From: Paenibacillus sp.
GTDB lineage: Bacteria > Bacillota > Bacilli > Paenibacillales > YIM-B00363
Length of the DNA: 40,955 bases
Direction of reading: 5' to 3'
Assembly: GCA_031181325.1 (NCBI GenBank)
Contig: JAPSKX010000023.1
Coordinates: forward strand, 1-40,955
Notes under the pieces: generated by a model
The model's database searches: none
What the model saw: the letters and a program-made list of their open reading frames with translations, nothing else
Told to the model about the DNA's origin: nothing
Translations under genes and position numbers: made by a program
Shown: piece by piece, positions 1-40,955 of the stretch
How the letters are laid out: each line of letters begins with the position of its first letter
Position numbering within the stretch: the stretch's first letter is position 1

Positions 1-108
1 GCCCATTATCCTATTCTTATACCTTCCTTTGAAAATGACATTCCTAGCCTCCTTCTCACAATACCGTCGGCGGCCGCATACGCTGAGAGCAAAAAGGAGG
101 AAGCTCTC

Positions 109-447
109 TTGCCGGCGTACAGAATCCTCGTGGATTTGTCGGACCGTCAGCTTTACTTATTGGATGGAGATACCGTCGTCCGGGGCTTCCCGGTCGGCAT
201 CGGCACGATGCTCACGCAGACGCCGACGGGCGATTACGCCATCGTCAACAAGCAAGCGAATCCCGGAGGTCCGTACGGAGCGTTCTGGATGGGGCTGTCC
301 AAGCCCCATTACGGCATTCACGGCACGAACGATCCCTCCTCGATCGGGAAGCAAGTGTCGCTCGGCTGTATTCGTATGCATAACGAGAGCGTGTTGGAGT
401 TATCCCGGCTCGTTCGGGTCGGCACGCGCGTCACGATTCGCCCATAG
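109..447 (+). CDS. Minimal L,D-transpeptidase (YkuD domain), 112 aa
   Basis: The protein is essentially one YkuD catalytic domain. Residues 70-91 carry the family signature: His71 in IHGT, then SLGCIRM with catalytic Cys87 and Arg89. The family makes 3-3 (L,D) peptidoglycan cross-links or attaches proteins to the wall, outside the membrane. The start is TTG at 109, chosen because AAAGGAGG lies at 93-100 with good spacing and the YkuD fold begins at once ([15 protein letters not shown]). There is no signal peptide, LysM or SH3 domain, so export is not explained by the sequence; many Bacillales have such short cytosolic-looking YkuD proteins. It stands alone and is followed by a hairpin. Family assignment is secure; physiological role unknown. 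Confidence 0.93.
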
Positions 448-455
448 CCCCCGCT

Positions 456-493
456 GAAGCGGCCCGAGGTTCTTACGAATCTTGGGCCGCTTC
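456..493 (+). terminator. Hairpin after the YkuD gene
   Basis: Perfect 10-bp inverted repeat GAAGCGGCCC / GGGCCGCTTC with an 18-nt loop, starting nine bases after the stop codon. There is no clear T run after it, so it could be a weak or factor-assisted terminator or a 3'-end stabilising hairpin. Confidence 0.55.
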
Positions 494-606
494 GCGTCTT
501 CAGGGAATACGCATGGAAATTTCTGTGCAACCTATCTCGGTCCGTTCTCGTTATAGATGGCGTAAGGAAATTGACCAAGGGTTATCAAATCGGGAGGTAG
601 AGAGAG

Positions 607-1323
607 ATGACATTCATGAGACGTTGGAAATACGCAGTGCTGCTGGCGGCGCTGGCCGCGGCCTTGAGCGCATGCAACGCGGGCGGAGACGCGCCGAACG
701 GCGACGCGGGGGGCGAGGCCGCCGAGCAGCCGGCGCCGGCGCAGGAAACTCCTTCCGACGAAACGCCTGCGGAAGAGACGCCGGCCGCGGACGATCCGGC
801 GGTCAGCGGTCCGGCCGAGGAGGCGCCGGCCGACGGCGCGTCGAAGCTCCCGGAGAAGACCGAGCTCGAGGTATCGATCGAAGGCATGACGGAGAAGGTG
901 CCGGCGACGATCGCGGTCAGCGATCAAGGGTACGCCGTCTACGTGATGGACGGCTTCGAGTTTACGCCGGAGGAACCGGGCATCGACCAAGTGTTCTTTA
1001 CGAACGCGCCGGAGTACTACTTCCAAATCCAGATGAAGCAAGGGGACGCGGACGTCGAAGCGTTGAAGGAGAACGCGACGGCGGCGCTCGGCGTCGTCGG
1101 GGAGGTTCGCGAGATGAAGGGCGAGGAAATTCACGCGTCGCTCCGCGACGAAGCGAGGTTCTTCCTGCACGCCGGCACGTCGGAGCTTACGAAGAACATC
1201 GCCCTGATCGAGAAGGAAGGCGCGCTGTTCCTCGTCACGATGAACCTGCCGAACGGCGAAGCCGCGGAAGGCGTAACGCCGCGCTTCCTGCCGATGATCG
1301 ATTCAATCGCTTTGAAGAAGTAG
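607..1323 (+). CDS. Secreted lipoprotein of unknown function, 238 aa
   Basis: The N-terminus is a lipoprotein signal peptide: positively charged MTFMRRWKYA, a hydrophobic run, then lipobox LSAC with the lipidated cysteine at residue 23. Residues 24-75 are a low-complexity Ala/Pro/Glu-rich linker, as is common between a lipid anchor and a folded domain. The remaining ~160 residues (from KLPEKTELEVSIEGMTEKVPATIAV) look like one compact alpha/beta domain that I do not recognise. GGGAGG at 591-596 sets the ATG at 607. Upstream is the YkuD gene with its hairpin, so it is probably a single transcription unit ending at the terminator near 1356. Location outside the membrane is well supported; function is unknown. 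Confidence 0.85.
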   Translation: MTFMRRWKYAVLLAALAAALSACNAGGDAPNGDAGGEAAEQPAPAQETPSDETPAEETPAADDPAVSGPAEEAPADGASKLPEKTELEVSIEGMTEKVPATIAVSDQGYAVYVMDGFEFTPEEPGIDQVFFTNAPEYYFQIQMKQGDADVEALKENATAALGVVGEVREMKGEEIHASLRDEARFFLHAGTSELTKNIALIEKEGALFLVTMNLPNGEAAEGVTPRFLPMIDSIALKK

Positions 1324-1355
1324 TCGGCGGGCCCCCAAGGTCTGAACGCATAGGG

Positions 1356-1408
1356 AAAGCTGCGCACGTTGCCAAGCCGGCAACGTACGCAGCTTTTCTT
1401 TGTTTTTT
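1356..1408. terminator. Bidirectional rho-independent terminator
   Basis: Long hairpin AAAGCTGCG-ACGTTGCC / GGCAACGT-CGCAGCTTT with one mismatch and a 5-nt loop, followed on the plus strand by a T-rich run (about 1395-1408). It sits between the convergent lipoprotein gene (plus) and the large minus-strand gene ending at 1412; the A-run on its left side would also serve the minus strand. Confidence 0.85.
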
Positions 1409-1411
1409 CGT

Positions 1412-4400
1412 TTACTTGCCGGACTGATCGTGCGGCACGACGACGTCGACGGTGACGCGCGTCTCGTTCCCGGCGAAGTCCGTCGCCTTGTACGTCACCG
1501 CGTAGACGCGTCCCGGGCCGTTCCCCTCGCGCTCGGCGCGAAGGCGGAACGACGTCGCCGGCGCGCCGAGTTCGGCTTCGATGTCGCCCGGCTTCGTACT
1601 CGCTTCGCTGCTAACGATCGACTCGAGCACGACGCCGGCGACGTCGTCGACGCCGGAACCCTCATCGTCCGCGCTCCATGTCGCGTTCACCGTAACCATC
1701 TTGCCGTTCGGCGGCCGGATCGACGGCTTATCGAGCTGCACGGACAGCTGCGGCGCCGTCTTGTCGATATTGTCGACCGCGTAGCTCGCGACATCGGTCG
1801 GGTACCCGGCCGCGTCCAGCCCTCTCGCATATACGATCCCGTTGGAAGCGAGCGCGATCGGACCGGCGTACGCCGTCCATTCGCCGGCTTCGCCGATGCG
1901 ATATTGCTTCCGCGCGGCGTCGGCGGGGTACTCGATCGCGACGACGACGTCGTCGTTCGTCCAATCGGCCGTGTCGACGCGAATCGTCGGCGCGCCCGCG
2001 AGCGTCTCGAACGCGCCGATATCGTAGGCGGCCCCCAGCGGGCGCGGATTGCCCGCGAAATCGAACGGCACGTCCGCCGGCAGCGCGAGACCGGCGTCGA
2101 TCGCCGCCTGCGCCGTCGCCGGGTTCAGGCGATAGTCTCCGTTCGCGGGGTCGCGGAGCCAGGAGAGGGAACCGTCTTCGATATTGTGGCTCGCCGTGAT
2201 CGTGCCTCCGTCGCGTTCCTTCACGGGTTTATCCATCAGGTTGTTGCGGACGTCCCCGTCGGATTCGGGATAGCGCGACTCGACGCCGCCGGAGGTCGTG
2301 TCCGGAGCAATGCCCAGCATCGTATTGTTGTACACCTTATACCCCGTCGCCTTGTTCATGTAGATCGCCGCGTCGTTCGTGCCGATCACGACGTTGTTGC
2401 GCATGATGCCGCCGCGATGCTCGTACGTCGTATCTTGGTTCCGGAAGAACATCGATCCGGAGCCGCCGCCGCCGAACGAGATCGCGATGTCGCTGTTCAG
2501 GAACACATTGTTCTCGACGATCGTGTCGATCGAGTTCGCCTTCGCGAAGAACCCGTAGCCCGGCGTGCCGGACGGACGCTTCGAGTTCTCGAACCGGTTG
2601 CCGCGGATGATCCACCCTTTGGAGGCGATCAAGTCGATACCTTCGACATGATCGCGCATGCCGGTCGTCGTATAGCCGATGAGCGAGTTCTGGATGAGGC
2701 CGTAGTCGTCGTAGCCGTTGCCCGAGCTTAGGTTGAACGTCGTCTTGAAGCCGCCCTCGCCGTTGTCCCACGTCTTGATATGATCCGCGACGAAGTAGTT
2801 CGAGCCTTCGTTGATCTGGATGGCGTGGTAATACGAATCTTGGATCGTCAGGTTCTTGAACGTGACGTAATCGGAGTTGTTCACCTTGAAGTTCATGTCG
2901 ACGAGGGTGCTGTTAATGCCTCCGCACTTCACGACCGTATCGTGAAAGTCCGACGTCGCGCCTTGGATCGTGATGTTGTTCTTGCCCGTAATGCCGATCG
3001 TCGCCGACTGCTCGTACGTTCCCGCCGCAAGCGTGATGATCCGCCCGTTCGGCGGCGCTTCGTTGATCGCTTGCTGCAACGCGCTCAGCGACGACACCGT
3101 CACGGCGTCCGGGGTCGGCGTCGCAATCGTTGCGCTCGCCGCGTTCGACAAGCCGGAGACGTTGCCCGCGGCGTCGCTCGTCCGCACCGCGAAGTAATAC
3201 GTCTCGCCCGGCGTCAGCTCGGTGACCTTATACTGCATCGCCGACCCGACCGACCGCTGCGGCAGCTCGTCTTCCGCCTGCAGCGCCGTATCCCAGTTCG
3301 CCTCGGTGATCGGCGACGTCGCGTAGCGCACTTCGTACTTCGCCGCGTTGCCGAATCGGCCGTCGTCGCCCGGCGCCGTCCACGTCAGCTTCGCCGAGCG
3401 GAACATCGCATCGACGACCGCCAGATCGTCAATGGCCGCCGGCGCGATCGTATCGACGGCCGGCGTCGCGACCGTCGCGACGTTCGAGAGCGCCGACTCG
3501 TACGCGAAGTCCCGCGACTTCATCGCGAAGTAATACGTCGTCCCGGCGCTCAAGCCTTCGATGACGACGCGTTGCGGCGTGCCGGCCGCCGCCGGCACCG
3601 GTTCGTTCGGCGCCTGCGTCGCGTTCGCCCAATTCGCTTCCGTGATCGGCGACGTCGCGTACCGGATGTCGTAGTGGACCGCCGTGCCTACGTTCCCATC
3701 GTTGCCCGGCGCCGTCCAAGCGAGCTCGACCGCGCTTGCCGTCGACTCCGTAACGGCGAGGTCCGAGACGGCCGCCGGCGCCTCCGCGTCCTCGGGATCG
3801 GCGTACGCTTCGATCTCGATCGGCGTATTGACGAGGTTCAGCTGCCCGTTCACCCGGATATGGCCGTTCGCCCAGAAGCGAACGTATCGCGCGTTCACCG
3901 GCGCCGCGAGGACAATATCCTTGCCGCTGCCGTCGCCCGGTTCCAAATACTCCTCGTCCGTCCCGGCGCCGAGGCCGGCGCTGTTATCCGCGTCGTTGTT
4001 GAATACCGTCGTAACGCCGGTCGCGAAGTCCGGGTCGTTCGACAGCTGCACGACGACGTCCCGCGCGGTGCGGTACACGCCGGCCGAGCTGCCCCAGTCG
4101 CTCCGGACGTTCAAGCGGGTGATCTCATAAGCTCGGCCGAGGTCGACCTGCGCCCACTTGGGCCCCGTCGAGACGCTGTAGAGCACGTACTTGTCGCGGG
4201 CCGTCACGCCGTCCGTCAGCGCGGACAACGGCTGATTGCTCGTCGTCGGCGCGTTCGTCGTCACCGCCTTATTGCGCGCGACGTTCACGATCAAGCCGGT
4301 CGCCGACGACGCCGCAACGCCGCCGGTCGCGGCTTGCGCCTCCGCCTCGGATGCAAGCGCTTTCTCCTCTGCCGACAATACAAGCTGCGTCGACACTAAA

Positions 4401-4447
4401 GCGGTCATTAGCGCGTACATCCCTGACTTCCTTGCCTTCGCATTCAT
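1412..4447 (-). CDS. Secreted multidomain protein: F5/8C-like, two FN3, right-handed beta-helix, 1011 aa
   Basis: A Sec-type signal peptide is followed by a discoidin/F5-8C-like carbohydrate-binding region (about 50-220, with NVARNKAVTT and KWAQVDLG), two fibronectin type III domains (about 222-330 and 331-440, both with WTAPG.DG and IRYATSPITEANW-like stretches), and a pectate-lyase-like parallel beta-helix (about 447-812) with many N-rich turns (IRGNRFENS, MRNNVVIG, YNNTML). The helix closes with DFAGNPRPLGAAYDIGAFE, a usual ending of this class. The last ~200 residues contain Ig-like modules with Asp-rich loops. Such proteins bind and cleave plant or microbial polysaccharides, usually as lyases; the true substrate is not readable here. 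The start at 4447 has GGAAGGAAG upstream. No S-layer or sortase anchor is visible, so it is probably released. Confidence 0.9.
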   Translation of the reverse strand: MNAKARKSGMYALMTALVSTQLVLSAEEKALASEAEAQAATGGVAASSATGLIVNVARNKAVTTNAPTTSNQPLSALTDGVTARDKYVLYSVSTGPKWAQVDLGRAYEITRLNVRSDWGSSAGVYRTARDVVVQLSNDPDFATGVTTVFNNDADNSAGLGAGTDEEYLEPGDGSGKDIVLAAPVNARYVRFWANGHIRVNGQLNLVNTPIEIEAYADPEDAEAPAAVSDLAVTESTASAVELAWTAPGNDGNVGTAVHYDIRYATSPITEANWANATQAPNEPVPAAAGTPQRVVIEGLSAGTTYYFAMKSRDFAYESALSNVATVATPAVDTIAPAAIDDLAVVDAMFRSAKLTWTAPGDDGRFGNAAKYEVRYATSPITEANWDTALQAEDELPQRSVGSAMQYKVTELTPGETYYFAVRTSDAAGNVSGLSNAASATIATPTPDAVTVSSLSALQQAINEAPPNGRIITLAAGTYEQSATIGITGKNNITIQGATSDFHDTVVKCGGINSTLVDMNFKVNNSDYVTFKNLTIQDSYYHAIQINEGSNYFVADHIKTWDNGEGGFKTTFNLSSGNGYDDYGLIQNSLIGYTTTGMRDHVEGIDLIASKGWIIRGNRFENSKRPSGTPGYGFFAKANSIDTIVENNVFLNSDIAISFGGGGSGSMFFRNQDTTYEHRGGIMRNNVVIGTNDAAIYMNKATGYKVYNNTMLGIAPDTTSGGVESRYPESDGDVRNNLMDKPVKERDGGTITASHNIEDGSLSWLRDPANGDYRLNPATAQAAIDAGLALPADVPFDFAGNPRPLGAAYDIGAFETLAGAPTIRVDTADWTNDDVVVAIEYPADAARKQYRIGEAGEWTAYAGPIALASNGIVYARGLDAAGYPTDVASYAVDNIDKTAPQLSVQLDKPSIRPPNGKMVTVNATWSADDEGSGVDDVAGVVLESIVSSEASTKPGDIEAELGAPATSFRLRAEREGNGPGRVYAVTYKATDFAGNETRVTVDVVVPHDQSGK

Positions 4448-4585
4448 CGTTACTCGCTTCCTTCCGTTGGTGGATTGGGGATGGGACTCCCTGTTTTAAG
4501 AGTTACACAAGCCCCGCCGATGCGCCATTAGGACGAATTTGTCTTCTGCTTGGACGTTTACAAACACTTTCGCCGTCGCATCCCT

Positions 4586-4591
4586 TATAAT
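4586..4591 (+). promoter_or_regulatory. Candidate -10 box for the Tes-like operon
   Basis: A perfect TATAAT lies 56 bases before the TTG start of the first gene of the operon. The nearest -35-like hexamer (TTTACA at 4557-4562) is too far away (23 bp) for a standard sigma-A promoter, so the -35 is weak or another factor helps. The 199-bp gap between the divergent genes holds no other feature I can support. Confidence 0.4.
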
Positions 4592-4646
4592 GGGAGGCAT
4601 AACGTTTTCGAGACAAAATAGGTTTCCTTATGGAGGAGGTTCGTCA

Positions 4647-4919
4647 TTGGATTGTAAACACCATGCGGGCACCGCCGCCGTCCGGCAATGCCGACACTGC
4701 GGCGCTTTCCTGTGCGAAAGCTGCTACGACGCGGAGCGCGGCGGCTGCCATGCCGGCTCCGGCTGTACGGCCGTTCCCTACGCGCCGAAAGAAGGCTACA
4801 TCCCCGGCAAGAACATGTGGATCAAGACGCTCGTCTCGATCCTGGCGATCATCGGCGCTATTACGGTGCTGCTGTTGGCGTTATGCGCCGGCATTATTTT
4901 CACGAGCAACTTTAGCTGA
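4647..4919 (+). CDS. Small B-box-like zinc-binding membrane protein, 90 aa
   Basis: The start is taken as TTG at 4647, because GGAGGAGG at 4632-4639 is ideally placed and the conserved-looking part begins there. Residues 3-40 have paired metal ligands: Cys3/His6, Cys15-x2-Cys18, Cys23-x2-Cys26 and Cys34/Cys40, resembling a B-box zinc finger. A hydrophobic segment follows at about 63-85 (LVSILAIIGAITVLLLALCAGIIF), leaving a very short C-tail, so the zinc module probably faces the cytoplasm from a single anchor. The stop is 16 bases before the TTG of the Lgt-like gene, whose Shine-Dalgarno begins just after it, which argues for co-transcription. Role unknown; a scaffold or regulatory partner of the two downstream membrane-lipid proteins is inference. 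Confidence 0.75.
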   Translation: MDCKHHAGTAAVRQCRHCGAFLCESCYDAERGGCHAGSGCTAVPYAPKEGYIPGKNMWIKTLVSILAIIGAITVLLLALCAGIIFTSNFS

Positions 4920-4935
4920 GCTGGAGGCGGATTCG

Positions 4936-5718
4936 TTGTCGTTCCCTGTTTACATCCACATCGGCGATTGGCAGCTGCATCCGCACGTCGTATTCGAATC
5001 GCTGTCGTATTTCATCGGCTTCCGGGTCTACCTGCGGACGCGAACGAAGGGCGGCGTTCCGACGCTCGTCGGGCTGCAAATCCTCGCCGGCGCCATGGTC
5101 GGCGCCGCGGCGGGCTCGAAGTTGCTGTTCTGGCTGGAGGATCCGCTCACCACCTATTCGCACCTCGCCGCGGGCGATTGGACCGCGATGCTCGCGGGGA
5201 AGACGATCGTCGGAGGCCTCCTCGGCGGACTGATCGGCGTCGAGCTCGCCAAGCGCTGGGCCGGCTGGAGCTCGTCGACCGGCGACGACTTCGTGCTGCC
5301 GCTCGTCGTCGGCATGGCGATCGGCCGCATCGGCTGCTTCCTGACCGGCCTCGACGACGGCACGCACGGCACGCCGACGAGCTGGCCCGTCGGCGTCGAC
5401 TTCGGCGACGGCGTGCCGCGCCATCCCGCGCAGCTGTACGAGATCGCGTACCTGCTCGCGATCGGCACGGCGCTGAGCGCCCTTCGCAGGCGCATTCGGC
5501 GCGGGGACGCGTCGCTGCCTGCGGGCGCCGTGTTCCAATTGTTCATGGTCGCTTACTTGCTCTTCCGATTCGCGATCGACTTCGTCAAGCCTACGCCGCA
5601 CGTCTACTTCGGGCTCAACAACATCCAGCTCGCCTGCGCGGCGGGGCTGATCTACTATGCCGGATTGATGTCCCGATGGCTCGATCCGAAGAAACGGGGG
5701 ATGCGCCATGCCCGCTAA
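4936..5718 (+). CDS. Lgt-like (prolipoprotein diacylglyceryl transferase family) membrane protein, 260 aa
   Basis: The start is TTG at 4936 with GGAGG at 4923-4927; an in-frame extension upstream overlaps the zinc-protein gene and is discarded. The polytopic protein has the Lgt signature in altered form: GRIGCFLTGLDDGTHG followed by PVGVDFGD and RHPAQLYE, with C-terminal helices (FQLFMVAYLLFRFAIDFVKP). True Lgt transfers diacylglyceryl from phosphatidylglycerol to the lipobox cysteine. Here the usual H-G-G-L stretch reads TIVGGLLGG, so the histidine of that motif is absent. I infer a paralogue with a different acceptor, not the housekeeping Lgt. It overlaps the radical SAM gene by 11 bases, so translation is probably coupled. 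Family assignment is good; reaction unknown. Confidence 0.85.
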   Translation: MSFPVYIHIGDWQLHPHVVFESLSYFIGFRVYLRTRTKGGVPTLVGLQILAGAMVGAAAGSKLLFWLEDPLTTYSHLAAGDWTAMLAGKTIVGGLLGGLIGVELAKRWAGWSSSTGDDFVLPLVVGMAIGRIGCFLTGLDDGTHGTPTSWPVGVDFGDGVPRHPAQLYEIAYLLAIGTALSALRRRIRRGDASLPAGAVFQLFMVAYLLFRFAIDFVKPTPHVYFGLNNIQLACAAGLIYYAGLMSRWLDPKKRGMRHAR

Positions 5719-7132
5719 TCGACCTTATTTATTCCACGAGCTGACGAACAGCATCTGCTCGACGTGCTTCCGCAAAGCGGAGGCGAAGATCGTCGTCGAG
5801 GACGACAAGGTGTTCATGTTGAAGCGATGCCTTACCCACGGTCCGGAAAAGGTGCTCCTCTCGACCGACGTCGAGTACTATATGCGCTGCCGCGCATTCG
5901 TCAAGCCGGCGGAGATGCCGCTGCGCTGGAACACGCCGATCCGCTATGGCTGCCCGTACGACTGCGGACTGTGCCCGGATCACGAGCAGCACAGCTGCCT
6001 CACCTTGATCGAGGTGACGGATCATTGCAATCTGCAGTGCCCGATCTGCTACGCCGAGTCGGCGCCGCATCGAACGTCGTACCGCTCGCTCGAGCAGATC
6101 GAAGCGATGTTAGATACCGTCGTCCGTAACGAAGGCGAGCCGGACATCGTGCAGATCAGCGGCGGGGAGCCGACGACGCATCCGAACTTCTTCGAGATAT
6201 TGGATCTCGCCAAGTCGAAGCCGATCAAGCATCTGATGGTGAATACGAACGGCATTCGCATCGCGCAGGACCGCGCGTTCGCCGAGCGGCTCGCGTCGTA
6301 CATGCCGGGGTTCGAAATTTATTTGCAGTTCGACAGCTTCGAGGCGGATACGCTGAAGGAGCTGCGCGGCGCGGACCTGCGCGGCATTCGAGAGAAGGCG
6401 CTTGCGCATCTGAACGAGTTCAACGTCTCGACGACGCTCGTCGTCACGCTGAAGAAGGGGCTTAACGACGGGGAGATCGGGAAGATCATTCAGTACGGGG
6501 TGCGGCAGCGGGCGGTACGGGGCGTAACGTTCCAGCCGATTCAGGCCGCGGGGCGGCTCGGCGAATACGATCCGGCGACCGACCGGCTGACCGTCAGCGA
6601 GGTGCGGCGCGGCATTATCGAGCAGTCCGGCATCTTCCGCGACGAGGATATGGTGCCGGTGCCTTGCCATCCGGACTGCCTGTCGATGGGCTACGCGTTG
6701 AAGCTCGGCGGCGACGTCGTGCCGCTCACCGGCATGATCGATCCGGCGGTGCTGCTCGAGGGCGGGCGCAATACGATCGTGTTCGAGTCGGACGAGACGC
6801 TCCGGTCGCAAATCTTCCAGCTGTTCTCTACGGCGCACTCGCCGGAGTCGTCCGCGCTGTCGCTGAAGAGTCTGCTGTGCTGCCTGCCGATGGCGGCCGT
6901 GCCCGATGCAATCGGCTATGACAACGTGTTCCGCGTCATCATCATGCAGTTCCTAGACCCGTATAACTTCGACGTCCGTTCGGTGAAGAAGTCCTGCGTG
7001 CACATCGTGCACCCGGACGGGCGGGTCATTCCGTTCGACACGTACAATATGTTTTACCGGGACGATAAGGAGCGGCTGCTCGCGGAGCGCAAGGCGGAGA
7101 TCGCGGCGGCGTTCGGGTTCGGGGGAACATAG
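5708..7132 (+). CDS. Radical SAM enzyme of the tetraether lipid synthase (Tes/MJ0619-like) family, 474 aa
   Basis: The radical SAM core has Cys107, Cys111 and Cys114 in CNLQCPICY and SGGEPT at 151-156. Around it is an unusual cysteine array: CSTC at 17-20 with Cys41 and Cys61 (a rubredoxin-like set), GCPYDCGLC with Cys82/86/89 and Cys97 just before the core, CHPDC at 320-324, a CC pair at 391-392, and Cys430 near the C-terminal HPDGRVIPF and YNMFYR. This matches the layout I know from archaeal Tes (MJ0619), which joins two lipid tails by C-C bond formation with several Fe-S clusters and one mononuclear iron. The ATG at 5708 overlaps the Lgt-like gene. A lipid substrate is inferred from family and neighbour. 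A strong terminator follows. Confidence 0.85.
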   Translation: MPANRPYLFHELTNSICSTCFRKAEAKIVVEDDKVFMLKRCLTHGPEKVLLSTDVEYYMRCRAFVKPAEMPLRWNTPIRYGCPYDCGLCPDHEQHSCLTLIEVTDHCNLQCPICYAESAPHRTSYRSLEQIEAMLDTVVRNEGEPDIVQISGGEPTTHPNFFEILDLAKSKPIKHLMVNTNGIRIAQDRAFAERLASYMPGFEIYLQFDSFEADTLKELRGADLRGIREKALAHLNEFNVSTTLVVTLKKGLNDGEIGKIIQYGVRQRAVRGVTFQPIQAAGRLGEYDPATDRLTVSEVRRGIIEQSGIFRDEDMVPVPCHPDCLSMGYALKLGGDVVPLTGMIDPAVLLEGGRNTIVFESDETLRSQIFQLFSTAHSPESSALSLKSLLCCLPMAAVPDAIGYDNVFRVIIMQFLDPYNFDVRSVKKSCVHIVHPDGRVIPFDTYNMFYRDDKERLLAERKAEIAAAFGFGGT

Positions 7133-7154
7133 CTTTCGGCTTGGCGAAAAGCGT

Positions 7155-7196
7155 AAGCTGCCCTTGTTGTCTTTCGACGACGAGGGCAGCTTTTTC
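7155..7196. terminator. Rho-independent terminator, probably bidirectional
   Basis: Perfect 10-bp stem AAGCTGCCCT / AGGGCAGCTT followed by TTTTT on the plus strand. It closes the Tes-like operon and lies immediately beyond the stop codon of the convergent LamG-like gene, so it may serve both. Confidence 0.88.
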
Positions 7197-7198
7197 CA

Positions 7199-7957
7199 TT
7201 ACATCCGCATCGTTCCGATGCTCCGCATCTCCTCCGCCGTCAGCGCCCGGTCGAACACGGCCAGCCCGCCGAGCGCTCCCGCGTACCAATTCCCCATCTC
7301 CCCGGCCCGGTACACCGCGCCGACCGTGAAATCCGCGCCGTCCGGCCCGCCGTCGAACAGTCCGCCCTCGTACCGATACGGATTGCGATCGCCTCTCGCG
7401 TCGAGCTCTCCGTTCAGGTATGTCTTAACCCAAACCCCGTCATAGGTGAAAGCGACGCATTGCCATATCCCGAGGGGCACCGGCGTTCGCCCGATCGACG
7501 CATCCATGCAGTACTTATATCCCGGCGTCGGTCCGCCGATCGACGACACATGGCCGGCCGCTTGCTGCGCGCTGTCCCAGATGCCGAGGTTCAGAAACAA
7601 GCAGTATTGCCGCTGGCGCAGCGTCTCGTTCCACATCCCCGCCACAGCCTCGCATTCGTTGCTTCCCTTCTTCGCCTCCCGCTTCACCCAAGCGATCACC
7701 GACACCTCCGCGTTCGGGCCGTGCGCGTTCAGCGCCGACGCCTCCGGCCTCGGGAGCGACAGCCAGGTACCGCCTCCGAAGCGCGCCGAATACGGGCCGA
7801 ACACCCCGTCCGCCGCCCGTTCGACCGGACCTCCTCCCTCCTTCAGCCGAAGCGGGATCGGCCCTCGGGACGCTCGCTCCTCGCCGGCATCCTCCTGCAT
7901 ATCCCAGAAGGCGATCAGCCCGGGGGCGTTCAACACGACATCGACGATACGATCCAT
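7199..7957 (-). CDS. LamG-like (concanavalin A-like) domain protein without signal peptide, 252 aa
   Basis: The whole protein reads as one LamG/laminin-G type jelly roll: APGLIAFWDMQED at the start, YSARFGGGTWLSLP, SVIAWVKRE, IWQCVAFTYDGVWVKTYLNGE, and the typical closing GALGGLAVFDRALTAEEMRSI. Such domains bind sugars or have lost catalysis. The ATG at 7957 has AAGGAGGAA just upstream and no in-frame extension adds a signal peptide, so the product appears cytoplasmic, odd for a carbohydrate-binding fold. It is the last gene of the ABC-transporter operon, 91 bases after the solute-binding protein gene. A cytoplasmic role in handling or modifying the imported glycan is possible but inferred. 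Confidence 0.85.
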   Translation of the reverse strand: MDRIVDVVLNAPGLIAFWDMQEDAGEERASRGPIPLRLKEGGGPVERAADGVFGPYSARFGGGTWLSLPRPEASALNAHGPNAEVSVIAWVKREAKKGSNECEAVAGMWNETLRQRQYCLFLNLGIWDSAQQAAGHVSSIGGPTPGYKYCMDASIGRTPVPLGIWQCVAFTYDGVWVKTYLNGELDARGDRNPYRYEGGLFDGGPDGADFTVGAVYRAGEMGNWYAGALGGLAVFDRALTAEEMRSIGTMRM

Positions 7958-8048
7958 TCCCGTTCCTCCTTCAGGATTGCCGGAGCCGGCGCCGCCTTGC
8001 GACGAATCGCGAGCGGGCCCCGGCTCTCGCGCAAGCGATTCCGTCGAA

Positions 8049-9545
8049 TTACTGCTTCGTATACCATTCGTTCATCGCATCGATCGCGGCCTTGCCGCCC
8101 TTCGCGTTGAACTCCTCGACGAACTTGTCGAACTCGCTCAGATCGCGCTTGTTCATAATAAACTTGAGGGCATTCTCTTCGGCGTAGTTCCGCAGCTCGG
8201 TGAACTTCGTATCCCACGCTGCGATGGAAGGGGCGTAGGCCGTTTCTTCCCGGACCTGCTTATGCGCCGTCAGCGGCTCGTAATACGGCATGAATCCCTT
8301 GGCCTCGAGCCTCGCGAAGAAGCTGGGATCCGTGTCCGACAGGAAGTACAGCGTTCGCCACGGAATCGCGTTGCTCTGCTCCGCCGTTTGCACGACCTTG
8401 CCGTCTTCTACCGTATAGTCTTCGCCCTCGATGCCGAACGTCGTGACCCGGTCCGCTTCCTCCCCGAAGATGAAGTTGAAATATTCCGCGGCCCCGATTT
8501 TGTTCTTCGCCTGCTTGGGAATGACCTGGTACAAGGAAGTCAATCCTTGCTCGGGGATGCCCGAATGTCCGTCCTTGCCGATCGGGGGAGCCGCGTAGCG
8601 AATGACGCCGCCGGTCTGCTTCTCCGCGATCGAGCGGTCGATCGTGAGCGCATCGGCCCAATAGGTCGTGCTGACGGCGGCCGTGCCGTTGATCATCCGG
8701 TCCTTCACATCCTTGTTGATGGCGAATTCCTGATCGATCAACCCTTCCTCGTACCACTGCTTCATCGTCTCGAGGAATGCCATGTATTCCGGTTGAAGCC
8801 AGGCGAACTCGAGCTTGCCGTCCTTCGCGACCGTCGTCGTGCCGACGCCGAAGGCGCCGGCGAACGGCGCGAACGCGCTCGTGAACCCGCCCGGATTCGA
8901 AGCGGCTGCGGTCAAGGGCGAGATGTCGTATTTCTCTTTCAGCGTCTTCATCGCCGCATACAGCTCGTCGAGCGTCGTCGGCTCGGCGAGGCCCGCCTCC
9001 TCGAACAAATCCCATCGAAGCAGCACGCCGGCGCCGACCTTGGCCGCCGCCCGGTGCGGAATCGCGTACAGCTTCCCGTCGTACCGGACGGCGTCGAGCT
9101 CTTCCTTCGAGAAGACGGTATCCAAATTCGGAATGTACTGCGCGACGAGATCGTCCAGCGGCTCGAACGCCCCCTGCTGCGCCAGCTTGAAGTAGTCCGC
9201 CTTGCCAGGAATCCACAAGATGTCGGGAACGTCTCCGGAAGCGAGCACCACGGAAATCTTCTGCGCGACGTTATCTTTCGGCAGCGGCTCGTACGTCACG
9301 TTGTAGCCGGACTTCTCGCGGAGCAGCTTGATGAGCTTGTTGTCGTTAATATTGTCCGAACCTTGGAACTGTTCTAGCGAGGCGTGGTACGTGCGCATGA
9401 TCTTCAATTCCTTGCTCTTGGTACCGCCCTCGCCCGAGCCGGCCCCTCCGGTCGTCGACGGGCTCCCGGCTCCCCCGCACGCCGCCGTCGTCGCGACGAG
9501 CAGCGTCCCCGCGAGAAGCGCCGCCGATCTCTTCTTCGTGATCAT
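8049..9545 (-). CDS. Extracellular solute-binding lipoprotein (LplA/YtcQ type), 498 aa
   Basis: A lipoprotein signal peptide ends at TTAAC-type lipobox residues ATTAAC, lipidated Cys23, followed by a Gly/Ser linker. The rest has the family 1 solute-binding fold: VVLASGDVPDILWI near residue 110, and long helical lobes. The length of ~500 residues is typical of the Paenibacillus/Bacillus LplA-YtcQ group, which captures oligosaccharides outside the membrane for the two permeases encoded just upstream in the transcript. AGGGAGG precedes the ATG. The energising ATPase is not in this operon; in this group an MsmX-like shared ATPase is normally used. Substrate unknown. Confidence 0.93.
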   Translation of the reverse strand: MITKKRSAALLAGTLLVATTAACGGAGSPSTTGGAGSGEGGTKSKELKIMRTYHASLEQFQGSDNINDNKLIKLLREKSGYNVTYEPLPKDNVAQKISVVLASGDVPDILWIPGKADYFKLAQQGAFEPLDDLVAQYIPNLDTVFSKEELDAVRYDGKLYAIPHRAAAKVGAGVLLRWDLFEEAGLAEPTTLDELYAAMKTLKEKYDISPLTAAASNPGGFTSAFAPFAGAFGVGTTTVAKDGKLEFAWLQPEYMAFLETMKQWYEEGLIDQEFAINKDVKDRMINGTAAVSTTYWADALTIDRSIAEKQTGGVIRYAAPPIGKDGHSGIPEQGLTSLYQVIPKQAKNKIGAAEYFNFIFGEEADRVTTFGIEGEDYTVEDGKVVQTAEQSNAIPWRTLYFLSDTDPSFFARLEAKGFMPYYEPLTAHKQVREETAYAPSIAAWDTKFTELRNYAEENALKFIMNKRDLSEFDKFVEEFNAKGGKAAIDAMNEWYTKQ

Positions 9546-9600
9546 CGTTGTAACCCTCCCTTTCGAATCTTGGTTATATGAGGGCGCGGGCCCGACCCAC

Positions 9601-10467
9601 CTACCCCTTCACCGCGCCTAACATAACGCCCTTGACGAAATACTTCTGAACGAACGGGTACACGCATAGGATCGGAACGACCGCGCAGATAATCGCCGCG
9701 GCCCGGATCGTCTCCGGCGCGACTTCCCGAAAGACGTCGCTGAGCACCATATCCGCGCTCTTCTCGTCGGTGACGAGCTGCAGCAGGAACATCTGCATCG
9801 GCATCCATCGCCTCTCGGTAATGTACATCATGGCGTGGAAGAAGCTGTTCCAATAGCCGACCGCGTAAAACATCGAGATCGTCGCGATCGCCGGGACGGA
9901 CAGCGGCAAGTAGATCGAGCATAAGATCCGCCAGTTGCTCGCCCCGTCCATCCGCGCCGACTCCTCGAGCGCGTCCGGAACCGACAAGAAGAAGTTGCGA
10001 ATCAGGATCAGATTGAACGGCGACAAGGCGACCGGCAGGATGAGCGACCATAGCGTGTTCAGCAGCGAGAGCTCCTTCACGACGAGGTACGTCGGAATGA
10101 TGCCGCCGCTGAAAAACATCGTGATCACGAACGCCAGCATCAGCCAGCGCGAATACGGCAAATTGTTCCGCGACAGCGGGTACGCCGCCAGCGCCGTAAG
10201 CGCCATGGACATCGCGGTCCCGACGACCGCCAGGAAGACGGAATTCATGAAGGAGTACAGAAACTGTTTATTTTCCAGCACGTACCGGTACGAGGATAAA
10301 GTAAACCCTTTCGGCCATAAGATCACATCCTTCGCCAGCACGTAGGCTTCGCTGCTGAGCGACTTCGCCGCGATATGAAAGAACGGCAAAATCATCGACA
10401 GCGACAAAAGCGACAATAGCAGCACGTTCGCGTATTGGAACCAACGTTCTCCTCTCGAACGAATCAA
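9601..10467 (-). CDS. Carbohydrate ABC transporter permease (LplC/YtcP type), 288 aa
   Basis: Six-helix permease of the CUT1 class. The cytoplasmic EAA loop reads EESARMDGASNWRILCSIYLPLSVPAIATI (about residues 176-205), where the ATPase docks. The start is TTG at 10467, with GGGAGGG six bases upstream. It lies between the other permease gene (15-bp gap) and the solute-binding protein gene, the standard LplB-LplC-LplA order. The C-terminal VMLGAVKG matches the family. It would form the membrane channel with the preceding permease to import an oligosaccharide that I cannot specify. Confidence 0.93.
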   Translation of the reverse strand: MIRSRGERWFQYANVLLLSLLSLSMILPFFHIAAKSLSSEAYVLAKDVILWPKGFTLSSYRYVLENKQFLYSFMNSVFLAVVGTAMSMALTALAAYPLSRNNLPYSRWLMLAFVITMFFSGGIIPTYLVVKELSLLNTLWSLILPVALSPFNLILIRNFFLSVPDALEESARMDGASNWRILCSIYLPLSVPAIATISMFYAVGYWNSFFHAMMYITERRWMPMQMFLLQLVTDEKSADMVLSDVFREVAPETIRAAAIICAVVPILCVYPFVQKYFVKGVMLGAVKG

Positions 10468-10482
10468 CCGGTTCCCTCCCTT

Positions 10483-11421
10483 CTAGAAGATGCCCTCTTC
10501 GCCCATGCGCCGAGCGAGCCAATTGGCGCCGACCAGAAGCGCGCAGCCGATGACGGACTTGAACAATCCCGCGGCGGTCGTCAAGCCGAATTGCATCTGA
10601 CCGAGGCCGACCCGAAAGACGTACGTATCGATAATGTCCGCCACGTCGTACACGGTCGCGTTGTACATGACGAGCACCTGCTCGAATCCGGCGTCGAACA
10701 CATGACCGATGCGCAGCAGCAGCAAGATGACGATCGTCGAACGAATGCCGGGCAGCGCGACATGCCAGATTTGCCTGAGCCGATTGGCGCCGTCGACGCG
10801 GGCCGCCTGGAACAATTCGTCGTTAATGCCGAGCAGCGCGGCGAGGAAGACGATGGCGCCCCAGCCCGCTTCCTTCCAAATATCGGAGAAGACGAGGATC
10901 CAGCGGAACCATCGCTCGTCCGACATAAAGAAAATCGGTTCGAAGCCGAGCATCTGGATCCCCTTATTCACGATCCCGCTGCTCGGGGACAGCAGGTCGA
11001 TGAAGATGCCGCCGACCACGACCCAAGAGATGAAGTGGGGAATATACGTGATCGTCTGCACCGCCCGTTTGAACTTCTCGAGCACGAGCTCATTGAGCAG
11101 CAGGGCGAGCAGAATCGGGGCCGGGAAGCCGATGACGAGCTTCATGAGGCTGATTACCAGCGTGTTGCGCACGACGCGCGGAAATTCGTCGAATAGGAAC
11201 AGCTCCTTGAAATATTGCAATCCGACCCAAGGGCTGTTCAGAATGCCTTGAATGACATTGAAATCTTGGAAGGCGATGACGACGCCGTACATCGGCGCAT
11301 ACTTGAACAGCAGCAAGAACAGAAGCGCCGGAGCCAGCATCAAGTACAAATCCCAGTATCGAAGCCCGGATCGTCTCGGCTTCGCGCCCGTCTCGGCTTG
11401 CGTCTTTGCGATCGTTTCCAT
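10483..11421 (-). CDS. ABC transporter permease (LplB/YteP type), 312 aa
   Basis: The N-terminus reads YWDLYLMLAPALLFLLLFKYAPMYGVVIAFQDFN, the usual opening of LplB/YteP permeases, and the EAA loop is ELFQAARVDGANRLRQIWHVALPGI. I chose the ATG at 11421 because GAGGGG stands just before it; a longer frame to 11463 has no Shine-Dalgarno and runs into the promoter. It is the first gene of the transporter operon. Its promoter region carries the 30-bp element shared with the Rieske gene, which suggests activation by the adjacent YesM/YesN-like pair. Confidence 0.93.
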   Translation of the reverse strand: METIAKTQAETGAKPRRSGLRYWDLYLMLAPALLFLLLFKYAPMYGVVIAFQDFNVIQGILNSPWVGLQYFKELFLFDEFPRVVRNTLVISLMKLVIGFPAPILLALLLNELVLEKFKRAVQTITYIPHFISWVVVGGIFIDLLSPSSGIVNKGIQMLGFEPIFFMSDERWFRWILVFSDIWKEAGWGAIVFLAALLGINDELFQAARVDGANRLRQIWHVALPGIRSTIVILLLLRIGHVFDAGFEQVLVMYNATVYDVADIIDTYVFRVGLGQMQFGLTTAAGLFKSVIGCALLVGANWLARRMGEEGIF

Positions 11422-11458
11422 AATCCCCTCCCTGCGGTCTAGGTTTCCGTCTGTTCTA

Positions 11459-11464
11459 AGCATA
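11459..11464 (-). promoter_or_regulatory. Candidate -10 box of the transporter operon
   Basis: TATGCT on the minus strand, 37 bases before the permease ATG. It lies 31 bases downstream of the shared 30-bp element, almost exactly the spacing seen at the Rieske promoter. No good -35 hexamer is visible, as expected for a promoter needing an activator. Confidence 0.45.
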
Positions 11465-11495
11465 GAGGTTCTAAGGAAATTCTCGTATCCCGGTT

Positions 11496-11525
11496 GTTTG
11501 ACTTTGGGCGCAACTATTTTTACTT
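11496..11525 (-). promoter_or_regulatory. Shared 30-bp element, copy A (putative activator site)
   Basis: On the plus strand the block begins GTTTGACTTTGGGCGCAACT, then AT, then TTTTACTT. It matches the element at 16503-16532 in 28 of 30 positions (first 20 identical). It ends 74 bases before the permease start, against 73 bases at the other copy. Position just upstream of the -35 region fits an AraC-type activator; the YesN-like regulator encoded alongside is the obvious candidate, by inference. Confidence 0.7.
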
Positions 11526-11533
11526 GTTCCCGG

Positions 11534-11553
11534 CCGGCGCCAGGCGGCGCCGG
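11534..11553 (-). terminator. GC-rich hairpin after the response-regulator gene
   Basis: Perfect 8-bp stem CCGGCGCC / GGCGCCGG with a 4-nt loop, five bases past the response-regulator stop. No T run follows, so termination is uncertain. It may partly insulate the transporter promoter from read-through of the regulatory operon. Confidence 0.4.
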
Positions 11554-11558
11554 AAGCG

Positions 11559-13157
11559 CTACGGCTTATACACTTCGCTCGGCTTGACGCCCCAATATTT
11601 CGCGAACGCCTTGGAGAAATAATTGACATGCCGGTACCCGACCCGTTCCGCCGTCTCGTACACCTTATGTCCCAGCGCCAACAATTCCTTCGCTTTCTCC
11701 ATGCGCAGCTTCAGCACGAATTCGGAGAAGGACGCGCCCGCGACCTTCTTGAACGTCCGGCTCAAGTAGGAGTAATTGACGTATAGCTGTTCCGCGACCA
11801 GGAATAAGCTCAGCTCTTCGTCGTGAAGCCTCTCCTGAATGAACCGAATCACCTCGCCGACCGTGATCTGGGTGCCGGATTGGCGGCGCTCGGCGATCGT
11901 CCGGCTCACGCGCTCCGTCATTCGGCGCAGCCATTCCGATATTTGCTCCCGCGTCAGCAGCTCGTAATAGCGTTCGAAGTCGTCCGCATCGCCCGCCAAC
12001 GCCTCGCGAAGCGTCCAACCGTGCGCATGCACGATGCGCGTCAGCATGCACACCATGCGCAGCAGCGATTCCTTGGCATCGGCGACCGGCCGATTCGGGG
12101 CGAAGCCGACCTCCATGATGCGCGCGAGCCACTCCCGGACCGAAGCGTCGTTCCCCGTCTCGATCGCCATCTCCAGCTCCTTCTCGATGCCCCCGAACGC
12201 CGCCCAGGAATCGTTCGGCGCCTGCGCGTCGCGGAACGAGATGCTCATCCCGTTCCCGAGCACGACGCGCTCCTGCAGCGCCATGCGGCTTTGCCGATAC
12301 GCATGCGGCAAGTACAGCTTGTTCGCGACCGGCGCGCCGATGCCGGCGCTGGCCGTCAGCTTAAGGCAATCCTTCGCCGTGGCGAGCAGCAGGTCGATCT
12401 GGTGATGCACCGACGTCTGCCAGGCGTCGTCGGGCTCTTGCGCAGGGGCGAAAAACAAGATCGCCGTCATCCCGTCGTCGTCCTGCAGCGTCACGCAATC
12501 GAGCGCGGCGAACACGTCGCGCGCGATTGTGTACAACGCGAACTGGACCAACGGACGATCCGTTGCGCGAAAACGGTCGGTCCCTTCCGGAATCGGGTCC
12601 ATATCGACGACGATCGGCCACAGCCGTTTTCCGTCGAGCCGCTCCTTCAGCGTGCCGCTCCACTTTTCGATTTCCCACAAGGAGTACCGGTCGTTCAACC
12701 AATTTTTATAGAAAATGTTCCTAAGATGCGGCAGATGCTCCTCCCAGCGATGCTCCAGCACGGACAGCCGGTGCTTCTCAAGCAGCTCGCGTTCGCGCAG
12801 CGCCTTCGCTTCCATTATCACTTCCTGCAGCTGTTCGTTGCTCGCCGGCTTGATTAGAAACTTATAAACACCGTGCTCGATGCTTTCTCGCGCATACTCG
12901 AAATCGTCGTACCCCGTCAAAATAACGACCTTGGTTTCGGGTTGATGCGCCTTCGTCCACCCGGCCAGCTCGAGACCGCCCATATTCGGCATCTGAATGT
13001 CGGTCACGATCAGATCGACATGCTCCCTCTGCAAAATGCCGACCGCCTCGCTCCCGGAGCCGACCGCATCCACCAGCTCGAGCTCCGGCAGCTCGCGCAC
13101 GCATGCGGCGATCCGTTCCCGGACATACAACTCGTCTTCCACGATAAGCAGCTTCAT
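11559..13157 (-). CDS. YesN-like response regulator with AraC-type DNA-binding domain, 532 aa
   Basis: The receiver domain (1-120) has the acidic pocket (VEDE), phospho-acceptor Asp53 in VTDIQMP, and Lys103 in FLIKPAS. A long middle region resembles the degenerate cyclase-like linker typical of YesN proteins. The C-terminal ~100 residues are an AraC double helix-turn-helix (LSLFLVAEQLYVNYSYLSRTFKKVAG and VYETAERVGYRHVNYFSKAFAKYWGVKPSEVYK). It overlaps the kinase gene by four bases (ATGA), so the pair is translationally coupled. In this family the regulator activates a neighbouring sugar transporter operon, here starting 138 bases downstream. The repeated 30-bp element before the permease and Rieske genes is its likely target. 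Confidence 0.95.
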   Translation of the reverse strand: MKLLIVEDELYVRERIAACVRELPELELVDAVGSGSEAVGILQREHVDLIVTDIQMPNMGGLELAGWTKAHQPETKVVILTGYDDFEYARESIEHGVYKFLIKPASNEQLQEVIMEAKALRERELLEKHRLSVLEHRWEEHLPHLRNIFYKNWLNDRYSLWEIEKWSGTLKERLDGKRLWPIVVDMDPIPEGTDRFRATDRPLVQFALYTIARDVFAALDCVTLQDDDGMTAILFFAPAQEPDDAWQTSVHHQIDLLLATAKDCLKLTASAGIGAPVANKLYLPHAYRQSRMALQERVVLGNGMSISFRDAQAPNDSWAAFGGIEKELEMAIETGNDASVREWLARIMEVGFAPNRPVADAKESLLRMVCMLTRIVHAHGWTLREALAGDADDFERYYELLTREQISEWLRRMTERVSRTIAERRQSGTQITVGEVIRFIQERLHDEELSLFLVAEQLYVNYSYLSRTFKKVAGASFSEFVLKLRMEKAKELLALGHKVYETAERVGYRHVNYFSKAFAKYWGVKPSEVYKP

Positions 13158-14893
13158 CGATTCCCGTCCTTTCCCGCGGGGAACGTTAACGCGACGATCG
13201 TCCCTTCCCCGTATGCGCTGTCGATTCGCAAATCCGCCGCGTCTCCGTAATACAGCTTCAGACGCGACTTTACGTTCTTGAGTCCGAAATACCGGCTGAA
13301 CGGCCGATCGCCCTCGACGCGATACGAGCGGCTCGTGATGTTGTCCAGTTCGCTGCGGAGCGACTCCAGCTCCTTCTCGTCCAGCCCGATGCCGGTGTCC
13401 TCGATCTCGATGCGAAGCATGTCGCCGTCCATCCGCGAGCGAAGATGCAGCTCGCCGCCTTCGGGGGACTTGGATAAGCCGTGAACGATGGCGTTCTCCA
13501 CGATCGGTTGCAGCAGCAGCTTCAATACGGGGACCTGCTTCGTGTCCGCGTCCAGCGAGACGTCGACCGTGAACCGGTCGGTGCGGAGCTGCTGCACTCG
13601 AATGTAGTACATTAAGTGCTGCACCGTCTCCTCCAGCGTGAACGCGTCGCGTCCCTTGCCCAGACTGACGCGGAAGAACTGCGCCAAATTCATCACCATC
13701 TCGCTGATCGTGCGCATGCCGTGCTTCGTGGCGACCGAATAGATCGAATCCAGCGTGTTATACAGAAAATGCGGATTGATCTGCGACTGCAGCAGGCTGA
13801 ATTCCGATCGCGCGAGGCGAAGCTCCTTCTCGTAATCCTCTTCGATCATTTTGCGCTGCGCCTCGGCCATCAGGTTGAACGCATTCATCAGGTAGCCGAA
13901 TTCGTCCTTGCGCCGATGGGCGATCTGCGCCGTCAGGTTGCCGCCGCTGAACTGCTTGATCGCCTGCGACATGAGCTGCAGCGGCTTCGCGATCTCGTTA
14001 TAGACGAGCCACGCGATCCATATCGCGAGCAGCGCGCTCATCGCGATAATCAGGTACGTCAGCCGCTGCAGCTGCCGCGGCTGGCGGAACAGCTCGTCCC
14101 GCGGCTGCTCCATCGCGATCGACCATGTGCCGTTGTCTTCCTCGATGCGAATGAACGCGTCTTCCGAACGGCCGTCGCCTTTGGGGTTGCTCTCCAGGAC
14201 GATATGGCCGTTGTAATATAACGAGACGTCCGTGTTCGGCGACGTATGAAGATGTTGAATAATGTTGCGCAGCGATGCCTTGTCGACGACCAGCACCATG
14301 ACGTTCGGCTCGCCCGTGTTGCCGAACACGTCGAGCAGGCGCGCGTAATAAAGATGCCCCATGTCGAGGTAAGCGGACCGGACGCCGTCCGTCGGGGAAG
14401 GCGCGTAGACGACCAAGCCGCCGCCCGCGTCGATCGTCTGCCGGAACCACGCTTCCTCCTTTACCTGCGGCCACCTCATCCCTCCCGCGAGCGTCGACAC
14501 CCCGCTCCCGCTCTCGCCGTGGAGAAGGAACGCCTCCTTCACCGCCCCGTTCACGTTCGTAAGCGCTGTCAACTGCTGCTGCACCGTATGGACCTCGTAC
14601 AAATTATCGCGGCGGAGCGGATCGTCCACGTCGCTCCAGACATCGACGAGGTTCGGATTCGAGCCGATCAACAGCGTCTGCTGGTCCATGTTCTTCGTCA
14701 GCTCGTCGATATACTCGAGCGTCGTCAGCAGCGCCCCTCGGGTACGATCCGTAATTTGGTCGTGTACCATGCGATGCGAATAATCGTTCGCGAACAGGCT
14801 GACGCCGACGAGCGGCAGCAAAATCATCAGGAACGTCATCGTTAATTTGAATTGGATGGAGTGCCAATGGAACGCCCGCCCGCGCCGTGTCAT
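13154..14893 (-). CDS. YesM-like sensor histidine kinase, 579 aa
   Basis: TM1 spans about residues 16-36 and TM2 about 283-303, with a large extracellular sensor between them. A HAMP segment follows (IAKPLQLMSQAIKQFSGGNLTAQI), then the His_kinase domain with QINPHFLYNTLDSIY containing the phospho-histidine, then HATPase_c (IVENAIVHGLSK, DTGIGLDE, FGLKNVKSRLKLYYG). I set the start at ATG 14893, preceded by GAGGGGG; the frame stays open far upstream but that part overlaps the amidohydrolase gene and is not coding. Such kinases sense extracellular sugars, often with a solute-binding protein. It is coupled to the response-regulator gene. Confidence 0.95.
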   Translation of the reverse strand: MTRRGRAFHWHSIQFKLTMTFLMILLPLVGVSLFANDYSHRMVHDQITDRTRGALLTTLEYIDELTKNMDQQTLLIGSNPNLVDVWSDVDDPLRRDNLYEVHTVQQQLTALTNVNGAVKEAFLLHGESGSGVSTLAGGMRWPQVKEEAWFRQTIDAGGGLVVYAPSPTDGVRSAYLDMGHLYYARLLDVFGNTGEPNVMVLVVDKASLRNIIQHLHTSPNTDVSLYYNGHIVLESNPKGDGRSEDAFIRIEEDNGTWSIAMEQPRDELFRQPRQLQRLTYLIIAMSALLAIWIAWLVYNEIAKPLQLMSQAIKQFSGGNLTAQIAHRRKDEFGYLMNAFNLMAEAQRKMIEEDYEKELRLARSEFSLLQSQINPHFLYNTLDSIYSVATKHGMRTISEMVMNLAQFFRVSLGKGRDAFTLEETVQHLMYYIRVQQLRTDRFTVDVSLDADTKQVPVLKLLLQPIVENAIVHGLSKSPEGGELHLRSRMDGDMLRIEIEDTGIGLDEKELESLRSELDNITSRSYRVEGDRPFSRYFGLKNVKSRLKLYYGDAADLRIDSAYGEGTIVALTFPAGKDGNR

Positions 14894-14988
14894 GCTCCGC
14901 CCCCTCATCTCTCGGATTTTCGTATTTTGGATCGGGAGAAAATGAAACGCAAAAGGAGAGGCGCGTTCGCCCCTCCATGCGCCTCCCG

Positions 14989-16053
14989 TTACGGAAGCTT
15001 GAACAACGCCTTCGCGTTGTCTCGGTAAATTTTCTCCTTCTTCTCCATCGGCAGCTGCCTTAGGATTTTCCGCGGATCGTCGAAATCCCAATGCGGGTAA
15101 TCGCTCGAAAACAGCAGCATGTTTTCCGCGTCGAACATGTCGAAGATCGACATGAGATGCTTCGGATTGTCCGGCTCCTCGATCGGCTGCGTGGTCATAT
15201 AACAATGGTCCCGCACGTATTCGCTCGGCAGCCGCTTCAGCCACGGCGTCGAGGAACGCAGCGCCTTGAAGTTCTTGTCCAGCCGCCAGAGCAGCGGCGG
15301 AAGCCACGAGACGCCGCCCTCGCTAAGGACGACCTTGAAGCCCGGATACTTCTCGAACACGCCCTCGCACACGAAGCTCACGAGGTGCGCCATGTACGTC
15401 TGCGGCAGACAGGTGTGCCATTGCAAGTAGTTGCTGACGTACCCGACCGCCGTCGGCGGATTGAAGATGCCGGCCCCCTCCGCGCCGGGGTGAATGACCA
15501 GCGGCAATCCGTTGCGCTCGCATGCCTCGTAGACCGGATAGTAGTATCGATGGCCGTACGGCATCGGAGAACCGCCGACGACGGAGACGCCCACGATGTC
15601 GGGATGCGGGCCGATCCGGTCGATCTCGCGCGCGGCTTCCGCGGGATCCTGCATCGCGACGCACAGGAAGCCCTTGAACTTCGGGCTGACCGGGAACCAT
15701 TCCGCGATGACGTAGTCGTTGTACGCCCGGCATACCGCAGCCGCGTAGTCCGGATCGGCGAACGCCGACACGCCGATGACCGCGTCGGAACAGAGCAGGG
15801 CGTAATCCATATGGAACGGCTCGATCAGATGCTCGATCATATATTCCGGGTCCGAACCGACCGGCAGGCCGCTCGGCGGATTCGCATCCTTGCGCTTATT
15901 GCCGATCGGCGAGATGTATGGCAGACCGCCCCCCCTCAGTCCGGCTTGACTCTTCCATGCGTCGTCCAAGTAAGGGAACAGGTCGTCTCCGCTGCGAAAC
16001 CCGTTATGTACGTCGCAATCGACGATCCCCCGAATCTCCTTCTCCTGTGTCAC
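14989..16053 (-). CDS. Amidohydrolase-2 family metal-dependent hydrolase/decarboxylase, 354 aa
   Basis: TIM-barrel protein of the amidohydrolase-2 (ACMSD-related) family. Visible metal-site elements are D14-V-H16 near the N-terminus, LVIHPG mid-protein and SSDYPHWDFDDP near the C-terminus. Members hydrolyse lactones or amides, or decarboxylate aromatic-type acids. I set the start at GTG 16053 because GGAGGAGG lies just upstream; the longer open frame covers the Rieske gene on the same strand and is spurious. It follows the Rieske gene by 19 bases and precedes the kinase gene by 95, so one transcript is likely. Its substrate is unknown. Pairing with a Rieske ferredoxin and a sugar-type transporter is unusual. 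Confidence 0.9.
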   Translation of the reverse strand: MTQEKEIRGIVDCDVHNGFRSGDDLFPYLDDAWKSQAGLRGGGLPYISPIGNKRKDANPPSGLPVGSDPEYMIEHLIEPFHMDYALLCSDAVIGVSAFADPDYAAAVCRAYNDYVIAEWFPVSPKFKGFLCVAMQDPAEAAREIDRIGPHPDIVGVSVVGGSPMPYGHRYYYPVYEACERNGLPLVIHPGAEGAGIFNPPTAVGYVSNYLQWHTCLPQTYMAHLVSFVCEGVFEKYPGFKVVLSEGGVSWLPPLLWRLDKNFKALRSSTPWLKRLPSEYVRDHCYMTTQPIEEPDNPKHLMSIFDMFDAENMLLFSSDYPHWDFDDPRKILRQLPMEKKEKIYRDNAKALFKLP

Positions 16054-16072
16054 GGTTGCTCCTCCTCCACGT

Positions 16073-16429
16073 TTACGTCCCCAGCACAATGTACACTTGT
16101 CCTTCCGACACTTCCACGGCGTAACTTCGCACGCGGACGCGATCGCTGAACAGCGACTTGCCCGTCTTGAGATCGAACTCCCAGCCGTGCCACGGGCACC
16201 GGACGATCTCCCGGTCGCGACCGTAGATGAACTCGTACACCTGCGACTCGAGCGTCGTTCCGCACACCGGACCGGCGCACAGCTCGGCCCCTTGGTGCGG
16301 ACAATAATTCTGAATCGCATAATATTCGCCGTTCACGTTGTAGACGCCGATCGAGCGACCCTTCACCTCTACGACCCTCGACGTTCCTTCCGGTATGTCT
16401 TCCGTTGCGGCTACCGGATGCAGTGCCAT
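16073..16429 (-). CDS. Rieske [2Fe-2S] ferredoxin-like protein, 118 aa
   Basis: Stand-alone Rieske domain. Cluster ligands are Cys43/His45 in CPHQGAELC and Cys78/His81 in CPWHGWEF. The protein is short and has no membrane segment, so it resembles soluble Rieske ferredoxins that carry electrons to oxygenases, but no oxygenase gene is in the window. I prefer the ATG at 16429, with GGGGAG upstream, over the ATG at 16444, whose spacing is poor. It is the first gene before the amidohydrolase. Its promoter carries a -10 box and copy B of the shared 30-bp element. Electron partner unknown. Confidence 0.93.
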   Translation of the reverse strand: MALHPVAATEDIPEGTSRVVEVKGRSIGVYNVNGEYYAIQNYCPHQGAELCAGPVCGTTLESQVYEFIYGRDREIVRCPWHGWEFDLKTGKSLFSDRVRVRSYAVEVSEGQVYIVLGT

Positions 16430-16464
16430 GGCGTCTCCCCCCATGCCTCTTTCGCTTGCTTCCC

Positions 16465-16470
16465 ATTATA
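16465..16470 (-). promoter_or_regulatory. -10 box of the Rieske-amidohydrolase operon
   Basis: Perfect TATAAT on the minus strand, 35 bases before the chosen ATG. The hexamer 17 bp further upstream (ACGAAA) is a poor -35, consistent with activator dependence. The shared 30-bp element begins 32 bases upstream of this box. Confidence 0.6.
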
Positions 16471-16502
16471 TCGCGGAGCTCGGAAGGTTTCGTAGGCCGA
16501 AG

Positions 16503-16532
16503 GTTTGACTTTGGGCGCAACTTCTTTTACTT
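16503..16532 (-). promoter_or_regulatory. Shared 30-bp element, copy B (putative activator site)
   Basis: Plus-strand block GTTTGACTTTGGGCGCAACT, then TC, then TTTTACTT; only the two middle bases differ from copy A at 11496-11525. Same orientation and nearly the same distance to the downstream start (73 against 74 bases). Best read as the operator that ties the Rieske/amidohydrolase arm to the transporter arm. Confidence 0.7.
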
Positions 16533-16548
16533 TTCTCCCCCGGACGGG

Positions 16549-16596
16549 AAAAAAAAAAGGCCGGTCAGGAGTAATTCCCTGATCGACCGTTTATCG
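16549..16596 (-). terminator. Rho-independent terminator of the DUF4395 gene
   Basis: Read on the minus strand: an imperfect stem with TCAGG / CCTGA core and outer CGG / CCG pairs around an 8-nt loop, followed by a long T run (the A-tract at 16551-16558 on the plus strand). It lies just downstream of the DUF4395 stop and before the Rieske promoter. Confidence 0.7.
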
Positions 16597-16608
16597 TGTC
16601 TCGTAAGT

Positions 16609-17046
16609 CTACCCTCGTCGCGCCCGGAACCGCTTCCACTGGAAGTACGCGAAGCAGCCGACGCAAAACCCGCACAGCGCGGCGATCACCGCGGCCGTCA
16701 ACATCGCGAGGCTTACGTAGGCGACCGTCGGCGCATGCAGCAGCCAGGCGATCAACGCCGCGGCGAGAAAGAGGATCGCAAGCAAATTATTAAAGCGAAG
16801 CAGCTCCCGGCTTTCCGTTCGAGCGTTCTTCGGGAAGAGCGCTGAGAACGCGCGGACAAAGACGTTGTAGCGGATGCCGGCCCAGCGGCTGACGAGCTGC
16901 ACCGCCAGCGGGATCGCCAGCGCCCAAGCCTGTTGAGCGACGACGGCGGCGACGACGCTCAGCAGTATGCCCAATTGGTTGCCGCGCACCCATTGAAGCG
17001 GAAATTCGTCTATGCAATCGTACGCGGATCGGGTTTGCAATGACAC
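16609..17046 (-). CDS. DUF4395 family membrane protein, 145 aa
   Basis: Hydrophobic protein with four predicted helices. It shows the DUF4395 hallmarks VRGNQLGILL near the start, a middle FNNLLAILFLAAALIAW and the ending ALCGFCVGCFAYFQW. No function is established that I know of; the paired cysteines of the C-terminal GFCVGC are conserved in the family and may be redox active or bind metal. I take GTG at 17046 as the start because AGGGAG precedes it; an upstream ATG at 17085 has no Shine-Dalgarno and would add 13 residues. Ends at a terminator and appears monocistronic. Confidence 0.8.
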   Translation of the reverse strand: MSLQTRSAYDCIDEFPLQWVRGNQLGILLSVVAAVVAQQAWALAIPLAVQLVSRWAGIRYNVFVRAFSALFPKNARTESRELLRFNNLLAILFLAAALIAWLLHAPTVAYVSLAMLTAAVIAALCGFCVGCFAYFQWKRFRARRG

Positions 17047-17310
17047 AGAGCTCACTCCCTCATTTATCTTGTACTTCTTTTCCATGCGCTTTGTTCAACA
17101 TTCGGAAAACCTACCGCCATTCTTTGACGGTACCTCTTCTTGAGCGCCCCGGAACGGGAGCCGCGTATCACTGTTACCGAGTCCTTTCCGAAGTAATTCC
17201 TTCCGCTCAGAGGGTCGCGGAGCTCGAGCGCTCCCAACGCGGTACAGCGCGCCGGCACGAACGGACAATGAGTCGCACGCCCGCGCCCCTTCGCAAGATT
17301 TCCCGCTGTA

Positions 17311-17392
17311 CCTGAGCAGGGGGAATTGCCTTGGAAAGATCGGCGGGACCCGACCCTTCCCGTCCCTGAGCCAGGGGAATCACCTCGGAAAA
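17311..17392. repeat. Short imperfect direct repeat before topB 3' end
   Basis: Two related ~27-bp blocks at 17311-17337 and 17365-17392, both of the form CCTGAG-CAGGGG-AAT-CCT-GGAAA with a few differences. They lie in the 351-bp gap between the topoisomerase stop and the DUF4395 start, where I see no gene. Each holds a small CCT/AGG self-complementary core, so they could be minor hairpins. Meaning unknown. Confidence 0.5.
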
Positions 17393-17397
17393 CAGGA

Positions 17398-19632
17398 TTA
17401 CTTCCCCTTCCCCTTCCCGTCCCCGCCGAGCTGCAGCTTCTTGAGCGCCTCGGCGAGCGCGTTATTCAGCGGCGCTTCCTCCCGCGACTGCTGCTGCGAC
17501 TGCAAATACTGCTGCACCGCCCGTTTATCCGCCTTGCCGCCGCCCCGCTCCTTCTCGCGCCGCGCCTCGAACGCCGACAGCTTCTCGCGATAGCCGCAGC
17601 CGTTCGCCACGCAGACGAAGATCTGCCCTTCGCCCTCGCCGCGCAGCTCCAGCTTCTTCTTGCAATTCGGGCAGCGCGCGTTCGTCACGCGGGAGACGTT
17701 CTTCCGCTTGCCGCACTCGCGGTCCTGACAGACGAGCATCTTGCCCTTCTTGCCGTTCACCTCGAGCATCGGCTTCCCGCAATCCGGACACGCCGTCCGC
17801 GTCACGTTATCGTGCTTATACTGCTTGCCGCTCGCCTTAATCTCCGAGACGACCGAACGCGTATACTGCTTGATTTCCCCTACGAACACGTCCTTCTTCA
17901 GTTCTCCCTTCGCGATCCGCTCCAGCTTCCGCTCCCACTCCGCCGTCAGCGCCGGAGATTGGAGATCCGCCGGAACGAGCTCGAGCAGCTGCCGCCCCTT
18001 GTTCGTCAGGAAAATCTCCTTGCCGCCGCGCTTCTCGATCAGGAACGAGTTGAACAGCTTCTCGATAATGTCCGCCCGCGTCGCCACCGTTCCGAGACCG
18101 CCCGTCGACTTCAGCGTCTCGCCGAGCCCCTTCTCGTCTCCCGCGAGGAACGGGGTCGGGTTTTCCATCGCGGACAGCAGCGTCGCCTCGTTGAACCGGG
18201 CCGGCGGCTTCGTCTGCCCCGACGTCTGGGCGAGCAACCGGATGCCAAGCGTCTGACCCTTGTCCAGCTTGGGCAGGATCTGCTCCCGAATGTCGTCCCC
18301 CGCGTCGTCGTCCTCGAACCGCTGATCGTACGCTTCCTTCCAGCCCGCCTGCAGCACCGTCTTCCCTCGCGCGACGAACGTCTCGCTCCCGATGGACGCC
18401 TGCACCGTCAACTGCTCGTATTCGAACGGCGGGTACAGCACCGCCAGGAACCGACGCACGATCAGATCGTAAATCTTCCGCTCCTTCTCGTTCATCGCGG
18501 ACAGGTTCGCCGGCTCCTCCGTCGGCACGATCGCGTGGTGGTCGCTCACCTTGCTGTCGTCGACGAACGCGGCCGCCTTCGACACGGGCTTGCCCCGCAC
18601 CTTCGCCGCGAGCGCCCGATACGGGCCGACGCCGCAGCCGTGCAGCCGATCCGGAATCGTGCTCGCCATATCCGACGACAGGTACCGCGAGTCCGTCCGC
18701 GGATACGTCACGGCCTTGTGCTGCTCGTACAGCTTCTGCATAATGCCGAGCGTCTCCTTGGCGGAGTAACCGAACAACTTGTTGCCGTCGCGCTGCAGCT
18801 CCGTAAGATCGTACAGGGCCGGGGGCGGCGTCTTCTTCGGCTTCCGGTCGACCGACGCGACGACGGCGTTCTGCCGCCCGAGCTTGTTCACGAGCGCCGC
18901 GATCCGCTCCGCGTCGAAGCTGCGGGAAGTGCCGTTCGCATCCTGCCACGTCAACGTCAGATTGTCTTGGGTGCGCGCTTCGATGCCGTAATACGTCTTC
19001 GGTTGGAAATGCTGGATCTCCCGCTCCCGCATCGCGATGATCGCCACCACCGGCGTCTGCACGCGGCCGCAATTGAGCTGGGCGTTGAACTTCGTCGACA
19101 GCGCCCGGCTCGCGTTCAGCCCGACGTACCAGTCGGCCTCCGATCTCGCGACCGCGGCATGGTATAAATTCTCGTAGTCCTTGCCCGGCTTCAGCTGACG
19201 GAACCCGTCCAGAATCGCCTTGTCCGTCACGGACGAAATCCACAGCCGCTTAATCGGCTTGTTCGTCTTCGCCTTCTCCAGAATCCACCGCGCGACGAGC
19301 TCGCCCTCGCGTCCGGCGTCCGTCGCGATGACGATCTCGCCGACGTCTCCCCTTGACAGCTGCGACTTCACCGCGGCGAACTGCTTGCTCGACTGCTTGA
19401 TGACCGTCAGCTGCAGCTTCTCCGGCAGCATCGGCAAATCCTCGAGCCGCCATGTCTTGTATTTATCGTCATAAGCTTCCGGGTCCGCCAAGGTCACGAG
19501 GTGTCCGAGCGCCCATGTAACGATGTCGTTCGTCCCTTCCAGAAATCCGTCGCCTTTCTTATCGCACTTCAGTACCCGCGCGATATCGCGCGCCACCGAA
19601 GGTTTTTCCGCTAAAATCAAACGTTTCGCCAT
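17398..19632 (-). CDS. topB: DNA topoisomerase III, 744 aa
   Basis: Type IA topoisomerase that cuts one strand and decatenates or relaxes DNA. The Toprim domain opens at MAKRLILAEKPSVARDIA and holds the metal site TDAGREGELVARW. The active-site tyrosine is Tyr310 in AVTYPRTDSRYLSSDM, the position expected for Bacillus TopB. The C-terminus carries zinc-ribbon segments (CPDCGKPM, CQDRECGK, CPNCKKKL and a later C-x-C-like pair), then a Gln- and Lys-rich tail. I start at ATG 19632, where the family begins; the frame is open 29 codons further but that stretch has no homology-like features. Upstream spacing to a Shine-Dalgarno is not ideal (GAAGG directly before). Monocistronic as far as visible. 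Confidence 0.96.
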   Translation of the reverse strand: MAKRLILAEKPSVARDIARVLKCDKKGDGFLEGTNDIVTWALGHLVTLADPEAYDDKYKTWRLEDLPMLPEKLQLTVIKQSSKQFAAVKSQLSRGDVGEIVIATDAGREGELVARWILEKAKTNKPIKRLWISSVTDKAILDGFRQLKPGKDYENLYHAAVARSEADWYVGLNASRALSTKFNAQLNCGRVQTPVVAIIAMREREIQHFQPKTYYGIEARTQDNLTLTWQDANGTSRSFDAERIAALVNKLGRQNAVVASVDRKPKKTPPPALYDLTELQRDGNKLFGYSAKETLGIMQKLYEQHKAVTYPRTDSRYLSSDMASTIPDRLHGCGVGPYRALAAKVRGKPVSKAAAFVDDSKVSDHHAIVPTEEPANLSAMNEKERKIYDLIVRRFLAVLYPPFEYEQLTVQASIGSETFVARGKTVLQAGWKEAYDQRFEDDDAGDDIREQILPKLDKGQTLGIRLLAQTSGQTKPPARFNEATLLSAMENPTPFLAGDEKGLGETLKSTGGLGTVATRADIIEKLFNSFLIEKRGGKEIFLTNKGRQLLELVPADLQSPALTAEWERKLERIAKGELKKDVFVGEIKQYTRSVVSEIKASGKQYKHDNVTRTACPDCGKPMLEVNGKKGKMLVCQDRECGKRKNVSRVTNARCPNCKKKLELRGEGEGQIFVCVANGCGYREKLSAFEARREKERGGGKADKRAVQQYLQSQQQSREEAPLNNALAEALKKLQLGGDGKGKGK

Positions 19633-19735
19633 GCCTTCGCACTCGACTCCTCTCATCGCCACTCCATAATAAGAGAAGTATACCATGCGGGCCGGATCGA
19701 AACATCTGTCGGCGAACAAAGATTCGCTAACCTCA

Positions 19736-19780
19736 TTGCGTTTTAGCTAATAATTAGGTAAGGTTAAAATATATTAGCTA
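19736..19780 (+). promoter_or_regulatory. Promoter with 9-bp inverted repeat before the Phd-Uma2 fusion gene
   Basis: TAGCTAATA (19744-19752) and TATTAGCTA (19772-19780) form a perfect 9-bp inverted repeat in an AT-rich block within GC-rich surroundings. A possible promoter is TTGCGT at 19736 with TAAGGT at 19759 (17-bp spacer); TAAAAT at 19765 is an alternative -10. The half-sites flank the -10 region. Phd/YefM antitoxins bind such palindromes to repress their own genes, so autoregulation by the N-terminal domain of the next gene is the natural reading, by inference. Confidence 0.6.
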
Positions 19781-19798
19781 TTTTGGAGGTGTGCCCGA

Positions 19799-20515
19799 AT
19801 GAGAGTTGCTTCCACAGAGGTGCAGAACAACTTCGGCAAGTACTTGAAATTTGCCGAGGCCAACGAGGAGATTATCGTCACGAAGAACGGAAGAGATATC
19901 GCGAGGCTCGTAGCGTGTCCGCCGGAGATCGCGAGAGAGAGCGCCGAGGAATACCGCACGCGCGGCGACTGGGTGACGTACGAAGAATTCCTGGAGCTGG
20001 TCGAAAGCTCCGAGCAGCGCTTCGAGCTGATCGACGGCGTCGTGTACAATCTGGCGTCTCCGACGTACAAGCATCAGCACGCCGTCCAAGAGCTGCTCGG
20101 CACATTCTATATTTGGTTCAAGGGGAAACCTTGCATCGCTCTCACCTCCCCGTTCGACGTGACGCTCGACAAGTCGACATTCAATCGTTGCGTCGTACAG
20201 CCGGATCTCATCGTCGTCTGCGACCGTGAGAACGTGAACGAGAAGGGCAGGTATATGGGCATTCCGACGCTTGTCGTCGAGGTACTGTCTCCGTCGACGA
20301 GAAGCAAGGACATGCTTAAGAAACTCGACCTGTATCTGCAATGCGGCGTCAAAGAATATTGGGTCGTCGATCCGGCGCAGGAGCTCATTAACGTCTATTC
20401 GTTCCAGGACGGGGATATCTCGGATATGAAGACGTTCACGTCTCACCACCGCACAGCCGAATCGTCGTACTTCGAAGGCTTGAAGGCGAGCTTGGAGGAT
20501 GTCTTCGCGGGGTGA
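19799..20515 (+). CDS. Fusion of Phd/YefM-type antitoxin domain with Uma2 family (DUF820) nuclease, 238 aa
   Basis: Residues 1-40 (MRVASTEVQNNFGKYLKFAE, then EEIIVTKNGRDIARLVAC) are a clear Phd/YefM antitoxin DNA-binding and dimerisation domain. Residues ~58-238 are a Uma2/DUF820 domain of the PD-(D/E)XK superfamily: YEEFLELVE, FELIDGVVYNLASPT, VQPDLIVVC, PTLVVEVLSPSTRSKDMLKKLDLYLQCGVKEYWVVDP. The acidic residues in QPDLIV and VVEVLSPST are the likely catalytic ones and are intact. GGAGG precedes the ATG. There is no separate toxin gene beside it. The usual toxin partner position is thus filled by a nuclease-like domain in the same chain. Whether it cuts DNA, and whether it is toxic, is unknown. 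Confidence 0.88.
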   Translation: MRVASTEVQNNFGKYLKFAEANEEIIVTKNGRDIARLVACPPEIARESAEEYRTRGDWVTYEEFLELVESSEQRFELIDGVVYNLASPTYKHQHAVQELLGTFYIWFKGKPCIALTSPFDVTLDKSTFNRCVVQPDLIVVCDRENVNEKGRYMGIPTLVVEVLSPSTRSKDMLKKLDLYLQCGVKEYWVVDPAQELINVYSFQDGDISDMKTFTSHHRTAESSYFEGLKASLEDVFAG

Positions 20516-20600
20516 TCGCGCCGCTTCTACGCGTCACGATTCACAAGAACGGTAAGCCCCCGTCCAATATCCGTCTAACCGATTAAGGGAAACCTAAACA

Positions 20601-20673
20601 GGAAAACCTCCCGTCTTTTTCGGGGGTCAAGCGTGGTTTACGCGTTCGAGCCCGAAGAAGCAGGAGGTTTTCC
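20601..20673. terminator. Long-loop hairpin between convergent genes
   Basis: GGAAAACCTCC (20601-20611) and GGAGGTTTTCC (20663-20673) form a perfect 11-bp inverted repeat enclosing 51 bases that contain a smaller CCCG / CGGG stem with a T-rich loop. It lies between the Uma2-fusion gene (plus) and the phosphorylase gene (minus). Minus-strand reading ends in GGTTTTCC, weakly terminator-like. Could end one or both transcripts. Confidence 0.45.
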
Positions 20674-20709
20674 GTTTCAATGGTCGTTTCGTTGCCGAAT
20701 GTCAGGTTT

Positions 20710-20730
20710 GAACGGGAAGTTTTCCCGTTC
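20710..20730 (-). terminator. Compact hairpin overlapping the phosphorylase stop
   Basis: GAACGGGAA / TTCCCGTTC, a perfect 9-bp stem with a 3-nt loop that begins within the stop codon of the minus-strand gene. No T run follows. Likely a 3'-end hairpin; factor-independent termination is doubtful. Confidence 0.4.
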
Positions 20731-21475
20731 ACGCCCTGCCGCGAGCCGCCAGCTTCGCGGCTGCGCGTAACGCAGCCGCGATCTCCGCCTCGACCGCCTC
20801 GTCGACGACGTTGCGGTGCGGGTCGTAGCCCTCGTCCACCGCCGTCGAGTCGCCGTCGAGCGCGACGATCGCGCCCGCGCGCACGCCGCGGAGCGACGCG
20901 ATGACGTACAGCGCGGCGATCTCCATCTCCACCGCGATCACGCCCGCCTTGCGGAACGTCTCGTGCGGCATGTCCACCACGCCGCTGAAGAACGCGTCCA
21001 CCGTCATCGTGATGCCCTTGCCGACCTTGCCGGGCGCGCCGGACGCCAGCGCCGCCTCGTACAACGCCTCGGCGACGGCGCCGGCGCCGACCGCCGGGAA
21101 GGCGAGCGGCACGAGCTGCCGCGTCAAGCCCTCTTCCCGCACCGCCGCCGTGCTGACGATCAGATCCCCGGCCCGATACTCGCCGGACAACGCCCCGGCG
21201 GTGCCGACGCGGATCAGCGTCTTCACGCCGCCCTTGATCAGCTCCTCGAAGCAGACGGCGGCGCCGGGACAACCGACGCCGTGGCTGACGACGGCCAGCT
21301 TCGTCCCTTCGAACGTTCCCACGAATGTCCGATATTCTCTGGCATGCGCCAGCTCCCGAGCATCCGTCAGTTTCTTCGCGATCGCCTCCGCGCGGAACGG
21401 GTCGCCGCAGACGACGGCCGTCTCCGGCAGCTCGGCCGGATCTACGCGTAGAATCGGTAATAAGGTCATCTTCAA
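20729..21475 (-). CDS. Nucleoside phosphorylase (uridine phosphorylase-like), 248 aa
   Basis: PNP/UDP family 1 enzyme, cytosolic, splitting nucleosides with phosphate to base and ribose 1-phosphate. Visible motifs are VVCGDPFRAEAIA (phosphate site), IRVGTAGALSGEYRAGDLIV, and VEMEIAALYVIASLRGVRAGAI (ribose site, Glu-Met-Glu). Length and motif order fit uridine phosphorylase better than the trimeric purine enzymes, but base specificity cannot be read with confidence. The start is TTG at 21475, five bases after AAGGAG; an ATG two codons later is the alternative. It stands alone, convergent with the Uma2-fusion gene. Confidence 0.9.
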   Translation of the reverse strand: MKMTLLPILRVDPAELPETAVVCGDPFRAEAIAKKLTDARELAHAREYRTFVGTFEGTKLAVVSHGVGCPGAAVCFEELIKGGVKTLIRVGTAGALSGEYRAGDLIVSTAAVREEGLTRQLVPLAFPAVGAGAVAEALYEAALASGAPGKVGKGITMTVDAFFSGVVDMPHETFRKAGVIAVEMEIAALYVIASLRGVRAGAIVALDGDSTAVDEGYDPHRNVVDEAVEAEIAAALRAAAKLAARGRA

Positions 21476-21564
21476 TCGAGCTCCTTCGCAATGCTTGTCA
21501 TCATCCCATCATAACGCACCTAGCGGATGCGTATCCACCTGTCGCGCACGATTTCCTCCGACGC

Positions 21565-22218
21565 TCAGTAGAGGAACGGAATCAGCTTCTTCGTTCGTGC
21601 GGCGTACGCCGCGAACGCTTCACCGTATTTTCCCGCCAAATACCGATCCATCCTCGGAATGTGAAACCACACGAACATCCCGGCCATCGCCGCAGGGACC
21701 CAACCGGTCCACCACGACCCGGCGATCGAACACAGCCCCGTAAACAACAGGAGATCGCCGAAATAATTGATATGCATCGAATAGCGGAACAAGCCTCCGG
21801 TGTACAACCGTCCCCGATTTTCCGGACGGAGCTTCCATCGGTGCCGCATCCACTCCGAGCCGCTGTTGAGAACCGAGCCGACCCCGTAGAGCGCTAGACC
21901 CGCCCAAGCCCATCCGTCCGGATCTCCCAGGCTTCTGCCTGCTGCCAAGGCGTACGTCGCATAGATCAGCCCCATCCACGCCGACACCCCGATCGCTTCC
22001 GACCATGGCAACGGACGCCGAAGCAGCACCAAGGCCGTAAAGCAGGTCCGCAGAAAATAAATCCATAGACAGCCCGCCAGCAGCATCGGCTGCAGCGGCG
22101 GCGTACCCCGACTCCCGCCCCCGCTTCGCATCAGCCACCAAGTCGCCGTACCGACGAAGAAAAGTTGGAGCAGCAGCATCGCGAATCTGGGCAAGGTCAA
22201 GCGTTCGCGTACGGGCAT
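21565..22218 (-). CDS. DUF1295 / steroid 5-alpha-reductase-like membrane protein, 217 aa
   Basis: Polytopic membrane protein ending in the family signature GGLFRYSMHINYFGDLLLFTG, then FVWFHIPRMDRYLAGKYGEAFAAYAARTKKLIPFLY. This C-terminal pattern is shared by DUF1295 proteins and isoprenylcysteine methyltransferases, which use NADPH or S-adenosylmethionine on lipid-like substrates. The actual reaction is unknown. GGAGG stands before the ATG. It is divergent from the TetR gene, and two palindromes lie in the 137-bp gap, so control by that regulator is likely. Confidence 0.88.
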   Translation of the reverse strand: MPVRERLTLPRFAMLLLQLFFVGTATWWLMRSGGGSRGTPPLQPMLLAGCLWIYFLRTCFTALVLLRRPLPWSEAIGVSAWMGLIYATYALAAGRSLGDPDGWAWAGLALYGVGSVLNSGSEWMRHRWKLRPENRGRLYTGGLFRYSMHINYFGDLLLFTGLCSIAGSWWTGWVPAAMAGMFVWFHIPRMDRYLAGKYGEAFAAYAARTKKLIPFLY

Positions 22219-22239
22219 AGACGCACCTCCGTTATTTCG

Positions 22240-22273
22240 ATTATGAAATATAAGTCGGCAAGGATTTCATAAT
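22240..22273. promoter_or_regulatory. Palindromic operator 1 (TetR region)
   Basis: ATTATGAAAT (22240-22249) and ATTTCATAAT (22264-22273): a perfect 10-bp inverted repeat with a 14-bp centre. It lies nearer the DUF1295 gene. The core TTATGAAATAT recurs at 22309-22319. Confidence 0.65.
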
Positions 22274-22308
22274 TATGGTACCATGAAGGAGTCGGCGCCA
22301 CAATAGAG

Positions 22309-22337
22309 TTATGAAATATTAACGTACTCATATTTCA
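22309..22337. promoter_or_regulatory. Palindromic operator 2 (TetR region)
   Basis: TGAAATAT (22312-22319) and ATATTTCA (22330-22337): a perfect 8-bp inverted repeat with a 10-bp centre, nineteen bases before the TetR ATG. It shares the TTATGAAATAT half-site with operator 1. Two sites between divergent genes suggest that the TetR protein represses both directions, including its own. Confidence 0.65.
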
Positions 22338-22355
22338 CGAAATAGAGGGGTTCGC

Positions 22356-22964
22356 ATGAACGGCTTCGAAGCGCGAAAGCAAGCGAAGATGGAACAAATT
22401 CGGAAGGCGGCTTTGCAACTCATCGAGGAGCGGGGCGACGCCTTCCGGATCGAAGACGTCGCCGGCCGCGCGGGGGTGTCGCAGGTCAGCATCTACAATT
22501 ATTTCGGCAGCAGGCAAGGGCTCGTGCTGCATTGCTTGGAGCATCGATTGGAGCGACAAGTCGCATATTACGCTCGACGATTGGAGAGCGACGCCCCCTT
22601 CCGCGAGAAAATGCGATGCCTCCTGCAGGGCGAATCCGACATGCAGCGTTTCGTCGCCAGCCTGACGAGGAATCCGCCGACGAACGGTCCGGAAGACGAG
22701 ATCGCCGGCTTTCTCCGGTCGTTCCAGACGAAGCGGTTGGCCCCGATCCTATTCCGCCTGCTCGAAGAAGGCCGGAGGACGGGGAACATCGCCGTCCGTT
22801 ATTCCGATCGGATTCTACTCCTATATTTCGAGATGTATCAAGATTTCTTCTTTCAAAGATTGCAGGACGGCGCCGAAGCGGAGCCGGAGACGTTCCTCTC
22901 GTTATTTTTCTATGGACTGTCGGGGGAGAGGCCAAGTGTCGACTCGATTCCGTCAAAGATGTAG
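22356..22964 (+). CDS. TetR/AcrR family transcriptional regulator, 202 aa
   Basis: The N-terminal helix-turn-helix is clear: KMEQIRKAALQLIEERGDAFRIEDVAGRAGVSQVSIYNYFGSRQGLVLHCLE (about residues 11-62). The remaining helical part is the ligand/dimer domain, which does not reveal its effector. AGAGGGG stands before the ATG at 22356. It is divergent from the DUF1295 gene, and the following membrane-protein gene begins 21 bases after its stop. The two palindromes just upstream are its probable binding sites. Confidence 0.93.
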   Translation: MNGFEARKQAKMEQIRKAALQLIEERGDAFRIEDVAGRAGVSQVSIYNYFGSRQGLVLHCLEHRLERQVAYYARRLESDAPFREKMRCLLQGESDMQRFVASLTRNPPTNGPEDEIAGFLRSFQTKRLAPILFRLLEEGRRTGNIAVRYSDRILLLYFEMYQDFFFQRLQDGAEAEPETFLSLFFYGLSGERPSVDSIPSKM

Positions 22965-22985
22965 CCAACAAGGTCGGAGGTCTTT

Positions 22986-23489
22986 ATGAACCAACGGATG
23001 TGGATGTGGATCTGGATCAACCTGCTCGCCGTCGGAGGAGCCGCCGCATTCGTCTGGCTGTTCCGCCCTCATCCTTATGCGGTGTACCGGTCGGCGCAAT
23101 TCGCCGGGTCGGCCGCCGTCCTGCTGTTCGCCGCAAACCTCAGCTATGCGGGATTGTTCCAAGCGATCAAGCGGGGCTCGGCCAGAAGGTTGCGGGTTAC
23201 CCTTGCGAAGCTGGCGCGAAAGCTCATGCCGTGGCATATCCCGATCGGCATTATCGGAACCGCGCTGGTCGTCGTCCATGCGGGCATTATGCTGCCGACG
23301 CTCCGCCCGGCCGCCGAGCTGCTCCGCCCGACGCCGCTCAGCGGCGGCGCGGCGGTTCTCTTGCTCTGCCTTACGCTCCTCGCCGGCGTGCTGCGCAGCC
23401 GAAGAGCCTCCGGCTTCCGGCGGAAATTCCATCTGTCGGCGGCCCTCCTGTTCGCCGCCGCCTTCCTCGTCCATTGGTGGATGTCCTAA
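22986..23489 (+). CDS. Four-helix membrane protein with conserved-looking histidines, 167 aa
   Basis: Four hydrophobic segments are visible: WIWINLLAVGGAAAFVWLF, FAGSAAVLLFAANLSYAGLF, WHIPIGIIGTALVVVHAGIML and a pair after LSGGAAVLLLCLTLLAGVL ending FHLSAALLFAAAFLVHWW. Histidines are spaced inside the last helices (WHIPIG with VVHAG; KFHL with LVHWW), as in small b-type cytochromes or ferric-reductase-like proteins, so heme binding is plausible. That is inference; I cannot name the family. GGAGG precedes the ATG. It is probably co-transcribed with the TetR gene, and its product may work with the divergent DUF1295 membrane protein. Confidence 0.8.
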   Translation: MNQRMWMWIWINLLAVGGAAAFVWLFRPHPYAVYRSAQFAGSAAVLLFAANLSYAGLFQAIKRGSARRLRVTLAKLARKLMPWHIPIGIIGTALVVVHAGIMLPTLRPAAELLRPTPLSGGAAVLLLCLTLLAGVLRSRRASGFRRKFHLSAALLFAAAFLVHWWMS

Positions 23490-23495
23490 ACGCGA

Positions 23496-23533
23496 GAAGC
23501 CGATGCTTGTCGCGGACGACAAGCATCGGCTTC
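23496..23533. terminator. Bidirectional terminator hairpin
   Basis: Perfect 17-bp stem GAAGCCGATGCTTGTCG / CGACAAGCATCGGCTTC with loop CGGA, between convergent genes. T runs are short on both sides, but the stem is very stable. Confidence 0.75.
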
Positions 23534-23541
23534 CTCTGTCC

Positions 23542-24705
23542 TTACCCGTTAGTGCGGTGCGCGGCGATCTGCTCGAGGAAATCCGGCGTCGCGCTCATCA
23601 GCCAGTTGCGGTGCAGCACGGCCGTCTCGTCATGCTCCAGCGCCCCATAGTTCCAAGTGCCTCCCGAAGCTTCCACGTATTCCTTCATAATCATCAAGAA
23701 GGCGTTGCCCCAAGAGCGATACCCCTTGATTCCGGGAACCAGCGGATAATATTCGTCATAAGCGCTGCGGATGACCGTATGTACGACCTCCTGCAGAATG
23801 CCCGGAATGTCCGCCTCCTTCACCTTCGCCGCGAGCGCCTCCGGCAGCTGCGTCTCCTCGGACGACGCGAAGCTCTCGTACTCCTCCGGCGTCGCCTTGC
23901 CGAGCTCCTTCGCGATCCACAAGGACATGCGATCCAAGGCGGGCTTGTACGCGGACGGCACCGAGATCGTCAGCTCCGGCTTCGGGTCGTTCAGGTCGAT
24001 GACGAACGACTCGTCCATCTTATGCAGTCGCACGTTCCCGCGCACGCCGAGCCAGCGCAGCGCCAGCAGCGCGTGCGTTCTCATCTTGCCCGGGATTCCC
24101 TCGTCGCGGCATACCCGGCGCAGCAGCCGCTCGCTCCGAGGGTCGGGCAGCATGCAGAGCATGCGAACCGCGGTTAACACCGTATTATCGTCCTTCAGCC
24201 ATTCCTCGGCTTGGGCGAACAGCGTATCCGCCGCCCCCTGCTTCACCCAATCGAGTTCGATCGTCCTCGCGGCGAATTCCTCGAGCGTCAGCATGCCTTG
24301 CCGCTTCAGCGCCTCTTCTCCGCGTTCCTCGACAAGCTTACGGTAGGACTCCTCGATATCGACCGCCATGCTTTGGAACGTCATCTTCTCCTGGGCGGAC
24401 GTTCCGGCGCGTCCCGCCATCGCGCGGGCCCAGCCGCTCATCGCCGGCGGGCTGTTGCGATACATCATGAACGCGATCGGCATCATCTGCTTATCGTAGG
24501 GAAGGTTCGGCTGCAGCGCATATCGTGCCAAGATCGTCTGCGTGTCGTACTCCTTGCGCATCAAGCTTAGCGCAAGCACTAACCCGTTCCACGCGCCTGC
24601 GTCCGCAGGTCGTTCATGGATTGCTCGATACAATGAAAACGCCGCGACCCCGTATGAATCGTTCTGCAGGTGACGGCGCCCTATCGCGCTGAAATCTTGG
24701 CTCAT
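23542..24705 (-). CDS. Helical-repeat (TPR/HEAT-like) protein of unknown function, 387 aa
   Basis: The N-terminal ~50 residues look like a TPR pair (AIGRRHLQNDSYGVAAFSLYRAIHERPADAGAWNGLVLAL). The middle has HEAT-like helices (LKDDNTVLTAVRMLCMLPDPRSERLLRRVCRDEGIPGKMRTHALLALRWLGV), followed by an acidic-rich C-terminal part. It has no signal peptide or membrane helix, so it is cytoplasmic and probably a protein-protein adaptor. Similar proteins occur across Paenibacillus, without a known role that I can cite. The ATG at 24705 has AGAGGA nine bases upstream; a TTG two codons earlier is possible. A TATACT -10-like box is near 24740 on the minus strand. Single gene. Confidence 0.8.
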   Translation of the reverse strand: MSQDFSAIGRRHLQNDSYGVAAFSLYRAIHERPADAGAWNGLVLALSLMRKEYDTQTILARYALQPNLPYDKQMMPIAFMMYRNSPPAMSGWARAMAGRAGTSAQEKMTFQSMAVDIEESYRKLVEERGEEALKRQGMLTLEEFAARTIELDWVKQGAADTLFAQAEEWLKDDNTVLTAVRMLCMLPDPRSERLLRRVCRDEGIPGKMRTHALLALRWLGVRGNVRLHKMDESFVIDLNDPKPELTISVPSAYKPALDRMSLWIAKELGKATPEEYESFASSEETQLPEALAAKVKEADIPGILQEVVHTVIRSAYDEYYPLVPGIKGYRSWGNAFLMIMKEYVEASGGTWNYGALEHDETAVLHRNWLMSATPDFLEQIAAHRTNG

Positions 24706-24908
24706 GTGCAATCATCCTCTAGACAGTTTGTACACATAGTATACTACATTATCGAATCGCTTACATTCATACTTCATATTGTTCCACTTCCAGAAGCTCC
24801 CATCATACCTGCGCACGGTTTCGCTTGCGTTGACCGCGTACAGCGGCGCGAGCACGAATACGCGGCGGATGGATTCAGGCATTTTCCGAACCCCCCGGCA
24901 CTTCGTTC

Positions 24909-24917
24909 TGGTATGAT
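24909..24917 (+). promoter_or_regulatory. Candidate extended -10 for the carbamoyltransferase gene
   Basis: TGGTATGAT has the TGn extension typical of promoters with weak -35 elements, about 60 bases before the start. The rest of the 24706-24977 gap shows nothing else I can support. Confidence 0.35.
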
Positions 24918-24977
24918 GCAAGTATCGGAGCAATCGGAGCATGGAGAAGACAATACGTTGCGGCTGGGGTGATGTGT

Positions 24978-25829
24978 ATGCATTTTGTCGACCTGAAGCA
25001 TTACGCAAGCGAACAAATCCAAGAAATCTTTAGCATCGCAGATCGGCTAAAGACAAACCCGGACGGCGACCTTCTCGTCGGGAAGACGTTCATTCTCTTC
25101 TTTCCGCAGACCAGCCTTCGAACGAGAACGACGTTCGAATGCGGGATTCGGCGGCTGGGAGGGGAGTGCGTGCTGTTCCCGCCGGAGACGTTGGACCGCA
25201 AGGAAGAGCTGTTCGACACCGTCAAGTATTTGGAAAATTGGGCGGACGGCATCGTCGTACGTCACCCGGACGCCGCCAAGGTGAGACTGCTAGCGGAGCA
25301 CTCGTCGATCCCGGTCATTAACGCCATGACCTCCGACAACCATCCGTGCGAGGTCGTCGCCGACTTGTACGCGCTGCGGCAGCGAAGAGAGGACTATCTC
25401 GAGCTGGCGTACACCTTCGTCGGTCCCATAGGGAATATGTGCAAAGCGTGGGCCGATCTCGCGGATACGATGAACCTCCGCTTCCATCACGTATGCACCC
25501 CGGAAAATAGGCTCAAGGAGCCCGGCGCCAACTACCGTTTCCATACCGATCTCGCCGACATCCTGCCGCAGAGCGACGTTATCTTGACGGATTCGCTGTC
25601 GGAGCAGTACCGCAACGCTGCCTATATCGACGCGTACCAGATTACGTTGGAGAAGCTGCGAACCGCAAGGCCCGGCGCGATGCTCAATCCTTGCCCGCCT
25701 TTCTTCCGTTCGGAAGAAGTCAGCCGGGATGCGATCGACTCGGCGCACTTCGTCGGGCACGAATTCAAGAGGGATCTCTTGGTCGTGCAGCAAGCGATTC
25801 TCGCGTATTGCTTGTTCGGCGGGTTATAA
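24978..25829 (+). CDS. Ornithine/aspartate carbamoyltransferase family protein, non-canonical, 283 aa
   Basis: The fold is recognisable: N-terminal HFVDLKHYASEQIQEIFSIADRLK, a carbamoyl-phosphate loop QTSLRTRTTFE (S-x-R-T-R kept), and SDNHPCEVVADLYALRQRRE, where ornithine enzymes have H-P-C-Q. The second-substrate motifs are changed: the D-x-W-x-S-M-G loop is replaced by a TDSLSEQYRNAAY stretch, and the H-C-L-P loop reads NPCPPFF. It is also shorter than typical OTC (~310 aa). So carbamoyl phosphate binding is probable but ornithine as acceptor is doubtful. ATG 24978 is chosen with GGGGTG upstream; GTG 24969 and ATG 24972 are in frame. It precedes a hydroxyacid dehydrogenase gene by 52 bases, so an operon is likely. 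No other arginine genes are near. Confidence 0.85.
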   Translation: MHFVDLKHYASEQIQEIFSIADRLKTNPDGDLLVGKTFILFFPQTSLRTRTTFECGIRRLGGECVLFPPETLDRKEELFDTVKYLENWADGIVVRHPDAAKVRLLAEHSSIPVINAMTSDNHPCEVVADLYALRQRREDYLELAYTFVGPIGNMCKAWADLADTMNLRFHHVCTPENRLKEPGANYRFHTDLADILPQSDVILTDSLSEQYRNAAYIDAYQITLEKLRTARPGAMLNPCPPFFRSEEVSRDAIDSAHFVGHEFKRDLLVVQQAILAYCLFGGL

Positions 25830-25881
25830 GGCGCAATGGCGGGAGGCTTGTACATATCATGAAGGAGCTGGATCAGGAATC

Positions 25882-26844
25882 ATGAATATCGTTGTAGTGG
25901 ATGGATATACGTTGAACCCCGGCGATTTATCGTGGGAGAGGTTGGAAAGCCTAGGCAAGTTGACCGTATACGACCGCACCTCGCCGTCGGAGCTGCCGAT
26001 CCGGGCTCGAGAAGCCGACATCCTGCTTACCAACAAAATGCCTCTGACGGAGGAGTCGATGCGGCGGCTTCCAAGGCTGAAATATATCGGAGTGACGGCA
26101 ACCGGATATAACGTCGTGGATGTGGAAGCGGCGGCCGCGCGCGGCATTCTCGTTTCGAACGTACCCAACTACAGCACCGACTCGGTCGCTCAGCTCGCCA
26201 TGGCATTATTGCTGGAGCTCTGTCACCATGTCGCCAAGCATTCGGAGCAGGTGCACCAGGGCGCTTGGACGAAGTCGCCGGACTTCTGCTTCCGCTTGAC
26301 CCCTCAGGTCGAATTGGCCGGGAAGACGATGGGGCTCGTCGGCTTCGGGCAGATCGGAAGGCGTATGGCCATTCTGGCGAGAGCGTTCGGCATGCGCGTC
26401 GTGGCCGTCGGCAGCGGCAGAACCGCAAGGCCGAACGACGATCTCGCGGAATGGACGACCTTGGAGGATTTGCTGCGAATGTCCGACGTGATTAGCCTGC
26501 ATTGTCCGTTAACGCCCGAGACGGCAGGGCTGATCGATGAAGCGCGCATCGCGCTCATGAAGCGATCCGCCTTCCTGATCAACACGTCGCGAGGGCCGCT
26601 TGTCGATGAAGAAGCTTTAGCGCTCGCGCTGCGGGAAGGGCGAATCGCCGGCGCCGGACTCGATGTGCTGTCCGTCGAACCGCCGCTGCCCGGCAATCCC
26701 CTGCTCGGCGCGCCGAACTGCGTCATCACGCCGCATATCGCCTGGGCTACGAAAGAAGCGCGCGGCAGATTGATGGACACCGTCATCGATAACGTTGCCT
26801 CCTACCTCGGCGGGTCTCCGAGGAATCTGATCGCGTCGAAGTAG
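25882..26844 (+). CDS. D-2-hydroxyacid dehydrogenase (NAD-dependent), 320 aa
   Basis: The nucleotide-binding motif is GLVGFGQIGRRMA (GxGxxG) in the middle of the protein. Catalytic residues of the family are present: Arg in INTSRGPLVDE, the acid in GLDVLSVEPPL and His in TPHIAWAT. Members reduce 2-keto acids such as hydroxypyruvate or glyoxylate; the closest look is to glycerate/hydroxypyruvate types, but the substrate is not readable. ATG 25882 is chosen because the fold starts there (MNIVVVDGYTLNPG); AGGA stands close by. The frame stays open upstream into the carbamoyltransferase gene but that part is not coding. It is probably an operon partner of the carbamoyltransferase. Confidence 0.92.
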   Translation: MNIVVVDGYTLNPGDLSWERLESLGKLTVYDRTSPSELPIRAREADILLTNKMPLTEESMRRLPRLKYIGVTATGYNVVDVEAAAARGILVSNVPNYSTDSVAQLAMALLLELCHHVAKHSEQVHQGAWTKSPDFCFRLTPQVELAGKTMGLVGFGQIGRRMAILARAFGMRVVAVGSGRTARPNDDLAEWTTLEDLLRMSDVISLHCPLTPETAGLIDEARIALMKRSAFLINTSRGPLVDEEALALALREGRIAGAGLDVLSVEPPLPGNPLLGAPNCVITPHIAWATKEARGRLMDTVIDNVASYLGGSPRNLIASK

Positions 26845-26890
26845 CACAATCCGCTGTCAACTATAAAAAATTGGAATATATTTGTCGATA

Positions 26891-26917
26891 AGGAAAATAG
26901 CTAGTCCATATTTTCCT
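26891..26917 (+). promoter_or_regulatory. 9-bp palindrome upstream of an unrecognised gene
   Basis: AGGAAAATA (26891-26899) and TATTTTCCT (26909-26917), perfect arms around a 9-bp centre, in an AT-rich block 19 bases before the ATG. Could be an operator or a transcript hairpin near the ribosome-binding site. Confidence 0.5.
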
Positions 26918-26935
26918 GAACGACGGGGTGTACAC

Positions 26936-28018
26936 ATGAAAATCCAAGACTTATCGCCCGTTGCCTTCCCCATGCTTGGGAAGAGCCATGCCGCAGGGAT
27001 GCCCCGAGCCGGTACGGAGGTCAAGACGCTGACGCCGGTCTCCATAAGTCCAGCTTCCTACACGAAATTCGATTTCTTGCAGCGGCTTCGCGCCGCGACG
27101 GGCGCCGAACCGGGCGTCACATTCCTCGAGCGGTTGGCCGAGCAGTACGGCACCATCCGGAAGGAGCTCGAAGCCGGCTCCGAGGCCGATGCGAGCAAGG
27201 AGACGCTCGCGATGCTCGACGAGGTGTACGACGAGGCCGCCGCGGAAGCGGCGGATCGATTGGCGGGCGCATTCGATGCCTTCTTCAACTATGCGCCTTA
27301 CGGGTTCGGCGAGGATGGGAACCGATTCGACCGGCAAGCGTTCAAGGCGCACCTGCTCGCGATGGCGCAAGACGCTAAGGCGATCGCCGCGTCCGGCTCA
27401 GGGAGCGTCGCGGAGATGCTGGCGCGGAAGTACGCGCCTTCCGACCGGTTGGAGACCGCCGGATATCGCGATCTTGACGCCTTAAGCGGCGCGGTACGCG
27501 ACATCCTAAGAACCGCCCCTCCGATCGACGGCGGCGACGCGGCCGAGTACGGCGCCGCCGTAGCCGACTGGCACAAGTCGGCGCAGCGACGCCTCGCTTC
27601 GTCCGGACTGTCCGACGCGGCGATGTCAGGCGCCGCGGCCGCGCTCGAGAAACAAGCGGCGGCGCGGCTGAAGGCAGGCGCTTACACGCGTGCGGTCGAC
27701 GACATGCAAGCGAAGGTCGAAGAGGAGCTTCGGGAGCTGGCGCGATTGAATGCGCAGCGCAAGTGGATCGAAGAGTTGCTGGAGCAGCGCGTGAAGGAGC
27801 TCCCGCCCGGACACCCGATGCTGCAGCTGCTGCTGGAGCGCGAACGGCAATTGTCGGACGAAGCGATGCAAGCCTCGGCGCGAATGAAGGAGTGGAAGGA
27901 GAAAGGCAAAGATCTCGTAGACTCTCCGCAGTCCGTGACGGACACCGACCAATACAGGGAAGTCATGCAAAGTTACGCGGCCCGTATGCAAGACGTGGAT
28001 CGCTCGAACGAAGCATAG
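26936..28018 (+). CDS. Unrecognised Ala/Glu-rich helical protein, 360 aa
   Basis: I do not recognise this protein. The first ~45 residues look flexible (MKIQDLSPVAFPMLGK, TPVSISPASYTKFDFLQRL), followed by Ala-rich helices and a charged, likely coiled-coil C-terminal half from about residue 250 (DMQAKVEEELRELARLNAQRKWIEELLEQRVKELPPG, then ERERQLSDEAMQASARMKEWKEKGKD). No signal peptide, membrane helix or cysteine motif is visible. ATG 26936 is preferred because GGGGTG lies upstream; a start at 26882 would include the palindrome. The lead SPASYTKFDFL is reminiscent of short N-termini of phage- or flagellum-associated proteins, but I would not assign it. A strong terminator follows. Confidence 0.75.
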   Translation: MKIQDLSPVAFPMLGKSHAAGMPRAGTEVKTLTPVSISPASYTKFDFLQRLRAATGAEPGVTFLERLAEQYGTIRKELEAGSEADASKETLAMLDEVYDEAAAEAADRLAGAFDAFFNYAPYGFGEDGNRFDRQAFKAHLLAMAQDAKAIAASGSGSVAEMLARKYAPSDRLETAGYRDLDALSGAVRDILRTAPPIDGGDAAEYGAAVADWHKSAQRRLASSGLSDAAMSGAAAALEKQAAARLKAGAYTRAVDDMQAKVEEELRELARLNAQRKWIEELLEQRVKELPPGHPMLQLLLERERQLSDEAMQASARMKEWKEKGKDLVDSPQSVTDTDQYREVMQSYAARMQDVDRSNEA

Positions 28019-28038
28019 CTGCCCCGCTCCCCTGCTAG

Positions 28039-28095
28039 AATGACGAATAGACCGCTCAGCGAGTGCGTGACGCTGCGCGGTCTATTCGTCATTTT
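28039..28095. terminator. Strong terminator hairpin
   Basis: Perfect 17-bp stem AATGACGAATAGACCGC / GCGGTCTATTCGTCATT with an inner AGCG / CGCT stem in the loop, then TT. It separates the unrecognised gene from the PadR operon. The remaining ~130 bases up to 28225 hold nothing else that I can support. Confidence 0.85.
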
Positions 28096-28225
28096 CCATA
28101 TCCCAAGCCGACACCGCGCTCGCATGATGCCGGGCGCAGTCCGCAGCCCCTTCCGCAGCTTCCGCACCGCTTCTCCCCCTTATCCTCCCGTTCGCGAACG
28201 CGATGAAAATTCCGCACCTGCATAC

Positions 28226-28270
28226 TTTACCTGTCGTAGTATTGATGCTACAATGCAATTACTACGACAG
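28226..28270 (+). promoter_or_regulatory. padR promoter with overlapping 11-bp operator palindrome
   Basis: TTTACC (28226-28231), 17-bp spacer, TACAAT (28249-28254) make a good sigma-A promoter. CTGTCGTAGTA (28231-28241) and TACTACGACAG (28260-28270) form a perfect 11-bp inverted repeat with an 18-bp centre spanning the spacer and the start region. PadR proteins bind such palindromes, so self-repression is expected. Confidence 0.8.
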
Positions 28271-28290
28271 ATGAAGTAGGGGGCGAAGCG

Positions 28291-28620
28291 TTGATCAGCA
28301 GCGATGTCATTCGCGGGTATAACGACACGATCATCTTATGCCTGCTGTTGGACAACGAATCTTACGGCTACGAGATTTCGAAGAATATCAAGCTCATGAC
28401 GGAAGGCAAGTACGTTATGAAGGAGACGACGTTGTATTCGGCCTTCACGCGATTGGAGAAGAACGGTTATATCGTGTCCTTCTACAAGGAGGAGGAGACG
28501 CATGGCCGGCGTCGCACGTACTATCGCATTACGCCTGCCGGATTGGCTTATTATCGCGAGAAGTGCGTCGAGTGGAACGTCACGCAGCACGTGATCGATA
28601 AATTCATAAGGGAGCTGTGA
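28291..28620 (+). CDS. PadR family transcriptional regulator, 109 aa
   Basis: Small PadR winged-helix protein: ILCLLLDNESYGYEISKNI, then ETTLYSAFTRLEKNGYIVSFYKEEETHGRRRTYYRITPAGLAYYRE, then a short C-terminal dimer helix. The start is TTG at 28291 with AGGGGG at 28278-28283. It is followed four bases later by the HAAS-domain membrane protein, the common pairing in Bacillales, where PadR controls the membrane gene. It probably represses the operon through the palindrome upstream and is released by a signal not evident here. Confidence 0.95.
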   Translation: MISSDVIRGYNDTIILCLLLDNESYGYEISKNIKLMTEGKYVMKETTLYSAFTRLEKNGYIVSFYKEEETHGRRRTYYRITPAGLAYYREKCVEWNVTQHVIDKFIREL

Positions 28621-28624
28621 CCGA

Positions 28625-29575
28625 ATGGAGACCATTATCAATTACCTCGACAACATGTTTGCCGCCTTCCCCCGAACGAGCCAGATGCTCAAGCTGAAGG
28701 AGGAATTGCTGGCGACGATGGAGGAGAAGTATTTCGAGCTGAAGCGGGAAGGCAAGTCGGAAAACGAAGCCGTCGGCATCGTCATCTCCGAGTTCGGCAA
28801 CATCGAAGAGCTGATGCGCGAGGTGGGGATCGCGCCGGAGCCCGAGCACGCCTTCGGCCCGGTATTGAGCATGTCGGAAACCGAGCAATATCTTGCTCAT
28901 AAGAAAAGGGTCGGCTTTCTGATCGGACTCGGCGTACTGCTCTGTTTGACGGGAATCTCGTCGTTCCTCGCCTTAAGCCGCCTGCTCGGGGACGGCGGTT
29001 CGATGGTCGGTTTAATCACCATGTTCCTCTTTATCGCCGTTGCCGCGGGGTTGTTCATCTTCAGCGGGATGCAAGGGGAGGCGTTCAAATACTTGCAATC
29101 CGACTTCGTCCTGCCCGGAGACTTGCGCGCGGCGCTTCTGAAGCAGCGGCAGGCGTTCATGCCGACCTACACGTTCGCGATCATCGTCGGCGTGGGGCTG
29201 TGCGTTCTGTCGCCGGCGCTGCTGTTCGCGACCAAACTGGCGAGCGAAGAGCTCGCGTCTTACGGCGTGAGCGGCATGCTGCTTATGATCGGCGCAGCCG
29301 TCTTCCTCTTCGTCTACGCCGGGAATGTGAAGGAGAGCTTCAGCGTCCTGCTGAAGGAGGGAGAATATACCAAGGAAAGCCAGGAGCAGAACAAGGTCAT
29401 CGGCGCGGTCGCGTCGGTCGTCTGGCCGCTCGCCGCCGTGGTGTTCCTCCTCGGCGGGTTTCTGTTCCATGCATGGCACATCGCCTGGATCGTGTTCCCG
29501 GTAACGGCGCTCTTGTTCGGCGCCTTCAGCGCGGTATACAGCATTACGAAGGGGAACGCGGGGAAGAGCGCATAA
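28625..29575 (+). CDS. HAAS / permease-prefix domain membrane protein, 316 aa
   Basis: The N-terminal ~70 residues form the HAAS (permease prefix domain 1) module: IINYLDNMFAAFP, LKEELLATMEEKYFELKREGKSENEAVGIVISEFGNIEELMREVG. A set of about six transmembrane helices follows (VGFLIGLGVLLCLTGISSFLAL; MVGLITMFLFIAVAAGLFIF; YTFAIIVGVGLCVLSPALLF; GVSGMLLMIGAAVFLFVYAG; VASVVWPLAAVVFLLGGFLF; IAWIVFPVTALLFGAFSAVY). Partner of the PadR gene, with ATG four bases after its stop. It is thought to take part in envelope stress sensing or transport, but the mechanism is not known. Well supported as a family member. Confidence 0.88.
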   Translation: METIINYLDNMFAAFPRTSQMLKLKEELLATMEEKYFELKREGKSENEAVGIVISEFGNIEELMREVGIAPEPEHAFGPVLSMSETEQYLAHKKRVGFLIGLGVLLCLTGISSFLALSRLLGDGGSMVGLITMFLFIAVAAGLFIFSGMQGEAFKYLQSDFVLPGDLRAALLKQRQAFMPTYTFAIIVGVGLCVLSPALLFATKLASEELASYGVSGMLLMIGAAVFLFVYAGNVKESFSVLLKEGEYTKESQEQNKVIGAVASVVWPLAAVVFLLGGFLFHAWHIAWIVFPVTALLFGAFSAVYSITKGNAGKSA

Positions 29576-29629
29576 CGCGCTTGAAGCGGCATTCTTTCCG
29601 GGTACGCGTCGGCGCCTCCCATTATCCGC

Positions 29630-29635
29630 TATAAT
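29630..29635 (+). promoter_or_regulatory. Candidate -10 (TATAAT) before the 8-TM/kinase operon
   Basis: Perfect TATAAT in the 182-bp gap before the start at 29758, but with a poor -35 hexamer at the standard distance. Just downstream, GGAAC at 29682-29686 resembles a sigma-ECF -35, without a matching -10 at the right distance, so I do not call a second promoter. Confidence 0.4.
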
Positions 29636-29757
29636 GAATACGAGTCGCCGAACGTTCCCGAACGATCTTCCCGAAGTTCCGGGAACCTCTCTCTATCCGT
29701 CGTGTCGCGGGATTCGGTATGCTGAATTCCAGTTACCGACGAGGGGGATTAGGATTT

Positions 29758-30561
29758 ATGCTCGCATCGCACCTGACGACAACCCAGCCGAAGCGCTGGA
29801 AGCGGATCGGATTCGGCGTCTTCGCCGTGCTGTTCGCGTTATTCGGATTTTTCTTCCTGCAAGGGGCGACCGAGGCGCTGGAGCCTTGGGTTCCGTCCGA
29901 TTGCGGAGGCTGTGACAATGAGACGTTCGTGCCGGATTCGTATCGCTGGCTGGCCGCCTCGCACGGCGCGCTGCTTGCGTTCCTCTTCGGCGGATGCCTC
30001 ATCGCCTTGCTGCGCAAGCCGTACGAGAAGCCGATGCTGCTTCATGTGTACGCGGTCGGCCATCTCGCGTTCTTGGCCGTCCTTGCGATCACGTCGCCGC
30101 GGATGGCGCTCCAGAAAGCGTTCGTCTTCGTCATGTTCTTGCTCGTATTAGCGATTCTGTTCGCCTTCTATCATCGCCGCTCGTCGGCGATCAAGCTGGA
30201 GCCGGCCGACGGGTACGTTCGATCGCTGCTCGTTATGAGCGCCGTCGCCGCGTTGGTTCTCATCCCGGTGGCGATCCACGCCGGCATGCAGCAGATGGCG
30301 GAAACCGCGGAACAATTCCGCTGGGGCGAGGAAGCGGCGATGCTTCTCGCGCTGCTGTACGCCGGGTTTCTCGCGTCTTCGAGAAGGGCCGGTTCGTTCG
30401 CGCTCGGCGCGATCGTCAGCGTTACCTACGTCTATCTCGGAGCCGCGGCGCTCGCGGTGCCGAACCATCCCGGAAGCTGGGGCATCGCCGGGGGCATCGC
30501 GTCGATCGTCTTCGGACTCGCGTTCGCAAGTCTGGTACTATTCCATCATCGCTCGAGGTGA
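29758..30561 (+). CDS. Eight-helix membrane protein, unrecognised, 267 aa
   Basis: Eight hydrophobic segments can be drawn, beginning IGFGVFAVLFALFGFFFLQG and ending GIASIVFGLAFASLVLF. Between helices 1 and 2 lies a short outside loop with DCGGCD. I do not recognise the family. ATG 29758 is preferred because GAGGGGG and AGGA stand upstream; an ATG at 29719 is in frame but has no Shine-Dalgarno. The next gene, a sensor kinase, begins nine bases after its stop, so this protein is probably an accessory sensor or the output of that two-component pair. Inference only. Confidence 0.78.
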   Translation: MLASHLTTTQPKRWKRIGFGVFAVLFALFGFFFLQGATEALEPWVPSDCGGCDNETFVPDSYRWLAASHGALLAFLFGGCLIALLRKPYEKPMLLHVYAVGHLAFLAVLAITSPRMALQKAFVFVMFLLVLAILFAFYHRRSSAIKLEPADGYVRSLLVMSAVAALVLIPVAIHAGMQQMAETAEQFRWGEEAAMLLALLYAGFLASSRRAGSFALGAIVSVTYVYLGAAALAVPNHPGSWGIAGGIASIVFGLAFASLVLFHHRSR

Positions 30562-30570
30562 CCATCGTTC

Positions 30571-32754
30571 ATGACCGCAGCAGAACAGGCATCCCTCCCG
30601 TCACCGACCGACCGTCGGAGCCGCCGCCGGCATTCCCGGCGGCTGTTCGCGTTATATGCCGCGGCCTTGGCGGGGTCGCTCGGGCTGACCGTCTGTTTCC
30701 TTGCGGCGTTGCCTTTCTATTCCGACTATCTTGTATCGTCCTGCTATGGTCCGGCCGCGAGCTGCAAACTGGCGACCCTGAGCCCAATTGCTTCCGCGCC
30801 GGGCGGCGCGCCTTTATTCGGCCCCGCCGGCACGGTATGGCTTCACCTGGCGCTGGACATCGCCTTCTTCGCCGTGTACGCCGCCGCGGCGGGACTCGTC
30901 TTGCTTCTGAAGCCGAGGGATCCGCTCGGTTCGATTGCGGCGTTGTCTCTAGTGTGCTTCGCGTTCGGCAGCCAAACCTTCTTGGGCTGGGAAGGGGCCG
31001 CCTGGCTCGTACCCGCGGCGCAAACTGTCGCCATCGCCGGCTTCATGCTATTCGCCCTCCTCTTTCCGAGCGGCCGAACGACCCGGTCCTGGCTGCCATG
31101 GATCGCGGTCGGGGCGTTCCTGGCTCGGTATGTCCCGGATTTGCTGCCGGTGCCGGAGATCCATATCGACCGTTGGCCGCTCGCGCTGTCGCTGCTCTGG
31201 ATGGCGGTCTTCTACGGATCGTTAGCTTACAGTCAATTCACGCAATATCGGGAAGCCGCGGCGGAACACAGCCGAGAAGCGATCCGGAAGGTGGCGGTCG
31301 GCTTCATCGGCGCCTTCGGAACGCTGATCGCCGTCAGCCTTCCGTTGATCGCGTGGCCTGAGCTGTATGGCGGGCAGCTTTTCTGGCTGGATCTGGCGGC
31401 GCGTTCGGCGATGCTGTTCATCCCGCTCTCCCTGGGCGCGGCGCTCCTGAAGCACAGACTCTGGGGCGTCCCCCCCGTCGTGAGGAGCGGCTTCGTCTAC
31501 GCCGCGCTGCTCGGCATCTCGTTCGCGATTTATCTGGCCGTCGTGGCGTATCTCGCCTTGGTGTTCCAGACGGAGAGCGGCGTATTCCGGCTGATTGCGA
31601 CGGGCGTCGTCGCCGTCCTGTTCTCGCCGATCAAGAACGCGCTGGATAAGCTGGCGAATCGGCTCGTTTACGGCCGCAGGGAGGATCCGGTATCGTTCCT
31701 CGTCCGCCTCGGCGACCGGCTGCGCGATCCGTTCGCTCCGGAGCGGGTGCTGGATTCCGTGACGGCGACGATCCGGGAGGCGATGCGGCTGCCGCATGCT
31801 TCGATCGCGATCGGCCTTCGCGGCGCCGAGACGGTAGCGGCCGCCTCGGGCGGACCGCGGGACGCTTCCGCCGTTCGGCTGCCGCTCGTCGTCGGCGGGG
31901 AAGAGCTCGGCGGACTGTACGCGATGCCGCGCGCGCCCGGCGAGCCGCTCTCCGCCGCCGACGATAAGCTGCTGCAGCTGTTCGCGAGAGAAGCCGCCAG
32001 AATCGTGTACGGCTTGAAGCAGTCGCTCGATATCGGGAGGCTGATGCAAGAGCTGCAAGCGTCTAGGGAGAAGCTCGTGTACGCTAGAGAGGAGGAGCGG
32101 CGCACGATCCGCAACAACCTGCACGACGATCTCGCGCCGCGGCTCGCCTCGCTCGCGCTGCTCGCTTCCGCCGCGCGGGACTTGATGGAACGGGATCCGA
32201 CGCGCGCTCGAAGCATCGTCTCGGAGCTGGAGACGGATATCCGGGAGGCGGCGGGAGACATTCGCGCCTTCGTGAACGACCTGCGCCCCCCGGCGCTGGA
32301 TCAATACGGCTTGCCGGAGGCCATACGCCAACGGGCGGAGCGTTGGACGCAGCTCGAAGGGGCGAACGTGCGCATCGTCGTCTCCTTCGGAGCGGAGCTG
32401 CCGCCGCTGCCGGCGGCCGTCGAGGCCGCGGCGTATCGCATCGTGTCCGAGGCGCTCGCGAACGTCGTGAAGCATGCGTTGGCTACGGAATGCCGCGTCG
32501 CGATCGAACCTAGAAGCGGCGAGCTTTATGTAGAAGTGAGGGATAACGGGATCGGTCTCTCGGAGAGAAAAGGAGAGTCCGCGCCGGACGGCGGAACCCG
32601 TTCCGGCGGCGTAGGGCTGACGTCGTTGCGGGAGCGCGCGGAGGAGCTGGGCGGGTCGCTGCGGATCGAGTCCCCGCAGGACGGCTCCGGCGGCGTTCGG
32701 ATCGCGGCTTGGCTGCCGATGTCGCCGCGCGAAGAAAGGAGAGAGACGGAGTGA
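30571..32754 (+). CDS. Multi-pass sensor histidine kinase, NarL/ComP class (HisKA_3), 727 aa
   Basis: About eight transmembrane helices fill residues ~25-355, and a cytoplasmic GAF-like region follows (RLVYGRREDPVSFLVRLGDRL to QLFAREAARIVYGLKQ). HisKA_3 begins at EEERRTIRNNLHDDLAPRLASLALL with phospho-acceptor His518. HATPase_c shows EALANVVKHA, VRDNGIGLSE and GVGLTSLRERAEELGG. The layout resembles ComP-like kinases, which sense small extracellular signals through the membrane domain. GAGGTGA precedes the ATG. It overlaps the response-regulator gene by four bases, so the two are coupled. Signal unknown. Confidence 0.92.
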   Translation: MTAAEQASLPSPTDRRSRRRHSRRLFALYAAALAGSLGLTVCFLAALPFYSDYLVSSCYGPAASCKLATLSPIASAPGGAPLFGPAGTVWLHLALDIAFFAVYAAAAGLVLLLKPRDPLGSIAALSLVCFAFGSQTFLGWEGAAWLVPAAQTVAIAGFMLFALLFPSGRTTRSWLPWIAVGAFLARYVPDLLPVPEIHIDRWPLALSLLWMAVFYGSLAYSQFTQYREAAAEHSREAIRKVAVGFIGAFGTLIAVSLPLIAWPELYGGQLFWLDLAARSAMLFIPLSLGAALLKHRLWGVPPVVRSGFVYAALLGISFAIYLAVVAYLALVFQTESGVFRLIATGVVAVLFSPIKNALDKLANRLVYGRREDPVSFLVRLGDRLRDPFAPERVLDSVTATIREAMRLPHASIAIGLRGAETVAAASGGPRDASAVRLPLVVGGEELGGLYAMPRAPGEPLSAADDKLLQLFAREAARIVYGLKQSLDIGRLMQELQASREKLVYAREEERRTIRNNLHDDLAPRLASLALLASAARDLMERDPTRARSIVSELETDIREAAGDIRAFVNDLRPPALDQYGLPEAIRQRAERWTQLEGANVRIVVSFGAELPPLPAAVEAAAYRIVSEALANVVKHALATECRVAIEPRSGELYVEVRDNGIGLSERKGESAPDGGTRSGGVGLTSLRERAEELGGSLRIESPQDGSGGVRIAAWLPMSPREERRETE

Positions 32755-33389
32755 ACATTCGCGTATTGATCGCCGACGATCATCCGATGTACCGCAAGGG
32801 CGTTCGCACCATTCTGGAGACGGCGGGCGATATGGACGTCGTCGCCGAAGCGACGAACGGCGCCGAAGCCGTCGAGCGGTGCGAAGCGCTGAAGCCGGAC
32901 GTCGCCCTCGTCGACATTCGCATGCCGGAGATGAACGGCGTCGAAGCGGCCCGGGCCATGAAGGAGCGGCATCCGGGCGTGCAGGTCTTGTTCCTGACGA
33001 TGCATCAGGACGACGCCTCCGTCTTGGCGGCGATGCGGACGGGCGCCCGGGGGTACATCTTGAAGGATGCCGACAAGGATGAAATTCTACGGGCGATCCG
33101 CGCCGTCGCGGCGGGAGAGGCGATCTTCAGCGGCGAAGTGGCGACCCGGATGATCGATTACGCGACGCGTCCCTTCACGCATCTGGATGCGTTCCCGCAG
33201 CTCACCGCGCGCGAAAAGGAAGTGCTGCATTGGATCGCCGAAGGGGCGTCGAACGGGGAAATCGGCGAACGGATGGGGTTGTCCCCCAAGACGGTCTCCA
33301 ACTACGTGACGATCGTCCTGAACAAGCTGCCCGCCGCCGACCGAACGGAAGCGATTCGCATGGTAGAGCGGTCGAAGGGCCGGTGGTAA
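32751..33389 (+). CDS. NarL/LuxR-type response regulator, 212 aa
   Basis: Receiver domain with acidic residues in IADDHPMYRKGV, phospho-acceptor Asp55 in VALVDIRMPEMNG, and conserved Lys in YILKDADKDE. The C-terminal LuxR helix-turn-helix is LTAREKEVLHWIAEGASNGEIGERMGLSPKTVSNYVTIVLNKL. I set the start at GTG 32751, with AAAGGAGAG upstream and a 4-base overlap with the kinase; the longer frame extends into the kinase gene. Cognate regulator of the preceding kinase. Targets not evident in the window. Confidence 0.94.
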   Translation: MNIRVLIADDHPMYRKGVRTILETAGDMDVVAEATNGAEAVERCEALKPDVALVDIRMPEMNGVEAARAMKERHPGVQVLFLTMHQDDASVLAAMRTGARGYILKDADKDEILRAIRAVAAGEAIFSGEVATRMIDYATRPFTHLDAFPQLTAREKEVLHWIAEGASNGEIGERMGLSPKTVSNYVTIVLNKLPAADRTEAIRMVERSKGRW

Positions 33390-33423
33390 TCCGCGAATCG
33401 GCTTCCATCGCAAAAACAACCCC

Positions 33424-33452
33424 TTTACAAAATCGCATGTTGCGCGTAGGAT
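33424..33452 (+). promoter_or_regulatory. Promoter of the riboswitch-ykoFEDC operon
   Basis: TTTACA (33424-33429), 17-bp spacer, TAGGAT (33447-33452). It begins 35 bases after the response-regulator stop, so transcription starts near 33459, about 30 bases before the riboswitch. Confidence 0.65.
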
Positions 33453-33488
33453 GAAATGGAAAACGCCGAAAACCGCATACAAGGACCA

Positions 33489-33581
33489 TACACTAGGGGT
33501 GCCCATTCATGGCTGAGATGCGAACCGTCCGGTTCCGATCCCTTCTTACCCGATCTAGATAATACTAGCGTGGGGAAGTGT
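33489..33581 (+). promoter_or_regulatory. TPP (THI-box) riboswitch aptamer
   Basis: Contains the conserved thi-box blocks in order: ACTAGGGGTGCC, GGCTGAGATG, a variable stem (ACCGTCCGGTTC), CCC-TTC--ACCCGATCTAGATAATACTAGCG and TGGGGAAGTG, closing with the start of the aptamer (ACACT / AGTGT). The core GATCTAGATAAT is nearly identical to the consensus. It binds thiamine pyrophosphate; with the terminator at 33630 it should switch off the thiamine-precursor transporter genes that follow when TPP is plentiful. Confidence 0.95.
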
Positions 33582-33629
33582 ACGTTCACATTGGATTTTG
33601 CATATTTCCTTTGCATCGTTCTTGTCGAA

Positions 33630-33658
33630 CTGCACCTCCCTTGGGGTGCGGTTTTTTT
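33630..33658 (+). terminator. Riboswitch-controlled intrinsic terminator
   Basis: Stem CTGCACCT / GGGTGCGG (with G-T pairs) and loop, followed by seven T. It lies between the TPP aptamer and ykoF, so control is by premature transcription termination. The antiterminator is expected to involve the 33582-33630 spacer; I did not fold it. Confidence 0.88.
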
Positions 33659-33687
33659 GTGCGGCAAAAACGAAGGAGGATGTTTAC

Positions 33688-34290
33688 ATGAACGCAGGAC
33701 AGGAACAGGTTTGCGGAACGAGCCGGATCGCAGGGTGTCAGTTTTCCCTATACGTCATGAGCGATCGGTTCGTCGAAGTCATTCTAGGCGTGCTGAAGGA
33801 GGTCGATACGTCCAAGGTGTGGGCGAAGACCGACGACATCGGCACCTGCATCCGCGGCCGGCAGTCTCACGTATTCGACGTGACGAAGGCCATCTACGTG
33901 AAGGCGGCGCAGACCGGGCTGCACGTGTCCCTGAACGGGACCTATTCCATCGGCTGCCCGGGGGACTCCGAAGGGGACGCGTACATGGTCGAAGACGACG
34001 TTCCGATGAACGAGGAAGCCGTTCGCGGGGCGAACGTCCGGACGGCTTGCCAGTTCGCGTTATACCCCATGGGCGTAAGCAACTACATGGACTTGATTTA
34101 TACAGGCTGCCGGCCTGCGCAGGAGTTGGGGACATTTTCCGGGGGCGTGCATTATGCCAGCAGACTCGACGGTTCCGCCGACGACGTATTCGCCTCCTTG
34201 TACGGCGCGTTCGACGTCGTGCGGCGGCAATCCTCGCATACGATCCTTACCTTCAATCTCTCCGCGAACAGCCCGTCCGCGCGCAAATAA
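33688..34290 (+). CDS. ykoF: YkoF-like thiamine/HMP-binding protein, 200 aa
   Basis: Two related halves (AGCQFSLYVMSDRFVEVILGVLKEVD and TACQFALYPMGVSNYMDLIYTGC), the duplicated ferredoxin-like arrangement of YkoF. The family binds thiamine or its hydroxymethylpyrimidine (HMP) moiety in the cytoplasm. AAGGAGG stands before ATG 33688; the longer open frame begins inside the terminator. First gene under the TPP riboswitch and followed 16 bases later by ykoE. The operon order ykoF-ykoE-ykoD-ykoC is a rearrangement of the B. subtilis ykoFEDC unit and supports the name. Confidence 0.93.
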   Translation: MNAGQEQVCGTSRIAGCQFSLYVMSDRFVEVILGVLKEVDTSKVWAKTDDIGTCIRGRQSHVFDVTKAIYVKAAQTGLHVSLNGTYSIGCPGDSEGDAYMVEDDVPMNEEAVRGANVRTACQFALYPMGVSNYMDLIYTGCRPAQELGTFSGGVHYASRLDGSADDVFASLYGAFDVVRRQSSHTILTFNLSANSPSARK

Positions 34291-34306
34291 GGAGGCAGCG
34301 AACCCT

Positions 34307-34876
34307 ATGAATTGGAAAATGCGCGAGATCGTCGTCATGGCCGCCTTAGCCGTCGTGTTCGGCATCGTCTACCTGGCCTTCCTTCCGGTCGGATCGATCT
34401 TGGCGGGGGCGTTCGGGCCGATCGGCTGGGACGTCATCTTCGGGATCTGGTTTATCGTATCCGTCATCGCCGCCTACATCATCCGCAAGCCCGGAGCCGC
34501 GTTCCTCTCGGAGACGATCGCCGCCACGGTCGAAGTCATGCTCGGCAACATGGTCGGCCCGATGCTCATCGTCTCCGGCATGATCCAAGGGCTCGGCGCG
34601 GAAGCCGCGTTCGCGGCTACCCGCTATAAGCGGTATTCGCTTCCTGTGCTGATCGCCGCCGGCATGGGCGCTTCGCTCTTCAGCTTCGCTTGGGGCTTCT
34701 TCGTCTCGGGCTTCGCCGCGTACAGCGCCGGGATGCTGCTCGCCATGTTCGCGGTACGCCTGGCGAGCGGGGCACTGCTTGCTGGCGTACTCGGCAAGTG
34801 GGTCGCCGATGCGCTGCATCGGACCGGCGCGCTTCGCAGCTTCGCCATCGCCAAGGGCCGAGCGCTGGATCGATGA
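34307..34876 (+). CDS. ykoE: YkoE-like substrate-specific (S) membrane component of thiamine/HMP ECF-type transporter, 189 aa
   Basis: Short membrane protein with about six helices: EIVVMAALAVVFGIVYLAFLPVG, GWDVIFGIWFIVSVIAAYII, ETIAATVEVMLGNMVGPMLIVSGMIQGLGAEAAFA, and later helices. The A-T-V-E-V-(M/L)-x-G-N stretch and Q-G-x-G-(A/S)-E are typical of YkoE. It binds the substrate in the membrane. GGAGG is 11 bases before ATG 34307. It overlaps ykoD by four bases (ATGA). The substrate is inferred to be HMP or thiamine from the riboswitch and YkoF. Confidence 0.93.
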   Translation: MNWKMREIVVMAALAVVFGIVYLAFLPVGSILAGAFGPIGWDVIFGIWFIVSVIAAYIIRKPGAAFLSETIAATVEVMLGNMVGPMLIVSGMIQGLGAEAAFAATRYKRYSLPVLIAAGMGASLFSFAWGFFVSGFAAYSAGMLLAMFAVRLASGALLAGVLGKWVADALHRTGALRSFAIAKGRALDR

Positions 34877-36606
34877 TCGGGCCGGCGCTTGAAGCGGAGC
34901 GGCTGACGTTCCGTTACGAAGGAGAAACGGAACCGGTATTCCGGGATTTGACTTTCGCCGTTCGGCAGGGGGAGACCGTTCTGTTCCTCGGGCCGAGCGG
35001 CTGCGGCAAGAGCACCTTGCTCTATTGCCTGAATCGGCTTTATCCGGAATCGGTGGACGGCACGTTGGAAGGCGCGGTAAGGGTATTCGGCAGAGCTCTC
35101 TCCGAATTCGCCCCCGGGGAAGCGTGCCGCAGCATCGGAACCGTCTTTCAGGATCCGGACAGTCAGTTCTGCATGACCCGGGTCGACGAGGAGATCGCCT
35201 TCGGATTGGAAAATCTCGGCATCCCTCGCGCGGACATGGACGAACGAATTACCGCTGCCTTGGAACAGGCGGGTTTGTCGGATGTGCGGGGAGCGAAAAT
35301 CCATACGCTGTCCGGCGGGATGAAGCAGCGGCTGGCCGTCGCGTGCGCGCTGTCCGCGGACCCGCGCATGCTCCTCTTGGATGAGCCCACCGCTCAGTTG
35401 GATCCGGCGGCGACCCGGGAGCTCGTTCGATGGATCGGCAGGCTCCGGCGGGAGAGAGGATTGACGATTCTGCTCGTCGAGCATCGGCTCGACGAGTGGA
35501 TCGGCCTTGTCGATCGTACCCTTGTGATGGACGCATCGGGTCGATTGACCCGCGAAGGGACGCCCCGGGAGTGCTTCGGCGCGGAGGGGGCGGCCTTGAC
35601 CGCGCAAGGGATTTGGGTGCCGACCGTCAGCAGGCTCGCCTTGGATTTGCGTTCCTCCTCCGGAACGGATGGCCATGGCGAGCCGCTGCCGGTCACCGAG
35701 GAGCAGTTCGTCGAGGAAGTCGGGCGGCTGCCAGGCGCCATGGCCTTCCTTGAAGAACGGCTGCGTCCCCCGGCCCCTGTCGGGCTGCCTTCCGCTTCCG
35801 GCTCCGCGCTGACCGTCAGCGGGTTGTCGGTCCGCTTGGGCGGGAAGACGGTGCTGCATGCGGTCGATCTGACGTTCCAACCGGGCGAGCTTACAGCTAT
35901 CATCGGCACGAACGGCTCCGGCAAGACGACGCTGCTGCAGCACATGGCGGGGATCGGCGGCAAAACGCAAACCGGGACATGCCTGCTCGACGGCCGCCCG
36001 CTCTCCGATTGGCCGCAGCGGGAATTGCGCAGGCACGTCGGGTACGTGTTCCAGAACCCTGAGCACCAATTCGTCACGTTCACCGTATGGGAGGAGCTCG
36101 CCTTCGGCCTGAGGCTCCAAGGCGCGCCGGAGCGGCTCGCGGAGGCCGAGGTCCCGAGGCTGCTGCGGCTGTGCGGACTGGCCGGATGGGAAGCGGCCAA
36201 TCCGTTCAGCCTCAGTCAAGGGCAGAAGCGGCGGCTCAGCGTAGCGACCATGCTGGCGGACGAGCAGCGGTGGCTGCTGCTCGACGAGCCGACGTTCGGA
36301 CAGGACGCGCGCACGTCCGAGCAGCTGATGGCGCTGCTTCGAGATCGCGTGCAGGGCGGCATGTCCGTCGTTATGGTGTGCCATGACATGGAGGCAGTGC
36401 AGCAGTACGCGGATCGGGTGATCGTATTGGTCGAGGGGCAAGTCCGCTACGACGGCGTCCCCGCCCGATTATGGAGCCAAGCCGACTTACTCGTTGAAGG
36501 CGGAATTTTGCCGCCGGTTTCTTACCGGCTGCTGAGGCGGATGGGGACTCGGCGCGAAGAGGAGGTTTACCATGCTGCGCTTAGACCAGTTGAATCCGGC
36601 CGTTAA
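34873..36606 (+). CDS. ykoD: YkoD-like double ATPase of the ECF transporter, 577 aa
   Basis: Two fused ATP-binding cassettes. First: Walker A GPSGCGKST, Q-loop FQDPDSQF, signature LSGGMKQRL, Walker B MLLLDEPTA, His switch VEHRLDEW. Second: Walker A GTNGSGKTT, Q-loop FQNPEHQF, signature LSQGQKRRLS, Walker B LLLDEPTFGQD, VCHDME. The FQNPEHQ-type Q-loop is characteristic of ECF/energy-coupling ATPases. It powers uptake with YkoC and YkoE on the inner face of the membrane. The start at 34873 overlaps the ykoE stop; the frame stays open upstream only by chance. Confidence 0.95.
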   Translation: MIGPALEAERLTFRYEGETEPVFRDLTFAVRQGETVLFLGPSGCGKSTLLYCLNRLYPESVDGTLEGAVRVFGRALSEFAPGEACRSIGTVFQDPDSQFCMTRVDEEIAFGLENLGIPRADMDERITAALEQAGLSDVRGAKIHTLSGGMKQRLAVACALSADPRMLLLDEPTAQLDPAATRELVRWIGRLRRERGLTILLVEHRLDEWIGLVDRTLVMDASGRLTREGTPRECFGAEGAALTAQGIWVPTVSRLALDLRSSSGTDGHGEPLPVTEEQFVEEVGRLPGAMAFLEERLRPPAPVGLPSASGSALTVSGLSVRLGGKTVLHAVDLTFQPGELTAIIGTNGSGKTTLLQHMAGIGGKTQTGTCLLDGRPLSDWPQRELRRHVGYVFQNPEHQFVTFTVWEELAFGLRLQGAPERLAEAEVPRLLRLCGLAGWEAANPFSLSQGQKRRLSVATMLADEQRWLLLDEPTFGQDARTSEQLMALLRDRVQGGMSVVMVCHDMEAVQQYADRVIVLVEGQVRYDGVPARLWSQADLLVEGGILPPVSYRLLRRMGTRREEEVYHAALRPVESGR

Positions 36607-37297
36607 AGCGTTCACCGTGGTTGTATGCGTCCTGACGCTTGCGCTCTTCTTCGATCCATGGACGCCGCTTATGTTTCTCGTCTGGACCTTAGGAACAGGG
36701 GCGCTGCTTGGCCGCATTCATTGGAAGAAGTGGCTCCTCTTCCTCCCCCCTGTCCTGCTCTTCGCCTTCGGGTATTTCTGGACGGTGCTGTTGTTCGGCG
36801 ACGGCTTGTACAAGGGACTTTCCTTGGGGCTGCGCGTCCTTGCCTTCGCCTCTCTGTCGTTCGTCTTCATCTTCACGACCGACCCGGTGCAGTTCATCTA
36901 CGCGCTCATGCGCCAAGGGAGGCTGCCGCCGAAGCTGGCGTACGGCATCCTTGCCGGCTTCCGGTTCATGCCGACCCTCCTCGACGAATTCGCGCTCTTG
37001 CAGAAGGCGCACCGCATCCGCGGCGTCGATCGGGCGAGGGGAATCCGGGAGCGCGCGAAGCGATTCGGCCGATACCTCATCCCGCTGCTCGCCTCCGCGA
37101 TTCGCAAAGCGGAACGCACCGCGATGGCGATGGAATCGAAGGGCTTCACCGGGGATCGCCGCCGAACCTATTATTACGACATGAAGGTTTCCGCTGGAGA
37201 CTGGGTATTCCTCGCGATTATGCTCGGCGGCCTGGCCGTCTGCATCGCCGTTTCCTGGCGGCTCGGCGTGCTGGATTTGTATCGCGTCGAGCTGTAG
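36572..37297 (+). CDS. ykoC: YkoC-like transmembrane T component of the ECF transporter, 241 aa
   Basis: CbiQ/EcfT-type membrane protein with four to five N-terminal helices, then the coupling helices with the Ala-Arg-Gly-like motifs of T components: LLDEFALLQKAHRIRGVDRARGIRERAKRFGRYLIPLLASAIRKAERTAMAMESKGFTGDRRRTYY. These contact the ATPase subunit. GAGGAGG precedes ATG 36572, inside the ykoD coding region (35-base overlap). Last gene of the operon before a terminator. Confidence 0.94.
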   Translation: MLRLDQLNPAVKAFTVVVCVLTLALFFDPWTPLMFLVWTLGTGALLGRIHWKKWLLFLPPVLLFAFGYFWTVLLFGDGLYKGLSLGLRVLAFASLSFVFIFTTDPVQFIYALMRQGRLPPKLAYGILAGFRFMPTLLDEFALLQKAHRIRGVDRARGIRERAKRFGRYLIPLLASAIRKAERTAMAMESKGFTGDRRRTYYYDMKVSAGDWVFLAIMLGGLAVCIAVSWRLGVLDLYRVEL

Positions 37298-37320
37298 CGG
37301 CTGATGCGACGGAATGTGAA

Positions 37321-37360
37321 CAGCCCGCCTTGGGGCAAGGCGGGCTGTACCTTTCGTTGC
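37321..37360. terminator. Bidirectional terminator after ykoC
   Basis: Perfect 12-bp stem CAGCCCGCCTTG / CAAGGCGGGCTG with loop GGG, followed by a moderately T-rich segment. It lies between ykoC and the convergent broken glycoside hydrolase gene. Confidence 0.85.
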
Positions 37361-37361
37361 G

Positions 37362-39663
37362 TTATTCCGCGTGGATCGTCTCTCCTCTATAGACCGAAAG
37401 ATTATCGAACTCCGCGTTCACCGTGTCGCCGACCAGGCATGCTTCGCCCGTCAGAATGATCTTCATGTCGGTATTCCAAGCGACCGGCGTGCTTGCGCGC
37501 TCGTCGCCGTCGATATAGAACTTCACGGTACTGCCGTCATGAACCATCTTCATCCGATGAATGCCCCGGTCTCCGTCGTTCCATACGAGATTGTCGCCGC
37601 TTCCGTCCTTGTTGAACACCCACCGGTCAAATTCGCCGCTCTGAGCGAAGTGGATGTACTGCGACGGACCGACATACAGCCAGACGGCGCTGCGGTAACC
37701 GGTGCCCGACCCGTCGAGCGACACCCGGTCGACTTCCACGGTTAACGGCGCTTCGGGAGTCGCCCGGAAGGTGGGGACGCTGCGAAGCGACTTGCCCGCC
37801 CATGCCGCGATATCGGTCGTCCCCCCGAGCGTAAGCTTGCCGTCCGCGACGGATGCCGTCAGCGCGGAAGCCGACGTGGAACGAAGTCCCTGATGGATCA
37901 CCGTCCACTTGCTTGTATCTACCGCATCGCCTGAGAAATCGTCCTGCATCGCGGTCGACAACGGACTGGCGAACGTCTCCCGGGAATCGCCGATTTCGCC
38001 GAGGGCGTTCTTGGCGGAGACGACATAATAATAGCGGTTCGAAGGATTTACGGCGGTGTCCGTATACGTCGTACCGGTCACTTGTCGGCGATCACCTCGT
38101 AGGAACCGCCTGCGCCGATGCTTCGCTTGACGGAATACCCCGTCGCCCCCGCGGAAGGCAGCCAATTCAGCACGATCTTGTCTTCCTCGCCCGATGCGCT
38201 CAAGCCGGCCGCTTCGAACCGAATGACCGTGTAACTATACACACCGGGGTCCGTATTGCTGGTCGCCCGAATCAACGCCTGCCGCATGGCGGGCATCGTC
38301 GAAGGAGCGCGATACACGCCGCCATTGCTGATCGTGCCGTATTCCGGTCCGCCCAGCACCGACCACTTCACCCCGCCGATCCCGTTCAGGACGACGGCTT
38401 TGAATTTCACCTGTTCCCCCCAAGTTACCGACTGGTCCGCCGACATAATCTCGATCTGCGTCTCGTCCGGTACCGTTGTATACACGGCGACGCTGTTGGC
38501 GGGAAGCGAGTCGTCGTTGAACTGATTTCCCACCTGCGCCCAATGCTTATCGGAGGGAATAAGGTTGGCGTTCGCCGACGGCACCACATCCTCGGAATAC
38601 AGATGACGCCGCACCGTCTTATCGACAGGGGACGTAAAGCGGATCGTAACATGCTTGTCCGCGGTCTTGCTGCTGTTCACGACGAACACGGAATAATCCC
38701 CGTTCGGCAAGCGTACCGAAGCAACATGCAGATCCGGATCGTCCGATTGGGCGGACAGCACTTCGGCGTGCGCTTCTACGTAACGCGAAAACAGGCCGAA
38801 GGCATAGTATGACGGGTTCGGCGTCGCCGCGATCGGCATCCACCGATACAATCCGTATGCATTATTGTCCAAGAAATTCAGCGGCTCCGGCAATCGCTGA
38901 TCCGCGAAGCGCCAGTACAGGAGCGACGACGCGTTGTTCCGCATCCCCGACACCAGCAAGTCCGCTACGCTGACCCCGTATTGATACGTCTTACGGCTGT
39001 CGGGGTTCGCGATGCCCGCGAATTCCGTAATCATGAACGGCTTCCCGGTCGGATTCACGATTTGGAGACGGTCGGACAGCCAACCCGCCAGCGTGGCGTA
39101 GTCCTGTCCGTATGCGTGTCCATCGTAGATATCAAGCACGCCGTTCATTTGTTGGACCGCGAATTGCGTCCAGTTCGCGGCGCCGGACTCGTCCGGCCCG
39201 ATCAGCTTCACCTGCGAGCGAATGCCGTCGGCCGTTAGTCGGTCATGAATGGCCTGGTACATATCCCTGTAGTAAATCGGCTTGCTTACATGGGCCGGCG
39301 TCGCGAAGCTCGCGAGGTTGGGTTCGTTGTAGGACATGACATACTTCACGTTGTCATACCCCTTCGTATGGATGAGGTGCTGCAGCGTCGAACCACATCG
39401 GGCTTCAGCTTGGCGATCCGGTGCTTCTCCATCTCCCACCAATGCGCGTTGAACCCGTCTCCCAAGCTTTCCTCCATGAGCGCGAAAGGATCGTATTCAG
39501 CGCCGATTCCGAGGAAATCCGGGTTGATCACGTCCGCCTGGTCGACGGTAACGGAAGCGGAGGCGCTTTGCGCTTCGGATCGCGCCGGATCGGCATACGC
39601 CAGCGGCGCAAGCAACAGCGTGCTGAGCAGGACTTGAACCGCTTTCAGGATGTTTCGCATCAT
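37362..39663 (-). pseudogene. Broken secreted glycoside hydrolase with FN3 and ConA-like C-terminal domains
   Basis: Three successive frames read as one protein. The first part (39663 to about 39390) has GGAGGG, an ATG, a signal peptide (ILKAVQVLLSTLLLAPLAYA) and catalytic-domain beginning NAHWWEMEKHRIAKLKPDVVR. The sequence then jumps to LQHLIHTKGYDNVKYVMSYNEPN in another frame, so part of the TIM barrel is missing and the frame is lost. SYNEPN and MITEFAG look like the acid/base and nucleophile positions of a clan-A hydrolase. The FN3 region breaks again at about 38081, where ADK and VTGTTYTD would join if one G were added. The C-terminus is a ConA-like lectin domain. The deletion makes real inactivation more likely than sequencing error alone. 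Confidence 0.85.
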
Positions 39664-39884
39664 TCCATTCTCCCTCCAATCGAAGTATCTCATTTTCTTT
39701 CCCGGTTCTCGATGCAAGGCGATACCTTGCGCCCTCGTCACCTCCCGCAGTCACAGTTGATTGGCGGAACAATTACATCGTATCACCGTCGGGGAAGGAC
39801 GGAACTAGTTCATTTTCTACTTCGTTATCCTCTATTACCTTTATCGTTCGGGCAACGATTTCTCCGCCTGCAACCTTCGAACGG

Positions 39885-39910
39885 GAACTTCCGGGTCATG
39901 TGCGGAGTCT
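39885..39910 (+). promoter_or_regulatory. Possible ECF-type promoter before the sigma gene
   Basis: GGAACT at 39885-39890 and CGGAGTCT ending at 39910, with a 13-15 bp spacer, resemble GGAAC / CGTC-type ECF promoters, which often drive their own sigma gene. The match to the -10 is weak. The gap 39664-39884 shows nothing else that I can support. Confidence 0.3.
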
Positions 39911-39935
39911 GTTTGTGTAAGAGGAGGGAGAACCA

Positions 39936-40499
39936 TTGAAAATCAGCGCCATGCATCCCGTCCGCTTGGACGCCGAACGCCTGCGTTCGCTCATGGAACA
40001 GTACGGCGACGATGTATGGAACTATGCGTATGTCATCACCAGGAATACCCACACGGCGGACGATGTCGCGCAGGACGTGTTTCTGAAAGCCTATCGCGGC
40101 TGGGCATCCTTTCGAGGCGAAGCTTCCGAGAAAACCTGGTTGCTGAAAATCACAAGGAACACCGCTCTCTCCTATCGAAAGCTCGCATTCTTTCGAAGAG
40201 TGATCCTTGCGGGAGATCGATATGTTCTAGACGCGAATCGTCGGGCAGGCTCGATGCACGCCGCACCTTCGGCCGAATCCGTCGTCTTGGATCAGGAGAC
40301 CGAGGACGAGGTATGGCGGCACGTGATTCGATTGCCGGGCAAGTTCCGCGACCCGTTGGTCTTGAGCGTACATTATCGGCTGTCCATCGAAGACATCTCC
40401 TCCGTCATCGGCATACCGCCCGGTACGGTAAAATCGAGAATCGCACGAGCCAAGGCGAAGGTGGCCGCCAGTTGGAAAGGAGCGCAAGACGATGAGTGA
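39936..40499 (+). CDS. ECF-family RNA polymerase sigma factor, 187 aa
   Basis: Sigma-70 region 2 is visible in DVWNYAYVITRNTHTADDVAQDVFLKAYRGWASFRGEASEKTWLLKITRNTALSYRK, and region 4 in RDPLVLSVHYRLSIEDISSVIGIPPGTVKSRIARAKAKV. Size fits the ECF group. The start is TTG at 39936 with GAGGAGGGAG upstream. It overlaps the next gene by eight bases, so sigma and presumed anti-sigma are translated together. The sigma would be held at the membrane until an envelope signal. Specific subgroup not assigned. Confidence 0.94.
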   Translation: MKISAMHPVRLDAERLRSLMEQYGDDVWNYAYVITRNTHTADDVAQDVFLKAYRGWASFRGEASEKTWLLKITRNTALSYRKLAFFRRVILAGDRYVLDANRRAGSMHAAPSAESVVLDQETEDEVWRHVIRLPGKFRDPLVLSVHYRLSIEDISSVIGIPPGTVKSRIARAKAKVAASWKGAQDDE

Positions 40500-40955
40500 G
40501 TGGAAACCGGAGTGGGATTCGCGTCTGCGTCGTCCTCCCTTGAAGCGGCGCCGATTCGGGGAGGCTATGATGCGACGCGTCGAAAGCCGGGTGCTGGCCG
40601 ACGAGCGGAACGGCAAGAACGGCAGGAGCGTCGAACGAAGAGCGCTAAGACACGCGGCGAGCGTCGCCGCCCCCCTCTTGGTCTGCGCCGTGCTGGGAGG
40701 GATTTGGTTGTACGGCAACCCGTCGACGCCGCTTCCTCCCCCCCGGATCGACGAGCCCGACCGCATCGTCCCGTCGGTCCCGGCGTCCAGCTTCCAGAGC
40801 GGAGAAGGCGGCGACATCGACTGGTGGCGATCCGCCGCGGAACGCGATACGGATAGCGAGGCGGATCGAACGCTGATCGTATTCGTCAATGCGCTGTTGG
40901 AACGGCGTCTCGGCGTCTGGGGCGGGGCGTCGCCCGACATCTGGGAGACGCCCGA
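40492..40955 (+). CDS. Probable anti-sigma factor, membrane protein, 3' end outside the window
   Basis: The frame starts at ATG 40492, with AAAGGAG upstream, and stays open to the window end (at least 154 codons). The N-terminal ~60 residues are basic and likely cytoplasmic (MSEWKPEWDSRLRRPPLKRRRFGEAMMRR), followed by one membrane helix (about AAPLLVCAVLGGIWLYG) and a Pro-rich extracellular start (NPSTPLPPPRIDEPD). I see no zinc anti-sigma motif. Overlap with the sigma gene and this topology make an anti-sigma role likely; this is inference. A Trp-rich part follows (DIDWWRS; LGVWGGAS). Confidence 0.75.
   Translation, partial: MSEWKPEWDSRLRRPPLKRRRFGEAMMRRVESRVLADERNGKNGRSVERRALRHAASVAAPLLVCAVLGGIWLYGNPSTPLPPPRIDEPDRIVPSVPASSFQSGEGGDIDWWRSAAERDTDSEADRTLIVFVNALLERRLGVWGGASPDIWETP

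Follow-up and report, generated by a model that had tools for sequence, protein, structure and literature searches.

The window analysed here, a stretch of 40,955 nucleotides from a Paenibacillus genome (5.08 Mb in 334 contigs, 81% complete), carries three consecutive genes on the + strand. The first (4647-4919, TTG start) encodes a small membrane protein of 90 aa, the second (4936-5718, also with a TTG start) an Lgt-like membrane protein of 260 aa, and the third (5708-7132) a radical SAM enzyme (rSAM) of 474 aa with the predicted fold of Tes and a clade of its own. The last two genes share 11 bases (5708-5718), and a terminator-like hairpin of 17 pairs (7155-7192, + strand) closes the operon. 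The three-gene arrangement and the overlap agree with the original prediction, which was made from the DNA letters alone. The neighbouring genes are ordinary ones. Upstream, on the other strand, lies the gene of an fn3/F5_F8-type-C protein, and downstream are found those of a laminin-G-like protein, a solute-binding protein, two permeases and a two-component system. A methyltransferase partner, as on plasmids of M. vanbaalenii and Haloarcula, was not found adjoining the window's operon.

Gene linkage and the small membrane proteins

Across phyla, the rSAM gene and the Lgt-like gene are found side by side or in the same genome beyond chance, along with a small membrane protein of varying type. 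A contig scan kept 80 of 123 relatives, which together with the window locus and three loci from its own genus gave 84 loci, or 83 distinct ones, since L003 and L006 coincide. Of the 84, 82 have an Lgt-like ORF; as for the exceptions, L070 begins at a contig edge and L067 is without one in the 6 kb upstream. Among 81 measured pairs (L003 left out), the two genes overlap in 26, are separated by 0-50 bp in 33, by 51-200 bp in 15 and by more than 200 bp in six, and are permuted in one.

Three phylum or class samples were counted independently of the contig scan, each including its centre genome, in which the pair had been known in advance. Of 398 genomes of Bacilli, 27 have rSAM (E<=1e-200), and precisely these 27 have the Lgt-like gene, always adjacent; two further Bacilli genomes have TrsS-like proteins only (L107 by score, L106 by tree position). 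The cyanobacterial-phylum sample (244 genomes from the phylum of L059, Oscillatoria; weak matches of G463 left out) contains eight genomes with rSAM and seven with the Lgt-like gene, seven being shared, and the acidobacterial-phylum sample (247 genomes from the phylum of L061, Granulicella) 14 with rSAM (E<=1e-150) and 15 with the Lgt-like gene, 13 being shared. Summed, 47 of 889 genomes have both genes, among 49 with rSAM and 49 with the Lgt-like gene, counts that are not independent events because the genomes are related. The co-occurrence in relatives on which the original prediction had been staked is thus borne out. Single genes remain in G417 and G889 (rSAM only) and in G671 (Lgt-like only), while G849 has its Lgt-like gene near a sister rSAM. 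The two genes are present and not adjacent in G707 (about 2.5 kb apart) and in G443 and G740 (different contigs). Outside the clade, a strong Lgt-like match is absent in 20 of 21 loci with flanks of mostly <=1.5 kb and in seven of eight wider stretches, the exception both times being G849 (L135/L157), whose rSAM is the sister of the clade in the rSAM tree. In Persicobacter (Bacteroidota) the pair is carried on a plasmid. One locus, L085, is titled as a Thermoplasmatota MAG, and misbinning is possible.

The small protein of the window begins with a zinc-finger-like part containing Cys and His, followed by a single helix, taken by eye to be N-in from the positive-inside rule, and a 10-residue tail. 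Its earlier description as a small zinc-finger membrane protein stands as regards the membrane helix and the Cys/His part; matches to zinc-finger families all fall below the curated cut-offs (B-box, 14.9 bits vs 24.1). At the outer helix end (LLLALC-AGIIFTSNFS), Cys80 (codon 4884-4886, + strand) is a candidate lipid acceptor.

Elsewhere the architecture changes. The zinc-finger one-helix type is found upstream of the pair in Paenibacillaceae (21/84 loci), and a 3-helix Q..Y..P type of about 100 aa downstream in most other Bacillota and some cyanobacteria (47/84, by BLAST clustering), lying upstream instead in L028. These types are nearly mutually exclusive, only two of the 84 loci having both, and within the window's genus one replaces the other (L005 vs L001/L004). 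In several Acidobacteria the genes of at least two 2-helix proteins separate the pair (L077: LLSFGM-CGAAL and LVAAGL-CGAGS), L072 and L074 have two different downstream genes, and L057/L111, L113 and L115 encode proteins that, by eye, resemble signal-peptide lipoproteins. The common feature consists of positive charges followed by a hydrophobic helix with a cysteine at its far end, as in LLLAL-C (window), LLNAA-C, LLNGG-C (Oscillatoria), IMNAG-C (a planctomycete) and VIGTGI-C (Persicobacter). Within the BLAST clusters a cysteine is present in the last 22 residues in 21/21 loci of the zinc-finger type and 46/47 of the 3-helix type, and the sole miss, L015, is a wrong-frame ORF whose real counterpart carries the cysteine. 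In both main types it lies 7-20 residues from the C-terminus. The 3-helix protein keeps further residues, for example G and N in 40 of 41 rows each, and may therefore be more than a substrate; conservation of the cysteine in these rows is circular, the search pattern having required it.

A helix rule was framed after the loci had been seen and so gauges enrichment rather than serving as a blind test. At KD>=1.2, a same-strand helix-Cys ORF adjoins 75 of the 79 clade loci with full flanks (79 of the 83 had them), vs 17/79 on the opposite strand, 8/70 in a far window 2.5 kb away and, among 27 non-clade entries (21 distinct loci, six having been fetched twice with different flanks), 3/27 on each strand. 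Over five thresholds, and whether or not the tail was limited, the clade gave 62-75/79 on the same strand, 6-22 on the opposite strand and 3-15/70 in the far window, and the non-clade entries 0-3/27 and 1-5 on the same and opposite strands; the other thresholds agree in direction with KD>=1.2. The strict rule (KD>=1.6), applied to 126 clade entries including duplicates, found 71 on the same strand and 13 on the opposite one. L105 and L168, retrieved after the feature had been noticed, also have the helix cysteine, and in G707 such an ORF directly follows the Lgt-like gene (L150). Around L122/L163, L127-L129/L160-L161 and L073 we recognised no helix-Cys gene; L122 and L127-L129 are acidobacterial loci. 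In L085 the rule finds none and a helix-Cys ORF is present further downstream, and L036 and L081 fail the rule yet carry the zinc-finger type.

Lipobox (SPII) lipoproteins have positive charges, then an N-in hydrophobic helix, and their cysteine where this helix ends on the outer side. The small proteins share this helix-end cysteine, but in the two main types it is near the C-terminus and the consensus is not followed: a lipobox was found in one of 126 helix-Cys hits, a total that alone is used here since the sorting patterns of the test favoured non-canonical sites. The small protein had been regarded as an accessory; it is part of the operon, and its outer-end cysteine, common to most loci, points to lipidation.

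The radical SAM enzyme and its kinship to Tes

The window rSAM matches PF04055 (E 2.7e-21), and the top solved structure is 7tol (E 1.5e-64). Its sequence and predicted model indicate that it is a relative of Tes (GDGT-MAS, MJ0619; 7tol, 7tom; NF045702) over the whole length, yet not Tes itself, so that the earlier assignment as a Tes-like enzyme holds as to kinship and not as to identity. The overall Tes fold is predicted throughout; absence of a structure from the match lists was not used as evidence. The motifs GCPYDCGLC (81-89), CNLQCPIC (107-114), CHPDC (320-324), CC (391-392) and C430 ahead of HPDGRVIPF are all present as first read, and the supposed N-terminal four-cysteine set, although conserved, consists of three cysteines and one histidine (C17-x2-C20-x20-C41-x2-H44), with the spacing reported for MJ0619 (PMC9433317). 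Across 54 clade rows (duplicates included), this rubredoxin-type site is kept at C17, C20 and C41 in 52 (two are gapped) and at H44 in 50; the N-terminal auxiliary cluster set at C82, C86 and C89 in 52-53 and at H92 and H95 in 53 each; and the radical SAM CX3CX2C at C107 in 53, C111 in 53 and C114 in 54.

The differences from Tes lie in the profile scores, the C-terminal region and the Lgt-like partner. All five clade proteins tested miss the NF045702 cut-off of 450 bits (window rSAM 283, four others 252-289), whereas the bacterial Tes-like control L141 scores 567. The C-terminal region was recounted in 43 distinct clade rows, six middle rows and 17 distant rows (TrsS included), with the cluster ligands of MJ0619 taken from cysteine conservation rather than from the structure file. 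Cysteine at 324 is kept in 28/43 clade rows vs 17/17 distant rows; at 429 and 444 the clade has S/T/A and D/E, respectively, vs cysteine in 16/17 distant rows each; and five of the six middle rows keep cysteine at each of the three positions. Position 433 is I/M in the clade, the Met439 place is M in 28/43 rows, and the Tyr459 place is Ile in 42/43. The pair Cys391-Cys392 (codons 6878-6883, + strand) is invariant in the 43 clade rows, and no cysteine occupies these columns in the 23 rows outside the clade, three of which are gapped there. The model has pLDDT <50 in this stretch, so ligation of a cluster by the pair is not visible in it; the pair may bind the cluster or may line the lipid pocket. 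C430 (43/43) and C320 (42/43) are not new, both being present in 6/6 middle rows, and occur in 5/17 and 11/17 distant rows. The conservation of all cysteines envisaged in the original prediction is therefore found for the rubredoxin-type site, the N-terminal set and CX3CX2C, and the C-terminal cluster-region cysteines are placed differently. In the rSAM tree several non-clade rows have long branches, and the tree is used only for the unity of the clade.

The best NCBIfam score of the window rSAM is with TrsS (NF045646), 312 bits, below the cut-off of 490; the TrsS control L107 reaches 654 and lies among DVU_1553-, DVU_1555-, DVU_1556-family and XdhC-type genes, without an Lgt-like gene. TrsS identity was rejected on the score and because DVU_1553-1556-type neighbours are absent among the genes scanned on both sides. 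The test for a best match in another radical SAM family did not refute the original prediction. The Pfam name Zn_ribbon_HMPTM presumably echoes the old annotation of MJ0619 as a pterin methylase. That annotation is reported as uncorroborated (PMC9433317), and no pointer to a pterin was found here. A suspected in-frame stop or selenocysteine codon in the rSAM of G085 proved to be the terminal TGA stop.

The Tes kinship could suggest, as originally proposed, that the operon serves bulk membrane lipids, the rSAM coupling iso-branched phosphatidylglycerol (PG) tails into diabolic-acid-type lipids, the Lgt-like protein trimming or exchanging the head group and the small protein acting as a scaffold. 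The whole-length fold and the kept rubredoxin-type site, N-terminal cluster set and CX3CX2C would suit this function. The Tes variants M439A, Y459F and Y459L were reported active by Lloyd et al. (PMC9433317), so that the clade changes at the Met439 and Tyr459 places alone need not abolish tail coupling. Some Bacillota (Clostridia, Tissierellia) are reported to make iso-diabolic-acid lipids, and the same source lists five species of Paenibacillaceae as having homologs of Mss and Ger (PMC13274423). A proposal by Zeng et al. assigns the making of such lipids to Tes homologs of bacteria (PMC8941075). In Mss, the bacterial membrane-spanning lipid synthase, the Tes catalytic architecture is reportedly conserved (PMC13274423), a likeness by description only. 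However, the C-terminal cysteine positions unlike those of Tes-like proteins, the Tes cut-off missed by 5/5 clade proteins and the recurring helix cysteine, which would be left unexplained, make a bulk-lipid function doubtful.

Structures matched next by the rSAM include the peptide maturases SkfB and SuiB. The enzyme might accordingly modify the small protein itself, by chemistry of a RiPP-like or thioether kind on the cysteine or close to it, with the Lgt-like protein later attaching or removing a lipid. As with precursor peptides, there are several types of small protein, and some lineages have them in tandem copies; we nevertheless consider such a modification improbable.

The Lgt-like protein

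Membership in the Lgt family, as originally proposed, is clear from PF01790 (79.2 bits vs a cut-off of 24.9, E 3.8e-22). The protein reaches only 34 bits on TIGR00544, whose equivalog cut-off is 118.9, and its relatives form one separate branch (SH-aLRT 100). The identity of a housekeeping Lgt was rejected, as all 25 of 25 genomes with the Lgt-like gene also have another, higher-scoring Lgt; the window's genome likewise encodes its own.

In common with Lgt (PF01790, TIGR00544; 5azb) are the predicted fold, the RHPxQLYE motif and several residues, numbered here as in E. coli: R143 and R239 (27/27 each), Y235 (27/27) and E202 (26/27). Unlike Lgt, it has Y26H (27/27), H103V/I (27/27), N146C (27/27) and R246K (26/27). 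In 80 rows, Val92 at the H103 place (5209-5211, + strand) is V in 75, I in four and R in one; Arg131 (R143) and Cys134 (N146), within 5326-5337 (+ strand), are invariant (80/80 each), as is Arg211 (R239; 5566-5568, + strand; 80/80). V or I at the H103 place occurs in none of 28 canonical Lgt rows. H103 varies among phyla in canonical Lgts, and N146C is present in 9/28 rows. Some places depend on the alignment, the Y26 place being paired with E21 in one and H17 in another and the E151/G154 places being gapped in some.

Y26, H103, N146 and R246 are reported as essential in E. coli Lgt (PMC4728403, PMC13251419). Because these residues are replaced, the Lgt-like protein may be inactive or may act on something else. 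It might then only bind or present lipid to the rSAM, without transferase activity, and the helix cysteine would be structural or redox-active, a reading that the joint replacement of the four residues favours, but which is quite improbable as R143, R239 and Y235 (27/27) and E202 (26/27) would not be expected to persist once catalysis was lost. Y26H and N146C are also reported for MSMEG_5408, a second Lgt of Mycobacterium smegmatis; it is set apart by description, no radical SAM partner being mentioned in the accessible text of that report (PMC13251419).

A possible lipidation module

With a probability of roughly 0.4, the operon is a dedicated lipidation module, in which the cysteine of the small protein is lipidated by the Lgt-like enzyme and the rSAM alters acyl chains. 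Computation supplies the linkage of the genes, the two folds (in predicted models), the residue replacements and the repeated occurrence of the helix cysteine; the topology, every chemical step and the order of steps are inferred, as follows. Insertion of the small protein would bring the end of its N-in helix to the outer face, and with it the cysteine, whose surroundings resemble a lipobox without being canonical. The Lgt-like enzyme, in which the PG-binding and PG-activating arginines are kept, would pass a diacylglyceryl group to this cysteine. E. coli Lgt works at the periplasmic side, and the Lgt-like enzyme would thus pair naturally with a cysteine at the outer helix end. The Tes-fold rSAM, on the cytosol side, would modify the acyl chains by tail-to-tail coupling or by insertion of sulfur or another group, either before transfer, on free phosphatidylglycerol, or after it, resulting in an unusual anchor or an unusual lipid around the anchor. 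If it couples tails like Tes, the anchor could span the membrane.

The swapping of small-protein architecture while the helix cysteine stays is as expected of an acceptor. The tandem copies of small proteins also fit an acceptor role. Counting against a lipidation module are the non-canonical lipobox, the replacement of Y26, H103, N146 and R246, and the loci without a helix-Cys gene. A bolder form would be a pathway unlike Lgt-LspA, in which an Lgt paralog joins an rSAM-tailored, possibly tail-coupled and membrane-spanning glycerolipid to the helix cysteine, giving an anchor that crosses or stiffens the membrane; we hold this to be unlikely.

The component superfamilies are known. No earlier description seems to exist of their combination, of the altered cluster region or of the third component. 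A literature search found no title or abstract on the rSAM/Lgt-like gene pair, subscription papers being mostly outside its coverage. If lipidation is true, a small membrane protein would receive an unusual lipid in bacteria of several phyla, by a route apart from that of housekeeping lipoproteins, and the role of a Tes relative would be protein anchoring rather than bulk membranes. This may also concern paleoclimate studies. Bacterial Tes homologs were counted by Zeng et al. at E < 1e-50 and identity > 20%, as possible branched-tetraether makers (PMC8941075), and a Black Sea survey reported Tes homologs in 281 bacterial MAGs (PMC11868695). The clade described here, with its changed C-terminal region and other partner, is of a kind that such counts may include.

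Sister enzyme and further Tes-fold branches

The sister radical SAM enzyme of the clade that carries the invariant CC pair (Cys391-Cys392) was found in genome G849 (locus L157, positions 1-5152). It does not contain the CC pair, and an Lgt-like gene (194 bits) lies about 1 kb away. This arrangement possibly represents an intermediate state of the pairing between radical SAM and Lgt-like genes.

Other branches of the Tes fold have different neighbours. In Mycolicibacterium vanbaalenii and Haloarcula halophila, a gene with a methyltransferase domain directly follows a plasmid-borne Tes-fold radical SAM gene (loci L169, 5989-8357, and L170, 4974-7084). According to PMC8941075, Haloarchaea produce archaeol alone, and therefore this plasmid branch probably has a role other than tetraether synthesis. 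A further Tes-fold branch is represented by the TrsS-type radical SAM enzyme of a Bacilli genome (locus L107, genome G293), whose set of partners differs from the Lgt-like pairing. It lies in a cluster with an XdhC-family gene and with genes for a DVU_1556-family methyltransferase, a DVU_1555-family C-GCAxxG-C-C protein, and a DVU_1553-family AMP-dependent ligase. Judged by eye, locus L106 (genome G355) resembles this cluster.

Acidobacterial and archaeal-assigned loci

In six acidobacterial loci (L061, L077, L080, L082, L124, and L125), at least two small two-helix proteins are encoded between the Lgt-like and radical SAM genes, many of them with a GLCG or GMCG motif. Among the matches listed for the sample of 247 acidobacterial genomes, most genomes have a protein region matching the radical SAM profile (E ~1e-36 to 1e-45; e.g., L104), mostly within open frames of 620-860 aa. 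Among contigs binned into a Thermoplasmatota MAG (Candidatus Poseidoniales archaeon), one (L085) also carries a bacterial-type radical SAM/Lgt-like pair; this contig may be misbinned.

Neighbourhood of the operon

The region adjoining the Paenibacillus operon (window positions 7202-15307, minus strand) is an ordinary uptake locus. Besides a laminin-G-like protein and a solute-binding protein, it encodes two permeases along with a two-component system.
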